Shown here in pieces: positions 1 to 64,000 of a stretch of 64,000 nt of DNA. Position 1 is the first letter of the stretch. Each line of letters opens with the position of its first letter. The notes beneath the pieces were generated by a model, which made no database searches, was not told the origin of the DNA, and was given only the letters and a program-made list of their open reading frames with translations. Source of the DNA: an uncultured Geobacteraceae bacterium (GTDB taxonomy: Bacteria > Desulfobacterota > Desulfuromonadia > Geobacterales > Pseudopelobacteraceae); assembly GCA_903875605.1 (NCBI GenBank), contig CAIQWT010000007.1, positions 62,001-126,000 on the forward strand. The letters run 5' to 3'. The position numbers and the translations under genes are program-made.

Positions 1-276
1 TCCAAGTTTGTAGCCACGTTCTGCTGCCAGACCGGCCACATGAGCCAGTAGCTTTAAGCTGTCGGCTCCCTTGTATGCCGGATCAGTGTCTGGGAAGTGC
101 CTGCCGATATCTCCTTCGCCAATTGCACCCAAAATACCATCGGCAATGGCATGCAGCAGTACGTCAGCATCGGAATGCCCTAGCAGTCCCTTCTCCCACG
201 GAATATCGACTCCGCCCATAATGAGTTTTCGTCCTTCAACTAACCGATGGACATCATAACCGTGCCCTATGCGCAT
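1..276 (-). CDS. ispF: 2-C-methyl-D-erythritol 2,4-cyclodiphosphate synthase, 3' end outside window
   Basis: This enzyme of the non-mevalonate isoprenoid pathway cyclises CDP-methylerythritol 2-phosphate to the 2,4-cyclodiphosphate and releases CMP. The first 92 codons are visible, roughly the first 58 percent of a family member of about 159 residues. The N-terminus [12 protein letters not shown] carries the family's metal-binding Asp8-x-His10, and [15 protein letters not shown] follows, as expected. A GGAGAG ribosome-binding site precedes the ATG. The gene lies downstream of rmuC on the same strand with a 64-nt gap. It is cut only by the window edge; no damage is seen. Confidence 0.95.
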
Positions 277-340
277 AAATTTCTCTCCTGATATCTCATC
301 ATTGTCTTACTGCAATTATGCGGATTACGCACCGCATTGG

Positions 341-2083
341 TCAAATACTCTCTGGCTGATACGCTTCCTCAGCTGCTTCTTCATCGTCATCTCCAGGCAG
401 ACTAATCGGAAGTAAAGCGGTAACTTCTCCGGCGGGTAGTTCCTGAACGTCTTTGAGTTTCCTCCCGACGGCTCTTGACCTCATTTTTGCCTTCTCGATT
501 GTGTCAGAGGCCTGGTGCAGTTTTTTCTGTACTGCATCAAGAACATCACCATATTTCGTCCATTCTGTTTTAACCGCCGCAAGCAGGTTCCATACTTCAC
601 TGGAACGCTTTTGGATCGCAAGCGTACGGAAACCCATCTGAAGGCTGTTCAATATAGACCAGAGCGTCGTCGGACCGGCAATTACCACGCGGCATTCTCT
701 CTGAATTGTCTCAGTAAGACCGGTCCTGCGGATAACTTCTGCAAAGAGACCTTCAATTGGCAGGAACAGAATACCAAAATCTGTCGTGTCGGGTGGATTT
801 AGATACTTGGAGCTGATATCATTTGCACAAGCCTTGACCCTGCTCTCCAGCTGCTTGCCTGCTGCTTCCACACCTTCGATGTCTGCTCTCTCTTGCGCCT
901 CTATCAGACGTTGGTAGTCTTCTATCGGGAACTTGGCATCAATCGGCAGCCAGACCGTTTCATCCCGATCAGTGCCTTGTCCTGGCAGCTTTACCGCAAA
1001 TTCAACGCGTTCACCGCCACCCTTTGTGGCAACGTTAGTGGCGAACTGATCCGGATTAAGAACCTGCTCCAGCAATGCTCCAAGCTGTACTTCACCCCAT
1101 GTCCCACGCGTCTTAACATTTGTCAGCACTTTTTTAAGATCACCTACACCCGTGGCAAGAGATTGCATCTCCCCAAGCCCTTTGTGTACCAGTTCCAGGC
1201 GCTCACTTACTTGTTTGAATGATTCGCCCAGACGTTTTTCCAAGGTTCCCTGGAGTTTTTCATCGACTGTCTGCCGCATCTGTTCAAGCTGCTTGGCGTT
1301 GTCGGTCTGCATACTCTGAAGTTTTGCTTCTACAGTAACTCTGACCGCTTCCAGTTTTTTCTCATTTGATTCTGAAAGATTCCCTATCGCTAACGACATT
1401 GCTTCCAATTGAACCTTCTGGAGATTAGCCAACTCACCCATGGTATTAGTCGTGGCTTCCGTAATTCCCTTGAGTGCCGCGATGACCTCTTCACGCAGCT
1501 GTTTAGCACCGACCGCAGACTCTGTTCTGATCCCATCTAGCTTCTCGCCACTGCTCTTTGTTAGTGAAGCAATCTGTCCGGAAAAAGACTCGAGCTGGGC
1601 TTTTTCAGCGACAGACAAATCAATCATCGTCTTTGCCATGGTCTCCGAAATGCTTTTAAGAGTTGTCACTACTTCTTCACGTAGCTGTTTAGCACCGGTA
1701 GAGGACTCGGCACGAACAGCATCCAGCTGCTCTGTACTTGCTTTAGCAAAAGAGGCAAGCTGTCCGGAGAAGGTTTCCAGTTGTCCTTTTTGAACCCCGG
1801 CAACATCTGATATCCGTTGAGTCACCGATTCGCTGAATGTTTTAAATGCTTCCGTTAGCTCCTGGCGCTGCTCTCTTGTCGTTTTTCCCAATTCGTCCCG
1901 ACTCTGGGCAATTTCCTCCCTAACTGCTCTTTCAGTCCTTTCCTGCGCTTTCTCTAAAGAATCAAGCCGGGATGGAAGCGCCGATAGGGTGTCTGAATGA
2001 GATGTTTTTTTCAGGAGAATGACAACGAGAGTCACAATGATGACTAATATCGCCAGAGTCACGAACAGCAGTATATTGGTCAT
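341..2083 (-). CDS. rmuC: RmuC family protein (DNA recombination-associated nuclease-like)
   Basis: RmuC proteins are membrane-anchored, coiled-coil proteins with a restriction-endonuclease-like fold. They are linked to limiting DNA inversions at short repeats; the exact biochemical role is not settled. The 580-residue product has one N-terminal membrane helix (about residues 4-24) and then a long coiled coil to about residue 300. Within the coiled coil a block of about 58 residues (QLESFSGQ...GAKQLREEV) is repeated, with a third diverged copy, suggesting internal duplication. The conserved RmuC domain follows, with the motif GTWGEVQLGALLEQVL. The C-terminus is acidic. GGGAGG precedes the ATG. 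The gene follows gpsA after a hairpin, so it probably has its own promoter in 2084-2177. Confidence 0.93.
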   Translation of the reverse strand: MTNILLFVTLAILVIIVTLVVILLKKTSHSDTLSALPSRLDSLEKAQERTERAVREEIAQSRDELGKTTREQRQELTEAFKTFSESVTQRISDVAGVQKGQLETFSGQLASFAKASTEQLDAVRAESSTGAKQLREEVVTTLKSISETMAKTMIDLSVAEKAQLESFSGQIASLTKSSGEKLDGIRTESAVGAKQLREEVIAALKGITEATTNTMGELANLQKVQLEAMSLAIGNLSESNEKKLEAVRVTVEAKLQSMQTDNAKQLEQMRQTVDEKLQGTLEKRLGESFKQVSERLELVHKGLGEMQSLATGVGDLKKVLTNVKTRGTWGEVQLGALLEQVLNPDQFATNVATKGGGERVEFAVKLPGQGTDRDETVWLPIDAKFPIEDYQRLIEAQERADIEGVEAAGKQLESRVKACANDISSKYLNPPDTTDFGILFLPIEGLFAEVIRRTGLTETIQRECRVVIAGPTTLWSILNSLQMGFRTLAIQKRSSEVWNLLAAVKTEWTKYGDVLDAVQKKLHQASDTIEKAKMRSRAVGRKLKDVQELPAGEVTALLPISLPGDDDEEAAEEAYQPESI

Positions 2084-2177
2084 TATAGACCTCCCATAGA
2101 TTTACTTTTATGAAACTGGAACGCAATGGAACTACTTGTTTCGTTAAACTCAAGAGCCATATCGAATAGACTAAACA

Positions 2178-2202
2178 GCCCGATTTGCTGTAGCAATCGG
2201 GC
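2178..2202 (-). terminator. Hairpin after gpsA, probable terminator
   Basis: An 8-bp perfect stem (GCCCGATT at 2178-2185 pairs with AATCGGGC at 2195-2202) lies downstream of the gpsA stop. On the minus strand it is followed by a short T-rich stretch (TGTTTAGT). The T tract is weak, so termination may be partial. The rest of 2084-2317 shows no gene; it should hold the rmuC promoter, which I could not place with confidence. Confidence 0.5.
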
Positions 2203-2317
2203 CGGGTTCAACATAATATTTTCTGAAGGTCTGTCGTGTCATATCCATGATATGAGTATTTTTCCCACCGACAGGTTGTATATAAAGTAGTGCTGCAGTA
2301 CAAGATAATCAGGCTTG

Positions 2318-3358
2318 CTATCCTTCAGCCCTCAGATCACGAGCCATAAGCTCTATCACCGCCTGACGGGCCGGTTTGTCTTCGTGCAGAATCTGGTAGG
2401 TCTTCTCGACAATAGGCATCTCTACTCCAAGGCGGCGGGAGAGAAGGAAGACCGACTCGGAGCTCTTAACACCTTCTGCCACCATACGCATCTCGGCTAA
2501 GATGTCGGCCAATTTCATACCCTGTCCAAGCTTGAAACCAACCGTGCGATTACGTGAAAGATCACCGGTACACGTCAGCACCAGATCCCCCATTCCGGCC
2601 AGACCGGCAAAGGTGGCAGCTTGAGCACCCATAGCCTGACCCAGACGATTCATCTCGGCCAGACCTCTCGTGATCAGAGCCGCCCGGGCATTGTGGCCAA
2701 AACCAAGGCCGTCGCAGATCCCGGCGGCAATGGCGATAACATTTTTGACCGCGCCACCTAGTTCAACACCAACCACATCCGCATTGGTATAAACTCGAAG
2801 ACAAGGACAACTGAATGCTGCCTGAACACGTTGCGAGGCTGCAGCGCTGCGTGAAGCAGCAACAATCAAAGAAGGCAGTTCCTGGGCTACTTCACGGGCA
2901 AAGGTTGGGCCTGACAGAGCTACATAGCGCTCTAGGGCAGAATCACCAAGAATATCCCCACATATCTGAGAAACTGTCTGAAGAGTTTCGAGTTCAATCC
3001 CTTTGGAGGCATTCGCAATAATCGCATGTGGTGCTATAAACGAAGCAAGCTGTTTCAGCACACCACGCATAACCTGTACCGGCGTAACCAGTAGTACAAT
3101 GCTGCGTCCGGATACCGCCTCTTCCAGATCTCCCGTACACTCCAAAGTCGGGTGGAGGTTTATGCCCGGCAGATAGAGAGAGTTGGTGTGACTGGTATTA
3201 ATCTCGGCAACTAACTCAGGTTCATATGCCCAGAGTACAGTGTCATTGCCGTTGGCTGCCAAACGCCCGGCCAGCGCTGTTCCCCAACTACCGCCTCCGA
3301 TTACGGCAATCCGCTCGACATCACCAGTTGCGTCAGTCATCATATTCATCGTCATCAT
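2318..3358 (-). CDS. gpsA: NAD(P)-dependent glycerol-3-phosphate dehydrogenase
   Basis: It reduces dihydroxyacetone phosphate to sn-glycerol 3-phosphate for phospholipid synthesis in the cytoplasm. The N-terminal Rossmann motif GGGSWGTALAGRLA is clear. SGPTFAREV and the catalytic-lysine region GGAVKNVIAIAAGICDGLG follow, with the C-terminal substrate domain after them. The start is uncertain because a cluster of in-frame ATGs (3358, 3355, 3343, 3340) overlaps the end of the upstream gene. I chose 3358 because AGGAAGAG lies just before it, giving 346 residues; starting at 3340 gives 340. Overlap with the upstream helical-repeat gene suggests translational coupling and an operon reaching back to gyrA. 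Confidence 0.93.
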   Translation of the reverse strand: MMTMNMMTDATGDVERIAVIGGGSWGTALAGRLAANGNDTVLWAYEPELVAEINTSHTNSLYLPGINLHPTLECTGDLEEAVSGRSIVLLVTPVQVMRGVLKQLASFIAPHAIIANASKGIELETLQTVSQICGDILGDSALERYVALSGPTFAREVAQELPSLIVAASRSAAASQRVQAAFSCPCLRVYTNADVVGVELGGAVKNVIAIAAGICDGLGFGHNARAALITRGLAEMNRLGQAMGAQAATFAGLAGMGDLVLTCTGDLSRNRTVGFKLGQGMKLADILAEMRMVAEGVKSSESVFLLSRRLGVEMPIVEKTYQILHEDKPARQAVIELMARDLRAEG

Positions 3359-4922
3359 ACTCTTCCTCCAGACGCGGATCATACCCTTCAGCCAATGTCT
3401 GCCTGGCTGCATCCACACTGTCAAGCAGCAACCGCCGCACAAACGGGTGGCGACAATCGGGTAAAAAACCACCAACCAGACTGAGCGCAGTGGCAAGAGT
3501 CTTCTGTACAGCACTTTCGTCACTTTCGAGCTGCTGTAGATAATCAGCAGTGAGCAGCAACCTCTTAATTATATCGGCACGGCGAGGCACAATAAGCTCA
3601 TCACAACAGCGCGAAATTTCATTCTCAAGGGCTTCTGACAACACTGATTCTGGGCCGCCATCCGCTTCAAGTGCAATGAAGCGATCTGCAACGTCATACA
3701 GTGCCGTTTCTGTTAATACCCATCCTTCTAAACCTGGTTCATCAAGTAGTTCGTCGCTGCTGGCAACATAACCCGGGATTTTTTCAACGATATCTTCAAG
3801 ATGTTTGAGTTTAAAGCGGGGAATGTATGCTTCTGGTTTTAGAGTGTCAGGGCGGAAAAGACGCATATCAACATAGAAGTCCGGCGGGAGATAAAAGCCC
3901 GCTTCGCGGCTTAAATGGAGAGCATCGCGCAGTGAGGCCAGTGCATAGTCGGGTTCAACAGGTGTAAGCATCTCACCACCAGCCACATCCTTCAGGATAT
4001 GGCTGTACTCCTTTTCATCTTTCATGCGATAGCTGATGGCATTCAGCATGCCGTCTGTCTCACCGGTAAGGATCAGCATAGCTGCAAAAGCATGATCATC
4101 AAGCCGCCATGAAAACCAGAGAGTACGGGAACCGTAAAAGTCGACCGGACCGGCGTATACTTCGTGAAATGGGAGCGGTTGCTGGAAAGTATGGGGAAGT
4201 TCAACGACTTCACGGATACCAGTAAAAGAAAGCCGACGGATACTCCGGCCGATCATATCTGCCAGATCCCCTTCAAAACGCACTTCCGCACGGTTCAGAA
4301 CATCCAGGGCATATCCACTTCTGGTACGACCCAGAACACGAATCGCTTCGTGTACGATCTCCATCTTCTCAAATGAAAGCATAATTTCCAACAATGCAGC
4401 TGCTTCGGCAGAGGCGTTGTCGGCAAGGCGCTGCATCATCCGTATGCGGAATTCATCGGCAACATCCAAAAAACTATCTATAAAGCGTACCAGACCACGA
4501 TCTCCGTCGCTAAGACAGTCGTCAACAAAACCTTCCATCGTTGGAGAACCATAGCCGGTCATTGAGGCAAATGGTGGTGCGGTTACATCGATACCACTGT
4601 CGTGCAGTACATCCAACAGGGCCAGCTTGCCATCCTCTTCTAAATCTTTTCGCTGCAATGTTATCTGGATCAGCTGATCCATCCACGCAGAGGCATCAAA
4701 AAAATCCAGCATGCAGGTGTAGCGATAAATTGCCGTACCATTCTGTTCCCGCCAGAGCTTACGCACCAAGGGTGAGAGCGCACGTTTCCCGGATTTTTGC
4801 AGACGTCTGCCGATTCGCTCCATCTGCTCACCGGTCAGATCATCCCGCTTGAGAAAGTCCAGTAGCCGATTGATACGGCGACGCTCTCTCATTGTTTTGT
4901 CAATCTTTAGGACCAGAGTCAT
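3333..4922 (-). CDS. Unrecognised helical-repeat (HEAT-like) protein, gyrA-linked
   Basis: I do not recognise a named family. The 529-residue product is soluble, with no signal peptide or membrane helix. Its first 240 or so residues look like tandem antiparallel helices of HEAT type (for example LLEIMLSFEKMEIVHEAIRVLGRTRSGYALDVLNRA), a scaffold fold. The middle part is mixed alpha/beta (FYGSRTLWFSWRLDDHAFAAMLILTGETDG). The C-terminus ends in an acidic tail (EEEYDDDEYDD). Its ATG overlaps the gyrA stop by one base (TAATG), so it is translationally coupled to gyrA; an alternative ATG is at 4892. The 3' end overlaps gpsA. Function is unknown. Confidence 0.8.
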   Translation of the reverse strand: MTLVLKIDKTMRERRRINRLLDFLKRDDLTGEQMERIGRRLQKSGKRALSPLVRKLWREQNGTAIYRYTCMLDFFDASAWMDQLIQITLQRKDLEEDGKLALLDVLHDSGIDVTAPPFASMTGYGSPTMEGFVDDCLSDGDRGLVRFIDSFLDVADEFRIRMMQRLADNASAEAAALLEIMLSFEKMEIVHEAIRVLGRTRSGYALDVLNRAEVRFEGDLADMIGRSIRRLSFTGIREVVELPHTFQQPLPFHEVYAGPVDFYGSRTLWFSWRLDDHAFAAMLILTGETDGMLNAISYRMKDEKEYSHILKDVAGGEMLTPVEPDYALASLRDALHLSREAGFYLPPDFYVDMRLFRPDTLKPEAYIPRFKLKHLEDIVEKIPGYVASSDELLDEPGLEGWVLTETALYDVADRFIALEADGGPESVLSEALENEISRCCDELIVPRRADIIKRLLLTADYLQQLESDESAVQKTLATALSLVGGFLPDCRHPFVRRLLLDSVDAARQTLAEGYDPRLEEEYDDDEYDD

Positions 4923-7486
4923 TATCCTTCCGTTTCTTCAGTCCCTTCTTCCTGGCTGTCATCACCCTCGTCTTCATCCTTCTCAGCCAGACGGGCAACA
5001 GCTACAACTTTTTCGTTTTCCTCTGTGTTCATAAGGGTGACACCCTGGGTATTACGGCCAATAACCGAGAAACCCGAGACCGGTACCCTCAGAATTTTAC
5101 CCTGATCAGTGATGACCATCAGGTCGTGGTCGTCAGCTACCTGCATGACATTCACAACAGAGCCGTTACGCTCTGTTGTTTTGATTGTTATAATCCCCTT
5201 GCCGCCACGTGACTGATCACGATATTCGTCAAGGTCGGTACGTTTGCCATAGCCGTTTTCACAGACGGTGAAGATCGTAGAGCCGAGGGCCGTATTGTCA
5301 ACAATCTCCATACCGATAACACGGTCTTCCTTGCCAAGATTCATGCCGCGAACTCCACGAGTTACACGTCCCATTGGCCGAACATCCTCTTCATTGAAAC
5401 GGATGGCTTTGCCATTCCGTGAAGCAAGGAAAATATCCTTGGTTCCATCGGTAAGAGCCACTGAGATAAGTTTATCACCGTCGTCCAGATTTACAGCAAT
5501 AATTCCGCCGACACGGACATTTGAATAATCAACAAGAGAGGTCTTTTTAACAACCCCGTTCTGAGTGGCCATAAAGAGGTAGGTGTTCTCGCTGAACTCC
5601 TTGACCGGGAGAATAGTGGTGATCTTTTCGCCGGCCGATACGTTGACCAGATTGACAACCGCTTTCCCTTTAGTCGTGCGACTCCCCTCCGGAATTTCGT
5701 AAACCTTGAGCCAGTACATGCGCCCGGCATCAGTGAAGCAGAGCAGGTAGTCTTTGGTCGAAGCGATGAATAACTGCTCGACGAAATCCTCTTCTTTGGT
5801 CTTCATACCGGTTTTACCCTTGCCGCCACGACGCTGTGAACGGTACAGATCGACAGCGCTACGCTTGATGTAGCCGGTGTGGGAAATGGTGACAACCATC
5901 TCTTCGTCTTCAATAGTATCTTCACGCGATATATCGGCACTCTTGTCTGCAATCTCGGAGCGGCGCTTGTCACCAAAGCGGTCACGGATTTCGGTCAGTT
6001 CGCCGACGATAATCTTTAGAATTTCAGTGTCTGACGCCAGGATTTCCCGCAAACGGGCGATCAGCTTCATAATCTCTTCATACTCGGCGATGATCTTGTC
6101 CCGTTCAAGGCCGGTCAGGCGCTGTAAGCGCATCTCCAAAATTGCTTGAGCCTGAATTTCGGAGAGCTGTACAGAATTTTCAAAACCAACCGGGCGTGGC
6201 AGGTTGAGCCGCGTCAGGAATTCTGCATCAGCAAACTTACCCTCCATCAGGCCCACTTTGGCCTCTGGAGGAGTTTTTGACTCCCGTATCATCTCGATTA
6301 CAGCATCCAGCCAGTCCAGCGCAATCTTGAGACCTTCCAGGATATGGGCTCGGGCCAGCGCCTTCTTCAATTCAAAGTTGGTGCGGCGAGTGACAACTTC
6401 GCAGCGGTGCTCAACAAAACAGTCCATCATCTCTCGCAGAGTAAGTACACGGGGACGATTGTGGACAATAGCCAGCATGATGATGCCGAAAGACACCTGC
6501 AACTGGGACTGCTTGTAAAGCTGATTAAGGAGCACCTCAGCATTTTCGTCCCGCTTGACCTCAATAACGATCCGCATCCCTTGTCTGTCTGACTCGTCGC
6601 GGATTTCCGTAATCCCTTCAACCTTCTTTTCCTTGACTAATTCGGCGATTTTCTCGATCAGACGAGCCTTGTTGACCTGATATGGAAGCTCGGTAACGAT
6701 GATCGCCTGACGCTCGGAGCGTTTGGAAGCCTCAACATGCGCTTTTGCCCGGATCTGGATGATACCGCGTCCGGTACTGTACGCATCTCTGATGCCCTGA
6801 CGGCCGTATATGGTGGCCCCAGTCGGGAAATCCGGTCCGGGGACCATTTCCAGTAACTCCTCAAAGCCGATATCAGGGTTATGAATAACCGAGATGATGC
6901 CGTCAATTATTTCGCCTATGTTGTGTGGTGGTATGTTGGTTGCCATGCCAACCGCAATGCCGGTCGAGCCATTGATCAGCAGGTTGGGGAATTTAGCCGG
7001 CAGTACCGTCGGCTCCAGCATCTCCTCGTTGTAGTTAGGAACCATGTTGACGGTTTCTTTGTCCAGATCGGTCAGCAGTTCATGGGAAAGCTGACGCAGG
7101 CGGATTTCGGTATAACGCATCGCCGCAGGGCGGTCGCCATCCACCGAGCCAAAGTTACCCTGGCCATCCACCAACATGTAACGGAGGGAGAAGTCCTGGG
7201 CCATACGTACTATAGTGTCATAAGCTGCAGTATCACCATGTGGGTGATATTTACCGATAACATCACCGACAACACGAGCCGATTTTTTGTAGGGCTTGTT
7301 GTAGTCGTTGCTCATGTCGTACATGGCGTACAGACAGCGCCGGTGAACCGGCTTGAGGCCGTCACGGACATCAGGAAGAGCGCGGCCGATAATGACGGAC
7401 ATGGCGTAGTCCATATAGGAACGCTTCATCTCATCTTCAATATTAACTGATATCTTGTTTATTGGAATTTCTGTTGGGATATGCAT
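4922..7486 (-). CDS. gyrA: DNA gyrase subunit A
   Basis: This is the breakage-reunion subunit of gyrase, which introduces negative supercoils together with GyrB. The 854-residue product has the catalytic tyrosine in [10 protein letters not shown] (Tyr125). The quinolone-contact region [10 protein letters not shown] has Thr86 at the E. coli Ser83 position and Asp90 at the Asp87 position. The wrapping domain carries the GyrA box (QRRGGKG). The C-terminus ends in an acidic tail of Glu/Asp residues, as in many GyrA proteins. It follows gyrB after 105 nt and is coupled by a one-base overlap to the downstream helical-repeat gene. Confidence 0.98.
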
Positions 7487-7546
7487 TGATACCTCGTATC
7501 TGCTCTTCTCATCAAATGGATCGAGAAAGTTATTGTAAAAACACTG

Positions 7547-7576
7547 ATTGGGGCCAAAAAAACATTAATTGGGGCC
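7547..7576. repeat. Two ATTGGGGCC direct repeats in the gyrB-gyrA gap
   Basis: The nonamer ATTGGGGCC occurs at 7547-7555 and again at 7568-7576, 21 bp apart (about two helical turns). The second copy runs into CCC, so GGGGCC (7550-7555) can also pair with GGCCCC (7573-7578) as a 6-bp stem. It could be an operator for gyrA or a weak intergenic hairpin; the sequence alone does not decide. The remaining 7487-7591 gap shows nothing else clear. Confidence 0.4.
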
Positions 7577-7591
7577 CCCTACAAAAATTGT

Positions 7592-11099
<3,508 letters not shown>

Positions 11100-11108
11100 C
11101 AGCCGCTT

Positions 11109-12230
11109 TTAAAGCCTCATCGGCATTATAACAGCAAGAAAACTTTCTGAATTTTCTGGAACAATAATTGAGGGAGAAAGTTCATCCTTGAATTTCATTT
11201 CAACATTATCTGTTTCTGCCACAGAAAGAACATCCAAGAGATAGCGGGCATTAAATCTAACCGAAATAGGTTCACCGGTATAATCTACATCCAACTCTTC
11301 CATGGCATCTCCCAATTCAGGATTACTGGAAGAAATTTTAATCCCACCGGCTGAAATTTCAAGCATGATTCCCTTGAATTTTTCGCTGGACAGGATAGCC
11401 ATACGGCGTACAGAATGGCTGAAATCTTCTTTATTTACGGTAACTACCTGTGTATTTGCAGTAGGAATTACGCGGTTGTAGTCTGGGAATTCCCCATCGA
11501 CAAGGCGCATGACCATATATGAATCGCCACGCTTAATAACTGCACTATTATCCATAAACCCAAACAACAGAGTCCCGCCCTCTTCATCGGTGATCTTTTT
11601 CATCTCGTAAACACCTTTTTTTGGCAGGATGACACCTTTCAAAAGTTCCTGCCCAACTGTTCCTTTGAGACTTCCAGAAGCTATAGAGAGACGATGCCCG
11701 TCTGTAGAAACCATTTTAAGGCCGCTACTTCCTTCTGAACTCACTTCAACTTTAAAAAATATGCCGTTAAGATTGTATTTAGTTTCATCGGTACATATAG
11801 CATAAGAAGTTCTTTCTATCATACCACGCAGTAGAGACGCTTCTATCTCAAAAAGATTTTCTTCCTTAACATCTGGAAAATAAGGAAATTCATCTGGTGA
11901 AAGCCCAACTATGTTGAATTGGACTTTACCACATTTTATTTCAACCCAATCGTTGTCCTTCGTTAAAAAGGATATTGGCTGATTTGGCAGTTCCTTTACA
12001 ATTTCATATAGTTTTTTTGCAGACACAGTAATTTTTCCTGTGGTTATTACTTCTGCTGAATAACTGCTTTTCATTCCTACTTCCAGGTCTGTTGCGGTGA
12101 CAAGTAGGTGTGTTTCGGTAGCTTCAAGGAGTACATTGGATAAAATCGGCATTGAAGTTCTTTTTTCAACGATCCCCTGAATTTTTTGTAATGACTTCAG
12201 GAATTGGTCTTTTTCAATTTTGAATTCCAT
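11109..12230 (-). CDS. dnaN: DNA polymerase III beta subunit (sliding clamp)
   Basis: The beta clamp encircles DNA and tethers polymerase III and many repair proteins. The 373-residue length fits three tandem clamp domains. Recognisable segments are the N-terminus MEFKIEKDQFLKSLQKIQGIVEKR, the central SYAICTDETKYNLNGIFF and STDGHRLS, and the C-terminal IIVPENSESFLAVIMPMRL, ending in the typical M-P-M-R-L. GGGAG precedes the ATG. It lies downstream of dnaA after a 217-nt gap that probably contains the replication origin. Confidence 0.98.
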   Translation of the reverse strand: MEFKIEKDQFLKSLQKIQGIVEKRTSMPILSNVLLEATETHLLVTATDLEVGMKSSYSAEVITTGKITVSAKKLYEIVKELPNQPISFLTKDNDWVEIKCGKVQFNIVGLSPDEFPYFPDVKEENLFEIEASLLRGMIERTSYAICTDETKYNLNGIFFKVEVSSEGSSGLKMVSTDGHRLSIASGSLKGTVGQELLKGVILPKKGVYEMKKITDEEGGTLLFGFMDNSAVIKRGDSYMVMRLVDGEFPDYNRVIPTANTQVVTVNKEDFSHSVRRMAILSSEKFKGIMLEISAGGIKISSSNPELGDAMEELDVDYTGEPISVRFNARYLLDVLSVAETDNVEMKFKDELSPSIIVPENSESFLAVIMPMRL

Positions 12231-12300
12231 TTATATCTCCCTTTTATTACTAAGAAGTATGTTTATTATATTTAAAAACTTAGTTGTATATTGTTGGTCC

Positions 12301-12439
12301 TGTTGAAACATGGGATAAACCAGTAACAACCTAATATTTAGAGTAAAATGTTTATCTATGGCTGTTGATACTTTCTTTCATATGTCCTACTTTTACACAC
12401 CTTATAATTTTATCAACCGTTATTCACATTATATCAACA
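12301..12439. other. oriC: Candidate replication origin (DnaA-box-like cluster)
   Basis: The 217-nt, AT-rich dnaN-dnaA gap (12231-12447) contains several sequences close to the DnaA box TTATCCACA. They are TTATCAACC (12410-12418), TTATTCACA (12420-12428) and ATATCAACA (12431-12439), spaced 10-11 bp apart on one face. Inverted GTTTCAACA (12301-12309) and TATCAACA (12363-12370) lie nearby. The dnaA-dnaN position and the gene-strand switch close by support an origin. None matches the E. coli consensus perfectly, so this is inferred from clustering and context. Confidence 0.6.
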
Positions 12440-12447
12440 GGTTTTCC

Positions 12448-13797
12448 TTACTTGAGTAAGATACGTTTTATCTCATCAATAACTCTTGTTAATTTAGGCT
12501 CTACTGCTAACGCATTATCTATTTTTTTATAGGAATGTATTACAGTTGAATGATCTTTACCACCAAACTTTAAGCCTATATCTGGATAGGATGATTTCGT
12601 CATGTCACGACAAAACCATATTGCAACTTGTCGTGCGTGTACAATATTTTTCAAACGTTTTTCAGATTTAAGGTCAATCACTTTTAAATCAAAATAATCT
12701 GCCACTGTTTTTTGGATAAATTCGACGGTTATCTCTTTGTGTCGGTCACCCAGAATATCTTTAAGATTTTCCTTAGCCATGTCAAGTGTGACAGGTATAT
12801 TCTGCAGGCTGCTGAATGCTCCGAGTCTTATAAGCATTCCCTCAAGTTCGCGAATGTTTCTTGTATCACTTGAAGCAAGAAAATAGTAAACATCCTCTGG
12901 TATAAAAACCCGTGTAGTTTCAGATTTTTTTTTCAGAATAGCTATTTTTGTTTCTACATCAGGTGGTTGAATATCGGCAATGAGGCCCCATTCAAACCTT
13001 GATCTCAGTCTTTCTTCCAAGTCAGATATTTCTCGGGGAAATTTATCAGAAGTGATTACTATTTGTTTATGAGCGTCATGCAGAGCATTAAATGTATGAA
13101 AAAACTCTTCCTGCGTACCGACTTTTCCAGAAATAAACTGAATATCGTCAATCAGCAGCACATCAACATTTCTGAATCTATTTCTAAATAAATCCATCTT
13201 TTTTAAACGAAGATGATTAACCATTTCATACATAAATTTTTCAGCAGAACAGTAACATACATTCAATTCCGGAGTATTTTTCCGGATCTTGTGTCCGATA
13301 GAGTTTAAAAGGTGACTTTTACCAAGACCGACACCGCCATAAATAAAGAGTGGGTTGTAAGTGTCTGATGGATTGTTGGCTACTGCCATTGCTGCTGCAT
13401 GAGCGAATTCATTTCCGGTTCCGCTCACAAATAGATCAAATGTATATTTTTGATTTAGACGAGTAAAAACATTTTCAATAGGTGTTATTTTGTTGGAAGC
13501 GGGTTCTGGTTCATTTTTTATAACAAAATCTTCTGAAGTATAAGGTTGAGGATCTTCATCATCCCTTAAAATGAAGTTAAGAGAGACCGAATATCCGGAT
13601 GTGGCAGTCAGTGCGCCGGTCAATACTTTTAGATAGTGATCTTCCAACCACTCTTTTATGAATGAGTTAGGAACTGACAAATAGACATAAGCACCGTCAA
13701 AATGGCTGTATTGAACCGGTTTTATCCAGGCGCCAAAATCTGCTTCTGACATCACTTTTTCAATATTTTCTGCTGCTTGTATCCATGCATCTAACAT
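12448..13797 (-). CDS. dnaA: Chromosomal replication initiator protein DnaA
   Basis: DnaA binds 9-mer boxes and melts the origin in its ATP form. The 449-residue protein has an N-terminal DnaB/oligomerisation domain, a short linker, the AAA+ core (Walker A GGVGLGKSHLLNSIGH, Walker B VLLIDDIQFISG, then the arginine-finger region RLRSRFEWGL), and the C-terminal DNA-binding domain with KFGGKDHSTVIHSYKKID. It heads the dnaA-dnaN-recF-gyrB-gyrA run and is divergent from rpmH. The ribosome-binding site is weak. Confidence 0.98.
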   Translation of the reverse strand: MLDAWIQAAENIEKVMSEADFGAWIKPVQYSHFDGAYVYLSVPNSFIKEWLEDHYLKVLTGALTATSGYSVSLNFILRDDEDPQPYTSEDFVIKNEPEPASNKITPIENVFTRLNQKYTFDLFVSGTGNEFAHAAAMAVANNPSDTYNPLFIYGGVGLGKSHLLNSIGHKIRKNTPELNVCYCSAEKFMYEMVNHLRLKKMDLFRNRFRNVDVLLIDDIQFISGKVGTQEEFFHTFNALHDAHKQIVITSDKFPREISDLEERLRSRFEWGLIADIQPPDVETKIAILKKKSETTRVFIPEDVYYFLASSDTRNIRELEGMLIRLGAFSSLQNIPVTLDMAKENLKDILGDRHKEITVEFIQKTVADYFDLKVIDLKSEKRLKNIVHARQVAIWFCRDMTKSSYPDIGLKFGGKDHSTVIHSYKKIDNALAVEPKLTRVIDEIKRILLK

Positions 13798-13870
13798 CAG
13801 TAAAAATCACAATCATAATAGAAATTGGTTATCAGCAACGAATGCCGCCTAAAACAGATATTCAGAAGAG

Positions 13871-13902
13871 TTTTCAACAATATTTTCAACAGCTGTTGAA
13901 AA
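13871..13902. promoter_or_regulatory. TTTTCAACA repeats and 20-bp palindrome upstream of dnaA
   Basis: TTTTCAACA occurs at 13871-13879 and 13883-13891, and its inverse at 13894-13902. The last two form the perfect 20-bp palindrome TTTTCAACAGCTGTTGAAAA (13883-13902). The motif differs at two positions from the DnaA box TTATCCACA and resembles the variants in the dnaN-dnaA gap. It lies 74-105 nt upstream of the dnaA start, so DnaA autoregulation or a second origin element is plausible. The rest of 13798-14040 shows no gene. Confidence 0.5.
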
Positions 13903-14046
13903 CTATTTAAAAAACAATAACAATAAGTTAGCCTGTATTTAGGATATAGATATGCTTGTTGAAGGATCAGAAGATTAGCAGAGCCACTCCTCTTTTTCAA
14001 GGCAAATAAATAGGAATAGCATCATCCAGGCATATAAATATAAAAC

Positions 14047-14074
14047 TTGACACTGGTAGGGAGTTGTGTTTAAT
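14047..14074 (+). promoter_or_regulatory. Sigma-70-type promoter of rpmH operon
   Basis: A perfect -35 hexamer TTGACA (14047-14052), a 16-bp spacer and the -10 hexamer TTTAAT (14069-14074, five of six matches) lie about 40 nt upstream of the rpmH ATG. This is the strongest promoter match I saw in the window and fits the high expression expected for a ribosomal protein gene. Confidence 0.75.
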
Positions 14075-14114
14075 AACTCATTTCCTGAAAATAATTTTGT
14101 AGAGGTAAATCAAC

Positions 14115-14264
14115 ATGAAAAGAACGTATCAGCCAAGTAATACTTCCCGCAAGCGTACTCACGGTTTTCTTGTAAGAATGGCGACTAAGAATGGTCGTTT
14201 GGTTATTAAGCGCAGAAGAGCAAAGGGGCGTAAAAGCCTGTCTGTAAAAATTGCTGTAAAATAA
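14115..14264 (+). CDS. rpmH: Large ribosomal subunit protein bL34
   Basis: This 49-residue, highly basic ribosomal protein reads [20 protein letters not shown] at its start and ends in a lysine- and arginine-rich tail ([13 protein letters not shown]). Both ends match the conserved bL34 pattern. AGAGG lies nine bases before the ATG. It is followed after 12 nt by rnpA, the usual bacterial order, and is divergent from dnaA. Confidence 0.97.
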
Positions 14265-14276
14265 GTTAAATTTTGC

Positions 14277-14654
14277 GTGATTGATTCTGCTGCCACATTT
14301 CCAAAAACTGCACGTTTGCGGAAGCGAGTTGAGTTTTTACAGCTTGCTTCCGCAAAGAATAAAACTACAGCTCGCGGTTTTTTAATTGTGTGGCGAGAAA
14401 ACGATAAGCAAGTAACGCGACTTGGTATAACGGCTAGCAAGAAAATAGGGTGCGCCGTAGTACGTAACCGCGTAAAGCGTTATCTGCGGGAGTTTTTCAG
14501 ACACAATCGCGACAGAATGGCAGCGATGGATATTAATGTCATTGCCCGTAGAGAATCGGCACTAATGGAATATCCAGATTTTGTTCGCGAACTAAATAAA
14601 GCCTTCCGTATTATAGGCATGTCCCCATGTTCAAGAGCTGTTTGCTCCTTGTAA
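14277..14654 (+). CDS. rnpA: Ribonuclease P protein component
   Basis: This is the protein subunit of RNase P, which helps the catalytic RNA bind precursor tRNA. The 125-residue product starts at GTG. It carries the family core: the RLRKRVEFLQL region, GITASKKIGCAVVRNRVKRYLREFFR with the RNR box, and a basic C-terminal half. The last 28 bases overlap yidD, which is frequent in this cluster and suggests coupling. Confidence 0.96.
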   Translation: MIDSAATFPKTARLRKRVEFLQLASAKNKTTARGFLIVWRENDKQVTRLGITASKKIGCAVVRNRVKRYLREFFRHNRDRMAAMDINVIARRESALMEYPDFVRELNKAFRIIGMSPCSRAVCSL

Positions 14655-14839
14655 TTAGGTTATATCAGAAGACGGTTTCTCCGCTTCTTCCTCAGACCTG
14701 TCGCTTTTACCCCTCCTGTTCCGAGTATTCCCGTGAGTCCTTAATTCGGCATGGTGTTGTCAGGGGTATGATGCTCGCCTTTGTCCGTATATGTAAATGT
14801 CATCCGTTTCATCCGGGCGGCCACGATCCGGTACCCTAA
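14627..14839 (+). CDS. yidD: Membrane protein insertion efficiency factor YidD
   Basis: A 70-residue member of the YidD (UPF0161) family, which supports YidC-dependent membrane insertion. It shows the diagnostic RLYQKTVSPLLPQTCRFYPSC and SEYSRESLIRHG stretches and the C-terminal CKCHPFHPGGHDPVP. It lies between rnpA and yidC in the conserved order, overlapping rnpA by 28 nt and ending 27 nt before yidC. Confidence 0.95.
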   Translation: MFKSCLLLVIRLYQKTVSPLLPQTCRFYPSCSEYSRESLIRHGVVRGMMLAFVRICKCHPFHPGGHDPVP

Positions 14840-14866
14840 CACAAAAGTATACTCTCAGGAGCCACG

Positions 14867-16477
14867 ATGGAAAAGCGAGCTTTTATAGCTGTAGGACTTT
14901 CAATTGCTGTTTTTTACCTGTTTTCCATGATATTTGGTCCGGATAAACAGAAGGCTTTACCACCTGCTGCACAAAGTACAGCGTCAGTAAATCCAAGCGG
15001 TGACAACAAAGTACAACAACCGGCAGCCTTCCAGAGTCCTGCACCGGTAGCGGGACAAACTCTCTCCGCAAATAATGCTTTACCAAAAGATATCACTGTA
15101 GATACAGATTTATATACTGCTGTGTTTTCTTCCAGAGGTGCCAGTTTAAAAAGCCTGACTCTCAAAAAGTATCGAGAAGAGAATGCCACGGAAGCAAAAA
15201 AAGTTGTTCTAGGGCATGATTCTGATCCAGGTATATTTTCCTATTCAACGAGAGCATCCGGAATCAATCTTCCTGATAACACTTCCTTCATGGCAGACTC
15301 AGACGGGTTTACGATTGAAAAAAGCGGCTCAAGGAAACTGACTTTTAATTATATCTCCGGCCAGGGTTTTACCGTCCGTAAAGTCTACACATTCTCTTCT
15401 AGTGTTTATGGTATAACGCTCGAAACCGTCATTTTCAATAACTCCGCTGCCCCTTTAGTAGGGGCTGTCCAACATGTTCTTACTTATCCAGCGGAACCAA
15501 AAGTTAAGAATAACCGCTTCGACACAGCAGGTTCATACCTTTTTTCTGATAACAGTATACAATCAAATAAAATAAAAGATGTTTCATCTGCTTCAAAGCG
15601 TTATGAAAAGACCATTATGTGGTCTGGTTTTGCAGATAAATATTTTTTGAATGCGATTTTAAGTGAGAAAAACAGCATTGCTTCTGTCGAGTTAAAAAAG
15701 AACAGTGCAGGCTTTTTTGAGTCAATTGTTTCATCTCCGCAGTTCACTATCAACCCAGGCCAGTCCTCTTCTGTTACTCACCGCCTTTTTGTCGGCCCTA
15801 AAGACATCGATGTACTTAAAGATCAGGGCAACTCCTTGGAACAATCTCTGGACCTTGGTTGGTTTACAGTTATTGCCAAACCACTCCTCTACTCTCTAAA
15901 GTTCTTTTACAATTATGTCGGGAATTACGGCATCGCAATAATCATCATTACAATTATTCTTAAGGCGTTCTTCTTTCCGCTCACTCACAAGAGCTACAAG
16001 TCGATGAAAGGCATGCAGAAAATACAACCTGAAATGACAAAGCTTCGTGAAAAATACAAAGATGATCGCGATGCAATGAATAAGGCTGTTATGGAGCTGT
16101 ATCGCGAGCATAAGGTCAACCCTATGGGTGGTTGTCTGCCTATGGTTGTGCAAATACCTGTATTCTTTGCCCTTTATAAGTCATTGATGTTTTCTATTGA
16201 ACTTCGCCACGCACCATTCTTCTTTTGGGTTACAGACCTGGCAGATAAAGATCCCTATTACGTAACGCCTGTTATAATGGGGATCACTATGTTCGTTCAA
16301 CAGAAAATGACCCCGTCTAATATGGATCCGATGCAGCAGAAGATGATGCTTGCTTTACCTGTTGTTTTCACATTTATGTTTCTGAGTTTTCCTTCAGGCC
16401 TTGTGCTCTATTGGTTGGTTAACAATGTGTTGACCATTGGCCAGCAGATGTATATCAACAAGCTTGTTAAAGACTAG
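14867..16477 (+). CDS. yidC: Membrane protein insertase YidC
   Basis: YidC inserts and folds inner-membrane proteins, alone or with SecYEG. The 536-residue protein has the Gram-negative layout: an N-terminal membrane helix (residues 5-22), a large periplasmic beta domain (about 65-325), then five C-terminal membrane helices. The conserved region around [18 protein letters not shown] and [20 protein letters not shown] is present. AGGAG precedes the ATG. The jag/khpB gene often found next is absent; mnmE follows after 18 nt. Confidence 0.97.
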
Positions 16478-16495
16478 GCAAACGCGGAGTAGAGG

Positions 16496-17863
16496 ATGTA
16501 TATTCATGATACTATAGCTGCTGTCAGCACACCTCCGGGCAGTGGAGGCATCGGAATAATTCGTGTTAGCGGCGATCAGGCAGCTACAGTTGGAAACACT
16601 ATTTTTAAACCTGTTTATGACGGTGGCCTTGTAAGCCACCGTTTTTCTTTTGGCACTATCTGTGATGTTAAAAATACTATGAATGTTGACGAAGCTATGG
16701 CCGTGTATATGCGCGCACCTCGCTCATATACACGAGAAGATGTTCTGGAGCTTCATTGTCATGGTGGATGGTATGTTGTTGAACGGGTTCTGGCACTTGT
16801 TCTTTCATGCGGAGTACGTTTAGCTGAGCCTGGAGAATTTACACGGCGCGCGTTTCTTAACGGGCGAATTGATCTGATTCAGGCTGAGGCAGTCATGGAT
16901 ATTATTGCGTCTACAAACAAATCGGCTCACCATATGGCCCAGAGCCAGCATGAGGGAGGCCTTTCTAATCGTATTGGTGATATACGTATTTTTTTGCTTA
17001 ATTCATTAGCTTTAGTGGAAGCGTATATCGATTTTCCTGATGACGATCTTGGAGATACAGATGTAGCTGCCATTATTAACTCAGTTGAGAAGGCTCAGTC
17101 CTTGATTACCAGCCTGCTATTCACTTTTGAAGAGGGTCGAGTCATACGGGATGGTATATCGGTTCTGATAGTTGGCAAGCCAAACGCTGGAAAATCGAGT
17201 CTACTCAATCGATTATTGAATGAAAATCGTGCGATTGTTACTCATATTCCAGGGACAACCCGTGACATTATTGAAGAAACACTGAATATAGATGGTTTGT
17301 CTGTTCGTTTACTGGATACGGCTGGCATCCGCCATACTGACGACCTCGTAGAGCAGGAGGGGATTACAAGGGCACTTGAAAAAATTCCTCAGGCAGATCT
17401 TGTGCTTGCGGTATTTGATTCTTCTCGAGAGTTCACGAAGGAAGATCAGATGATCTTGGACGCCCTGATTGGCAGCAAGGTAATCACTATTCTTAATAAG
17501 ACAGATCTCAATCAACAATTTATTTTTCCTGACCAAACCTGTTGTTCTGAGCTAATAAGAATATCGGCAGTTTCAGGTGATGGTCTCGAGCTGCTCAAAA
17601 AAACGGTTCGCGAACAGTTCCTCCATTCGACAACATTGGATTCTCGCGAAGCAGTTTCACTATCACGGTCACGTCATCGTGATGCCCTCGTTTCAGCGGC
17701 GCAATCTCTTCAGCAGTTTACATATAACTTACGCGACAGAAATTTGGAAATATTGGCACTTGATCTTCGAGGAGCGCTTAACGCAGTGGGAAGTGTTACC
17801 GGCCAGACGGCTACAGATGAGGTCCTTGATCGAATCTTTTCATCATTTTGTATTGGCAAATAA
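16496..17863 (+). CDS. mnmE: tRNA modification GTPase MnmE
   Basis: With MnmG it installs the aminomethyl or carboxymethylaminomethyl group on wobble U34 of certain tRNAs. The 455-residue product has the N-terminal folate-binding domain ([22 protein letters not shown]), a helical domain, and an inserted G domain with G1 GKPNAGKSS and G3 [10 protein letters not shown] plus NKTD. It ends in the catalytic C-terminal motif CIGK. It is directly followed by its partner mnmG. Confidence 0.97.
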
Positions 17864-17868
17864 TGGAT

Positions 17869-17884
17869 TGTACCACGTGAAACT
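17869..17884. other. Degenerate parS-like site
   Basis: TGTACCACGTGAAACT matches 13 of the 16 bases of the parS consensus TGTTTCACGTGAAACA, with an intact right half. It lies in the 45-nt mnmE-mnmG gap, 1.6 kb from the perfect site in mnmG. It may be a weak ParB site or chance. Confidence 0.4.
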
Positions 17885-17908
17885 AATTCCAGACGGCGGG
17901 CAGTAACT

Positions 17909-19795
17909 ATGATCAGTCATGATAAAATATACGATGTAATTGTAGTCGGTGCCGGTCACGCAGGTTGTGAAGCCGCACTAGCAGCTGCTCGGATGGGCTG
18001 CCGCACTCTGCTGCTGACTATTAATCTTGATGCGATTGCATTGATGTCGTGTAACCCATCAATAGGGGGATTAGCAAAGGGGCATCTAGTCAAAGAAATA
18101 GATGCACTTGGTGGCGAGATGGGAAAAAATATAGACGCTACCGGCATCCAGTTTCGTATTTTAAACACAAAAAAAGGGCCAGCAGTCAGGGCTTCTCGCG
18201 CTCAGGCTGATAAACAGCTCTATCGTTTGCGAATGAAAAGCATTCTAGAAAAGCAGGTTAATCTTGATTTAAAGCAGGGAGAGGTGACCTCTCTGTTTAT
18301 TGATGAAGAAGAAGTACGTGGTGTAGACCTTCGACCAGGGATCAGGTATCTCTCGCATACTGTCGTCGTTACAACCGGCACTTTCATGCGAGGATTAATT
18401 CACATTGGGTTGAATAATTATCCTGGAGGCCGTGCGGGTGATCAGCCGTCAATTGGGCTTTCGGACCAATTAAGAACACTTGGATTTTATGTCGGTAGGT
18501 TGAAAACCGGGACACCTGCCCGCCTTGATTCGCGCTCAATTGACTTTACTAAACTAGAAACTCAATATGGCGACAATCCACCACAGCCGTTTTCTTTTTC
18601 CACAGACAGAATTACCATGCCGCAAATCCCATGTCACATCGCTTATACCAATCAGCGTTCGCATGATATCATCAGGGCGGGATTGGATCGTTCTCCACTG
18701 TATTCCGGAATTATTGAAGGAGTTGGCCCACGTTATTGCCCATCTATTGAAGACAAAGTTGTACGTTTTCCTGAAAAAGACCGCCATCAGACTTTCATCG
18801 AACCAGAGGGTTTGGATACGATTGAAGTATATCCAAGTGGCATGTCAACTTCGTTACCAATTGACGTCCAGTCGGCTTTTTATAGATCTATAGTTGGTCT
18901 TGAGAGCGTAGAGATAATGAGGCCTGCATACGCAATTGAATATGACTACGTAGATCCAATTCAGCTCCATAACTCTCTTGAAACAAAAAAACTTAAAAAC
19001 CTGTATCACGCCGGTCAGATTAATGGCACTTCCGGGTACGAGGAGGCTGCTGGACAGGGCCTCATTGCTGGTATAAATGCAGCCCTTCGCGTTAAAGGAC
19101 TTGAGCCTCTTATCTTGCAGCGCAGCCAGGCCTATATTGGCGTAATGATCGATGATCTTACAACGCTTGGTACCAAAGAGCCTTACCGTATGTTTACATC
19201 TCGCGCAGAATATAGACTGCTATTGCGAGAAGACAATGCGGATCTGCGGCTTCGCGAGATTGGTTATCATCTTGGGCTCATATCAGAGAACGAATATACT
19301 CTTTTTGTTCAAAAGCGGCTTATGATCAGCGAAGATCTGATGCGTATATCAAGCTCCAGGTTAGCGTTATCAGATAGTCAGCTTGCGGTTCTTGCCCGTA
19401 TTGGCGTTGAGGATATTCAGAAGGGAACTACACTTGAGCACCTGCTCAAGCGACCAGAGGTCACTTACTCCGATTTGGCTGATTTGGACTCTGTTTCACG
19501 TGAAACACCAAAAGTAATACGCGAACAGGTAGAAATACAGACAAAGTACAAGGGCTATATCGATAGGCAATTAGAACAGGTTGAACAGTCGAAAAAACTA
19601 GAAACTGCGCGCATTCCTTCGCTTCTGGATTATGCTACTGTAAAAAGCCTGACTACAGAGGTTCGCGAAAAACTTTCAAAAAACAGACCGGACACTCTTG
19701 GACAGGCATCCAGAATTCCAGGCGTTACTCCCGCTGCGATCTCTATACTCTCGATAGCTCTGAAATCAGCTTCCTGGAAGGAAACTCCGAAGTAA
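17909..19795 (+). CDS. mnmG: tRNA uridine-5-carboxymethylaminomethyl modification enzyme, FAD subunit
   Basis: MnmG (GidA) is the FAD-binding partner of MnmE in wobble-uridine modification. The 628-residue sequence starts with the dinucleotide motif VVGAGHAGCEAALAAARMG. It contains SCNPSIGGLAKGHLVKEIDALGG and GYEEAAGQGLIAGINAA, and ends with a helical MnmE-interacting region (SRIPGVTPAAISILSIAL). Its stop overlaps the rsmG start by one base. A perfect parS sequence lies inside it at 19492-19507. Confidence 0.97.
   Translation: MISHDKIYDVIVVGAGHAGCEAALAAARMGCRTLLLTINLDAIALMSCNPSIGGLAKGHLVKEIDALGGEMGKNIDATGIQFRILNTKKGPAVRASRAQADKQLYRLRMKSILEKQVNLDLKQGEVTSLFIDEEEVRGVDLRPGIRYLSHTVVVTTGTFMRGLIHIGLNNYPGGRAGDQPSIGLSDQLRTLGFYVGRLKTGTPARLDSRSIDFTKLETQYGDNPPQPFSFSTDRITMPQIPCHIAYTNQRSHDIIRAGLDRSPLYSGIIEGVGPRYCPSIEDKVVRFPEKDRHQTFIEPEGLDTIEVYPSGMSTSLPIDVQSAFYRSIVGLESVEIMRPAYAIEYDYVDPIQLHNSLETKKLKNLYHAGQINGTSGYEEAAGQGLIAGINAALRVKGLEPLILQRSQAYIGVMIDDLTTLGTKEPYRMFTSRAEYRLLLREDNADLRLREIGYHLGLISENEYTLFVQKRLMISEDLMRISSSRLALSDSQLAVLARIGVEDIQKGTTLEHLLKRPEVTYSDLADLDSVSRETPKVIREQVEIQTKYKGYIDRQLEQVEQSKKLETARIPSLLDYATVKSLTTEVREKLSKNRPDTLGQASRIPGVTPAAISILSIALKSASWKETPK
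19492..19507. other. parS centromere site, perfect 16-bp palindrome
   Basis: TGTTTCACGTGAAACA is an exact copy of the chromosomal ParB-binding consensus. It is embedded in the mnmG coding sequence, about 7 kb from the candidate origin. Origin-proximal parS sites inside genes are common. The ParA/ParB genes are not in this window. Confidence 0.9.
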
Positions 19796-20457
19796 TGTAT
19801 TCCATTATTGGTAATATCATTGATCAGGAAGCAAAACTACTGAACTTGACTCTTTCAGCTAGTGAGGTCAATTCCTTCGAAACTTTTGCGTCGGAACTCA
19901 TAAAATGGAACGCTAAAGTAAATTTAACTGCTATTACAAAAAACAATGAAATCGCGATCAAGCATTTTGTCGACTCTCTCGCTCTCCTGCCTTACATAAA
20001 AAAAGAAGACCGACTGCTCGATATTGGCTCAGGTGCTGGTATGCCTTCTATTCCACTAAAAATAATCAGACCTGAAATATCGATGGTCTCGGTCGATGCA
20101 GTAGCAAAAAAAATACATTTTCAGCGACATATAATCCGTATTTTGAATCTGCAGAACATTGAAGCAATACATGCTCGAATTGAATCACTACAGGAAAAGT
20201 ATCGTAATAAATTTAGTTTTATTACATCAAGAGCATTTACCAGGCTGGATCGATTTGTCTCACTGGCTGCACCCTTGCTTGCAGATGGTGGTGTGCTAAT
20301 CGCCATGAAAGGTGATCACGCTGAAAGCGAAATTGCAGAGAGTAACGAGTTAGTACATGCCGATGGTTTCTGCATCACGTCTGTACATTGCTATACTTTG
20401 TCACAAAACATGGGAGAGCGAACTCTTACGTTTATTAAACGGCGTGAAAGCCCATAA
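19795..20457 (+). CDS. rsmG: 16S rRNA (guanine-527-N7) methyltransferase
   Basis: It methylates G527 of 16S rRNA using S-adenosylmethionine. The 220-residue protein has KWNAKVNLTAI and HFVDSLALLPYI, the SAM-binding motif LDIGSGAGMPSIPL (about residues 75-88), and ITSRAFTRLDRFVSLAAPLL. It overlaps the mnmG stop by one base, so translation is probably coupled. Confidence 0.96.
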   Translation: MYSIIGNIIDQEAKLLNLTLSASEVNSFETFASELIKWNAKVNLTAITKNNEIAIKHFVDSLALLPYIKKEDRLLDIGSGAGMPSIPLKIIRPEISMVSVDAVAKKIHFQRHIIRILNLQNIEAIHARIESLQEKYRNKFSFITSRAFTRLDRFVSLAAPLLADGGVLIAMKGDHAESEIAESNELVHADGFCITSVHCYTLSQNMGERTLTFIKRRESP

Positions 20458-20694
20458 AATAAGGGCTCAGAGGGTGTCGTCCCAAAAACGGCCTCTAAAC
20501 GAGTTTAAAGGTGTAGAGAAGACATCCGCCAGGGATATTAGTCTTAATCCTCCACGATTGAATTTAGTGCGAATAGAGTTCGCATGGGTGAATTTATGGG
20601 TAAAATGCTGAGAATAAGTTGCAGATGTAAAGAATCTGAACTAGAGTGCTGAGTCGTGCGTGTAAAACAGAAATATTAGAGGTTGAGTCAGTTA
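20458..20694. other. Gene-free spacer after rsmG
   Basis: These 237 nt hold no convincing gene, hairpin terminator or recognised RNA. In many bacteria parA and parB follow rsmG directly; here the position is empty. The stretch just before the thioesterase contains AGAGG, which may serve as its ribosome-binding site. Confidence 0.5.
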
Positions 20695-21105
20695 ATGGAC
20701 GTACGAATATATTATGAAGATACAGATGCCGGCGGTGTTGTGTATCATGCTAATTACATCAAATATATGGAACGGGCTCGAACGGAGTATTTTCGTACTC
20801 ATGGCATTTCTGTTATGCATCTAGCCAGGAATGGTTTCGTCTTTCCTGTAGTAAAACTCGAGATCGATTTTAAAGCACCTGCTCTCCATGATGACCTGCT
20901 TTCGGTATCAACCAGGCCGACGCGTGTGGGCGGTTCAACCGTAACGCTATGCCAAAACGTTGTCCGTAAGAATGATGGCAAACTTCTGGTATCTGGGTTC
21001 ATAACTCTTGCGTGTATTAATCCCGCGTTAAAAGCCCGGCGAATTCCTCTGGAGATTCGCAGGATGCTTGAAGCTGAACAGGAAAAATTGCATGACAACA
21101 AATAA
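20695..21105 (+). CDS. YbgC/FadM-type acyl-CoA thioesterase
   Basis: This is a hot-dog-fold thioesterase of the 4-hydroxybenzoyl-CoA/YbgC type, hydrolysing acyl-CoA or acyl carrier protein thioesters in the cytoplasm. The active-site region YYEDTDAGGVVYHANYIKYM is diagnostic, with the catalytic Asp in the DTDA segment. I chose the ATG at 20695 (136 residues); a TTG at 20683 is possible. Its end overlaps mqnC by 14 bases, so the two are coupled. The substrate is not evident. Confidence 0.88.
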   Translation: MDVRIYYEDTDAGGVVYHANYIKYMERARTEYFRTHGISVMHLARNGFVFPVVKLEIDFKAPALHDDLLSVSTRPTRVGGSTVTLCQNVVRKNDGKLLVSGFITLACINPALKARRIPLEIRRMLEAEQEKLHDNK

Positions 21106-22168
21106 TAGTGATGGTAAGGGAAGCGTCAATAAAGTCAGAATTGAGCGTGTCGCTGCTCTTTACCTGTTGCTCAACGGAGATTTATTGACTCTCGGTAAGT
21201 CTGCCAATGAAATCAGGCAACAGCTTCATCCGGCTGGCATTGTTACTTTTGTTGTCGACCGTAATGTCAACTATACTAATATATGTGACTCGAAATGTTC
21301 ATTCTGCGCCTTTTACCGAACTAAAGATGCCCAGGATGCCTATGTTTTGCCAAGTGAACAGATCTACGCAAAGATTGCTGAGCTTGTAGACCAGGGAGGC
21401 ACTCAGCTACTGATGCAGGGTGGTCTTAACCCGGAATTAAAAATAGTATTTTTTGAGGAACTCTTCCGGGAAATAAAGAAACGATTCCCGATGGTGCAGA
21501 ATCATTCTCTCTCTCCGGCAGAAATAACGTGCATAGCCACTAATTCTGACCTGTCACTTGATGAAACGCTCCTCCGTCTAAAAAATGCCGGGCTTGACTC
21601 AATTCCTGGTGGTGGTGCCGAGATATTGGTTGACGAGATACGCAGCAGTATTTCACCAAAAAAAATTGGTTGGAAGCAGTGGGGTGAGGTCATGCTGAAA
21701 GCCGCTAAATTAGGTATGCCGACAACTGCTACAATGATGTTCGGCAGCTGCGAAAAGCCGGAAGACATCGTCGAACATCTATTTAGAGTCCGGGAAATGC
21801 AGGACAATGGTGGATCTTTTACGGCATTTATTCCCTGGACGTACCAACCGGGTAACACCGAGTTGGGTGGCACCACGGCCACAGGAGTTGATTATTTGAA
21901 GGTCTTGGCATTATCACGGATTGTCCTGGACAATATTCCTAACATTCAGGCCAGTTGGGTAACACAGGGAGCAAAAATGGGATCGGTGGCACTATTTTTC
22001 GGTGCTAACGACCTTGGCGGCACAATGCTGGAAGAAAATGTCGTAGCCGCTGCCGGCTGCAGTTTCTGTATGTCGCAGCAAGAGATGATCACACTGATAC
22101 AAAGAGCGGGTTTTATAGCTGCTCAGCGTAACACAACCTACTCGATTATTAGGGAGTTTCCGGTTTGA
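21092..22168 (+). CDS. mqnC: Cyclic dehypoxanthine futalosine synthase (radical SAM)
   Basis: MqnC cyclises dehypoxanthine futalosine in the futalosine route to menaquinone. The 4Fe-4S-binding CxxxCxxC motif is seen as CDSKCSFC. It is followed by LLMQGGLNPEL, HSLSPAEITCIA and GLDSIPGGGAEILVDE, which favours MqnC over MqnE. The C-terminal region contains AAGCSFCMSQQEM. I chose the ATG at 21092 (358 residues), with AGGA eight bases upstream. It overlaps both neighbours. Its presence suggests respiration with menaquinone made by this alternative pathway. Confidence 0.92.
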   Translation: MTTNNSDGKGSVNKVRIERVAALYLLLNGDLLTLGKSANEIRQQLHPAGIVTFVVDRNVNYTNICDSKCSFCAFYRTKDAQDAYVLPSEQIYAKIAELVDQGGTQLLMQGGLNPELKIVFFEELFREIKKRFPMVQNHSLSPAEITCIATNSDLSLDETLLRLKNAGLDSIPGGGAEILVDEIRSSISPKKIGWKQWGEVMLKAAKLGMPTTATMMFGSCEKPEDIVEHLFRVREMQDNGGSFTAFIPWTYQPGNTELGGTTATGVDYLKVLALSRIVLDNIPNIQASWVTQGAKMGSVALFFGANDLGGTMLEENVVAAAGCSFCMSQQEMITLIQRAGFIAAQRNTTYSIIREFPV

Positions 22169-23313
22169 GTACACTCCATAGGCAGGCTGGAACCTGCGAA
22201 ATCATTACTACCATGGCGCGCTTGAAAGAGGTCGCAGATATACTCGCTAATCAGACAGAAATTGCGGTAGATCTTGAGATGGATTCTCTCCATCATTACC
22301 GTGAAAAAGTCTGCCTTGTCCAGGTGTCAACCCGCCGGCAGAGCTGGCTGATTGACCCTTTGGCACTTCCAACACTTGAGCCACTCAGCTCACCACTTGC
22401 CGACCCGAAAATCCTGATCGTTATGCATGGAGCTGACTACGATATCCGTTCACTGCATCGTGACTTCGACATAGAAGTAACCAATCTATTCGATACAATG
22501 ATAGCAGCGCGTTTTTTGAACATTGCCGAGTTTGGTTTGGCGGCTCTATTAAACGGTCGTTTTGGTATAGAGCTGGACAAAAAATACCAAAAAGCGGATT
22601 GGAGTAAGCGCCCAATAAGTCGGGAAATGTGTGCCTATGCAACTGCTGATACATCCGATCTATTACCTTTATATGATCAGCTCAGAGAAGAGCTGATTAA
22701 TAAGGACCGATTGCCGTGGCTTGTAGAAGAAGGAAACCTGGTATGCCAGGCGCGGGTAACTGAAAAAGATGGTCCGTTATTTCTTTATTGTAAAGGTGCT
22801 AACAAACTGAGAGGTCACAGCCTTGCTATCCTCGAAGAATTACTGCAGATGCGTGACAGCCAGTCTGAATTGCTGGATCGTCCGCCATTTAAGGTCTTAT
22901 CTGCTGATACTCTGATTGAGGTAGCAGAGACACAACCCAGGTCACTTCATGATTTATCACTTGTCAGAGGGATGACCCCAGGTCAGCTCCAGCGACATGG
23001 GACTGGGATTCTGTCGGCAATTGAACGAGGTATCGCAACTCCTGAAAACAATTTGCCCCGTTTCCCGCGTAACGGTAAAAAAGAGGTATTGGAACGGGTC
23101 AAGGAACGGCTGAAAAATCTTAAGTCCTGGAGAGAGAAATATAGTCATAACATAGGGCTAGAACCAGGCCTGCTTGCTCCGAATTGGTTGCTGGAAGCGA
23201 TTGCCGATACGGAAACAGCTGAAAAAGTGGAGCTTGACGCCATACCAGGAATGAGAGATTGGCAAAAACGACTTTTTAGTGAAGATATGGCACGTGTACT
23301 CGCAATGGTCTGA
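22165..23313 (+). CDS. rnd: Ribonuclease D (3'-5' exoribonuclease with HRDC domain)
   Basis: RNase D trims 3' ends of tRNA precursors and other RNAs. The DEDD exonuclease motifs are DLEMDS (ExoI), HGADYDIRSL with NLFDTMIAARFL (ExoII), and YATADTSDLLPLY (ExoIII). An HRDC helical domain follows from about residue 215 and a second, diverged one lies toward the C-terminus. The start is TTG, overlapping the mqnC stop, with AGGGAG eight bases before. At 382 residues the length is normal. Confidence 0.93.
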   Translation: MSTLHRQAGTCEIITTMARLKEVADILANQTEIAVDLEMDSLHHYREKVCLVQVSTRRQSWLIDPLALPTLEPLSSPLADPKILIVMHGADYDIRSLHRDFDIEVTNLFDTMIAARFLNIAEFGLAALLNGRFGIELDKKYQKADWSKRPISREMCAYATADTSDLLPLYDQLREELINKDRLPWLVEEGNLVCQARVTEKDGPLFLYCKGANKLRGHSLAILEELLQMRDSQSELLDRPPFKVLSADTLIEVAETQPRSLHDLSLVRGMTPGQLQRHGTGILSAIERGIATPENNLPRFPRNGKKEVLERVKERLKNLKSWREKYSHNIGLEPGLLAPNWLLEAIADTETAEKVELDAIPGMRDWQKRLFSEDMARVLAMV

Positions 23314-23317
23314 GTGA

Positions 23318-23821
23318 ATGAGAATCCGTGGCGGTTTTACTCTCATTGAGATCATGGTGGTTATGGCCATCATCAGCATGGTGATGTTGCTGGTCATTCC
23401 AAAACTCCCTTCATCTGACCAGGAAAATCTAAAAATATCTGCCCGGACTCTGGCTTCTACGCTTCGTTATATGCAGGAAAGGGCGCAAACATCAGGCATA
23501 CGCTATGTACTGGCAATAGTGCCAGGCACAGAAACCGCTAAGTTTTCCGAGATCAGCGGGGATGGCAGTGCTAAAGAACCTTCTGACCCGCTGCTACAGA
23601 AATCAGCAGTTAAAGAGGGCATTATAGTTTCAGATGTCCGTATACCACGTCTCGGAAAAGTTATTGATGGGCAGCTAAAGTTGGATGTTGGTGCTGCGGG
23701 TATTCGGGATTTTGTTACTATTCACCTCCGCTCATCTGAGGGTAAGTTCTGGACGGTAATGGCATTCCCCTCAGGTGGTAAAGTCAAGGCATTTGAGGGA
23801 TATCTAGAGGAACCACCATGA
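23318..23821 (+). CDS. gspH: Type II secretion minor pseudopilin (GspH-like)
   Basis: This is a pseudopilin of the type II secretion system, processed by the prepilin peptidase. The leader MRIRGG is cut before FTLIEIMVVMAIISMVMLL, with the conserved Glu at +5 and a hydrophobic helix. The globular C-terminal domain (167 residues in total) fits GspH, but such domains diverge and other minor pseudopilins cannot be excluded by eye. It starts four bases after the rnd stop and its end overlaps gspI. Confidence 0.85.
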   Translation: MRIRGGFTLIEIMVVMAIISMVMLLVIPKLPSSDQENLKISARTLASTLRYMQERAQTSGIRYVLAIVPGTETAKFSEISGDGSAKEPSDPLLQKSAVKEGIIVSDVRIPRLGKVIDGQLKLDVGAAGIRDFVTIHLRSSEGKFWTVMAFPSGGKVKAFEGYLEEPP

Positions 23822-24162
23822 GAGATGATATCTCCGGTTTTACTCTACTTGAAGTAATGGTTTCCCTTGCCATCATGGCCGGAGTAATTCTGACAGTGCT
23901 GGGATCGGTCAACTACCACATTGGAATAATAGCCAACGAACGCGACAATACGACGCTGACTCTGTTGGCACGCACCCGGATAGTAGAGTTGGAGCAGGCA
24001 CCGGTTAAAGGAGAAGGAACATTCGCCCCTTTGAACCCGGAGTTGACCTGGAAATCCGATCTTCTGCCAACCGAACTGCCCGGCCTGCAAAAGCTTGTTG
24101 TCAAGGTTAAGCGTAGTGGTAACATTCGGGAGGTGACACTTGTCCGTTATCTCGCGAAATAA
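23818..24162 (+). CDS. gspI: Type II secretion minor pseudopilin GspI
   Basis: A 114-residue pseudopilin with leader MRDDISG cut before FTLLEVMVSLAIMAGVILTV. The short length and the motif ARTRIVELE after the helix match GspI, part of the pilus-tip complex with J and K. It overlaps gspH by 4 nt and gspJ by 23 nt. Confidence 0.88.
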   Translation: MRDDISGFTLLEVMVSLAIMAGVILTVLGSVNYHIGIIANERDNTTLTLLARTRIVELEQAPVKGEGTFAPLNPELTWKSDLLPTELPGLQKLVVKVKRSGNIREVTLVRYLAK

Positions 24163-24757
24163 AGGTTTCACTCTGCTGGAAGTATTGATCGCAGTAGTCT
24201 TGCTCGGCATCCTTTCTGCGGCGCTCTACGGCAGCTATTTTGGCGTTATGCGTGCCAGGGATAGGGCTTCAGCCGGCATGGAATCAAGACGTGAACTTGG
24301 CGCGACACTTGATCTGATTCGTCGTGAAGTCTCATCGGCTATGTTTAATCGCAGTGACAAGCGACTTCGGTTTGTAGTAGAGGATCGGGATAATTTTGGA
24401 GCTCAATCATCAACTCTTGAACTCACTACACTTGCACCGCCAGACGTGCTGAACCGCAGAGAGTCCGGTATCGTTAACGTCACCTACCGGATGGCCGAAA
24501 AAGATAAAAAACGCTCACTGACACGCCAGGAGAAGGATCTGTTTTCCGAAGAAACCAGTATCCCGGCTTATCCACAAATGGAGAGGATAAGCGCCTTTCT
24601 GGTTGAATGTTTTGATGGGTCGAAGTGGGTAAAAAGCTGGGATACATCAATAAACGGTACTCCACCAAAGGGAGTGCGTATCACTATACAGTTGGAAGAA
24701 GAGGGGAAACCGGTACAGTTCTCGATTCTTTCTAATCCGCGAGTGCGCGGCTTATGA
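24140..24757 (+). CDS. gspJ: Type II secretion minor pseudopilin GspJ
   Basis: A 205-residue pseudopilin with leader MSVISRNKG cut before FTLLEVLIAVVLLGILSAAL. Downstream, LGATLDLIRREVSSAMF is typical of GspJ. It starts at TTG, supported by GGAGGTGA a few bases upstream. It forms the tip complex with GspI and GspK and overlaps both of its neighbours. A perfect DnaA-box sequence at 24568-24576 within it is probably coincidental. Confidence 0.88.
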   Translation: MSVISRNKGFTLLEVLIAVVLLGILSAALYGSYFGVMRARDRASAGMESRRELGATLDLIRREVSSAMFNRSDKRLRFVVEDRDNFGAQSSTLELTTLAPPDVLNRRESGIVNVTYRMAEKDKKRSLTRQEKDLFSEETSIPAYPQMERISAFLVECFDGSKWVKSWDTSINGTPPKGVRITIQLEEEGKPVQFSILSNPRVRGL

Positions 24758-25680
24758 TAGGGCGAGTAAAAAACGAATCCGGGTTTGCTCTTATCTTGAC
24801 TCTGGTAGTAACAGCACTGATGGTAGCCATTGTTGTAGAAATGATTCACCAGGTGTACGTAGATACTTCGCTCAGCCGCGGTTTTCGTGATGGCCAACAG
24901 GCTTCGATACTGGCCGAGTCAGGTGTTACTGGTGGTTGCAAGCTATTGCAAACAACTATTTACGGCCGTGACTATACAACTCTTAATGACCTTTGGGCGA
25001 CACCGCTTAAACTTGAGGACGAAATCGGTACGCTGGTGATTACGATCATTGATGAAAGTGCCAAGATTTATGTTAATGAGCCGGTACTTTCTAACGGCGT
25101 AGATGGTCCGTTCCTGCCGGCACTGAAGCGACTTGGTACACGCCTGAAGCTGCCGGAAGATCTCTGGGCAGCAGTTGCCGATTGGGTCGATGACGAAAAC
25201 CCTCCAACTAACCGTTCCGGCGGGGCTGAGACACCTTACTATCGTACTCTGAAACCGGCGTATAGTGCCCGTAACGGTAAAATGGCTACGCTGACAGAGT
25301 TAACTTTGGTAAAAGGCGTTACTCCTGAAATACTTGGCAGACTGCGGCCATATTTAACGATATTCCCCGATCAGGTAAACTCTCCGCGGATAAACATAAA
25401 TACCGCATCCAAGGAGGTGCTTTCCTCCCTTGACGCTGGTATCGACGACAGCTTGGCGGAAAGAATAATAGAAAAACGGCGATTGACACCTTTCAAATCT
25501 ACAGGTGAGCTTTCGCAGGTTCCCGGAATGGAAACAATTGCCACGGGCCTGGTCGGTCGAATCAGTGTCAATAGTCATCTGTTCAGAATTACATCCGTTT
25601 CCAGAGTAAAAGAATCAGCACGGACAGTCGAGGCGGTCGTGCGTTTATCAGGTGAAGTCTTATCGTGGCAGGAATACTGA
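24754..25680 (+). CDS. gspK: Type II secretion pseudopilin GspK
   Basis: GspK caps the pseudopilus. The 308-residue protein has a short leader ending near NESG and then FALILTLVVTALMVAIVVEM, lacking the usual Glu at +5, as is typical for GspK. The globular part contains the helix-hairpin-helix-like INTASKEVLSSLDAG and a large alpha domain with ADWVDDENPPTNRSGGAE. It overlaps gspJ by four bases. Confidence 0.9.
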   Translation: MIGRVKNESGFALILTLVVTALMVAIVVEMIHQVYVDTSLSRGFRDGQQASILAESGVTGGCKLLQTTIYGRDYTTLNDLWATPLKLEDEIGTLVITIIDESAKIYVNEPVLSNGVDGPFLPALKRLGTRLKLPEDLWAAVADWVDDENPPTNRSGGAETPYYRTLKPAYSARNGKMATLTELTLVKGVTPEILGRLRPYLTIFPDQVNSPRININTASKEVLSSLDAGIDDSLAERIIEKRRLTPFKSTGELSQVPGMETIATGLVGRISVNSHLFRITSVSRVKESARTVEAVVRLSGEVLSWQEY

Positions 25681-25720
25681 AAAGCCACAAATAAATCAGT
25701 AGGTGAGGGTGCCGCGTACC

Positions 25721-27031
25721 ATGGATTATCTGATTTTACAGGCTGAAGAAAAACGTTTGACGGTCGCCCATTTCGAAATATCAAGGCGTTCCACGGAACT
25801 TGTCGGGGCCGCTACGATTGAGCTGGATGAAGGCCGCTCACTAACAGATGCAGTCCAGCAAATAGCCGAAAAAATTAACGGTTCTCCGAGAGTCGTGCTC
25901 TGCCTCCCCCCGATCCTGTTTGCTCAGCGATCAGTATTGCTTCCCTTTAGCGATCTGCGTAAAGTCAGGGAGGTCCTGCCGTCACAATTACAGGGCGACA
26001 TTGCATTGCCGGTAGAGGAACTTTCTCTGGATGTTATGCCGGTTGGAGATGGCCAGTTTCTGGCATTATGGGCTCGTAAAAGTGATATAAGCGCAGCAAT
26101 AGAACTATTCCGCAATGCAGGAATAGAGCCGCATATTGTCACTTCAATAACCTTCGCTCTGGCTGCTCTGCCAGGAATACCGCCTGACTGTGCTGTGTGC
26201 GACAGTAGAACGCTGTCGCTGTTAAAAGGCGGGCGACTAACGTATTTCCGGGCATTTAATTCTTCTGTGACAAGTACGATGATCGCTGCAACGCTGGCGG
26301 CACTTGAACTCTCCGGTGAGGAAATCACGACGCGTCTCTGTACGATTGGGCAAGAGGAAGACCAGCTATCAGATGCTGACACACTTTCATTACTGATTGA
26401 GAAAGTGGAATTACCGCCGGAGATGGGCCACCTGTTCAAAAACGACGAAACTTTTCAGCAGTTGGCTGGCTTCTATGCCGTGGCGCGTGCCTGTTTTGCC
26501 GGTACGCTCCCAGATTTTAGACAGGGTGAGCTTGCCTGGACCGCAGGAGATGCTTCTCTGCGAAAAAAATTGTTTCTTAGCGGGATTTTGTCTGCTGTCA
26601 TTATCCTGTTACTGTTCGTCAATACCGGAATCCAGTATCGTGCTGCCGTATCTGATATATCCTCTCTTAACAAATCGATTGCGTCAATCTATCGCGAGAT
26701 ATTCCCTTCCCGTCCTAAAGCGGTTGATGAAATCTCAGAAATAAAAGGGGAAATCAGAAAACTTTCTGGTATCGAAAGCTCAAACGGCTACCTTGATACT
26801 CTAAAGAAACTGGCCGAAGCCAAAAATAGCATCAATGGTCTTTACGAAGCAGAGTTGGAGGGGCGTAACTTGAGAGTAAAAGGAGATGCCCGCTCTGCTC
26901 AGGCGGCAGACGAATTTAAAGCTGCTCTTGCACCGCTGCTGGCAACTGTAGAATTGGGTGAAGTCAAGAGCCGCCCTGACGGTACGGTCGGGTTCTCTCT
27001 GACTGGAACGCTCAAGGAGGGATCAAAATGA
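25721..27031 (+). CDS. gspL: Type II secretion inner-membrane platform protein GspL
   Basis: GspL links the cytoplasmic ATPase GspE to the inner-membrane platform. The N-terminal part (about 270 residues) has the actin-like cytoplasmic fold expected of the family. It is followed by one membrane helix (FLSGILSAVIILLLFVN) and a periplasmic ferredoxin-like C-terminal domain. I chose the ATG at 25721; a GTG at 25703 would add six residues. The end overlaps gspM by four bases. Confidence 0.82.
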   Translation: MDYLILQAEEKRLTVAHFEISRRSTELVGAATIELDEGRSLTDAVQQIAEKINGSPRVVLCLPPILFAQRSVLLPFSDLRKVREVLPSQLQGDIALPVEELSLDVMPVGDGQFLALWARKSDISAAIELFRNAGIEPHIVTSITFALAALPGIPPDCAVCDSRTLSLLKGGRLTYFRAFNSSVTSTMIAATLAALELSGEEITTRLCTIGQEEDQLSDADTLSLLIEKVELPPEMGHLFKNDETFQQLAGFYAVARACFAGTLPDFRQGELAWTAGDASLRKKLFLSGILSAVIILLLFVNTGIQYRAAVSDISSLNKSIASIYREIFPSRPKAVDEISEIKGEIRKLSGIESSNGYLDTLKKLAEAKNSINGLYEAELEGRNLRVKGDARSAQAADEFKAALAPLLATVELGEVKSRPDGTVGFSLTGTLKEGSK

Positions 27032-27579
27032 GGCCTTTGGAAGTTATCCGTGAACAGTGGGAGGGCCTTGATAGCCGAACACGCTTATGGAGTGGGTACG
27101 CGCTCATAATATTGCTTGCTGCTGCGGTCGGTTGGTCTACTTTGAACGGCAAAGTACAGGCGCTGGAAAAAAAACGCGCGGCCCGTGAAACAGTGCTGAA
27201 GGAATTGTTGCCGATAAAAGTCGCATATCTGTCCGCTCGCCAGTCCTCAGACCAGTTAAATGGCCGTATAGCTTCACTGCGCCCGGATGATACACCTGCT
27301 AAAATAATAGAAGATACCGGCATAAAGGGTAAATCTGTTAAAATAGTTTCAATAAAGGGTGAAGAACGGAGTGGTTTTAGCGAAGATGCGGCCGATATAC
27401 GTATCGATAGTCTTACGCTGAATGAAGCAACCAATCTACTGTACCGAATCGAAAAAGGGAATCGACCGGTTATTATTAAAAAATGTAATCTGCGTATGCG
27501 TTTTGATGACCCTTCCCGCTGTGATCTGACGCTTGTTATGGCGCTACTTAAGTCGGTTGCCGGCCCGGCAAAACCATGA
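27028..27579 (+). CDS. gspM: Type II secretion platform protein GspM
   Basis: A 183-residue bitopic protein with a short cytoplasmic N-terminus, one membrane helix (LWSGYALIILLAAAVGW) and a periplasmic coiled-coil/ferredoxin-like domain. This is the GspM layout. It sits between GspL, its usual partner, and GspN. AAGGAGG precedes the ATG, and it overlaps both neighbours by four bases. Confidence 0.82.
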   Translation: MRPLEVIREQWEGLDSRTRLWSGYALIILLAAAVGWSTLNGKVQALEKKRAARETVLKELLPIKVAYLSARQSSDQLNGRIASLRPDDTPAKIIEDTGIKGKSVKIVSIKGEERSGFSEDAADIRIDSLTLNEATNLLYRIEKGNRPVIIKKCNLRMRFDDPSRCDLTLVMALLKSVAGPAKP

Positions 27580-28415
27580 AAATTGCTTTGCTGGCACGCA
27601 GATCCGGGATTGTCGTTGCGGTTTTGGCTCTTTTCATAATATTTTGCTACATTCTTTTCCCAACAGGCAAGATAGATGCTGTACTTGGCCGGGTTCTCTT
27701 ACAACAGGGATTGACACTTTCGCCTTCGGTTCACAAAACATTGCTTCCTGGTCTTGCTTGGGATAACTTTCTGCTTTCCTCAGAAAAGGGGCCACTCCTG
27801 AAATGCGAAACGCTTCAGGTCAGAGCGCTTTTGCTTCCACTTTTTATTGGTCGGGCGGTTTTTGCCGGTAGCGCTGCAATAGGGAAGGGACAGTTGGAGG
27901 TACGGCACGCTCTGAACGGTAAAGCGGCACTGGATCTTAACGCAGAAGGTATATCCTTTGCGGAAATTCCTTTTTTTAAGAACGTTCTGGGCGCCAAAAC
28001 ATCAGGTAATCTCTGGAGCAAGGGTACACTGCAGCGGAGTGCGAAAGGTTTAAGTGGTGACCTCAAGGTTGAAGTAAAACAACTTGAATTTTCGGGTGTC
28101 AAGTTGGGAGCATTTCCTCTGCCTGACGCGACAAATCTTAAATCACAGGGTATGATAAGAGTCAGTGACGGACAAGTCCGGCTGGAAAGTTTTACACTGG
28201 AAGGTGATGGCATCTACATGCGGTTGTCGGGAGATCTCCCTTCGGGCGCTAATGCTGCCGTGACGCCTCTCAACATGAGCCTCGAAATTATGCCCAAGCC
28301 GGATTTTTTGGAAAAGCAAAAACTGGTATTTATGCTGCTGGCCAAGTTCATGGCTTCTCCGGGAGTGTATAAAGTACCTATCAAAGGAACGCTGCTAAAA
28401 CCGGAGATTCTATAG
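27576..28415 (+). CDS. gspN: Type II secretion protein GspN
   Basis: GspN is an accessory inner-membrane protein of some type II systems, with a large periplasmic part. The 279-residue protein has one N-terminal membrane helix (about residues 10-28, VVAVLALFIIFCYILF). A beta-rich domain follows that resembles the AsmA/GspN type (KGTLQRSAKGLSGDLKVEVKQLEF). Its stop is immediately followed by the nadD ATG, continuing the run into housekeeping genes. Confidence 0.8.
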   Translation: MKIALLARRSGIVVAVLALFIIFCYILFPTGKIDAVLGRVLLQQGLTLSPSVHKTLLPGLAWDNFLLSSEKGPLLKCETLQVRALLLPLFIGRAVFAGSAAIGKGQLEVRHALNGKAALDLNAEGISFAEIPFFKNVLGAKTSGNLWSKGTLQRSAKGLSGDLKVEVKQLEFSGVKLGAFPLPDATNLKSQGMIRVSDGQVRLESFTLEGDGIYMRLSGDLPSGANAAVTPLNMSLEIMPKPDFLEKQKLVFMLLAKFMASPGVYKVPIKGTLLKPEIL

Positions 28416-29066
28416 ATGAAAATAGGCCTGCTGGGCGGCAGTTTCAACCCGGTTCATAATGCTCATCTGCAAATTGCCGATGAGGCTAAACTGGTCTGCG
28501 GTCTCAATAGGGTTTTTTTTATTCCGGCAGCAGATCCACCACATAAGCCGTTGGCTGGCGATATTTCCTTTGAGATTCGTGCAGAAATGGTTAGCATGGC
28601 TATCGCAGGCAGTCCGGACTTCTCGATTTCAACTGTCGAAGCAGAGCGTGGCGGTAAATCATATTCTATCGACACGATCAGAACATTCCGGGAGCATTTT
28701 GCGGATGACGAACTCTTCTTTATAATAGGGGGAGATTCCTTTCTGGAAATAGGAACGTGGCGCTGTTATGCCGATATTTTCCGCTCGTGCAATCTGATTG
28801 TAGTAGAGCGCCCCGGATGCCAAATTACCAATCCTTTTAAGGCACTGCCGGAAACAGTAAAAGAGGTCTTTCGCCTTGAAGATCAAACTGGTTCCCTTAT
28901 TCATGAATCGGGGAAAGTTGTGCATTTTATAACCGGCACGCCGCAAGGGTTTTCTTCTACTGAAATCCGACGGCTTGCCGCCACCGGGGCGGATTTTTCC
29001 CGATTTGTACCACCAGACGTAGCAGCATATATCTCGCAACAAAGGATCTACCACAAATGCCTGTAA
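28416..29066 (+). CDS. nadD: Nicotinate-nucleotide adenylyltransferase
   Basis: NadD makes deamido-NAD from nicotinate mononucleotide and ATP. The N-terminal nucleotide-binding motif GLLGGSFNPVHNAHL is present, and FSSTEIRRL near the C-terminus matches the ISSTxIR signature. At 216 residues the length is normal. It abuts gspN without a gap and overlaps rsfS by ten bases; the order nadD-rsfS-rlmH is widespread. Confidence 0.96.
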   Translation: MKIGLLGGSFNPVHNAHLQIADEAKLVCGLNRVFFIPAADPPHKPLAGDISFEIRAEMVSMAIAGSPDFSISTVEAERGGKSYSIDTIRTFREHFADDELFFIIGGDSFLEIGTWRCYADIFRSCNLIVVERPGCQITNPFKALPETVKEVFRLEDQTGSLIHESGKVVHFITGTPQGFSSTEIRRLAATGADFSRFVPPDVAAYISQQRIYHKCL

Positions 29067-29470
29067 AAAAAACAGAAACTGCCGAAAAGGCGACCCTTAC
29101 CCCCACTGAGCGTGCACTTAAATGCGCTGAACTGGCCTACGACAAAAAGGCATTTGATATCTGTGTGCGCAACATCTCACGGGTATCATCCATTGCCGAC
29201 TACATGGTTATTATCTCAGGTTCTTCGGACAAACAGAACCAGGCAATTTCCGACAATATCCGCACCGGACTGAAAAAATTCGGCAAGGTGAACGATATCG
29301 AGGGCGCTAAGGATGGCCGATGGATTGTTATGGATTACGGCGATGTGCTCGTACATATCTTTCATGACCAGATCCGCCGATATTATGATCTGGATGGACT
29401 ATGGGGAATGGCTCCAGAACTTGAGTTGCCCCCTGAAATCAAAGCGTCCCGTAAGGAATCAGATTTTTGA
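29057..29470 (+). CDS. rsfS: Ribosomal silencing factor RsfS
   Basis: RsfS (Iojap family) binds uL14 on the 50S subunit and blocks subunit joining when nutrients are low. The 137-residue protein has an added lysine-rich N-terminus, then the conserved ISRVSSIADYMVIISGSSDKQ and DWRI-like DGRWIVMDYGDVLVHIF and RRYYDLDGLWG. It lies between nadD and rlmH, overlapping both. Confidence 0.95.
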   Translation: MPVKKTETAEKATLTPTERALKCAELAYDKKAFDICVRNISRVSSIADYMVIISGSSDKQNQAISDNIRTGLKKFGKVNDIEGAKDGRWIVMDYGDVLVHIFHDQIRRYYDLDGLWGMAPELELPPEIKASRKESDF

Positions 29471-29925
29471 AAATAAAAGTGCTGTGGGTCGGTAAAAGTC
29501 GTGACCCATGGGTCAAGGATGCGATCGACGAATACGCCGGTCGTATCCGGCGCTATAATCCTATAGACCTGATTGATATACGCGATGAGAAGGGCGCGGA
29601 GGCGGAAGAGATGCGCCGCCGTGAGTGCGAGCGTCTGGATAAGCAGATCTCGCCCGGGTCAACCCTGATTTTACTGGATGAGCGGGGCGAGCAGATGGAT
29701 TCTCCTGGCCTTGCTTCATTTGTTGGCAAACAGCGCGACAGTGGAGTTGGGGAGCTTATCTTTGTCATTGGCGGTGCTTATGGCTTTTCCGAAGAATTTC
29801 GCCGTCGTGGCAAGCTGCTGGCCTTGTCTAAAATGACCTTTACCCACCAGATGGTACGGGCTTTTCTGTTGGAGCAAATATACCGTACGTTTACTATATT
29901 GAATGGCGAGCCATATCATCACTGA
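29467..29925 (+). CDS. rlmH: 23S rRNA (pseudouridine-1915-N3) methyltransferase
   Basis: RlmH is a SPOUT-class enzyme that methylates pseudouridine 1915 of 23S rRNA. The 152-residue product has LILLDERGEQMDSPGLASFV, the SAM-binding knot region FVIGGAYGFSEE, and the C-terminal MTFTHQMVRAFLLEQIYRTF, all conserved. The start is TTG within the rsfS stop region, with AAGGA upstream. Confidence 0.96.
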   Translation: MKIKVLWVGKSRDPWVKDAIDEYAGRIRRYNPIDLIDIRDEKGAEAEEMRRRECERLDKQISPGSTLILLDERGEQMDSPGLASFVGKQRDSGVGELIFVIGGAYGFSEEFRRRGKLLALSKMTFTHQMVRAFLLEQIYRTFTILNGEPYHH

Positions 29926-29938
29926 CGGGAAGTTATGA

Positions 29939-30637
29939 ATGAAGAGAGAAAATCTCCATAGCGGCCATCGTGAGCGATTGCGGAAACGCTTTCTGGAAGA
30001 GGGACTGGACAGCTTTGATGATCACCAGGTACTGGAGCTATTGCTGTTTCAGGTGATTCTTCGGGGAGATACGAATATAATCTCCCACCGTTTAATGCAA
30101 CGCTTTGGTTCACTTTCCGCGGTGCTGGAGGCCGATCCCGAGGATATAGCCTCAGTTGAAGGGCTAGGCTATAAGGCCGCTGCATTCATGGCGATGATTC
30201 CCCAGGTGACCCGCAGATATTACCAAGACCGGGTATTACTTGACCGCCCAAAGCTAAGCAGTTCCTCAGCGGTGGCGGAATATCTCATCCCGCTTATGGC
30301 AGGGCGACCGGAGGAGGTCTTTTACGTTCTCTGCCTTGATACGCAATGCCGGGTGCTCTATCCGGCACTAATCAGTGAAGGAACCGTAAAAGAAGCCGCT
30401 GTTTATCCCCGTCATGTAGTTGAAGTGGCGATCCGGCACCGCGCCGCCTCAGTGATCTTCGCCCACAACCACCCCGCCGGCACATCCACCCCCTCTCCTC
30501 AGGATCACCATCTCACTAAAATATTGGTTCAGGCCCTTGGCCCCCTGGATATAAAAGTACTGGATCATATTATTGTCGCCTCAAATAACGCCTACAGCTT
30601 TGCCAGTGAAGGCGTTTTGCCGGGTTATGAGGCTTAA
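29939..30637 (+). CDS. radC: RadC family JAMM-domain protein
   Basis: The RadC family (DUF2466) has an N-terminal helix-hairpin-helix-like region and a C-terminal JAB/MPN domain; its role is unclear despite the historical name. The 232-residue product has the metal motif [14 protein letters not shown] preceded by the conserved [14 protein letters not shown] strand. It follows rlmH after 13 nt and probably closes the operon that starts at the thioesterase. A second JAB domain of this type lies in the DinG-like helicase at 41-43.6 kb. Confidence 0.93.
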
Positions 30638-30666
30638 TAGCAAATTTCCTAAACCAACACACAATA

Positions 30667-30695
30667 TTGTTTACAGACCAAACATAATGTATATT
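30667..30695 (+). promoter_or_regulatory. Possible promoter of gpmI
   Basis: In the radC-gpmI gap, TTGTTT (30667-30672), a 17-bp spacer and TATATT (30690-30695, five of six to consensus) lie about 25 nt before the gpmI ATG. The -35 is weak. Confidence 0.35.
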
Positions 30696-30719
30696 ACCTG
30701 GTTAAAAGGGGTGCAAATT

Positions 30720-32240
30720 ATGAAAAAACCACTTGTATTAATGATTATAGACGGCTGGGGGATCAACTCCAACCCTTCTCACAACGCTGTTGCCCTTGCT
30801 AAAACTCCCAACCTGACGAAATATTTGAATGATTACCCTCATACAGCAATTCGTACTTCCGGTATGGCGGTTGGTCTGCCGGACGGGCAAATGGGCAACT
30901 CTGAAGTCGGTCACCTCAATCTGGGGGCAGGTCGGGTTGTGTATCAGGAGTTGACACGTGTTACAAAGTCGATCCTCGATGGTGACTTTTTTACCAATCC
31001 GACACTACTGGATTGTATCGCCAAGGTCAAAGCGTCGGGCGGAAGACTACACCTTTCCGGTCTGCTCTCGGATGGTGGGGTGCATTCTCATAACACCCAC
31101 TTGTATGCACTGCTGGAACTGGCCAAACGTGAAGGCTTAAATCAAGTATTCATTCATTGTCTGCTGGATGGTCGTGACACGCCCCCTCAGAGCGGTGCAG
31201 AATATCTTGCACAACTGGAAGCGGAGATTCTACGCATCGGTGTTGGCACGATTGCAACAGTTATGGGGCGCTACTACGCAATGGATCGTGACAATCGCTG
31301 GGACAGAGTAGAGAAGGCCTATAACGCAATCGTATGTGGTGAGGGTGAACGGTGCGTTTCCGCAAAAGAAGCAGTTGAGCAAAGTTACGCAGCCAGTGTG
31401 CATGATGAATTTGTTGTCCCTGTTGTGATTGGCGAGGATACTGCGCTCAACAATGGCGACGGTTTTATATTTTTCAATTTCCGCTCTGATCGTGCCCGGG
31501 AAATTACCCGCGCACTTGCTTTGAATGATTTCAGCGGTTTTGAACGCAAGAAAAGAGCACAATTATCGGGCTATGTCTGTCTTACCGAATACGATGCAAC
31601 ATTCGGTCTGCCCATTGCCTATTACTCCACAGAGTTAACCAATATCCTGGGAGGTGTCCTTGAGGATGCCGGCTTAAGGCAGTTGAGAATTGCCGAAACC
31701 GAAAAATATGCCCATGTCACGTTCTTCTTTAATGGCGGAGTGGAAACTCCTTTTGTTGGTGAGGATCGTGCCCTGATTCCATCCCCCAAAGAGGTTGCTA
31801 CTTATGATCTGAAGCCGGAGATGAGTGCCGGACTTGTAACTGATGAAATGCTGGCACGCCTGGACAGTGACCTATATGACGTGATTATTCTTAACTTTGC
31901 CAACTGCGATATGGTCGGGCACACCGGCATCGAAGCGGCTGCCATTAAGGCGGTAGAGACGGTGGACGCCTGTGCTGGACGGATTATCGCAAAAATCCAG
32001 GAATTGGGGGGCGCAGTGCTGATCACCGCCGACCACGGCAATGCCGAACAGATGTGTGATGAAAACGGTGAGCCATTCACCGCCCATACTACCAATCCGG
32101 TCTGGTTGGTGCTGGTGGATGAGAGTCGTAAAGAAATTACATTGCGAGAGGGTGGTCGCTTGGCTGATGTTGCACCAACGATGCTGAAGATGTTAGGTCT
32201 GGCACAGCCGAAAGAGATGAGCGGGGAGAGCCTGCTGTGA
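30720..32240 (+). CDS. gpmI: 2,3-bisphosphoglycerate-independent phosphoglycerate mutase
   Basis: It interconverts 3- and 2-phosphoglycerate in glycolysis and gluconeogenesis, using two Mn ions and a phosphoserine intermediate. The start [14 protein letters not shown] carries metal-binding Asp11. Catalytic Ser61 is in [12 protein letters not shown], and the C-terminal metal motif [10 protein letters not shown] is present. I chose the ATG at 30720 (506 residues, the family's size), with AAGGGG upstream; an open frame continues 5' into radC but is not part of the gene. Confidence 0.97.
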
Positions 32241-32297
32241 TGGCAGAAGAGTAAAACAAGTAGTAAATACTGGAGAATAAAAACCAAGCGAGGGCAC

Positions 32298-32897
32298 ATG
32301 TACCCTGAAGCGGATGATTTAAGCGAATATCTGGTTTCCGATGCAATTATTGACTGGCAGAATCCGAATGTTCTGCAGAAGGCCTTGGAACTAACAAAGT
32401 CATTATCAGATGACGTTGCCAAAGCCATCTGTTTGTATGAGTGGGTGAGAGACACTATTCCCCATTCCAATGATGCCGGCATCGACATTGTCACCTGCAC
32501 AGCGAATGAAGTTCTTCAACATGGTACCGGGATCTGTTTTGCAAAAAGCCACCTTCTGGCCGCTCTGCTCCGGGCGGTAAATATTCCGGCCGGATTCTGC
32601 TATCAGGTCTTGCGCCTGGATCCACCCGTAGATAATGAACCGGTTTTACACGGTTTTAACGCCATATACATTACAACTATCGCTAAATGGATTCGTGTCG
32701 ATGCGCGGGGTAATACCAATGGTATAAATGCTCAATTCAGTTTGAAGAAAGAGCAGCTTGCCTTTGCCATGGATCCGCTCGCCGACGAATTCATTTACGA
32801 AACAATTTTTGCGGCACCGGTGAGTAGTGTGGTCAATAGGCTGAAAATGTACAATATTGTAAGTGAGCTGTGGCTGGATTTACCGCAGTCTCTGTAA
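32298..32897 (+). CDS. Transglutaminase-like cysteine protease-fold protein
   Basis: The 199-residue protein shows the transglutaminase-like triad order: Cys in GTGICFAKSHLLAALLRA, His in VLHGFNAIYI, and Asp in IRVDARGN. Such bacterial proteins are usually thiol proteases or amidases of unknown substrate. No signal peptide is visible, so it is probably cytoplasmic. It lies 57 nt after gpmI. Function cannot be fixed from sequence. Confidence 0.85.
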   Translation: MYPEADDLSEYLVSDAIIDWQNPNVLQKALELTKSLSDDVAKAICLYEWVRDTIPHSNDAGIDIVTCTANEVLQHGTGICFAKSHLLAALLRAVNIPAGFCYQVLRLDPPVDNEPVLHGFNAIYITTIAKWIRVDARGNTNGINAQFSLKKEQLAFAMDPLADEFIYETIFAAPVSSVVNRLKMYNIVSELWLDLPQSL

Positions 32898-32972
32898 TTC
32901 CTCTGAATCAGAAATCAAATAGTACAAGCGGAGATAGATAAGGGCGCCACTATCCGCCATAACGGAGGCAAC

Positions 32973-33629
32973 ATGAAAACCGCAAACATTCCTGCAACAA
33001 ATCAACAATTCCCTATCGGCAAGATTATCTGTCTGGCACGCAATTATGCCGAGCACGCCAGGGAACTTGGCAACGAAATCCCGACAGCGCCGGTTCTTTT
33101 TATGAAACCTGCCTCGTCGGTTATCAGCGATGGCGAGGCGGTACAGATTCCGGATTACTCGCAGGAGTGTCATTATGAAGTTGAGCTGGCTGTCTTGATC
33201 GGCAAAGTTGCACGCAATGTAATGGCTGAGAGTGCTCTGGAGTACGTCGCCGGTTACGGTGTTGCCATTGACATGACGCTGCGGGATGTGCAAAATCAGC
33301 TTAAAGCCAAGGGGCTTCCCTGGGAGATTGCCAAAGGCTTTGATACCGCCTGTCCACTGTCTGATTTTGTACCGGTCGGCGAAGTGGCAGATCCTCACAA
33401 TCTGAATCTTAAGCTTGCAGTCAATGATGAAGAACGTCAGAATGGCTGTTCTTCAGACATGATCAACCGCATTCCCCAAATTATAGCCCACATTTCATCA
33501 ATCTTCACCCTGGAGCCGGGCGATATTATATTAACCGGTACTCCGGCAGGCGTTGGTCAGGTGCATGCCGGTGATGTCATGAAAGCTGAGATAGTTTCGG
33601 TAGGAAGCTTAATAATACCGGTCAGCTGA
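32973..33629 (+). CDS. Fumarylacetoacetate hydrolase family protein
   Basis: This family cleaves or decarboxylates beta-keto acids (for example acylpyruvate hydrolase or oxaloacetate decarboxylase). The 218-residue, single-domain protein has the metal-binding ECHYEVELAVLIG region (E-x-E motif), GYGVAIDMTLRDVQ and the GDIILTGTPAGVG signature. GGAGG lies five bases before the ATG. It is followed by a terminator at 33638-33661. The exact substrate is unknown. Confidence 0.9.
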   Translation: MKTANIPATNQQFPIGKIICLARNYAEHARELGNEIPTAPVLFMKPASSVISDGEAVQIPDYSQECHYEVELAVLIGKVARNVMAESALEYVAGYGVAIDMTLRDVQNQLKAKGLPWEIAKGFDTACPLSDFVPVGEVADPHNLNLKLAVNDEERQNGCSSDMINRIPQIIAHISSIFTLEPGDIILTGTPAGVGQVHAGDVMKAEIVSVGSLIIPVS

Positions 33630-33637
33630 CCTACCTT

Positions 33638-33661
33638 CCCATGGCTAAAGCGTGGGTTTTT
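33638..33661 (+). terminator. Intrinsic terminator after the FAH-family gene
   Basis: CCCATGGC and GCGTGGG form an imperfect stem with a TAAA loop, followed directly by five T residues (33657-33661). It ends seven bases before the first ATG of the next gene, an unusually tight spacing. Confidence 0.6.
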
Positions 33662-33668
33662 CGCGAAC

Positions 33669-34880
33669 ATGATGGTGATAATCGTGCGAAATAAACACAC
33701 TAGACATGAAAAAAGATTGCCGAGGATAATCCGTCTGCTAAGGAGACTGCGCCCTTTTGAGCTGCCGGTAACCCACAGGCACAATAGCGTCGCACTCTTT
33801 CAGGGCGGGAAACAGTTTTTTGAGGCACTTTTTACCGCTATCCGCTCCGCCGAACGCACCATTCTGCTGGAATACTACCTTATCCGCGATGATCATATCG
33901 GCACCGGTCTGGCGCGGGAATTGACCGCCGCTGTCCAGCGCGGAGTGAAAATCAAGTTGATTTACGATTACATTGGCTGCCTTGAAACGCCCTCCTCATA
34001 TTTTAAACATCTTGCACGTCAGGGTATTAAGCTACTCCCTTTTAATGTCCCCTCTTTCAGTCAGGGTGTGTACTGGTTTGATAAGCGCGATCACCGTAAA
34101 ATGACTATTATTGACGGGGCGTTAGCTTTTCTCGGCGGTCTTAATGTCGGTGATGAATACGCTGGTGGTGTTGTTGGTAACAAGAGCTTCCGGGATCTGG
34201 GTTTTAGTATCCAGGGTGATGCAGTAGGTGAGTTGGAAGCTTTTTTTAACGAAACATGGAGCCGGGAGAGGGATAACATATCAGTGCTGGAGCAGGCGAA
34301 GCTTCCGCGCCAGGCCGGCAGTAAAGTCGGGGATGCCGCTGTCAATATCATTAGCGGCGGTCCGCGGCAGCGGCGCTCTTATATACGCGAGGCATTCCAG
34401 GTTAATATTGCATCAGCTGCCGAAGAAATTCTGATTGCCACCCCGTACTTCGTGCCAGGTCCACGTATCATCCGCTCCCTGCTGCGGGCTGTGCGCCGCG
34501 GAGTGCTGGTAAGACTTCTCCTGCCTGCTCGCAGTGATGTGCCATTAATGCTTGTGCTCGGTCGGAGTTCATACGCAACTCTGCTGCGCGGCGGTGTTGA
34601 AATATTTGAACTGGAACGTGAAATTCTGCACGCCAAGGTTATGCTGATTGATGGCGAGCGAACGGTTATAGGCTCTGCCAACCTTGATCAGCGCAGCTTC
34701 CATCGAAACTTTGAAATCAACTGCCTGGTCGATAACGTACAGTTTGGCGGTCAGATACGGGAATTACTGCTGGAAGAGATCGCCTGTTCGCGTCCGGTGG
34801 AATTGGATATTCATGAACAAAGGGGAGTGTTGATACGGATTTTAGAGCGTGTGGTCAAGTTGTTTGGATGGTTTTTGTGA
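33669..34880 (+). CDS. Phospholipase D family protein, cardiolipin synthase-like
   Basis: It is probably a cardiolipin synthase of the ClsB/ClsC type, joining phospholipid head groups through two HKD motifs. HKD-1 is His142-x-Lys144-x4-Asp149 in DHRKMTIIDG. HKD-2 is in LHAKVMLIDGERTVIGSANLD near residue 320. The 403-residue protein lacks the two N-terminal membrane helices of ClsA and begins with a basic stretch. The start is uncertain: two ATGs lie only seven bases after a terminator T-run and no good ribosome site is seen, so a later start is possible. Confidence 0.85.
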   Translation: MMVIIVRNKHTRHEKRLPRIIRLLRRLRPFELPVTHRHNSVALFQGGKQFFEALFTAIRSAERTILLEYYLIRDDHIGTGLARELTAAVQRGVKIKLIYDYIGCLETPSSYFKHLARQGIKLLPFNVPSFSQGVYWFDKRDHRKMTIIDGALAFLGGLNVGDEYAGGVVGNKSFRDLGFSIQGDAVGELEAFFNETWSRERDNISVLEQAKLPRQAGSKVGDAAVNIISGGPRQRRSYIREAFQVNIASAAEEILIATPYFVPGPRIIRSLLRAVRRGVLVRLLLPARSDVPLMLVLGRSSYATLLRGGVEIFELEREILHAKVMLIDGERTVIGSANLDQRSFHRNFEINCLVDNVQFGGQIRELLLEEIACSRPVELDIHEQRGVLIRILERVVKLFGWFL

Positions 34881-34916
34881 AGAGCATGCCGCATACACGA
34901 AAGCAGGCAACAGATC

Positions 34917-35711
34917 GTGGATCAAACCGGTAACATGGTCAGCCTGATAGACAGTCATTGCCACCTCGACCTGGAACCCCTACACTCCTTGCTACCGCAT
35001 ATTGTGCAGGAAGCAAGGAGTGTAGGAGTTTGCGGGTATCTTGTTCCGGGTGTTAATCCCGATGGCTGGCCAGGCATATCAGCTCTGGCGGAAGAAAACT
35101 TTCAGATACTGCCGGCGTATGGAATCCATCCGATGCATGCCGGATGCCTGGATGATTTTGTGCTGGAGCAACTGCGGCAACGAGCATTGCAGGGCATTGC
35201 AATCGGTGAAATTGGCCTTGACCCCTCATATCATGTGCCGATGGAGCTGCAGGAGCGGGTTTTTCGTGATCAGCTACGGTTAGCAGTCTCCTGCGGTTTA
35301 CCGGTTTTGATTCATTGCCGGCGTGCTTTTCAAAGGGTCTTGACAATTATGGTCGAAGAACATGCCGACCAGGTTGGCGGGATCATGCATGCCTTCTCCG
35401 GTTCGGTAGAAATGGCGGGAGAGTTTATTCGGCTTAATTTTGCCATCTCCATCTCCGGGACGGTTACCTGGAATAATGCCGTCAAGCCTTTGCGTCTGGC
35501 CTGTGAGCTGCCGTTAGAGCATCTGGTGCTTGAAACTGACGCCCCGGATATGACTCCACAACGGTATCGCGGAGTTTTCAACCGACCGGCCTGGATAACG
35601 GAAACTGCGCAACGAGTTGCGGAGGTTCGGGGCTGCCCGCTAGAAGATATTGCTCGGGCCACAACGGCTAATGTCCGCCGGATACTACGGAACGTCAGCG
35701 ATTCCCCATGA
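34917..35711 (+). CDS. tatD: TatD family metal-dependent DNase
   Basis: TatD enzymes are TIM-barrel, metal-dependent nucleases with 3'-5' exonuclease activity. The 264-residue protein has SHCHLD near the start, AIGEIGLD in the middle, LPVLIHCRRA, IMHAFSGS and the C-terminal LVLETDAPDMTPQRYRG. The start is a GTG with GCAGG upstream; an ATG at 34935 is an alternative six codons later. Confidence 0.92.
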   Translation: MDQTGNMVSLIDSHCHLDLEPLHSLLPHIVQEARSVGVCGYLVPGVNPDGWPGISALAEENFQILPAYGIHPMHAGCLDDFVLEQLRQRALQGIAIGEIGLDPSYHVPMELQERVFRDQLRLAVSCGLPVLIHCRRAFQRVLTIMVEEHADQVGGIMHAFSGSVEMAGEFIRLNFAISISGTVTWNNAVKPLRLACELPLEHLVLETDAPDMTPQRYRGVFNRPAWITETAQRVAEVRGCPLEDIARATTANVRRILRNVSDSP

Positions 35712-35714
35712 AGC

Positions 35715-35742
35715 TGGACTTTACAATATTCTGTGCTAGTAT
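35715..35742 (+). promoter_or_regulatory. Possible extended -10 promoter of the diheme lipoprotein gene
   Basis: TGGACT (35715-35720), a 16-bp spacer and TAGTAT (35737-35742) preceded by TGC form an extended -10-type promoter 37 nt upstream of the lipoprotein ATG. The hexamers match at four of six bases each. Confidence 0.4.
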
Positions 35743-35778
35743 TTATCAGTTACGTTTCTATTGCCAAGGAGTCATACC

Positions 35779-36111
35779 ATGAAATATGTCCTGCTACTGC
35801 TGACCTGCTGCGTTATTACAATAAGCGGCTGCACTATGATAACCGCCTGGAAAAGTATTCCTCCTCCCGGTGGCTGTGATCAGTGCCATAAAGTGCCGAT
35901 CAGCACTAACTGGCAAGTAACTTACCAGGCAGCGATGATATCCGATGAACGTGGCCGCCTCGCCTTCCAGACACCTGAATACAATCAGCCTTCTTTAGGT
36001 GGACAACAGCCGCTGCTGGATGGCAAAAAAGTGGAGGAAAAAGCCTGTTTCGACTGCCATAAAGCTCCCACTCCGGCACATAAGCAGCATAAAGGGCGCT
36101 TTCATCACTAA
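35779..36111 (+). CDS. Diheme c-type cytochrome lipoprotein
   Basis: The 110-residue protein has a signal peptide with a lipobox (TISGC, Cys18 lipidated). It carries two c-heme motifs, CDQCH (33-37) and CFDCH (90-94), plus a His-rich tail (AHKQHKGRFHH) that may supply distal ligands. It should be an envelope-anchored electron carrier; its partners are unknown. AAGGAG lies eight bases before the ATG. It stands between tatD and acnA and likely has its own promoter. Confidence 0.9.
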   Translation: MKYVLLLLTCCVITISGCTMITAWKSIPPPGGCDQCHKVPISTNWQVTYQAAMISDERGRLAFQTPEYNQPSLGGQQPLLDGKKVEEKACFDCHKAPTPAHKQHKGRFHH

Positions 36112-36142
36112 AAGATAAATCCACCTTAAGAGGATACCGATT

Positions 36143-38803
36143 ATGTCACTGGACACATTTAAATCGGCACGGAATCTGGCAGTAAAAGGCCACAACTACA
36201 AAATATACGCAATAGAAGCTCTTGAACAGGCCGGGATTGGTGCTGTTTCCCGCCTCCCCTTTTCTCTGAAAATCCTGCTGGAAAATCTGCTACGCCACGA
36301 AGATGGGCAGACCGTTACAAAGGATGACATCAGAGCCTTTGGGCTTTGGCTCGACACGCGTTCTTCTTCCTGTGAAATTGCTTTCAGCCCCGGTCGTGTG
36401 CTGATGCAGGATTTTACTGGGGTTCCTGCAGTAGCCGATCTTGCCGCCCTTCGAGATGCAGTTGCGCGCGCAGGAGGCGACCCGACGACGATAAACCCGT
36501 TGATTCCGGTGGATCTGGTTATCGATCACTCGGTGCAGGTAGACAGTTTCGGCAATCCGGATTCCTTCGCCGTTAATGTAGCCTGTGAGATGCAGCGTAA
36601 CCGTGAGCGCTATGCTTTTCTGCGCTGGGGCCAGAATGCGCTGCGTAATTTTCGGGTGGTACCACCTGGAACCGGCATCTGTCACCAGGTTAACCTCGAA
36701 TATCTTGCGAAGGTTGTCTGGTCTGATAGTGATGGCGAGAAAGATACGGTTGCTTACCCTGATACCCTGCTGGGAACTGATAGTCATACCACCATGATCA
36801 ACGGTCTCGGCGTGCTTGGTTGGGGAGTTGGCGGCATCGAGGCTGAAGCTGCGATGCTTGGCCAGGCGGTTTCAATGCTGATTCCAGAAGTGGTAGGCGT
36901 GCGTCTTTCGGGGGATCTCAAGCCTGGCGTTACCGCTACGGATCTGGTGCTTACGCTTACGGAGCAGTTGCGGAAAGCCGGCGTTGTCGGTAAATTCGTT
37001 GAGTTCTTCGGGCAGGGACTTGACAGCCTGCCGTTGGCCGACAGGGCAACCATTGCTAACATGGCCCCTGAATATGGCGCAACGTGCGGGTTTTTTCCGG
37101 TAGATGCTGAAACAATAGTTTTTTTAAGTGCGACCGGACGGGACACACAGGCAACATCGCTAGTCGAAGCGTACTGCCGCGCTCAGGGCTTGTGGCGCGA
37201 CTCAGATTCTCAAGAACCGCTCTTCAGCCAGATAGTCTCCCTTGACCTTGATACGGTTGTTCCCTGTCTGGCCGGCCCGCGGCGACCACAGGATCGGGTG
37301 CCGCTGACACAATTACTGCAGGTGACTACTGCAACGATCCCTGCCGGAGAAGAAAATCTGCAGGTGCCGCTCGCAGAGAATGGAGTAACATTAGCGCATG
37401 GGGCTGTAGTTATTGCAGCAATTACCTCCTGTACTAATACCTCAAATCCGGGGGTGATGCTGGCAGCAGGACTGCTTGCAAAAAAAGCTGTGGAGGCTGG
37501 ACTGGCGGTCAAGCCGTGGGTCAAAACATCACTTGCTCCCGGTTCAAAGGTGGTAATGGAGTATCTTCAGCAGTCAGGTCTGTATGAGTATCTGGTTCAG
37601 CTCGGCTTTGATCTGGTTGGTTACGGATGTACAACCTGTATTGGTAATTCCGGCCCCCTTCCTGAAGCCGTTGAAGCAGCGGTTCAGAAAGGGAATCTGG
37701 TTACAGCGGCGCTCCTCTCCGGCAACCGTAATTTTGAAGGACGTATTCACCCGCAGGTCAAGAACAGCTGGCTGGCATCGCCGCCACTCGTCGTGGCCTT
37801 TGCATTGGCCGGAACAACCAAAATAGACCTGACCAATCAGCCTCTCGGGATCGGTAGTGGCGGTCAACCGGTGTATCTGCATGATATCTGGCCTTCATCA
37901 GCGGAGATAGCAGCGCTGCAAAGCAGGATTGCACCGGAAATCTTCTGTCGCAGCTATGCCGACGTTTATGTCGGCACGTCCGAATGGCAGCAACTGCCGA
38001 TCGGCAATAGTGCCACCTACCCTTGGGACCAGGATTCCACCTATGTCAAGGAACCGCCGTTTTTTCAGGGTCAACAATCCGGGACGGAAAAAGCGTTGCC
38101 CGGTACCATGCGGATCCTTGCCCTGCTTGGCGATTCCATTACAACAGATCATATTTCGCCGGCCGGCTCAATCCGTCACGACAGCCCGGCAGGGCTTTAT
38201 CTCCAACAACAGGGGATAGCCATCAGCGATTTCAACTCCTACGGTTCACGGCGTGGCAACCATGAGATTATGATGCGCGGCACGTTTGCCAACATCCGCC
38301 TGCGCAATGAAATAGTGGCGGAACGGGAAGGCGGTTACACGCGCCATTTCCCCGAGGGTGAAGAACTGCCGATCTTTGATGCCGCCATGCGTTATCAGCA
38401 GGAGGGGACGCCACTGGTGATCATCGCCGGAAAAGAGTACGGTTCCGGGTCGAGTCGCGACTGGGCGGCGAAAGGGCCGTTGCTGTTGGGAGTTTCAGCC
38501 GTGATTGCCGAGAGTTTTGAGCGAATTCACCGCTCAAACCTGATCGGTATGGGGATTCTTCCGCTACAGTTTCTCGATGGCGATACCCGCTTGACACTCA
38601 AGCTCGACGGCAGCGAAGTTGTGGAAATGATGCCGCCGGATGGAGAGCCGTTGACCGGCAGGACCTTCACTGCGGTCATCCATTACCAGGACGGTCGTGA
38701 CGTGCAAATATCGCTGCGCTGTCGTCTGGATACGGTGAATGAAGTCGCCTATTTCAGGGCTGGCGGGATTTTACCGTATGTGCTGAGAAGATATCAGGGC
38801 TAA
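36143..38803 (+). CDS. acnA: Aconitate hydratase A
   Basis: It isomerises citrate and isocitrate in the TCA cycle through a 4Fe-4S cluster. The 886-residue length fits the AcnA/IRP1 type. The substrate region is GTDSHTTMINGLGVLGWGVGG. Cluster cysteines are Cys430 (ITSCTNTSNPGVM) and Cys496 and Cys499 (GYGCTTCIGNSGPL). The C-terminal swivel domain shows DFNSYGSRRGNHEIMMRGTF and GKEYGSGSSRDWAAKG. The stop overlaps that of the convergent response-regulator gene by three bases. Confidence 0.96.
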   Translation: MSLDTFKSARNLAVKGHNYKIYAIEALEQAGIGAVSRLPFSLKILLENLLRHEDGQTVTKDDIRAFGLWLDTRSSSCEIAFSPGRVLMQDFTGVPAVADLAALRDAVARAGGDPTTINPLIPVDLVIDHSVQVDSFGNPDSFAVNVACEMQRNRERYAFLRWGQNALRNFRVVPPGTGICHQVNLEYLAKVVWSDSDGEKDTVAYPDTLLGTDSHTTMINGLGVLGWGVGGIEAEAAMLGQAVSMLIPEVVGVRLSGDLKPGVTATDLVLTLTEQLRKAGVVGKFVEFFGQGLDSLPLADRATIANMAPEYGATCGFFPVDAETIVFLSATGRDTQATSLVEAYCRAQGLWRDSDSQEPLFSQIVSLDLDTVVPCLAGPRRPQDRVPLTQLLQVTTATIPAGEENLQVPLAENGVTLAHGAVVIAAITSCTNTSNPGVMLAAGLLAKKAVEAGLAVKPWVKTSLAPGSKVVMEYLQQSGLYEYLVQLGFDLVGYGCTTCIGNSGPLPEAVEAAVQKGNLVTAALLSGNRNFEGRIHPQVKNSWLASPPLVVAFALAGTTKIDLTNQPLGIGSGGQPVYLHDIWPSSAEIAALQSRIAPEIFCRSYADVYVGTSEWQQLPIGNSATYPWDQDSTYVKEPPFFQGQQSGTEKALPGTMRILALLGDSITTDHISPAGSIRHDSPAGLYLQQQGIAISDFNSYGSRRGNHEIMMRGTFANIRLRNEIVAEREGGYTRHFPEGEELPIFDAAMRYQQEGTPLVIIAGKEYGSGSSRDWAAKGPLLLGVSAVIAESFERIHRSNLIGMGILPLQFLDGDTRLTLKLDGSEVVEMMPPDGEPLTGRTFTAVIHYQDGRDVQISLRCRLDTVNEVAYFRAGGILPYVLRRYQG

Positions 38804-39507
38804 TTGCCGTCACGGCTGAAGCGGTAACCAACGGCGCGCACCGTTTGAAAATGTTTTGGGTGAGAAGGATCAGGTTCAAAATATTTACGGAGCCGGACGA
38901 CAAAATTGTCCAGTGTTCTGGTCTCGGTATCACTGCTATAACCCCAGACAGAACGTAGCAGATCGCTGCGATGAATGGCCTGCCCCTCCTTATGGAAAAA
39001 GAGTGACAGCACCCGCACTTCCATTTCGGTAAGGTCAATCTCTCCCTGGGCTGTTCTGGCCCGGTACGAGAGCAGAAACACTTCGTTGTCGCCAAAACGG
39101 TACCCCTCCTCCACCGGCTCCGGGCGATACCATGAAGAGCGCCGCAGCATTCCTTTTACCCGCAGCAGGAATTCCACCAGATTGAACGGTTTAGTCAAGT
39201 AATCATCTGCGCCGTTTTCCAGCCCCTCCACCCGGTCTGTCTCTTCGGAGCGCGCCGTCAGCATCAGAATAGGTACGCGCGGATCGAGCAATCTAATGGC
39301 ACGGCACGCCTGAAAACCATCCATGCCCGGGAGCATGACATCCAGAATGACAAGGTCGAAATGCTCAATCTCAAGCGTTGAAAGAGCCCGCTCGGCAGTT
39401 TCAAAATGGCTGACCCGGAATCCCTCTTCCTCCAGATTAAAACAGATACCTCGCGCCAGATGGATTTCGTCTTCAACAAGCATGATATGTGGTTTGTCAT
39501 CCGTCAT
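38800..39507 (-). CDS. OmpR-family two-component response regulator
   Basis: The 235-residue protein has a receiver domain with phospho-acceptor Asp56 (LVILDVMLPGMDG), the acidic pair near residue 12 and Lys in YLTKPF. A winged-helix DNA-binding domain follows (LTEMEVRVLSLFF...RSDLLRSVWG...RLRKYF). It is a transcription factor whose targets are not evident. It lies 10 nt downstream of its cognate sensor kinase. Its 3' end overlaps the convergent acnA. Confidence 0.93.
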   Translation of the reverse strand: MTDDKPHIMLVEDEIHLARGICFNLEEEGFRVSHFETAERALSTLEIEHFDLVILDVMLPGMDGFQACRAIRLLDPRVPILMLTARSEETDRVEGLENGADDYLTKPFNLVEFLLRVKGMLRRSSWYRPEPVEEGYRFGDNEVFLLSYRARTAQGEIDLTEMEVRVLSLFFHKEGQAIHRSDLLRSVWGYSSDTETRTLDNFVVRLRKYFEPDPSHPKHFQTVRAVGYRFSRDGN

Positions 39508-39517
39508 TTAAGTCGCC

Positions 39518-40453
39518 TCACGCTGCGGGAAATTTAACAATAAACGTGCAGCCTTTGCCCGGTCCATCGCTGGTTACACCAACCGTGCCGCCATAACCGT
39601 TGATTACGGTTTCTACGATGTATAGACCGAGACCGGTGCCCCGGACGTTATTGCCAGGCGGTTGGACCCGGTAGAAACGGTCAAAAACTTTTTTCAGCTC
39701 TTTCCTGTCCAGCCCCCGGCCATGATCCTGCACTGAGAGTTGCAGCCATGTTCCGCTCTTTACCAGCTTTACAATTATATCTGGACTTTGCGGTGAATAG
39801 AGCACCGCATTTTCAAACAGGTTGCGCACCACCATGCCCATCTCTTCTGGATCGACCAGAGCCCTCAATGATGGCACCGCTTCGAATGAAATGCTCCCCC
39901 CTTGAGGCAGAGTGACACGCTCACGCTCGACATGCTCGCTCACCAATTGCGTCAGATCGGTCAATCGTCTTTCGGAATGTTTGCGACGTTGTTCGAGGCG
40001 GGCTGCCATCAGCAGATTGTTTATCAGATAATGGAGCCGGTCAGTGTCGGCCAGCATGGTTCCGACAAAAGAGTCGAGGCGTTCTTCAGATGGCCTGCGC
40101 AAGCGGATTGTCTCCAAGTGGAGCTGGATAGATGCGAGCGGTGATTTTAATTCATGAGTGACCTGGGAGATGATGTTGCGCTGTTGCAGATACAGGTTTG
40201 ACTGGCGGTTCCAATAGACAAATATCACGTACACGCCGATCAGGATCAGTACCAGCATGACAAGACCTTCAACCATAACCGGCCAGTTGGCTCCCTGGCC
40301 GAGCAGCTCCGGGCGGTATTTTTCGGCCAATTCACGGAACTCGCGGTGTTTGCCGATAAACCAGTAGATCCAGAATACGACAACGGTAATCCAGACCAGC
40401 TGTATGGCTATCAGGGCCATTATCGGATGGAAGATGCGGCGTAAAATATTCAT
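39518..40453 (-). CDS. Two-component sensor histidine kinase
   Basis: The 311-residue inner-membrane kinase has two membrane helices (about residues 10-32 and 60-82) that enclose a short periplasmic loop of about 25 residues. This is too small for a classical ligand domain. The HisKA motif QVTHELKSPLASIQLHLETI follows, then a HATPase domain with N-box FENAVLYSP, DHGRGLD and GTGLGLYIVE. I chose the ATG at 40453 with AAGG upstream; a GTG at 40465 would add four residues. It pairs with the downstream response regulator. Confidence 0.9.
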   Translation of the reverse strand: MNILRRIFHPIMALIAIQLVWITVVVFWIYWFIGKHREFRELAEKYRPELLGQGANWPVMVEGLVMLVLILIGVYVIFVYWNRQSNLYLQQRNIISQVTHELKSPLASIQLHLETIRLRRPSEERLDSFVGTMLADTDRLHYLINNLLMAARLEQRRKHSERRLTDLTQLVSEHVERERVTLPQGGSISFEAVPSLRALVDPEEMGMVVRNLFENAVLYSPQSPDIIVKLVKSGTWLQLSVQDHGRGLDRKELKKVFDRFYRVQPPGNNVRGTGLGLYIVETVINGYGGTVGVTSDGPGKGCTFIVKFPAA

Positions 40454-40563
40454 AAGTTTTGGCACCTTGTCGCGTGTTGTTTTGTAACTTGTGCATCCTG
40501 CCGCTTTCTGCTACATTTGCGCGCCTGAAACAGAGTTATAATTACCTTGTGGAGTGTATGTCA

Positions 40564-41043
40564 ATGGCTAGTGTCGATTTCAAGAGACTCAACCGGCAGA
40601 TGATGATTTACAGGATTGTACAGACAATATTAACGGGACTGCTGATTGTCCTGGCAATAGTTTTTCAGGGCCAGTTTGCTGTCCTCCATAAGCCCGGTCA
40701 GTTTTTCAGCAGTATCATTGCAGCTATTGCGGTACAGTTACTGCTGATATATCCGGTTTACCGTCTGGCCTGGCGCGATGCCGGTGTAGAAATAGAAGGA
40801 AGTCAGCCAAGTTTGACAGTCGTTCAGCAGACCGCCTTGCGTAAAAAAAGACTGATCGGCGATCTGTGGAAATTCTGCGGTGTGGCGTTCTTTATGGTCT
40901 TTGTCGCGCTGGTTCCGGACGCAAAAAAGTCGGTTGGTGCGATACCGGTACTTGCCACCACAATCTTCTCGTTTCTGCTTACCTGTCTGATGTATTTCCA
41001 GTGTTTTAACTTTAGTGCAAAAAAACGGATGAAATCTTTGTAG
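40564..41043 (+). CDS. Hypothetical membrane protein, four predicted helices
   Basis: I do not recognise the family. The 159-residue product is predicted to cross the membrane four times (IVQTILTGLLIVLAIVF, SSIIAAIAVQLLLIYPVY, FCGVAFFMVFVALV, PVLATTIFSFLLTCLMY), with a hydrophilic loop between helices 2 and 3. GGAG lies nine bases before the chosen ATG; one codon pair upstream, an ATG at 40558 is an alternative. It is divergent from the sensor kinase. Confidence 0.7.
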   Translation: MASVDFKRLNRQMMIYRIVQTILTGLLIVLAIVFQGQFAVLHKPGQFFSSIIAAIAVQLLLIYPVYRLAWRDAGVEIEGSQPSLTVVQQTALRKKRLIGDLWKFCGVAFFMVFVALVPDAKKSVGAIPVLATTIFSFLLTCLMYFQCFNFSAKKRMKSL

Positions 41044-41078
41044 GTGATAACCGGTTAGCCGCCCTCCCCTTAGAGCCT

Positions 41079-41109
41079 GTGTAGTGGCGCATTCAATGCG
41101 CCACTACAC
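41079..41109. repeat. 31-bp near-perfect palindrome over the dinG-like stop
   Basis: Two 15-base arms (41079-41093 and 41095-41109) are exact inverted copies around a single central base. The palindrome includes the stop codon of the JAB-DinG gene (41104-41106) and lies 36 nt after the convergent membrane-protein gene. No T tract follows on either strand, so it looks more like a REP-type element or processing hairpin than a standard terminator, though it could end both transcripts. Confidence 0.7.
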
Positions 41110-43605
41110 GCAATCAAAAAACGCTTTCATCTTGTGAAATACTTCCGCTGAATCCCCTTTGATAATCTCCGTATCCGGTAGCGAACGCAGAAAAATTCTG
41201 CCGTAACTCTTGTTCAGTACGCGCCGGTCAAGAATCAACACCGCTCCGCGGTCATCGCGGCTCCGAATCAGGCGGCCGAATCCCTGCCGGAATTTAATAA
41301 CCGCCTGCGGCACAGAAAAATCACGGAACGGGTCGCCGCCGTCGGCCTTGATCTTTTCTGCGCGGGCCTGCTGCACCGGATCAGTCGGCACCTGGAACGG
41401 CAACCGTGCAATGATCACCAGTCGCAGCGCCTCCCCTTTGACATCAACACCCTCCCAGAATGAATCCGTGCCGAACAGCACCGCGTTGCCCTCTTTGCGG
41501 AACTGTGTCAACAGAGTATGGCGGCCGGTTTCACCCTGTTTGAGTGAAGTAAGGCCGAGCCGTGACAACTTGGGAGACAGTGCCTGGTACACCCGATTGA
41601 GCAGGTCGTAGGAGGTAAAGAGGATAAAAACACCACCGCGTGAAATCGTAACAGCCTTGAGTATATGCTCCTCAAGCGCTTCCCGGTAGCCTGGTACGGT
41701 CGGTTCCGGCATGTCTTCAGGTATGGCAACAAAAACCTGGCTGGCATAGTCAAATGGTGATGCCAGCTGCAGTTCGGTGATGCGCTCTTTGGGGAGCAGC
41801 GTAAAACCGTTGCGTTTTTTCAAGTAGCCGAACTGTCCCCCCACTGTCAGCGTTGCGGAAGTAACGATGATGGTTTTGAGTTTGTCGAGGACGGTCTCTT
41901 TGAGTTGAGCCGAGATGTCTAGCGGCGCTGCTGTCAGGCGGGCCTGAACGCCTCGATTATTACGCTTGGTTTCAATCCAGCGACAGTAGCCCTCGGCCTC
42001 TGTCGTGAAAAAGAGCAGCGAGTCGGCCATGCTTTGCAGTCTTCCTTCAATCCCCCCGGTATCAAGCAACTGGTCAGCCAGCTTTTCCTGCAGTTTTTCA
42101 GGTAGATCTTTGGAGCGCCGCACCAGAGTACGCAGCGATGATGTATAGTCATTGATTGCATCCGCAAGCGCGTGCAATTTATGCCTACAGTCAAGCCAGA
42201 AAGGGGTGGTCTCCACATCTGGAACAATCCGCAGTTTCTGCTCCTTCCCGGCTTCTCCCCTGCCCTGCTGCTCCACGCTGATTGCCAGCCAATCCATCGT
42301 CTGCTCCGTTATTCCTGTCAGGTCATGAGCCTTGGGGACCAGGTGGCCATCCAGCAATCCAGACAGCTCAGCATAAAGCCCTTCTTCAGATTCCGGAAGA
42401 AGGCGGGTAATGAGGCTGGAGATGATGGTCAGCAGTCCGGCACGCCCGGCTTTCTGGGGCACCAGACGCTGCAGTTGTTTGATTATACCGCTGCGGGTAA
42501 TTGTTAGAGACAGATGGCTGGTGGCGACATCTTCCAGATGGTGCCCCTCATCAAAAATCAAGCGGGTGAACGGAGGAAGGATTGCGGTGGCATCGTAGCC
42601 GGTCTCCTGCCGCAGAACTATATCCGACAACAGCAGGGCGTGGTTAACCACCAGAACCAGTGCTGCAGAGGATTCACGCCGGGCGCGATAAAAGAAGCAG
42701 CGGTTGAAATGTTTACAGTGCGAACGGCCGCATTGGTCTGCTTCACAGCAGATTTCCTCCCAGGTGCCGCCATGGGGAGTAAAGGCCAGGTCGCTGCGGC
42801 AGCCGTCCTGGCAGCTGTGACTCCACTCGATTATAGTTGTCAGCTCAGCTGATGATTCATCGGGGAACAGCGACGGTTCTGCCTCGGCATGTTCCAGTTT
42901 GCGCAGGCAGGCATAGTTACTGCGCCCCTTGACCAGTGCCGCCTTGAATTCGACTTTGGAGTTGCGCGCCAGGAAAGGAAGGTCTTTTTTTATCAGCTGT
43001 TCCTGCAGATTTATGGTGTTAGTGGAAATGACAACCCGTTCATTATTTCGTACAGCCCAGAGAATGGACGGAATCAGATACGCCAGCGACTTACCGGTAC
43101 CGGTGCCGGCCTCTACAAGTACAACCCGGTCGCTGTTAAAAGCCTCTGCCACGGCAAAAGCCATTCGTACCTGCTCTTCGCGCTGCTCAAAGCCTTTTAG
43201 ATGAGCCATCATGCCGTTAGCGGCAAAGATACGGCCGATCTCTTCAAGGGAGAGCAGTTCCCCTTTTTTCTCCGTATGTGGGGCAACAACCAGATAACAG
43301 CGGGTGCAGTTGTTATCGATGATGGCAAAGCCAATACCCTGATTGCCGCAGACCGAGGCAATATCCATGTCGGCAGATGACGGCTCAAGGTCACCACTGG
43401 GGTGGTTGTGAATAACAACGTCGCCACCGGAGGCACGGGTGATGATGGCAGGCACGGCAACTTTGGTGCCGCGAGCGATAGCCTCCGCTTCATAGATGAT
43501 GCCATCAACATTAGTGCTGCCGATGAAGAATACTTCGTTGCCCTTTGCCTGTTTAATCTCGTGGCGCATCAGCAGCAGCGCGTCTTCGGTAAAGTATTTA
43601 TTCAT
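41104..43605 (-). CDS. DinG-like XPD-family helicase with N-terminal JAB domain
   Basis: A superfamily-2, iron-sulfur DNA helicase of the DinG type with an unusual N-terminal fusion. Residues about 1-115 form a RadC-like JAB/JAMM domain with Glu24 and His66-x-His68...Asp79 in HNHPSGDLEPSSAD. The helicase follows: Walker A EAGTGTGKSLAYL; a cysteine-rich insert (CQDGCRSD, CCEADQCGRSHCKHFNRC) for a 4Fe-4S cluster; the DEAH-type box IFDEGHHLEDVA; and C-terminal motifs GTDSFWEGVDVKG and QGFGRLIRSRDDRG. The 833-residue size reflects the extra domain. It is probably a repair helicase that unwinds DNA; the role of the JAB domain is unknown. Confidence 0.92.
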   Translation of the reverse strand: MNKYFTEDALLLMRHEIKQAKGNEVFFIGSTNVDGIIYEAEAIARGTKVAVPAIITRASGGDVVIHNHPSGDLEPSSADMDIASVCGNQGIGFAIIDNNCTRCYLVVAPHTEKKGELLSLEEIGRIFAANGMMAHLKGFEQREEQVRMAFAVAEAFNSDRVVLVEAGTGTGKSLAYLIPSILWAVRNNERVVISTNTINLQEQLIKKDLPFLARNSKVEFKAALVKGRSNYACLRKLEHAEAEPSLFPDESSAELTTIIEWSHSCQDGCRSDLAFTPHGGTWEEICCEADQCGRSHCKHFNRCFFYRARRESSAALVLVVNHALLLSDIVLRQETGYDATAILPPFTRLIFDEGHHLEDVATSHLSLTITRSGIIKQLQRLVPQKAGRAGLLTIISSLITRLLPESEEGLYAELSGLLDGHLVPKAHDLTGITEQTMDWLAISVEQQGRGEAGKEQKLRIVPDVETTPFWLDCRHKLHALADAINDYTSSLRTLVRRSKDLPEKLQEKLADQLLDTGGIEGRLQSMADSLLFFTTEAEGYCRWIETKRNNRGVQARLTAAPLDISAQLKETVLDKLKTIIVTSATLTVGGQFGYLKKRNGFTLLPKERITELQLASPFDYASQVFVAIPEDMPEPTVPGYREALEEHILKAVTISRGGVFILFTSYDLLNRVYQALSPKLSRLGLTSLKQGETGRHTLLTQFRKEGNAVLFGTDSFWEGVDVKGEALRLVIIARLPFQVPTDPVQQARAEKIKADGGDPFRDFSVPQAVIKFRQGFGRLIRSRDDRGAVLILDRRVLNKSYGRIFLRSLPDTEIIKGDSAEVFHKMKAFFDCV

Positions 43606-43748
43606 AAGGATATGTGATTAAAAGCTGCTTCATTATGGGGTTACGGTCCTTATTCATTGTTTGTCTGCTTGCAAAAGAAAATGGACGCAGGTTGTTTTGT
43701 GCGAGGTATTTTGGATTTTCAGGGGTGTTGCAAGCCACGCAAGGTATC

Positions 43749-44267
43749 TCAATGTATCAGTAATCCCACAACTCCCGCCCCCAGAATAACCACCATAGGG
43801 CTGACTTTTGTCCATTTGAAAATTGCAAAACCGACTGCCAGAATCACAAATTCCTTTACGCCGGACAGTGATGCAACTCCCAGATTCCAGGCTGCTGCGG
43901 CTACCAGCCCAACAACTGCCGGAAGCAACCCGTTGAGGGTACTGCCGATGAGATCAATCTTTTTCAAGCGTTCATAATTGCGCCCGACTATCAGCATCAA
44001 CACAACACAGGGCAAAAAGATAAAGACTGTTGCAACCAGTGCTCCCGGAAGACCACCTGCCCGGAAACCGGTAAAAGTAGCCAGCATCGCCAACGGGCCG
44101 GGGGTCAGCTGCGAGAGGGCCAGGCCGTCGAGAAACTGACGCAGGGTCAGCCACTTATATTGTACGACCATTATATGATTAAGCAGCGGAATCAGTACAT
44201 AGCCGCCGCCGACAAACATCAGGCCGATGCGGAGGTAGATCCAGGCAATCGCAAGAAGAGAGGTCAT
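43749..44267 (-). CDS. Chromate transporter ChrA, second half
   Basis: A 172-residue CHR-family membrane protein with LRIGLMFVGGGYVLIPLL near the start and QFLDGLALSQLTPGPLAMLATFTGF, the conserved GP-containing signature. Split CHR proteins work as pairs of short homologues to export chromate or similar anions. Its ATG overlaps the stop of the partner gene by one base. Confidence 0.9.
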   Translation of the reverse strand: MTSLLAIAWIYLRIGLMFVGGGYVLIPLLNHIMVVQYKWLTLRQFLDGLALSQLTPGPLAMLATFTGFRAGGLPGALVATVFIFLPCVVLMLIVGRNYERLKKIDLIGSTLNGLLPAVVGLVAAAAWNLGVASLSGVKEFVILAVGFAIFKWTKVSPMVVILGAGVVGLLIH

Positions 44268-44824
44268 TAGTTGAGCCTCCGGCGGAGATATGAACGGCAG
44301 AGTGACCAGATAGTCGCCCCCAGAAGGATCCAGGCGGCATTAAGTTTGAGAAATACCGAAACACCGAATGCGGCTAGGGCCATCAACGCACCGTTCCATC
44401 CCTTGATCTGTTTGCGCCCCATATCGATCGCAACGACGACTATCAGGCCGATTATTACCGGATTGGTACCCCTAAGTGCTGCCTGAAGCTGGGGCAGTTT
44501 GTTATAGGTAAAATAGAGCCAGGAGAGAAAGGACACCAGCAGAAATGAGGGGAGGATAAAGCCTGCAGCTGCGATTATCCCTCCACGGATCCCCCGCAGG
44601 TGGTGTCCTGTGAAGGTGCAGACATTGAGCGAAAATGGCCCTAATATCTGCCCGAAAGCGAGGCCGTGCATAAACTCTTCAGACGAAATCCACTGTTTTT
44701 CACGAACACAGATGCGCTCAACCAGGGCAACAATGGCCATTCCGCCACCAAAGCCGGTCAAGCCGATAGTGGCAAAGGTCAGAAAAATCTCTCTGAGACT
44801 TACTTTATTTCCGCTGGTTTTCAT
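44267..44824 (-). CDS. Chromate transporter ChrA, first half
   Basis: This is the partner of the split CHR transporter. It shows FLTFATIGLTGFGGGMAIVALVE and EFMHGLAFGQILGPFSLNVCTFTG, mirroring the other half, and about five to six membrane helices. I chose the ATG at 44824 (185 residues), which begins like other CHR proteins. An upstream ATG at 44902 would add 26 residues of odd composition. Whether chromate is the natural substrate is not known. Confidence 0.88.
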   Translation of the reverse strand: MKTSGNKVSLREIFLTFATIGLTGFGGGMAIVALVERICVREKQWISSEEFMHGLAFGQILGPFSLNVCTFTGHHLRGIRGGIIAAAGFILPSFLLVSFLSWLYFTYNKLPQLQAALRGTNPVIIGLIVVVAIDMGRKQIKGWNGALMALAAFGVSVFLKLNAAWILLGATIWSLCRSYLRRRLN

Positions 44825-44938
44825 CCTCAATTTATAGCAGGAACAGCTAAGCACCGGCAAGGTAAAATGGAAGGGAAAAAATTGCCTTGAACGATGCTCC
44901 ATGGTATTAATAGCACCTTAAGCCTATCTTCATCATGT

Positions 44939-44970
44939 CCCTCTCCTTGAAAGTGAGTGGAGGGCTTTTT
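44939..44970 (+). promoter_or_regulatory. Hairpin plus T tract in the mtnA leader (possible attenuator)
   Basis: CCCTCTCC (44939-44946) can pair with GGAGGG (44959-44964) with a small bulge, and TTTTT follows at 44966-44970, ending just before the AAGGAG of mtnA. A terminator at this place would switch expression of mtnA. No known S-adenosylmethionine riboswitch pattern was recognised. Confidence 0.4.
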
Positions 44971-44985
44971 AAAGGAGTTACCTAC

Positions 44986-46026
44986 ATGTCCTTCCGAACT
45001 ATTGAATGGGTTGATGACACAGTTGTCATGATCGATCAGACGCGTCTTCCGGGCGAGGAAGTTTACAATATCTACACCGATTTTCAGTCGGTAGCGGAAG
45101 CGATCAAGGGAATGATCATCCGGGGAGCCCCTGCAATCGGTGTTGCTGCCGCTATGGGTGTCGCCCTGGGTGCGCGATCCATCATCGCCGATACTCACGA
45201 ATCTTTTTTCCGCCAGTTGGATAATGTCTGTGACGTACTTGCACGTACAAGGCCGACGGCGGTCAACCTATTCTGGGGACTCGAGCGTATGAAGCGGGTT
45301 GCGGAAAACAATCGTGACAAGAGCCTCAACGGCATTCGAGATGCTCTCAAAAAAGAGGCTATCCGTATTGAACTAGAGGATCTGACAATCTGTAAAAACA
45401 TCGGCAAGTGGGGTGCTACACTGATCCCTGATAAAGCAACAATTCTGACCCACTGTAATGCCGGTGGGTTGGCTACCGCCGGTTACGGCACCGCGCTTGG
45501 TGTTATCCGCGCTGCACATGAAGCTGGTAAAAAAATTCAGGTGTTTGCTGATGAGACCCGCCCCTGGCTGCAGGGGGCACGGCTGACTACCTGGGAATTA
45601 ATGAAAAACGGGATCCCAACGACGCTGATATCGGACAATATGGCCGGATTTTTTATGAGTCGCGGCGAGATTACCTGTTGCATTGTCGGAGCCGACCGCA
45701 TAGCCGCAAACGGAGATACCGCAAATAAAATCGGCACCTATTCCGTTGCTGTACTGGCAAAAGAAAACAACATCCCGTTCTATGTTGCCGCTCCGGTCTC
45801 AACTCTTGACCTGAAGATCTCCGATGGCAGCAAAATCCCGATCGAAGAGCGGCCGTTCAGCGAAGTCACTCATATCAAGGGGATTGCAATTGCACCGGAT
45901 GGGGTTGGTGTGCGCAACCCGGCCTTTGATGTTACTCCTGCCAGATATATTTCGGCAATCATCACAGAAAACGGAATCGTTACTGGTGACTACCGCAGTG
46001 GCCTGCGTAAAGTCGCGGGGCCCTGA
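44986..46026 (+). CDS. mtnA: S-methyl-5-thioribose-1-phosphate isomerase
   Basis: It converts methylthioribose 1-phosphate to methylthioribulose 1-phosphate in methionine salvage. The 346-residue protein starts [20 protein letters not shown]. It has the [16 protein letters not shown] motif, catalytic Cys in [19 protein letters not shown] and Asp in [17 protein letters not shown] lies nine bases before the chosen ATG; an in-frame ATG at 44935 is less likely because it would bury the leader hairpin. glnE begins one base after its stop. Confidence 0.95.
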
Positions 46027-46027
46027 T

Positions 46028-49000
46028 ATGCATATCGAACGCTTCTCACAGGACTTCAGTCGTCTTTTTACCCTTACCGACACCACCCTGCAGCTGCAGG
46101 AACTATCTGCGTTTCTGGAAGCGCACGGGTTTCAGTACGGCGTCCGCTCTGCCGATAACATACTGCTGCTGAAGCCTTATTTTTCTGTTGAGACGTTGCA
46201 CCGCATTGTCATCAATGCGCTTATGACACCCTCGCCTGATCAGGCATTAAATACCTTTGAGCGATTGACCGGGGTAATCTCTCACGAAAATCTCACCGAA
46301 CTTGCGGAGCGCAGGAAGCGCCTGGCTCAATATATTCTTCTCTGCGGCTCGTCTCCTTTTCTGGTTAATCTGATGTACAAATCCCCTGAGATAGTGCGTT
46401 GGCTGTTTCTGGAAGAGGGCATTACTCTTGCCCGTTCTTCAGAAGATATGCAAGCTGAGGTACAGGCAACGGTTGACGAAACAACTGATTTTACGACTTT
46501 ACAAAGGGCGCTACGCTGCTTCAAGCGCCGTGAAATTGTGCGGATTGCCGCGCGTGATCTGAATGGTCTGGCCCCGCTTGAAGAGGTTATGGCGGAACTT
46601 GCCGACCTCGCTTCATCAACACTACAGGTCGCTTATCAGACCTGCCGCCGCTGCCTTGTCCGTGATCATGGAGTCCCGCTGCTGGTAGAAGATTCTACTG
46701 GAACAGCCGTCACACGTGAAGCAGAGATGACCGTGATCGGAATGGGCAAGCTCGGGGGGAGGGAGCTGAACTTTTCTTCCGATATCGATATAATATACTT
46801 TTATGAATCTGACAAAGGTGAAACGGCTGGCGTCGAGAGCGCTTCCGGAGGGAGGAAAGGGGTTATTTCTCTCCACGCTTTCTTTAACAAACTTGGTGAG
46901 ATGATCAGTAAGGCGCTGTCGCAGGTGACGGAGGATGGGTTCGTGTTCCGGGTTGATGTCGGTCTTCGCCCGGAAGGTAAGTCGGGCGACATGGCTGTTT
47001 CCCTCCGTTCCGCCGAGATTTATTACGAATCCTGGGGACAATCCTGGGAGCGGACCGCAATGCTGAAAGCGCGACCGGTTGCAGGTTCGCTGGCGTTGGG
47101 TGAGCAGTTACTCAAAACCCTGCAGCCGTTTATCTACCGCAAATATCTCGATTATAACCTGATCGAGGATATGAAGCTGATGAAACAGAAAATTGATGCT
47201 TCTCTAGCCCGTTCCCGTGAGGGGGAGATCAATCTAAAGCTCGGCCGTGGCGGCATCCGTGAAATTGAATTTTTCATCCAGGCTCTCCAGTTGGTGTATG
47301 CAGGGAAAAATCCCAAATTGCGTGAACGTAATTCGCTTCGCGCTCTTGATACGCTTCTGGCAGCCAATCTGCTGGGTGAGGATGATCAGCGTATGTTGCG
47401 TGAGGCATACCGTTTTCTTCGTTCTGTAGAGCACCGGATCCAGGTGGTGCAGGAGCGTCAAACACACAACCTTCCGGCCAAAGAAGAGGAAATGCGGGCT
47501 CTGGCACGGCGCAGCGGGTATCTGCGAGTCAATGGTCTGGCGAGATTCTCTGAAGTGCTGGAAGAACATCGCGGCAATGTTTCATTTATCTACGGCACTC
47601 TGTTTCATTCGCGCGATGAAAAGCTTGCTGAAGAAGTTCATCCGCAGGTCCTCTTTCTTCTCGATCCCAAGGCTGATTCCGATCTTGTTAAGGATTTGTT
47701 GGCGGAAAGACATTTTGAGGATGTAGAACGGGCGTACGACAACCTGATCTCGCTGCGTCGGGGACCGGCCAAAGGCAATTTAACCGAACGTTGTCGCCGG
47801 ATTCTGGAAAAAATAGCACCGTATATGATACAGGAAATATTCGAATCTCCCGATCCTGATCTTGCGCTGACAAACCTGGAGCGTTTCATGGCGGTCATCG
47901 CCACCCGCTCATCCTATTACGCCCTACTTGCAGAAAATCGTCAAACGATTCAGTTGCTGGTGTCGCTGTTTGGAATGTCCGAATTCCTGTCCAAAATTCT
48001 GATCAGCCACCCGGAGCTGCTTGACAGCCTGGTTGCCCGTAACGGTTCCTCTACGGCCAAAACAAAAGAAACGATGCAGGAGGAGTTGGCCTCACTCCTC
48101 GACCAGAGCGACTATTTCGAAGATCATCTGAATATTCTCCGCCGCTATCGTAACGAGGAATTTCTCCGTATCGGCCTGAACGACATTCATGGCCGTTTGA
48201 TGCAGGGCGAGGTGACTTCGCAACTAAGCCTTCTTGGGGAAGCTTGTCTGGCGGCGGCTTTTCACCTGGCTGTTACGGAACTGCAGCGCTTTGGCAATCC
48301 GACCTGCCTATATGAAGGGGGCAGAATTGAGGCGCATCTGTCAATTATCGCCATGGGGAAACTTGGCGGGTCTGAACTCAACTACCACTCTGATCTGGAC
48401 ATCATTTTTGTCTATGATCACCAGGGTTATACAGACGGCGATAAGCAGATATCCAATCACGAATATTTTGCCAAGCTGGCCCAGAAGATTATCTCCATTT
48501 TGACATTGCAGACCAGGGAAGGGTACGTCTATAAAATTGATACCCGCCTGCGGCCATCCGGCAATGCCGGCCCACTGGTTACTTCGCTGGAATCTTTTCT
48601 CGACTACCACCGCAAGGAATCCCAGATATGGGAGAAACAGGCGCTTACCAAGGCGCGAGTGGTCTTTGGTGATGAAGATCTGGCCGGGCAACTACACGAT
48701 ATTATCCGCCATACTATTTATGGCGCAACGATAGATGACGAGGGGCGCGAGGAGATTCGTCGCCTGCGGATGCGCATGGAAAACGAACTGGCCCGGGAAA
48801 CGTACGGCAGCTATAACATCAAAACCGGTAGGGGGGGGATGGTTGACGTAGAGTTTGCCGTTCAATATCTGCAGCTGCGCGAGGGTTTTCGCTCTCCTGA
48901 GCTGCGTACTCCCAGCACTGTTATCGCGTTAAAGGAAATCTTCACGCTTGGTCTGCTGCCGGATGGAAATGCCCAAACGCTTCTTGGTGGGTATAAGTTT

Positions 49001-49210
49001 CTCCGCAAACTGGAAAATCGCCTGCGTATTATTCACGACTATTCAGCCAATGATCTCTCCGGCACGAAACTCTATCTAAATAAACTGGCACGCCGTATGG
49101 GGTACGACCAGAAGCTGAAGAATCCGGGAGCTGCCCTGATTTGCGACTATGAGGAGATGACAAGCAAAATACGGGATGTGTTTGATCGGTTGTTTGTTGT
49201 TGAACACTAA
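46028..49210 (+). CDS. glnE: Bifunctional glutamine synthetase adenylyltransferase/deadenylase
   Basis: GlnE tunes glutamine synthetase by adding or removing AMP under control of PII. The 1060-residue protein has two nucleotidyltransferase domains: an N-terminal deadenylase half with GMGKLGGRELNFSSDIDIIY and a C-terminal adenylylase half with AMGKLGGSELNYHSDLDIIF, each followed by a helical domain. The start at 46028 is one base after the mtnA stop, so the pair is co-transcribed. A strong terminator follows. Length is slightly above the usual 950. Confidence 0.96.
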   Translation: MHIERFSQDFSRLFTLTDTTLQLQELSAFLEAHGFQYGVRSADNILLLKPYFSVETLHRIVINALMTPSPDQALNTFERLTGVISHENLTELAERRKRLAQYILLCGSSPFLVNLMYKSPEIVRWLFLEEGITLARSSEDMQAEVQATVDETTDFTTLQRALRCFKRREIVRIAARDLNGLAPLEEVMAELADLASSTLQVAYQTCRRCLVRDHGVPLLVEDSTGTAVTREAEMTVIGMGKLGGRELNFSSDIDIIYFYESDKGETAGVESASGGRKGVISLHAFFNKLGEMISKALSQVTEDGFVFRVDVGLRPEGKSGDMAVSLRSAEIYYESWGQSWERTAMLKARPVAGSLALGEQLLKTLQPFIYRKYLDYNLIEDMKLMKQKIDASLARSREGEINLKLGRGGIREIEFFIQALQLVYAGKNPKLRERNSLRALDTLLAANLLGEDDQRMLREAYRFLRSVEHRIQVVQERQTHNLPAKEEEMRALARRSGYLRVNGLARFSEVLEEHRGNVSFIYGTLFHSRDEKLAEEVHPQVLFLLDPKADSDLVKDLLAERHFEDVERAYDNLISLRRGPAKGNLTERCRRILEKIAPYMIQEIFESPDPDLALTNLERFMAVIATRSSYYALLAENRQTIQLLVSLFGMSEFLSKILISHPELLDSLVARNGSSTAKTKETMQEELASLLDQSDYFEDHLNILRRYRNEEFLRIGLNDIHGRLMQGEVTSQLSLLGEACLAAAFHLAVTELQRFGNPTCLYEGGRIEAHLSIIAMGKLGGSELNYHSDLDIIFVYDHQGYTDGDKQISNHEYFAKLAQKIISILTLQTREGYVYKIDTRLRPSGNAGPLVTSLESFLDYHRKESQIWEKQALTKARVVFGDEDLAGQLHDIIRHTIYGATIDDEGREEIRRLRMRMENELARETYGSYNIKTGRGGMVDVEFAVQYLQLREGFRSPELRTPSTVIALKEIFTLGLLPDGNAQTLLGGYKFLRKLENRLRIIHDYSANDLSGTKLYLNKLARRMGYDQKLKNPGAALICDYEEMTSKIRDVFDRLFVVEH

Positions 49211-49310
49211 TCGCCTGTTGGTGGGGGGGTAGTTTTGTTATAACTGCCTATGAAAAAAATAAAGCTATCGAGAAGGGGAGCAGGAAAGGCCTGATCGAGA
49301 TTCAAACGAC

Positions 49311-49350
49311 CGGGTTGCCACGGATTATTCTGTGGCAACCCGTTTTTTTT
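49311..49350 (+). terminator. Strong intrinsic terminator after glnE
   Basis: An 11-bp perfect stem (49311-49321 with 49332-49342, CGGGTTGCCAC/GTGGCAACCCG) is followed by eight T residues. This is the clearest terminator in the window. The rest of 49351-49594 is AT-rich and holds no gene. Confidence 0.9.
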
Positions 49351-49594
49351 ATGAAATAGCTGCATCAAGCAATTCAACAGAACGCCGGAAAGAAAAAATA
49401 AAACATTAAAATGAAAATAAATTTGTAAAAATATCTGAAGTAATTTATTATGCCACATAAAATTAGTCGCATGTTTGATTGAAATAAGCCTGTAATTTTA
49501 ATTAGATAAAAGTCCTGCCTTCACACGGCCCGCTAATAATAAAAAACCGTTACAAATTTATACATTCAACCCAAGAGCCGAAAGAGAGTGCCGC

Positions 49595-49921
49595 ATGCGC
49601 ACTAACCAATTAAAATGTTTCAAATATATGGGAATGCTTGCAGCAATTCTGCTGTTCTTCGCCGCGGCACTGGACTCAAATCACTATCACCATTATGCGC
49701 CCCATGAGCAGATTCAGTATGACGGCGATTTCCAGCAGGTTGACGGCTCAAGCATTGATAGTGAGAGTCAGAAAGTATCTCACTCTTGTGAAGATAGCCG
49801 CTTATTTTCATGTTCAATACCTGACAGAATATCTTTTGTCTCGGCCCTTCCCGACATAAATCCCATAACAATATTCTTGTTTCCCTCCATCAATGCCCGA
49901 GCTCCTCCCTACCGGATTTAA
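49595..49921 (+). CDS. Small exported hypothetical protein, His-rich after signal
   Basis: I do not recognise the family. The 108-residue frame begins with a basic N-terminus and a hydrophobic stretch (MLAAILLFFAAAL), a likely signal or anchor. It is followed by a His-rich segment (NHYHHYAPHEQIQYDGDF), two Cys, and a second hydrophobic part ending NARAPPYRI. A weak GAGAG lies upstream of the ATG. It is isolated between glnE and the DUF294 gene. Reality as a gene is moderately supported. Confidence 0.5.
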   Translation: MRTNQLKCFKYMGMLAAILLFFAAALDSNHYHHYAPHEQIQYDGDFQQVDGSSIDSESQKVSHSCEDSRLFSCSIPDRISFVSALPDINPITIFLFPSINARAPPYRI

Positions 49922-50009
49922 TAGCCGGCGCCGCTATACGTAACCCAGTTGTTATTCAAAACAAGTCTAAAAATTTGACACAACGTGAGTCTATTCAGGG
50001 AGAAGCATT

Positions 50010-51902
50010 ATGAACACATCCAGGGAAATTGCAGTTGAACTTCGTCGCCGTCGCCCTTTCGATCGCATGCTTTCCGCACATGTGGAATGGCTTGCAGCAA
50101 AGCTTGAGATGGTTAAATTTGCTCAGAACACGGAGATACTCCAACCGGAAACACCCTGTACTGAGCTTTTCTTTATCCACAAAGGAACTGTCCAGCTTGA
50201 AGCTATCGGCAATGCAGCAGACGACAAAAAAGTGCTGGCTGAGCTGGTTGAAGGAGAATGTTTCCCACTCGAAGCGCTGGAAGAACGGCGGCCGGTGTTC
50301 TCTACTTTTCGCGCTAACTGCGATGTGATCTGCTACCGCCTGGCAATAGAAAATTTTGACGAACTAAAGAGCATGAGTACGGTCTTCAGCGATTTTTGCA
50401 AGTATCGCTCACAGAGTTTCCTCGAACAATCCCGCAGGGTATTCAGGCTGCATTTTTCTCACAAGAGTGATGAGCAGCAGCGCTTGAATACGCCCCTTTC
50501 GATCCTTATGAGCCCCGACCCATTGACGGCAAGAAATGACGACCAGGTTCGGGCCGTTGTGGCGAAAATGTCCGAAAAAGACGTCGACGCAGCAACGATA
50601 ATCAACGATGACAATGTGCCGATCGGCATATTCACCATGCGCGATCTGCTTCGTAAAATTGTAATACCGGGTGGAGATCTGAACATTCCGATTGAAACGG
50701 TGATGACGACATCGCCGCGAACTCTTCCGGTCTCCGCTCTTGGCTACGAAGCGGCACTACTTCTTGCCGAAGCCGGGTTTCATCACGTTATTCTCGTAGA
50801 TAAAGGCAAGCTTGCCGGCATTGTCACCGAACGGGATCTCTTCAATCTGCAGCGCGTCAGTCTCAGTCAGCTCAACGCCGAGATCCAGGCTGCCAACAGC
50901 CTGGATAAACTCAAACGCTGCGGCAGTGACATACATCTGCTGGCGGAAAGTATGATCATTCAGGGGGTTACGGCTGACCATATAACCCAGATAATCTCGA
51001 CTTTGAACGACCAGATAATCACCAGAACTCTGGATCTGGAACTGGCCAAAGAGAATCTGAAGGAGTTCAAAGTTGCCTGGATCGCCTTAGGCAGCCAGGG
51101 GCGTTACGAACAGACCTTCTTCACTGATCAGGACAACGGCATCATTTTTGAGATACCGGAGGGGCAGGATGCCGACTCAGTTCGCGCAAAACTATTGCCG
51201 GTTGCCCAGAGGGTCAACCAGGCGCTAGATTTTGTCGGTTTCTCGCTTTGCAAAGGTAACATCATGGCTGGAAACCCTGAATGCTGCCTAAGTTACCGGG
51301 AGTGGCAGGTAAAGTTCAATACATGGATTCAGGAACCAACCCCGGATTCACTCCTAAAAGCCACCATTTTCTTTGATTTCCGCCATCTCTATGGAGAAAC
51401 CTCGCTCTCAGACAGGCTTCGTGCCTGGCTTGCAGAGGCAGCAATCGGTCAAAAGCGCTTCTTCCATCTTCTCGCCGAAAATGCCAAGGAGAGAACTCCG
51501 CCACTTGGTTTCTTCCGTGATTTTATTGTCGATGATAACAAAGAATTCCCCGGCACGATCGACATCAAACAGAACGGCGTGACCCTGTTCGTCGATGCCG
51601 CCAGGGCCTTTGCACTGGCCTCCGGCGTAACACGCGGCAACACCCGCGAGCGTCTCCTCGCCGCCGGTGATCTGCGAAAATGGCCGCAGAGTGAGGTAAA
51701 TGCCTGGGCAGATGCCTTCTCATTTCTGCAGTCACTGCGTATCCGCCACCAGTTCGAACTGATGCAGAACGGCAGCAAATCCAACAATCAGATCAACCCG
51801 TACGAGCTGAACCAGCTTGACCGCAAGTTTTTTCTCGAATCGCTCCGTCAGGCGGGGAAGCTGCAGAAACAGCTCAGCATGGATTTCGGGATGGGAATGT
51901 AG
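50010..51902 (+). CDS. Cyclic-nucleotide/CBS-domain DUF294 nucleotidyltransferase-like protein
   Basis: The 630-residue cytoplasmic protein has four parts: a cyclic-nucleotide-binding-like domain (residues about 10-140), two CBS domains (about 155-285), a GlnD-like nucleotidyltransferase DUF294 domain with GSQGRYEQTFFTDQDNGIIF, and a DUF294 C-terminal helical substrate-binding domain. Proteins of this layout are thought to be signalling enzymes or adenylyl-type transferases, often next to acetate/solute transporters or a DEDD exonuclease; neither is here. GGGAGAAG precedes the ATG. Target unknown. Confidence 0.9.
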   Translation: MNTSREIAVELRRRRPFDRMLSAHVEWLAAKLEMVKFAQNTEILQPETPCTELFFIHKGTVQLEAIGNAADDKKVLAELVEGECFPLEALEERRPVFSTFRANCDVICYRLAIENFDELKSMSTVFSDFCKYRSQSFLEQSRRVFRLHFSHKSDEQQRLNTPLSILMSPDPLTARNDDQVRAVVAKMSEKDVDAATIINDDNVPIGIFTMRDLLRKIVIPGGDLNIPIETVMTTSPRTLPVSALGYEAALLLAEAGFHHVILVDKGKLAGIVTERDLFNLQRVSLSQLNAEIQAANSLDKLKRCGSDIHLLAESMIIQGVTADHITQIISTLNDQIITRTLDLELAKENLKEFKVAWIALGSQGRYEQTFFTDQDNGIIFEIPEGQDADSVRAKLLPVAQRVNQALDFVGFSLCKGNIMAGNPECCLSYREWQVKFNTWIQEPTPDSLLKATIFFDFRHLYGETSLSDRLRAWLAEAAIGQKRFFHLLAENAKERTPPLGFFRDFIVDDNKEFPGTIDIKQNGVTLFVDAARAFALASGVTRGNTRERLLAAGDLRKWPQSEVNAWADAFSFLQSLRIRHQFELMQNGSKSNNQINPYELNQLDRKFFLESLRQAGKLQKQLSMDFGMGM

Positions 51903-51988
51903 ATACGGACGGAATTAACGGGGCGAGCCAACGGCATCGCTGCTACATATTTTAATATATCAAACAGTTGTATCAAGAGGGTAAGCCG

Positions 51989-54900
51989 ATGAAAAACTTT
52001 CTCCGACAGATATGTATTATTTCGGTGTTGATGTTGTCGCCACTAGTAGCAGGCAATGGGAATGTTTACGCTGCTCCAACGGTCACGCAAATTAGCACAG
52101 GAAATTCTCCTGATGCTGTCGGTGTTAATCCGGTTACTAATAAAATCTATGTCATGAATGCTTCATCAGGATATGTAACGGCGTTTAATGGAGTGGACAA
52201 TATACCGAAAGTAATAATGTTAGGTGATTACTCCTGGGGGGCACCATCTGGCATTGCGGTAAATCCTATTACCAATAGAATCTACATATCGCACTATCAA
52301 AACTCTGCTATTTCGGTAATAGACGGTGCAACTGACACCCTGCTTACAACCATAACAACCGGTGCTAACCATAAAAGTATTGCAATCAATGTCGAGACCA
52401 ACAGGATTTATGTAACAAACTATAACAGCAACTCAATTACTGTTATCGACGGCATATCCAACTATCCAATTGCAACTATTCCTGTGGGGAGTTGGCCGCT
52501 CGCAATAGCGGTAAACCCGGTCACCAATAAAATTTATGTTACCAATCAAGGTGACTACACCATCTCGGTTATTGACGGAACAAGTAAGAGTGTCATCAAA
52601 ACAGTCGGTGATAGCTCCAAAGTAGGATACGGAGAAGCAATCGCAGTAAACTCGGTAACAAATAAAATCTATGCAGCTGGCACTGTGTCAGGTCGATTTA
52701 CTGTTATTGATGGCGCTACAGATACAATCACGACATTTTTTCCTCTAATAACGGCTGCCTCATCAAATCCGCCTGCTGTCGCAGTAAATTCCATAACAAA
52801 CAAAATCTATGTAGCTGATGGCGTTTACTCCGGTAAAGTATATGTAATTGACGGCCTTAACGATACCCTTTCAGCTACGGTTACAGCCGGAATGAATCCA
52901 CACGCGATCGCAGTTAATCCAGTCACCAACACCATTTATGTAGGTAATGGTAATAGCGCAGATACTACAGCAATTGACGGCTCAAATACCGCCACGACTA
53001 TTTCTGGTGGAGGCTGGGCGCTTGGGGTAAATGTAACAACCAATTCAGTATATACTGCACGTTACGGCTATCCTAACGCATATGCCATAAACGAATCATC
53101 ACAGCCTGCCGTGCCTCTAACCAGCTCAATATCTGCACTTCCAGGAAATCAGGCTTCCAACCCAACACCAACATTTACCTTCACCACCTCAACAGGCGTA
53201 AACTGGCCTGCGGTTCGCAAGGTTTATTATCAGGTGGATTCCATTAACGGTGCCTGGAAAGAGGCAGGCATCGTCGGTACAGACCAATATTCAGCCACCA
53301 GTTCAGCCCTTTCTGGCGGTTCTCATACGATCTATAGTTTTGCCACCGACGGCCAGGACAGTACCTCCGTCAACACCGGACCTGGCGCAAGCCCGCTTGT
53401 TGGAGCAATGGCATCATACACATTCTCGATCCCTACCTTTGCTATTAGCACTTCTGTCCCGGGAGGAAATGGTACGGTTTCCTGCGACTCTCCGGTCACG
53501 CTGGGCGGAAGTTCGGTCTGCACAATAACGCCCAACATAGGCTACCATTTAGCAACATTTACTGATGACGGATTAGAGCAGCTTTTGGCTGCTTCAGCCA
53601 TCAGTTATACAATCAGCAATGTCATTGCCAACCATACTATAAGTGCCACATTTGCAATAACTCCCTTCACCGGTTCAGTCGCAATAAACTCTGGTGCAGC
53701 ATACACAACTTCAGCAGATGTGACATTGAACCTTGCCTGCACTAATACTGTTTCCGGCTGTACACAGATGAGATTCTCGAACGACAATTTGACGTGGGAA
53801 TCTGCAGTAGGATATGCGACGACATTTACTCCCTGGACTCTTTCTGTCGGCTACGGGCTTAAAACCGTCTATGTGAAATTTATGGACGGTGCTGGCAACT
53901 GGTCAAATCCCTATAGAGCCACCATTGTTTTGTCCCTTGCAGATATAAACTGGAAATCCATATCTGCCGGTGTTAACCATACTGCGGCCATCAAGTCCGA
54001 TGGGACTCTTTGGAGATGGGGGCTGCAAAGACATGGCAGCGAAGGTGGATTTGCCGGCGTGACACCCCTTCAGATTGGCTCTGCAACTAACTGGGTTAAT
54101 GTCTCTGCAGGAATTGACAACACTCTTGCCATCGACTCCGACGGCAAGCTGTGGGGCACAGACGGCTATGTTGCCAGCCAGGATGCTCCGTTTTCTCTTC
54201 TTCAGATTGGCTCTGATTTGGACTGGTCTACCATGTCAGCAGGCCCAAATCATAACCTTGCACTGAAGTCGAACGGAACTCTCTGGGCTTGGGGGAGAAA
54301 TTTTGAAGGACAACTTGGGGATGGGACGACTGCATACAGAAGTGCCCCGGTTCAGGTCGGCTCAGAGACGGATTGGTATGCCGTTGCGACAGGCGACAAA
54401 CATTCTGTCGCTCTGAAAACTAACGGAACCTTGTGGACTTGGGGTGATAATTCCTTGGGCCAGCTCGGAAATGGAACGACCCATGATAATATTGGTGTTC
54501 CCGGTGCTCCGGTGCAGGTCGGCACAGACATCAACTGGGTCTCCATTACAGCGGGTAGATATCATACCGTCTCCACAAAAACCAATGGCACTCTCTGGTC
54601 TTGGGGGGGGAATTGGGACGGTGAACTCGGCATCGGGAACTTAACCCCATCGTACAGTGCCAGTCCAGTCCAGATTGGGTTGGAAACGGATTGGGTTCTT
54701 GCCAAAGCCGGTTATTCTCATGCAATTGCTTTAAAGTCAAATGGCACCCTCTGGGCATGGGGTCGAAATGATAATGGACAACTGGGAGACGGCTCCACAA
54801 TATCCCAAAATGCTCCCATACAGATAGGCTTAGATTCAATTTGGGTTGCCGTTTCGACAAGCAATTCTCACACCATTGCCCTGAAATTGGATGGTTCACT

Positions 54901-57900
54901 TTGGGCATGGGGTGCAAACAGCAAAGGTGAGCTTGGGAACGGAACCACAGTAAACAGCACGTCCCCTGTTCAGGGAGGTTTAATCCCTGATTTAACCGCA
55001 CCAACCTCTGGCACTCTCACCGCCACCCCCGGCAAAAAACAAATCATCCTCAGCTGGAGCGGCTTTAGTGATGCAAGCGGCATCGCTTCATACAAGCTGA
55101 TTTCTTCATCAAGCGCATTACCGACTGATTGCAGTGGTACAGCAATCTACAACGGCACCGCCCAGACATTCACCGTCGCTGATCTTGCCGATAATACCAC
55201 TAGGTATTTTGGAGTTTGTGCAACCGATAATGCCGGGAACAGTTCTGTAGCACCAGTCACCGCATCGGCAACAACCTTTACCGCTTCGGTCATATTGTGG
55301 GAAACTTTCGACCTCGGCACGCTTCCCCCAGGTTGGAGTCTGGTCCAATATTTGGCTAACAACCGTACTGATTGGTCATTTAGCCTTTCCGGAAATCCAA
55401 CAGGAGGCAGTGGTGGTTATGCGATTGCTAACCAATATATGGATTCCGCAATACTGACGCCGCATCTGAATCTTACGGGCACGACTAATCCTGTACTGGA
55501 GTTTAAATCTGCTTTCCCATTGAATTCTGGATCCGCTACGATGATCGTCAGCATGAGTACAGACGGCGGGTCTACATGGGCACCATTATGGCAGACTTCA
55601 ACACAATATGGAGCGACAACAAAGATTCTTTCTCTGGCTGCGGCAATGGCAACTCCAAGTGATGTTGTTATCAGATTCAATTTTGTCAACAATGATTTAG
55701 GAAGTCCGGTTTGGGCAATTGATGACGTCAAAGTTTACGATCAGCCGATAATTACCCTAGCAGATGCTCTTGAAAACCCGCCTGGACTAACTTTTACCAC
55801 CGGTGGCAATGGCAACTGGTTTGGCCAGAGCACAACTACCCATGACGCTGTTGATGCAGCTCAGAGCGGGGCCATAACACACTCGCAAAGCACGTGGGTA
55901 GAAACCACTGTCACCGGTCCGAGCACCCTCAGTTTCTGGTGGAAAGTCTCATCCGAATCCGGCTATGACTACCTCGGTTTCACTATGGATCAGCCCTTTG
56001 TACGCTCAAGTGGTCCTGACGCAATCAGCGGAACGACTGGTGGTTGGGAAACGCGTACATACACGATACCATCCGGTACGCATACCCTCCGTTGGACTTA
56101 TGCCAAGGATAACTCTGTTAGTAGTGGTTCTGATGCCGGGTGGCTGGATCAGGTCGTTTTTACCATCCCTCAACCAACAGTTACTGGTATATCACCAGCG
56201 AATAGCGCTCTTGATGTTTCGGTCAACAGATCGATTACGGCAACCTTCAACATGGCGATGGACGCTGCGTCGATCACCGCCAGCACCTTTACCTTAAGCA
56301 GCGGCAGTTGCAGCAGCGTCACGTACAACAGCTCCACAAATACCGCAACCTGTACACTATCCGCTCCTCTTAATCCCGGCACTGTTTACACAACAACAAT
56401 CACGACCGGCGTTAAAAATGCGTATGGCAACAATATGGCGGCGAATTACAGCTGGAGCTTTACGACCGGGCTGGCTCCGATAGGCACAACCTGGGCAAGA
56501 ACCTATGGCGGTGCCGGCTATGACGGCGCTAGTTCAATACAGCAAACAACACCGGACGGCGGATATATCATGGCCGGTTACTCCGAGATTTCATCTGTTA
56601 CTGCTGTTATGGTCACCAAGCTTGATTCGCTTGGCGCAATCACCTGGCAGAAAACTTACGCTGGCGGTGACTGGTCGGGAGCAAATTCCATCCAGCAGAC
56701 CGCAGATCGTGGTTATATCGTTGCCGGTGAAATGGACACCGCAGAGAATGGCTATGGAGATGTCTGGCTCTTGAAGCTTAGTTCCACTGGAACAGTAGAA
56801 TGGGAAAAAACCTATGGTGGTACAGGATATGATTATGCCCAGTCAGTACGCCAAACGGCTGATGGCGGCTATATTGTCGCCGCATATACAGAGTCTTACG
56901 GAACTGGTGGTGACGCATGGTTCTTGAAACTTGACGACACCGGAACCATCGAATGGCAAAAAACATTTGGCGGCGCCGACAGAGATTATACCGCCGGAAT
57001 ACAGCAAACTTCTGACGGATATATTGCGACCGGAACAACCTTTCTAAACAACGGTACCAGACGGGCGTTGACGCTTAAACTTGACTCGTCTGGCGCAGTG
57101 GTATGGCAGAAGACTTTTGAGCCTGGCGTTGCCGATGACAGTACGTCCGCCAACTCTGTCGAGCAGACAGCAGATTCTGGTTACATTGTCTCCGGTCTGG
57201 TCAACAGGTTTCTTGGTAATACAGATGCACTGATTATCAAACTTGATTCGCTTGGCGCAATCACCTGGCAGAAAACATACGCTGGAGGCACCTGGTCGGC
57301 AGCAAATTCCATTCTGCAGACAGCCGATGGCGGCTATATAGTTGCAGGTAAAATGGAGACTGCAGCGAATGGCTATGGTGATGCCTGGCTCTTGAAGCTT
57401 AGTTCCACTGGAGCTGTAGAGTGGGAAAAAACCTATGGTGGCTCAGAATATGACGATGCGCAGTCAGTAAGCAAAGCGTCGGATGGCGGCTATTTAATTG
57501 CCGGTTATTCGGACTCTTATGGTGGCCATGGTGATGCTTTTGTCTTGAAACTGGATGCAAACGGTAATGTTGCGCCAGGTTGCGGTATTCCATTAGTAAA
57601 CGCAACCTCAGTAACTGTAACGAATGCCGGTATGACCGCTACTCTCCCGTCATCCACTCTTGCTGATGCAACACTTAAAGATCCCGGAAATGGCTCGCCC
57701 GTAGTTTCTGACGGCACACTTGGCTCTGGTGGCGTTTGCAGTCCGCGAATCAATTTAGACTACACATTACTTGATTTCGGTGTAATCGGTACCGGACAGG
57801 TTTCTTCTCCGCAAATTATTACTGCTACTAATGTTGGCTATGCTGATCTGACAGTTAGCTCTGCCGTTGTGAGCGACACAACTAACTATACGATTCTTGC

Positions 57901-60900
57901 CAACACATGCGGATTGTTGGTTTCTACCAGTACCTGTACCGTTACCGCGCAGTTCAATCCGATGACTGACGGAACCAAGAACAGCACACTGACGGTGGCA
58001 TCAGAGGCACCTGCTGTTACGGTGGCACTGACCGGTGCGTCTCATGAAATGGTTGCACCAACGGGGAGTATTGCCATAAATCCCGCAGCTGCCTACACAA
58101 ATGCAGCAACGATTAATTTAACTCTCTCCTGCAGTGACACCGGCAGCGGTTGCAGCCAGATGCAATTTTCTAATGACGGCAGTACCTGGTCAGCCTCTGA
58201 AGTTTTTGCGACGACCAAAACCGGTTGGGCACTTTCCGCAAGTGACGGCCTTAAAACCGTTTACGTTATGTTCCAGGATGTCGCCGGCAACTGGTCAACA
58301 CCCTACACCGCCTCGATCACACTTGATACAATTCCGCCAAGCTTTAATTCCGGGACTCGATCAGTTATCACCATTGCATCCGGGCTGCTAGATCCACGGG
58401 GTGTTGTTGTTGATGCCGATGGAGTCTACTTCGGGGAAGCCGGTAGTAATAACGACGTGGTTAATTATAGCAACACAGATGGCAGGATTAGAAAAGTCGG
58501 TAAAAATGGCGGTGTCATAACCACCCTTGCAACCGGATTGACCTATCCGGCTCTTCTGACTTCGGATGCGGCGAATGTTTACTGGATGTATTCCGATGGT
58601 ACTTCTGCCGGAACCTCCCTTAAATCGCTTGCCAAGACAGGTGGTACGATAACCCCCCTTGTAACAGGGGTTAACGGTGCTTTGATGAACGCGGCAGTCG
58701 ATGACACCAGCGTCTATTGGCTTGAGTCAGGAACGTACTCAGGCACCTGGTTTACCAACACTGCCTCCATCAACAAAATTGCCAAAGACGGTTCAGGTGC
58801 AGGCGTAAAAGTTCCTTTGGTAGCAAATACCAACATTGGTTACGGATCTCTGGCGATTGATTCCTCGTATCTCTATTGGGGTGGCTATATTAGCAACATT
58901 GTTGGCAGGGTTGGTTTGGATGGCAGCAATCCGATTACACTGGCGCCATCATCTGAGTTCCCTACCTCCGTTGCTGTCGATGCCACGAGCGTCTATTGGC
59001 GTACTAATCTTGGCTCAATACTCAGAAAGAATAAAGATGGATCAGGATTGCAAACTAAATTAGCAGCAGCAGCACCAACGTGGGATGATGGATCTATGCT
59101 GATTGATGCCGACAATGTCTACTGGAACGAATATAGTCATACGACGCTGAGGTCGATACCAAAAGCCGGAGGAACTGCAACGACACTGCTTACCGGTTTG
59201 CCGGGAGTTGCTGTCGTCGCTGATACAACAGGGATTTATTGGGCAGAACGCGGCACGTTGGCAAATAATTACAGTGATGGAACTATAAAAAAACTGGTTT
59301 ATCTTTCAGCAATAGTTATAAACAGTGGCGACGCCACTACCAACAAGCAGGCCGTGACGCTGGCACTTTCAGCTCTGGATGCCAATGGCGTGTCGCAAAT
59401 GAAGTTCAGTAACGATGGCATCACATTTGATCAATCCGTGCCGTATGCGACTTCTGCCTCGTGGAATCTTGCTGCCGGTGACGGTGTGAAGACGGTTTTC
59501 GTCATGTTTAAGGATGTCGCCGGTAACTGGTCGGCACCGTATAGCAGTTCCATTACTCTTGATACAACCACCCCGGCCATATCAGTTACACCGGCTTCAC
59601 CAATACCGTTCAATAACGTAATCGTTGGCAGCAACGCATCTACACCAATTACCATAAGCAATACCGGCTTGGCACCGCTTACTATTTCTCCCGCCATGAG
59701 CATCACCGGCAGCGGCGACTTCAGTATTGTCACTAGCGGTGGCACCTGCGCCAGCACAACACCCACGATTACTTCAGGTGTTAACTGTACTTTTGATGTG
59801 AAGTTTGCACCGTCAGCAAATGGTTCAAAAACCGCAACATTGACCATTGTTTCTAATGATCCGTTCACACCAACGGTTACTATCAGCTTGACCGGAACTG
59901 GAATACCACCAGTCGTTATCATCACTCCCTCGACAGTCGGTACCGGACCAGGCACGATAACGACCTTTGCCGGCGGTGGCAATTTGGGCGAAATTGGTCC
60001 TGCCACGGCCGCAATGTTCAACTATCCAGCCGGCGTTGCCGTTGACAGCACAGGCAATGTCTATATCGCGGATTTCAATAACAACAGAATCCGAAAAGTT
60101 GATACCTCGGGAAATATATCTACCTTTGCCGGCAACGGAACGCCCGGCTATTCTGGTGATGGAAAGTTGGCGGTATCGGCTTCTCTTAACTCGCCCAGCG
60201 GTGTTGCCTTCGACAGTGCCGGTAATGTCTATATTGCTGACACCGGTAACGGTTCTATCCGAAAGGTCGATACGTCAGGCAAAATAACTACCGTTGCGGG
60301 AAACGGAAGTAGCAGTATTGCAGGTGCGGGCGACGGCGAACTGGCAACAGCAGCGCAGTTGAACTGGCCGGTAGCCGTTGCCTTTGACGGCGCGGGGAAT
60401 CTATACATAGCAGACCAAGCGGATTGCCGCATCCGGAAGGTCAGCAAAGCTACAGGCGTAATAACCACCATCGCAGGGACTGGCAATTACGGCGGTTCCG
60501 GCGACGGTAGCCCTGCCACGGCTGCGATGCTCTCAAATCCAATGGGTGTTGTGGTTGACGTAGATGGGAACGTCTACATTGCAGACTGGGGCAATAACCG
60601 CATCCGTAAGATTGATAATTCCGGCACAATCACGACCATGGCTGGATACGGGACAGCGGGCTATTTGGGCGACGGCGGAGCGGCAACATCTGCGATGCTA
60701 AATCGGCCAACCGGTGTTGCTATTGATATTACAGGGAATATATATATCGGTGACCAAGACAATAACCGTGTCCGGAAGGTTGATACTTCCGGCATCATCT
60801 CGACCATTGCTGGAAACGGGACAACGGCCTATTCAGGCGACACCGGTCCCGCAACATCAGCAGCTCTGAACAGCCCAACTGGCATTGCGGTCAACAGCGC

Positions 60901-63900
60901 AGGGACTGTCTTCTATATCGCGGACAGCAGAAATAACGTCATCAGAAAGATTGCTGCAGGAATCATCACAACCTTTGCAGGCAGGGGAATAGGCGATAAC
61001 GGGCCGGCGACCAGTGCCGTTTTTGCCGGATATCCGAAAGACGTTGCCTTTGACGGTTTAGGAAACACGTATATTGCGGATAATTTTGAACGAATCCGCA
61101 AGGTCGATGCTTCAGGCACGATCACTACTTTTGCCGGGACCGGTAAAGGGGGATATTCGGGCGACGGCGGACCGGCATCATCGGCACAGCTTAATTACCC
61201 CCTCGGCGTAGCTGCCGACAGCGCAGGGAACGTCTATATTTCTGATGACGGCAACGGGGTCATTCGCAAAGTGGATCCCGCAGGTATCATCACCACACTT
61301 GCTGCAGTCAGTCAGCCGATGGGTATTGCTGTTGATAGATTGGGCAATGTCTATGTTGCACAAGGCTGGAGTTCACGGATGGTCAAGAAAATCGATCCCT
61401 CCGGCACCGTAACAACCTTTGCCGGTACTGGAGTAAGCGGCGATTCCGGTGACGGTGGTCCTGCAACAGAGGCCACGTTCAATCAAGTTGGTTATGTTGC
61501 GGTTGACGCGGCGGGGAATGTTTATATTGGCGATACCGGCAGTCACCGCATCCGCAAAGTGGATGCCTACGGCATTATCTCGACCATTGCAGGCGACGGG
61601 AACATGTTGTCCGGTGCCGCCGCCGATGGCGTAAATGCTACCTCCACGAGTCTTGCCTGGCCGTATGGTGTTTCTGTTGACGGCGCGGGAAACGTCTATT
61701 TTGTGGACGGTGGTTACCCACGTATCAGAAAGGTTGATCCTTCCGGCATTATCACGACCATTGCGGGAAGCGGAAGCACAGGCTATTTTGGTGACAATGG
61801 ACCGGCACTAGATGCAATGTTTAATAATCCACTCGGTATTCGTGTGGACAGCGCAGGAAATGTCTACGTCGCAGACGAGGGCAGTATCCGCGTCAGAAAA
61901 ATTACGCTTGCAGCGAGGGGAGGCACCATCAACCCTTCAACTCCACAGTCCGTTGCTGCTGGAGGAAGCGCAACCTTTGCCATCACCCCTGACTCGGGGT
62001 ATAAAATTGTCGACGTTCTGGTTGACGGCACATCAGTGGGCGCTGTTCCAACATACTCTTTCAGCGGACTGATCGCAAACCACGCCATTGGAGCGAGCTT
62101 CATCAACCAAGCACCGCCAACGGCCTCAATCACCAACACCCCTGTCACCTATACCGGTTCTGTGCAGACCGCCACGGTTGCCTGTCTTGGTGGCGGTGTG
62201 GCAACACTTGCCACCGGTGGCACCGGCACCAATGCCGGTTCATACCCCGCGACTGTTGACTGTGCTGCAAGTACCAACTATTCTGCAGCGACAGGTCTTT
62301 CTGTAGGCAATTTCGTGATCAGCAAGGCATCACCCACCGCATCAATAACCAACAGTCCGGTTGACTATAACGGTTCAGTTCAAACTGCCACTGTGGCTTG
62401 CCTTGGTGGAGGCACAGCAACATTGGCCAGCGGCGGTACCGGCACCAACGCCGGATCATACCCGGCAACTGTCAATTGCGCTGCCAGCACCAACTATGCC
62501 TCGGCAACAGGCTTGAATGCCGGCAGCTTTGTAATCAACGCTGCCACTCCGACGGCAAACATAACCAATACACCGGTCACCTATAACGGCTCTGCTCAGA
62601 CCGCCGCAGTTGCCTGTCTGGGAGGCGGCACCGCAACCCTTGCCAGCGGTGGCATCGGAACTAACGTCGGCACATATTCGGCAACAGTCGACTGTGCAGC
62701 CAGCACCAACTACGCTGCTGCAACAGGTTTGAACGCTGGTAACTTCGCTATCAACCCTGCAAATCCGACAGCAAGTATCACCAACAGCCCGGTTGCCTAT
62801 AACGGTTCAGTTCAAAATGCCTTGGTGGCCTGCCTTGGTGGTGGAACTGCTACTCTTGCCACCGGTGGCAGCGGCACCAACGCCGGATCGTACCCGGCTA
62901 CGGTTGACTGTGCGGCAAGCACCAACTACGCTGCGGCAACAGGACTCGCCGCTGGTAACTTCATAATCAGCCAGATCACCCCGACCGCTTCTGTTACCAG
63001 CAGTCCGATTACTTATAACGGCTCGCCGCAGGCTGCTACTGCTGCCTGTCTGGGCGGCGGCACCGCCAGTAACATTCTTGTTGGCGGCGCAGTCAGTCAG
63101 ACAACTGCCGGTACTCATGCAGCAACGGTTGATTGTGCGGCAAGCACCAACTACAGTGCCGTAACTGGTATTTCAGCCGGTAACTTTGTCATCAGCAAGG
63201 CATCACCGACCGCATCAATAACCAACACGCCGGTAACATATAACAGTTCCGTTCAAACTGCCACGGTGGCCTGCCTTGGTGGCGGTACGGCAGCCCTGAC
63301 AAGTGGCGGCGGCGGTATCAACGCCGGTTCGTACCCCGCTACTGTTGACTGTGCGGCAAGCACCAACTACAACGCAGCAACAGGACTCGCCGCCGGTAGT
63401 TTCGTGATCAACCAGATCACCCCGACCGCTTCCGTAATTAACAGTCCAGTCATCTACAACGGTTCACCGCAGGCCGCTACTGCCATCTGTCTGGGTGGCG
63501 GAGCGGCCAGCAACATTCTTAGCGGCGGAGCAGCGACCCAAACTAACGTCGGCACCTACGCCGTCACTGTTGACTGTGCCGCGAGCACCAACTACACCGC
63601 AACAGCAGGACTCGTCGCCGGTAACTTAATTATCAACAAGATAACCCCGGTTATCAGCTGGGCTAACCCGGCAGATATCACTTACGGTACTGCTTTAAGC
63701 GGCACCCAGTTGAATGCAACTTCTGGCGGAGTCGCCGGGACCTTCGTTTACACCCCGGCAAGTGGCACGGTTCTAAGCTCCGGAGCAGGTCAAACGCTGT
63801 CAGTAACCTTTACCCCAACCGATACGGCCAACTACAACACCCCGGCGGCAACAACCGTAACTATTAACGTTGCCATCAGCACCTTCACCATCACCCCCAG

Positions 63901-64000
63901 TGCAACCGCTGGCGGCACCATCAGCCCCAACACGGCGCAACTGGTGACCTTCAACGGCAGCATCGGCTTCACCATGACTCCAAACGCCGGCTTCACCATC
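51989..64000 (+). CDS. Giant secreted mosaic beta-propeller protein, 3' end outside window
   Basis: The frame is open for at least 4004 codons. AGAGGG precedes the ATG and a signal peptide ends near VYA (residue 29). Domains by residue: YVTN propeller 37-368; Ig-like/bacterial-repeat 371-650; RCC1-like propeller 652-999; Fn3-like 1002-1097; two jelly-roll-like modules 1100-1391; Big_5-type Ig 1394-1494; WQKTYGG propeller 1500-1857; HYDIN-like 1917-2014; Ig 2018-2117; LDL-receptor-like propeller 2124-2444; Ig and HYDIN-like 2445-2639; NHL repeats 2656-3308; bacterial repeat 3309-3371; seven-unit array 3378-3887; more Ig-like to the edge. No enzyme motif was seen. It is probably a surface adhesin or matrix protein; function and secretion route are inferred only. 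Confidence 0.93.
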   Translation, partial: MKNFLRQICIISVLMLSPLVAGNGNVYAAPTVTQISTGNSPDAVGVNPVTNKIYVMNASSGYVTAFNGVDNIPKVIMLGDYSWGAPSGIAVNPITNRIYISHYQNSAISVIDGATDTLLTTITTGANHKSIAINVETNRIYVTNYNSNSITVIDGISNYPIATIPVGSWPLAIAVNPVTNKIYVTNQGDYTISVIDGTSKSVIKTVGDSSKVGYGEAIAVNSVTNKIYAAGTVSGRFTVIDGATDTITTFFPLITAASSNPPAVAVNSITNKIYVADGVYSGKVYVIDGLNDTLSATVTAGMNPHAIAVNPVTNTIYVGNGNSADTTAIDGSNTATTISGGGWALGVNVTTNSVYTARYGYPNAYAINESSQPAVPLTSSISALPGNQASNPTPTFTFTTSTGVNWPAVRKVYYQVDSINGAWKEAGIVGTDQYSATSSALSGGSHTIYSFATDGQDSTSVNTGPGASPLVGAMASYTFSIPTFAISTSVPGGNGTVSCDSPVTLGGSSVCTITPNIGYHLATFTDDGLEQLLAASAISYTISNVIANHTISATFAITPFTGSVAINSGAAYTTSADVTLNLACTNTVSGCTQMRFSNDNLTWESAVGYATTFTPWTLSVGYGLKTVYVKFMDGAGNWSNPYRATIVLSLADINWKSISAGVNHTAAIKSDGTLWRWGLQRHGSEGGFAGVTPLQIGSATNWVNVSAGIDNTLAIDSDGKLWGTDGYVASQDAPFSLLQIGSDLDWSTMSAGPNHNLALKSNGTLWAWGRNFEGQLGDGTTAYRSAPVQVGSETDWYAVATGDKHSVALKTNGTLWTWGDNSLGQLGNGTTHDNIGVPGAPVQVGTDINWVSITAGRYHTVSTKTNGTLWSWGGNWDGELGIGNLTPSYSASPVQIGLETDWVLAKAGYSHAIALKSNGTLWAWGRNDNGQLGDGSTISQNAPIQIGLDSIWVAVSTSNSHTIALKLDGSLWAWGANSKGELGNGTTVNSTSPVQGGLIPDLTAPTSGTLTATPGKKQIILSWSGFSDASGIASYKLISSSSALPTDCSGTAIYNGTAQTFTVADLADNTTRYFGVCATDNAGNSSVAPVTASATTFTASVILWETFDLGTLPPGWSLVQYLANNRTDWSFSLSGNPTGGSGGYAIANQYMDSAILTPHLNLTGTTNPVLEFKSAFPLNSGSATMIVSMSTDGGSTWAPLWQTSTQYGATTKILSLAAAMATPSDVVIRFNFVNNDLGSPVWAIDDVKVYDQPIITLADALENPPGLTFTTGGNGNWFGQSTTTHDAVDAAQSGAITHSQSTWVETTVTGPSTLSFWWKVSSESGYDYLGFTMDQPFVRSSGPDAISGTTGGWETRTYTIPSGTHTLRWTYAKDNSVSSGSDAGWLDQVVFTIPQPTVTGISPANSALDVSVNRSITATFNMAMDAASITASTFTLSSGSCSSVTYNSSTNTATCTLSAPLNPGTVYTTTITTGVKNAYGNNMAANYSWSFTTGLAPIGTTWARTYGGAGYDGASSIQQTTPDGGYIMAGYSEISSVTAVMVTKLDSLGAITWQKTYAGGDWSGANSIQQTADRGYIVAGEMDTAENGYGDVWLLKLSSTGTVEWEKTYGGTGYDYAQSVRQTADGGYIVAAYTESYGTGGDAWFLKLDDTGTIEWQKTFGGADRDYTAGIQQTSDGYIATGTTFLNNGTRRALTLKLDSSGAVVWQKTFEPGVADDSTSANSVEQTADSGYIVSGLVNRFLGNTDALIIKLDSLGAITWQKTYAGGTWSAANSILQTADGGYIVAGKMETAANGYGDAWLLKLSSTGAVEWEKTYGGSEYDDAQSVSKASDGGYLIAGYSDSYGGHGDAFVLKLDANGNVAPGCGIPLVNATSVTVTNAGMTATLPSSTLADATLKDPGNGSPVVSDGTLGSGGVCSPRINLDYTLLDFGVIGTGQVSSPQIITATNVGYADLTVSSAVVSDTTNYTILANTCGLLVSTSTCTVTAQFNPMTDGTKNSTLTVASEAPAVTVALTGASHEMVAPTGSIAINPAAAYTNAATINLTLSCSDTGSGCSQMQFSNDGSTWSASEVFATTKTGWALSASDGLKTVYVMFQDVAGNWSTPYTASITLDTIPPSFNSGTRSVITIASGLLDPRGVVVDADGVYFGEAGSNNDVVNYSNTDGRIRKVGKNGGVITTLATGLTYPALLTSDAANVYWMYSDGTSAGTSLKSLAKTGGTITPLVTGVNGALMNAAVDDTSVYWLESGTYSGTWFTNTASINKIAKDGSGAGVKVPLVANTNIGYGSLAIDSSYLYWGGYISNIVGRVGLDGSNPITLAPSSEFPTSVAVDATSVYWRTNLGSILRKNKDGSGLQTKLAAAAPTWDDGSMLIDADNVYWNEYSHTTLRSIPKAGGTATTLLTGLPGVAVVADTTGIYWAERGTLANNYSDGTIKKLVYLSAIVINSGDATTNKQAVTLALSALDANGVSQMKFSNDGITFDQSVPYATSASWNLAAGDGVKTVFVMFKDVAGNWSAPYSSSITLDTTTPAISVTPASPIPFNNVIVGSNASTPITISNTGLAPLTISPAMSITGSGDFSIVTSGGTCASTTPTITSGVNCTFDVKFAPSANGSKTATLTIVSNDPFTPTVTISLTGTGIPPVVIITPSTVGTGPGTITTFAGGGNLGEIGPATAAMFNYPAGVAVDSTGNVYIADFNNNRIRKVDTSGNISTFAGNGTPGYSGDGKLAVSASLNSPSGVAFDSAGNVYIADTGNGSIRKVDTSGKITTVAGNGSSSIAGAGDGELATAAQLNWPVAVAFDGAGNLYIADQADCRIRKVSKATGVITTIAGTGNYGGSGDGSPATAAMLSNPMGVVVDVDGNVYIADWGNNRIRKIDNSGTITTMAGYGTAGYLGDGGAATSAMLNRPTGVAIDITGNIYIGDQDNNRVRKVDTSGIISTIAGNGTTAYSGDTGPATSAALNSPTGIAVNSAGTVFYIADSRNNVIRKIAAGIITTFAGRGIGDNGPATSAVFAGYPKDVAFDGLGNTYIADNFERIRKVDASGTITTFAGTGKGGYSGDGGPASSAQLNYPLGVAADSAGNVYISDDGNGVIRKVDPAGIITTLAAVSQPMGIAVDRLGNVYVAQGWSSRMVKKIDPSGTVTTFAGTGVSGDSGDGGPATEATFNQVGYVAVDAAGNVYIGDTGSHRIRKVDAYGIISTIAGDGNMLSGAAADGVNATSTSLAWPYGVSVDGAGNVYFVDGGYPRIRKVDPSGIITTIAGSGSTGYFGDNGPALDAMFNNPLGIRVDSAGNVYVADEGSIRVRKITLAARGGTINPSTPQSVAAGGSATFAITPDSGYKIVDVLVDGTSVGAVPTYSFSGLIANHAIGASFINQAPPTASITNTPVTYTGSVQTATVACLGGGVATLATGGTGTNAGSYPATVDCAASTNYSAATGLSVGNFVISKASPTASITNSPVDYNGSVQTATVACLGGGTATLASGGTGTNAGSYPATVNCAASTNYASATGLNAGSFVINAATPTANITNTPVTYNGSAQTAAVACLGGGTATLASGGIGTNVGTYSATVDCAASTNYAAATGLNAGNFAINPANPTASITNSPVAYNGSVQNALVACLGGGTATLATGGSGTNAGSYPATVDCAASTNYAAATGLAAGNFIISQITPTASVTSSPITYNGSPQAATAACLGGGTASNILVGGAVSQTTAGTHAATVDCAASTNYSAVTGISAGNFVISKASPTASITNTPVTYNSSVQTATVACLGGGTAALTSGGGGINAGSYPATVDCAASTNYNAATGLAAGSFVINQITPTASVINSPVIYNGSPQAATAICLGGGAASNILSGGAATQTNVGTYAVTVDCAASTNYTATAGLVAGNLIINKITPVISWANPADITYGTALSGTQLNATSGGVAGTFVYTPASGTVLSSGAGQTLSVTFTPTDTANYNTPAATTVTINVAISTFTITPSATAGGTISPNTAQLVTFNGSIGFTMTPNAGFTI
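52097..53092 (+). repeat. YVTN-type propeller repeats (eight units)
   Basis: Eight units of about 40 residues share the pattern AVNPVTNKIYV...ISVIDG. They begin near VGVNPVTNKIYV and end with the diverged LGVNVTTNSVYT. This is the YncE/YVTN type, expected to close as a seven- or eight-bladed propeller. It directly follows the signal peptide. Confidence 0.85.
53942..54985 (+). repeat. RCC1-like repeats (seven units)
   Basis: Seven units share NWVSISAG..HTLALKSNGTLWAWG, followed in most by N..GQLG(D/N)GT. Seven blades match a full RCC1 propeller. The second unit is shortened (KLWGTDG). Bacterial RCC1-like domains are usually in exported proteins; their partner is unknown. Confidence 0.88.
56486..57560 (+). 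repeat. WQKTYGG-type propeller repeats (seven units)
   Basis: Seven units share the pattern WQKTYGG.GYD.A.SIQQT.DGGYIVAGYT...GD.W.LKLD..G. Units 2-3 and 6-7 are near-identical at the DNA level with a constant offset of 621 bp (for example 56621 and 57242, 56771 and 57392), showing a recent in-frame duplication. Confidence 0.85.
58360..59320 (+). repeat. LDL-receptor-class-B-like propeller region
   Basis: Repeats of the type AVDATSVYWRTN and SLAIDSSYLYWGG recur with KIAKDGSG and SIPKAGGTATTL between them. This resembles the YWTD/DUF5050 six-bladed propeller class. The number of blades, probably six, is estimated by eye. Confidence 0.65.
59954..61912 (+). repeat. NHL repeats (about twelve units)
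   Basis: About twelve units share LN.P.GVAVDS.GNVYIAD..NNRIRKVD.SG.ITTIAGNG..GYSGDGGPAT. One unit (VSQPMGIAVDRLGNVYVAQ) is shortened. Twelve units would make two six-bladed propellers. The repeat is of the teneurin/NHL type common in secreted bacterial giant proteins. Confidence 0.88.
62120..63649 (+). repeat. Seven-unit 72/75-residue tandem array with paired cysteines
   Basis: Units start at 62120, 62336, 62552, 62768, 62984, 63209 and 63425. Lengths are 216, 216, 216, 216, 225, 216 and 225 bp. Each begins TASITN.PV.YNGS.QTA, contains VACLGGG and VDCAASTNY, and ends near GNFVISKASP. The MBG/Ig-like fold is likely. The two cysteines per unit (one diverges in flanking sequence only) could form a disulfide. 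The last units contain a three-residue insertion (ASNIL). Confidence 0.9.

Follow-up and report, generated by a model that had tools for sequence, protein, structure and literature searches.

A RadC-like DinG in a Geobacteraceae genome: a JAB domain with a near-invariant predicted metal site fused to an Fe-S helicase

A single gene in the 64,000-nucleotide stretch of uncultured Geobacteraceae DNA analysed here (the window; contig CAIQWT010000007.1, positions 62,001 to 126,000 of the forward strand) joins a JAB domain of the RadC type to a DinG-type Fe-S helicase, and raises the question of what such a domain does at the front of a DNA motor. The explanation that we favour, at a probability of roughly 0.5, is that the helicase feeds DNA to a metal-dependent JAB hydrolase. 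An ATP-driven Fe-S DNA helicase, predicted to run 5'-3' as a member of the DinG/XPD family, would carry a dedicated N-terminal JAB domain, and this domain would be a working metal-dependent hydrolase acting on whatever the motor delivers. It would trim or nick the exposed strand from the slot that is held by a DnaQ-type domain in exonuclease-DinG proteins. The fixed attachment of the domain, with its conserved metal site, to what is apparently its genome's only DinG-family helicase, in bacteria from environmental sources, offers a direct way to test cutting by a RadC-type JAB, on nucleic acid versus peptide, and a JAMM-fold nuclease on a helicase, if real, would largely settle what RadC-type JABs do.

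The gene occupies 41104..43605 on the minus strand and codes, from an ATG start and in a single open frame, for 833 aa. Residues 1-115 (43261..43605, minus strand) form a JAB/MPN domain, as indicated by Pfam RadC (residues 7-83, 28.8 bits against a cut-off of 22.1, rising to 32.5 bits in a scan restricted to residues 1-127), by an AlphaFold model and by structural matches. A preliminary description of this DNA had placed an intact set of JAMM ligands at E24 (43534..43536, minus strand), H66 and H68 (43402..43410, minus strand, the H66-N67-H68 of an HNHPSG motif) and D79 (43369..43371, minus strand); all four are where it put them, and together with S76 (43378..43380, minus strand) they form the JAMM consensus spacing E...HxHx7Sx2D. 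The complete XPD/DinG-type helicase said to follow the JAB domain is equally borne out by Pfam DEAD (154-237), Helicase_C_2 (residues 648-811, 41173..41664, minus strand, 171.6 bits) and four Fe-S cysteines, C233 (42907..42909, minus strand) and C292, C297 and C303 (42697..42732, minus strand), with DEAD_2 marginally under its Pfam cut-off. The Walker A motif GTGTGKS (residues 167-173, 43087..43107) and the DEAH-type Walker B motif DEGH (residues 352-355, 42541..42552) lie on the same minus strand, and the Fe-S CCCC motif and the MD1 and MD2 motor motifs are all present. It is thus confirmed that the gene codes for a JAB domain and a complete Fe-S DinG/YoaA-type helicase in one frame. The top NCBIfam model is YoaA (NF053712, an equivalog), which scores 577.2 bits, under its cut-off of 680; the DinG equivalog PRK11747 (448 bits) does not reach its cut-off of 598, and the RadC models PRK00024 and TIGR00608 are far below theirs (24.4 versus 180 and 19.3 versus 133.85 bits, respectively). 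The fused protein is the one PF13307 helicase detected in the genome.

This architecture is already in print as a named class (PMC11981726, PMC5512222). Cheng 2025 lists ‘RadC-like DinG’ as one of ten DinG subgroups, models the protein of Desulfuromonas soudanensis, describes its E, H, H, D site, and in section 3.8, on this subgroup, remarks that ‘no research has been conducted’ (PMC11981726); it was the only paper that our literature search for the name returned. The 833-aa protein has the same architecture, the same E/H/H/D site and the same YoaA-like helicase with an Fe-S domain, and we found no feature that sets it apart from the published subgroup, all of whose defining characters it displays (PMC11981726). 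Its identity as a RadC-like DinG is close to certain. Among other relatives, the ExoDinG proteins (a DnaQ-type exonuclease plus DinG, as in S. aureus DinG, 8zef) share the helicase fold and an equally placed N-terminal accessory domain, but they carry an RNase_T exonuclease where the fused protein has its JAB domain, and they form a separate branch of the helicase tree. The helicase core is also common to E. coli YoaA and DinG, and the E. coli YoaA frame, at 645 aa, is shorter than the fused protein by approximately the JAB domain and linker; we know of no report of a JAB domain in either E. coli protein. To the published class we add four facts: the site is almost invariant and has a single natural exception, the fused domain stands apart from RadC, the fused helicases group in a single clade, and KSB1-type bacteria have an exonuclease neighbour.

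Since the genome has four other RadC genes (a profile search finds four standalone matches besides the fused one), it has to be considered whether radC and dinG were joined by chance or by an assembly error. The preliminary description had proposed a search for the fusion across genomes; when this was done the same fusion was found at 42-89% identity in many independent records, and it is therefore not the product of an assembly join. The fused proteins also form one clade, and their JAB domain does not derive from the genome's own RadCs, so that we regard a chance origin as refuted and its probability as negligible. Our contig scan, in which 79 loci were kept from the best 80 of 112 relatives, placed the fused form in Geobacteraceae and Desulfuromonadales records, KSB1 and Calditrichota, and also in a Poribacteria MAG, in Brocadiaceae (Loosdrechtia) and in a few doubtfully named MAGs. 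The Desulfuromonas soudanensis lineage is related to the host of the window.

Among 148 genomes sampled evenly from the window's phylum, 14 have the full-length fusion, as do 5 of 58 genomes from the class of G056, that genome included. Together these make 18 distinct fused genomes, in each of which no relative besides the fused gene was matched at E <=0.001, in a loose first look that weak relatives may escape; the two pieces listed for one of them (G141) belong to one ORF. The remaining 134 phylum genomes divide into 71 with a match and 63 without, and none of the 71 has, among the matches listed, a full-length match that reaches the JAB part.

In a helicase tree of 59 rows, built without L069, without E. 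coli DinG and without a pair of exonuclease rows on long branches, all fused helicases group together (SH-aLRT 98), in a clade of 37 rows that also counts the JAB-less L134, versus 22 rows outside it. An earlier tree of 63 rows did not place the fused rows strictly on one side of a branch: the unfused, long-branched L069 fell in the fused set, and L134 was again inside it; both trees are quick searches without bootstrap. The simplest history would be one fusion event, after which the residues were lost at least once and the domain once. The L069 record itself, a DinG-like helicase on a long branch, is titled Chlamydia trachomatis and is perhaps a mislabelled MAG.

A second possibility raised by the preliminary description was a RadC-helicase partnership, in which two proteins that are normally separate have been joined. 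The window does contain the separate radC that it mentioned, a gene of 232 aa lying outside the fusion and used here for comparison (29939..30637, plus strand; 139.7 bits), but the partnership idea is not supported by the fused domain itself. Fused JABs and standalone RadCs split into separate sets with SH-aLRT 100, in a quick tree search of 133 columns with 31 fused JABs (of 74) and 25 standalone RadCs. An 8-residue insert is present in 25/25 standalone RadCs and absent from 31/31 fused JABs, and the [D/E]-H motif found in all 25 RadCs is replaced by D-N or N-N in 30 of the 31 fused JABs, with L093 as the exception. The two kinds of domain share the JAB fold and the HNHPSG..PS..D motif, and RadC (UPF0758; PDB 2qlc) differs further in carrying approximately 100 extra N-terminal residues with weak UPF0758_N/HhH matches. 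When a profile of the fused JAB was run over the 148 phylum genomes, 13 fused proteins scored 120-203 bits, whereas the next match, among those listed, had 37.3 bits, and the matches from there downwards were mostly ordinary RadC frames; because scores drop from at least 120 to about 37 bits, the compact JAB is seen solely attached to a helicase in this sample. Judged by the tree, the insert and the motif, the fused JAB is not a transplanted RadC and, strictly speaking, is no RadC.

Co-occurrence with radC, another of the comparisons proposed at the outset, is uninformative because radC is nearly universal (132/148 phylum genomes): it is found in 14/14 fused genomes and in 118/134 others (Fisher p 0.37). 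In one fused genome (L095, G126) the JAB-DinG gene is followed, about 1.5 kb downstream and in the same orientation, by a standalone radC (3881-4564 and 6084-8747).

If the JAB metal ligands varied among homologues, the domain would, according to the preliminary description, probably be structural only. They are conserved: 69 of the 70 aligned fused proteins retain E24, H66, H68, S76 and D79, and the Fe-S cysteines C233, C292, C297 and C303 are invariant in all 70. These rows were chosen as single-frame proteins that align to the query from residue 17 or earlier, the residues themselves being disregarded; loci with broken frames (L043, L060, L068) or whose record ends before the JAB domain (L024, L047) were left out, six of the rows retained (L038, L048, L050, L059, L063, L084) are cut or broken at one end, and as two collections were pooled the same species may count twice. 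Four fused proteins found later (L130-L133) all keep the JAMM residues when read by eye; a fixed-spacing motif pattern caught two of the four, its spacing being too strict. Purifying selection acts on the JAB domain, with dN/dS of 0.036-0.181 in ten close pairs, compared with 0.057-0.100 for the helicase in nine computable pairs, both rough estimates with synonymous sites near or past saturation. Near-invariant positions make up 0.20 of the JAB domain versus 0.24 of the helicase (57 rows).

The one exception to this conservation, and the natural comparison for the others, is L093 (G056), in which all five residues are replaced (E to G, H to R, H to R, S to E, D to E) in a JAB domain that is still recognisable, scoring 25.5 bits against positions 5-110 of the JAB profile. 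Its protein is an ORF of 1185 aa from the sole genome of its family in the sample. The domain is missing altogether from L134 (G149), which belongs to the same helicase clade and comes from a 74%-complete MAG; there the frame ahead of the linker has no similarity to JAB and a two-strand tblastn of the flank found no JAB remnant (best E 0.57). The L134 sequence ahead of the linker resembles an inserted repeat of the KRLPTP type.

With the residues gone in one member and the domain gone in another, the helicase can dispense with JAB chemistry, and catalysis is not indispensable in every lineage. This suits an explanation in which the JAB domain has no catalytic role, serving instead to dock DNA or a partner or to regulate the helicase, and in which its residues hold a structural metal. 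The G056 protein, which keeps the fold without the five residues, would then parallel pExoDinG, the pseudo-exonuclease DinG class (PMC11981726), and the loss in G149 points the same way. Against it stands the retention of all five residues, the glutamate and the serine included, in 69/70 proteins. A purely structural metal would not need the JAMM glutamate and serine. We consider a non-catalytic role improbable, and think it probable that the JAB domain of the fused protein binds a metal and is catalytically active, as its conserved site suggests.

Such an active site would cut either nucleic acid or peptide. The model of the JAB domain alone (AlphaFold, 34 sequences) has a pLDDT of 87.9, and JAMM proteases and other MPN subunits head its list of structural matches. 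The matches include Rpn11 (4ocl; Z 10.3, rmsd 2.7, 104 aligned), AF2198 (1oi0; Z 9.3, rmsd 2.6, 90 aligned), BubCD of Citrobacter (9ea4; Z 9.2, rmsd 2.8, 107 aligned) and RadC (2qlc; Z 9.0, rmsd 3.2, 98 aligned), among which Z gaps of about one unit establish no ranking. The whole-protein model (40 sequences) also has a pLDDT of 87.9, and its helicase part matches E. coli DinG with ssDNA (6fws; residues 116-820, Z 39.9, rmsd 6.8, 637 aligned) and S. aureus DinG (8zef; residues 119-832, Z 38.4, rmsd 3.8, 644 aligned). The DALI analysis of Cheng 2025 likewise reports that metalloproteases are similar and nucleases are not (PMC11981726).

A peptide substrate is a serious rival to nucleic acid, given these structural matches, the peptidase nature of those JABs that have been characterised biochemically (PMC5512222) and the description of E. 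coli RadC/YicR as a putative deubiquitinase (PMC4725251). In this alternative the helicase would track along DNA while the JAB domain, a metallopeptidase like that of Rpn11, cuts a protein or a Ubl-like tail on a DNA-bound roadblock or on a partner. Its canonical E...HxHx7Sx2D site would serve such a reaction, and 22 of the 34 members scanned match Prok-JAB at E <=10, the best at 2.8e-5. The motif of the fused JAB is, however, of the RadC type, HNHPSG..PS..D, and RadC-family JABs are held to be unlikely to possess a groove for the ubiquitin tail (PMC5512222). We rate the metallopeptidase as unlikely on the whole.

Nucleic acid is our first choice of substrate because exonucleases occupy the same slot in relatives of the fused protein and because the argument has been made in print for the JABs of the RadC clade. 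The role of RadC is disputed, and RadC-DinG fusions were named in 2017 as a ground to suspect nucleic-acid processing (PMC5512222); an earlier paper, from 2012, reports a nuclease proposal for the RadC clade (PMC3482391). In five of five Chloroflexota relatives scanned, an RNase_T exonuclease fills the N-terminal slot, although the positional equivalence with a DnaQ-type domain is a weak argument as a pointer to a nuclease role. A literature search, mostly at surface depth, found no JAMM-fold nuclease with proven activity. We put a nucleic-acid substrate at slightly short of an even chance. The further reading, in which the domain is a metal-dependent nuclease dedicated to this role and occurring nowhere but in front of a DinG motor, seems rather doubtful.

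There is no conserved operon around the gene: across 32 neighbourhoods, every flanking cluster is limited to 8 loci or fewer, which counts against a peptidase reading. Among the widest clusters, a membrane-type protein is found at 8 loci, all Geobacteraceae-like. A sensor kinase cluster also lies beside the fused gene at 8 loci, of which L049 and L095 are distant ones, and a response-regulator cluster at 5, both being large generic families. Outside the Geobacteraceae and Desulfuromonadales, 7 of 11 fused loci have an MBL-fold exonuclease-like gene upstream in the same orientation (L052, L053, L054, L057, L059, L061 and L082, out of L049, L051-L057, L059, L061 and L082), counting loci with at least 900 upstream bases from the best 80 of 112 relatives; the 32-neighbourhood survey had recorded it at 5 loci, versus 7 in this dedicated search. 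The gene is within 150 bases in five loci and at 1.3-1.8 kb in two. Three of these genes that were scanned match TIGR04122, a ligase-associated DNA damage response exonuclease, at 195-213 bits, below the cut-off of 325. Elsewhere among 146 loci, many with short flanks, no exonuclease-like gene was matched at E <=1e-10. TIGR04122 has no match in the window's genome, and across the 19 genomes searched there are weak matches in 11, none above the cut-off. The exonuclease neighbour lends modest support to a DNA end-processing setting, in the KSB1-type lineage only.

The HolC family (PF04364) has no match in the window's genome and is lacking from 18 of the 19 genomes searched, in keeping with the account in Cheng 2025 of organisms that have a RadC-like DinG without HolC (PMC11981726); the exception, unlike those organisms, is the fused genome G126 (2.1e-31). 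Control by LexA and the SOS response was considered and rejected. The pattern GGTTNNCNNNNGNNNACC, for the Geobacter LexA box, has 133 matches in the window at <=2 mismatches, compared with 150 expected by chance, and none in the region upstream of the gene (43606-43748), which shows no sign of SOS control.

Beyond that region, at 43749-44902 on the minus strand, are two adjoining half-size chromate transporter genes with PF02417 in each. Further along, a protein with cNMP-binding, CBS and DUF294 nucleotidyltransferase domains is encoded at 50010-51902 on the plus strand. A single frame runs from 51968 to 64000 on the plus strand and past the window edge; it spans at least 4011 aa, contains RCC1 and NHL repeats together with Ig-like domains, and probably codes for a giant surface or secreted repeat protein.
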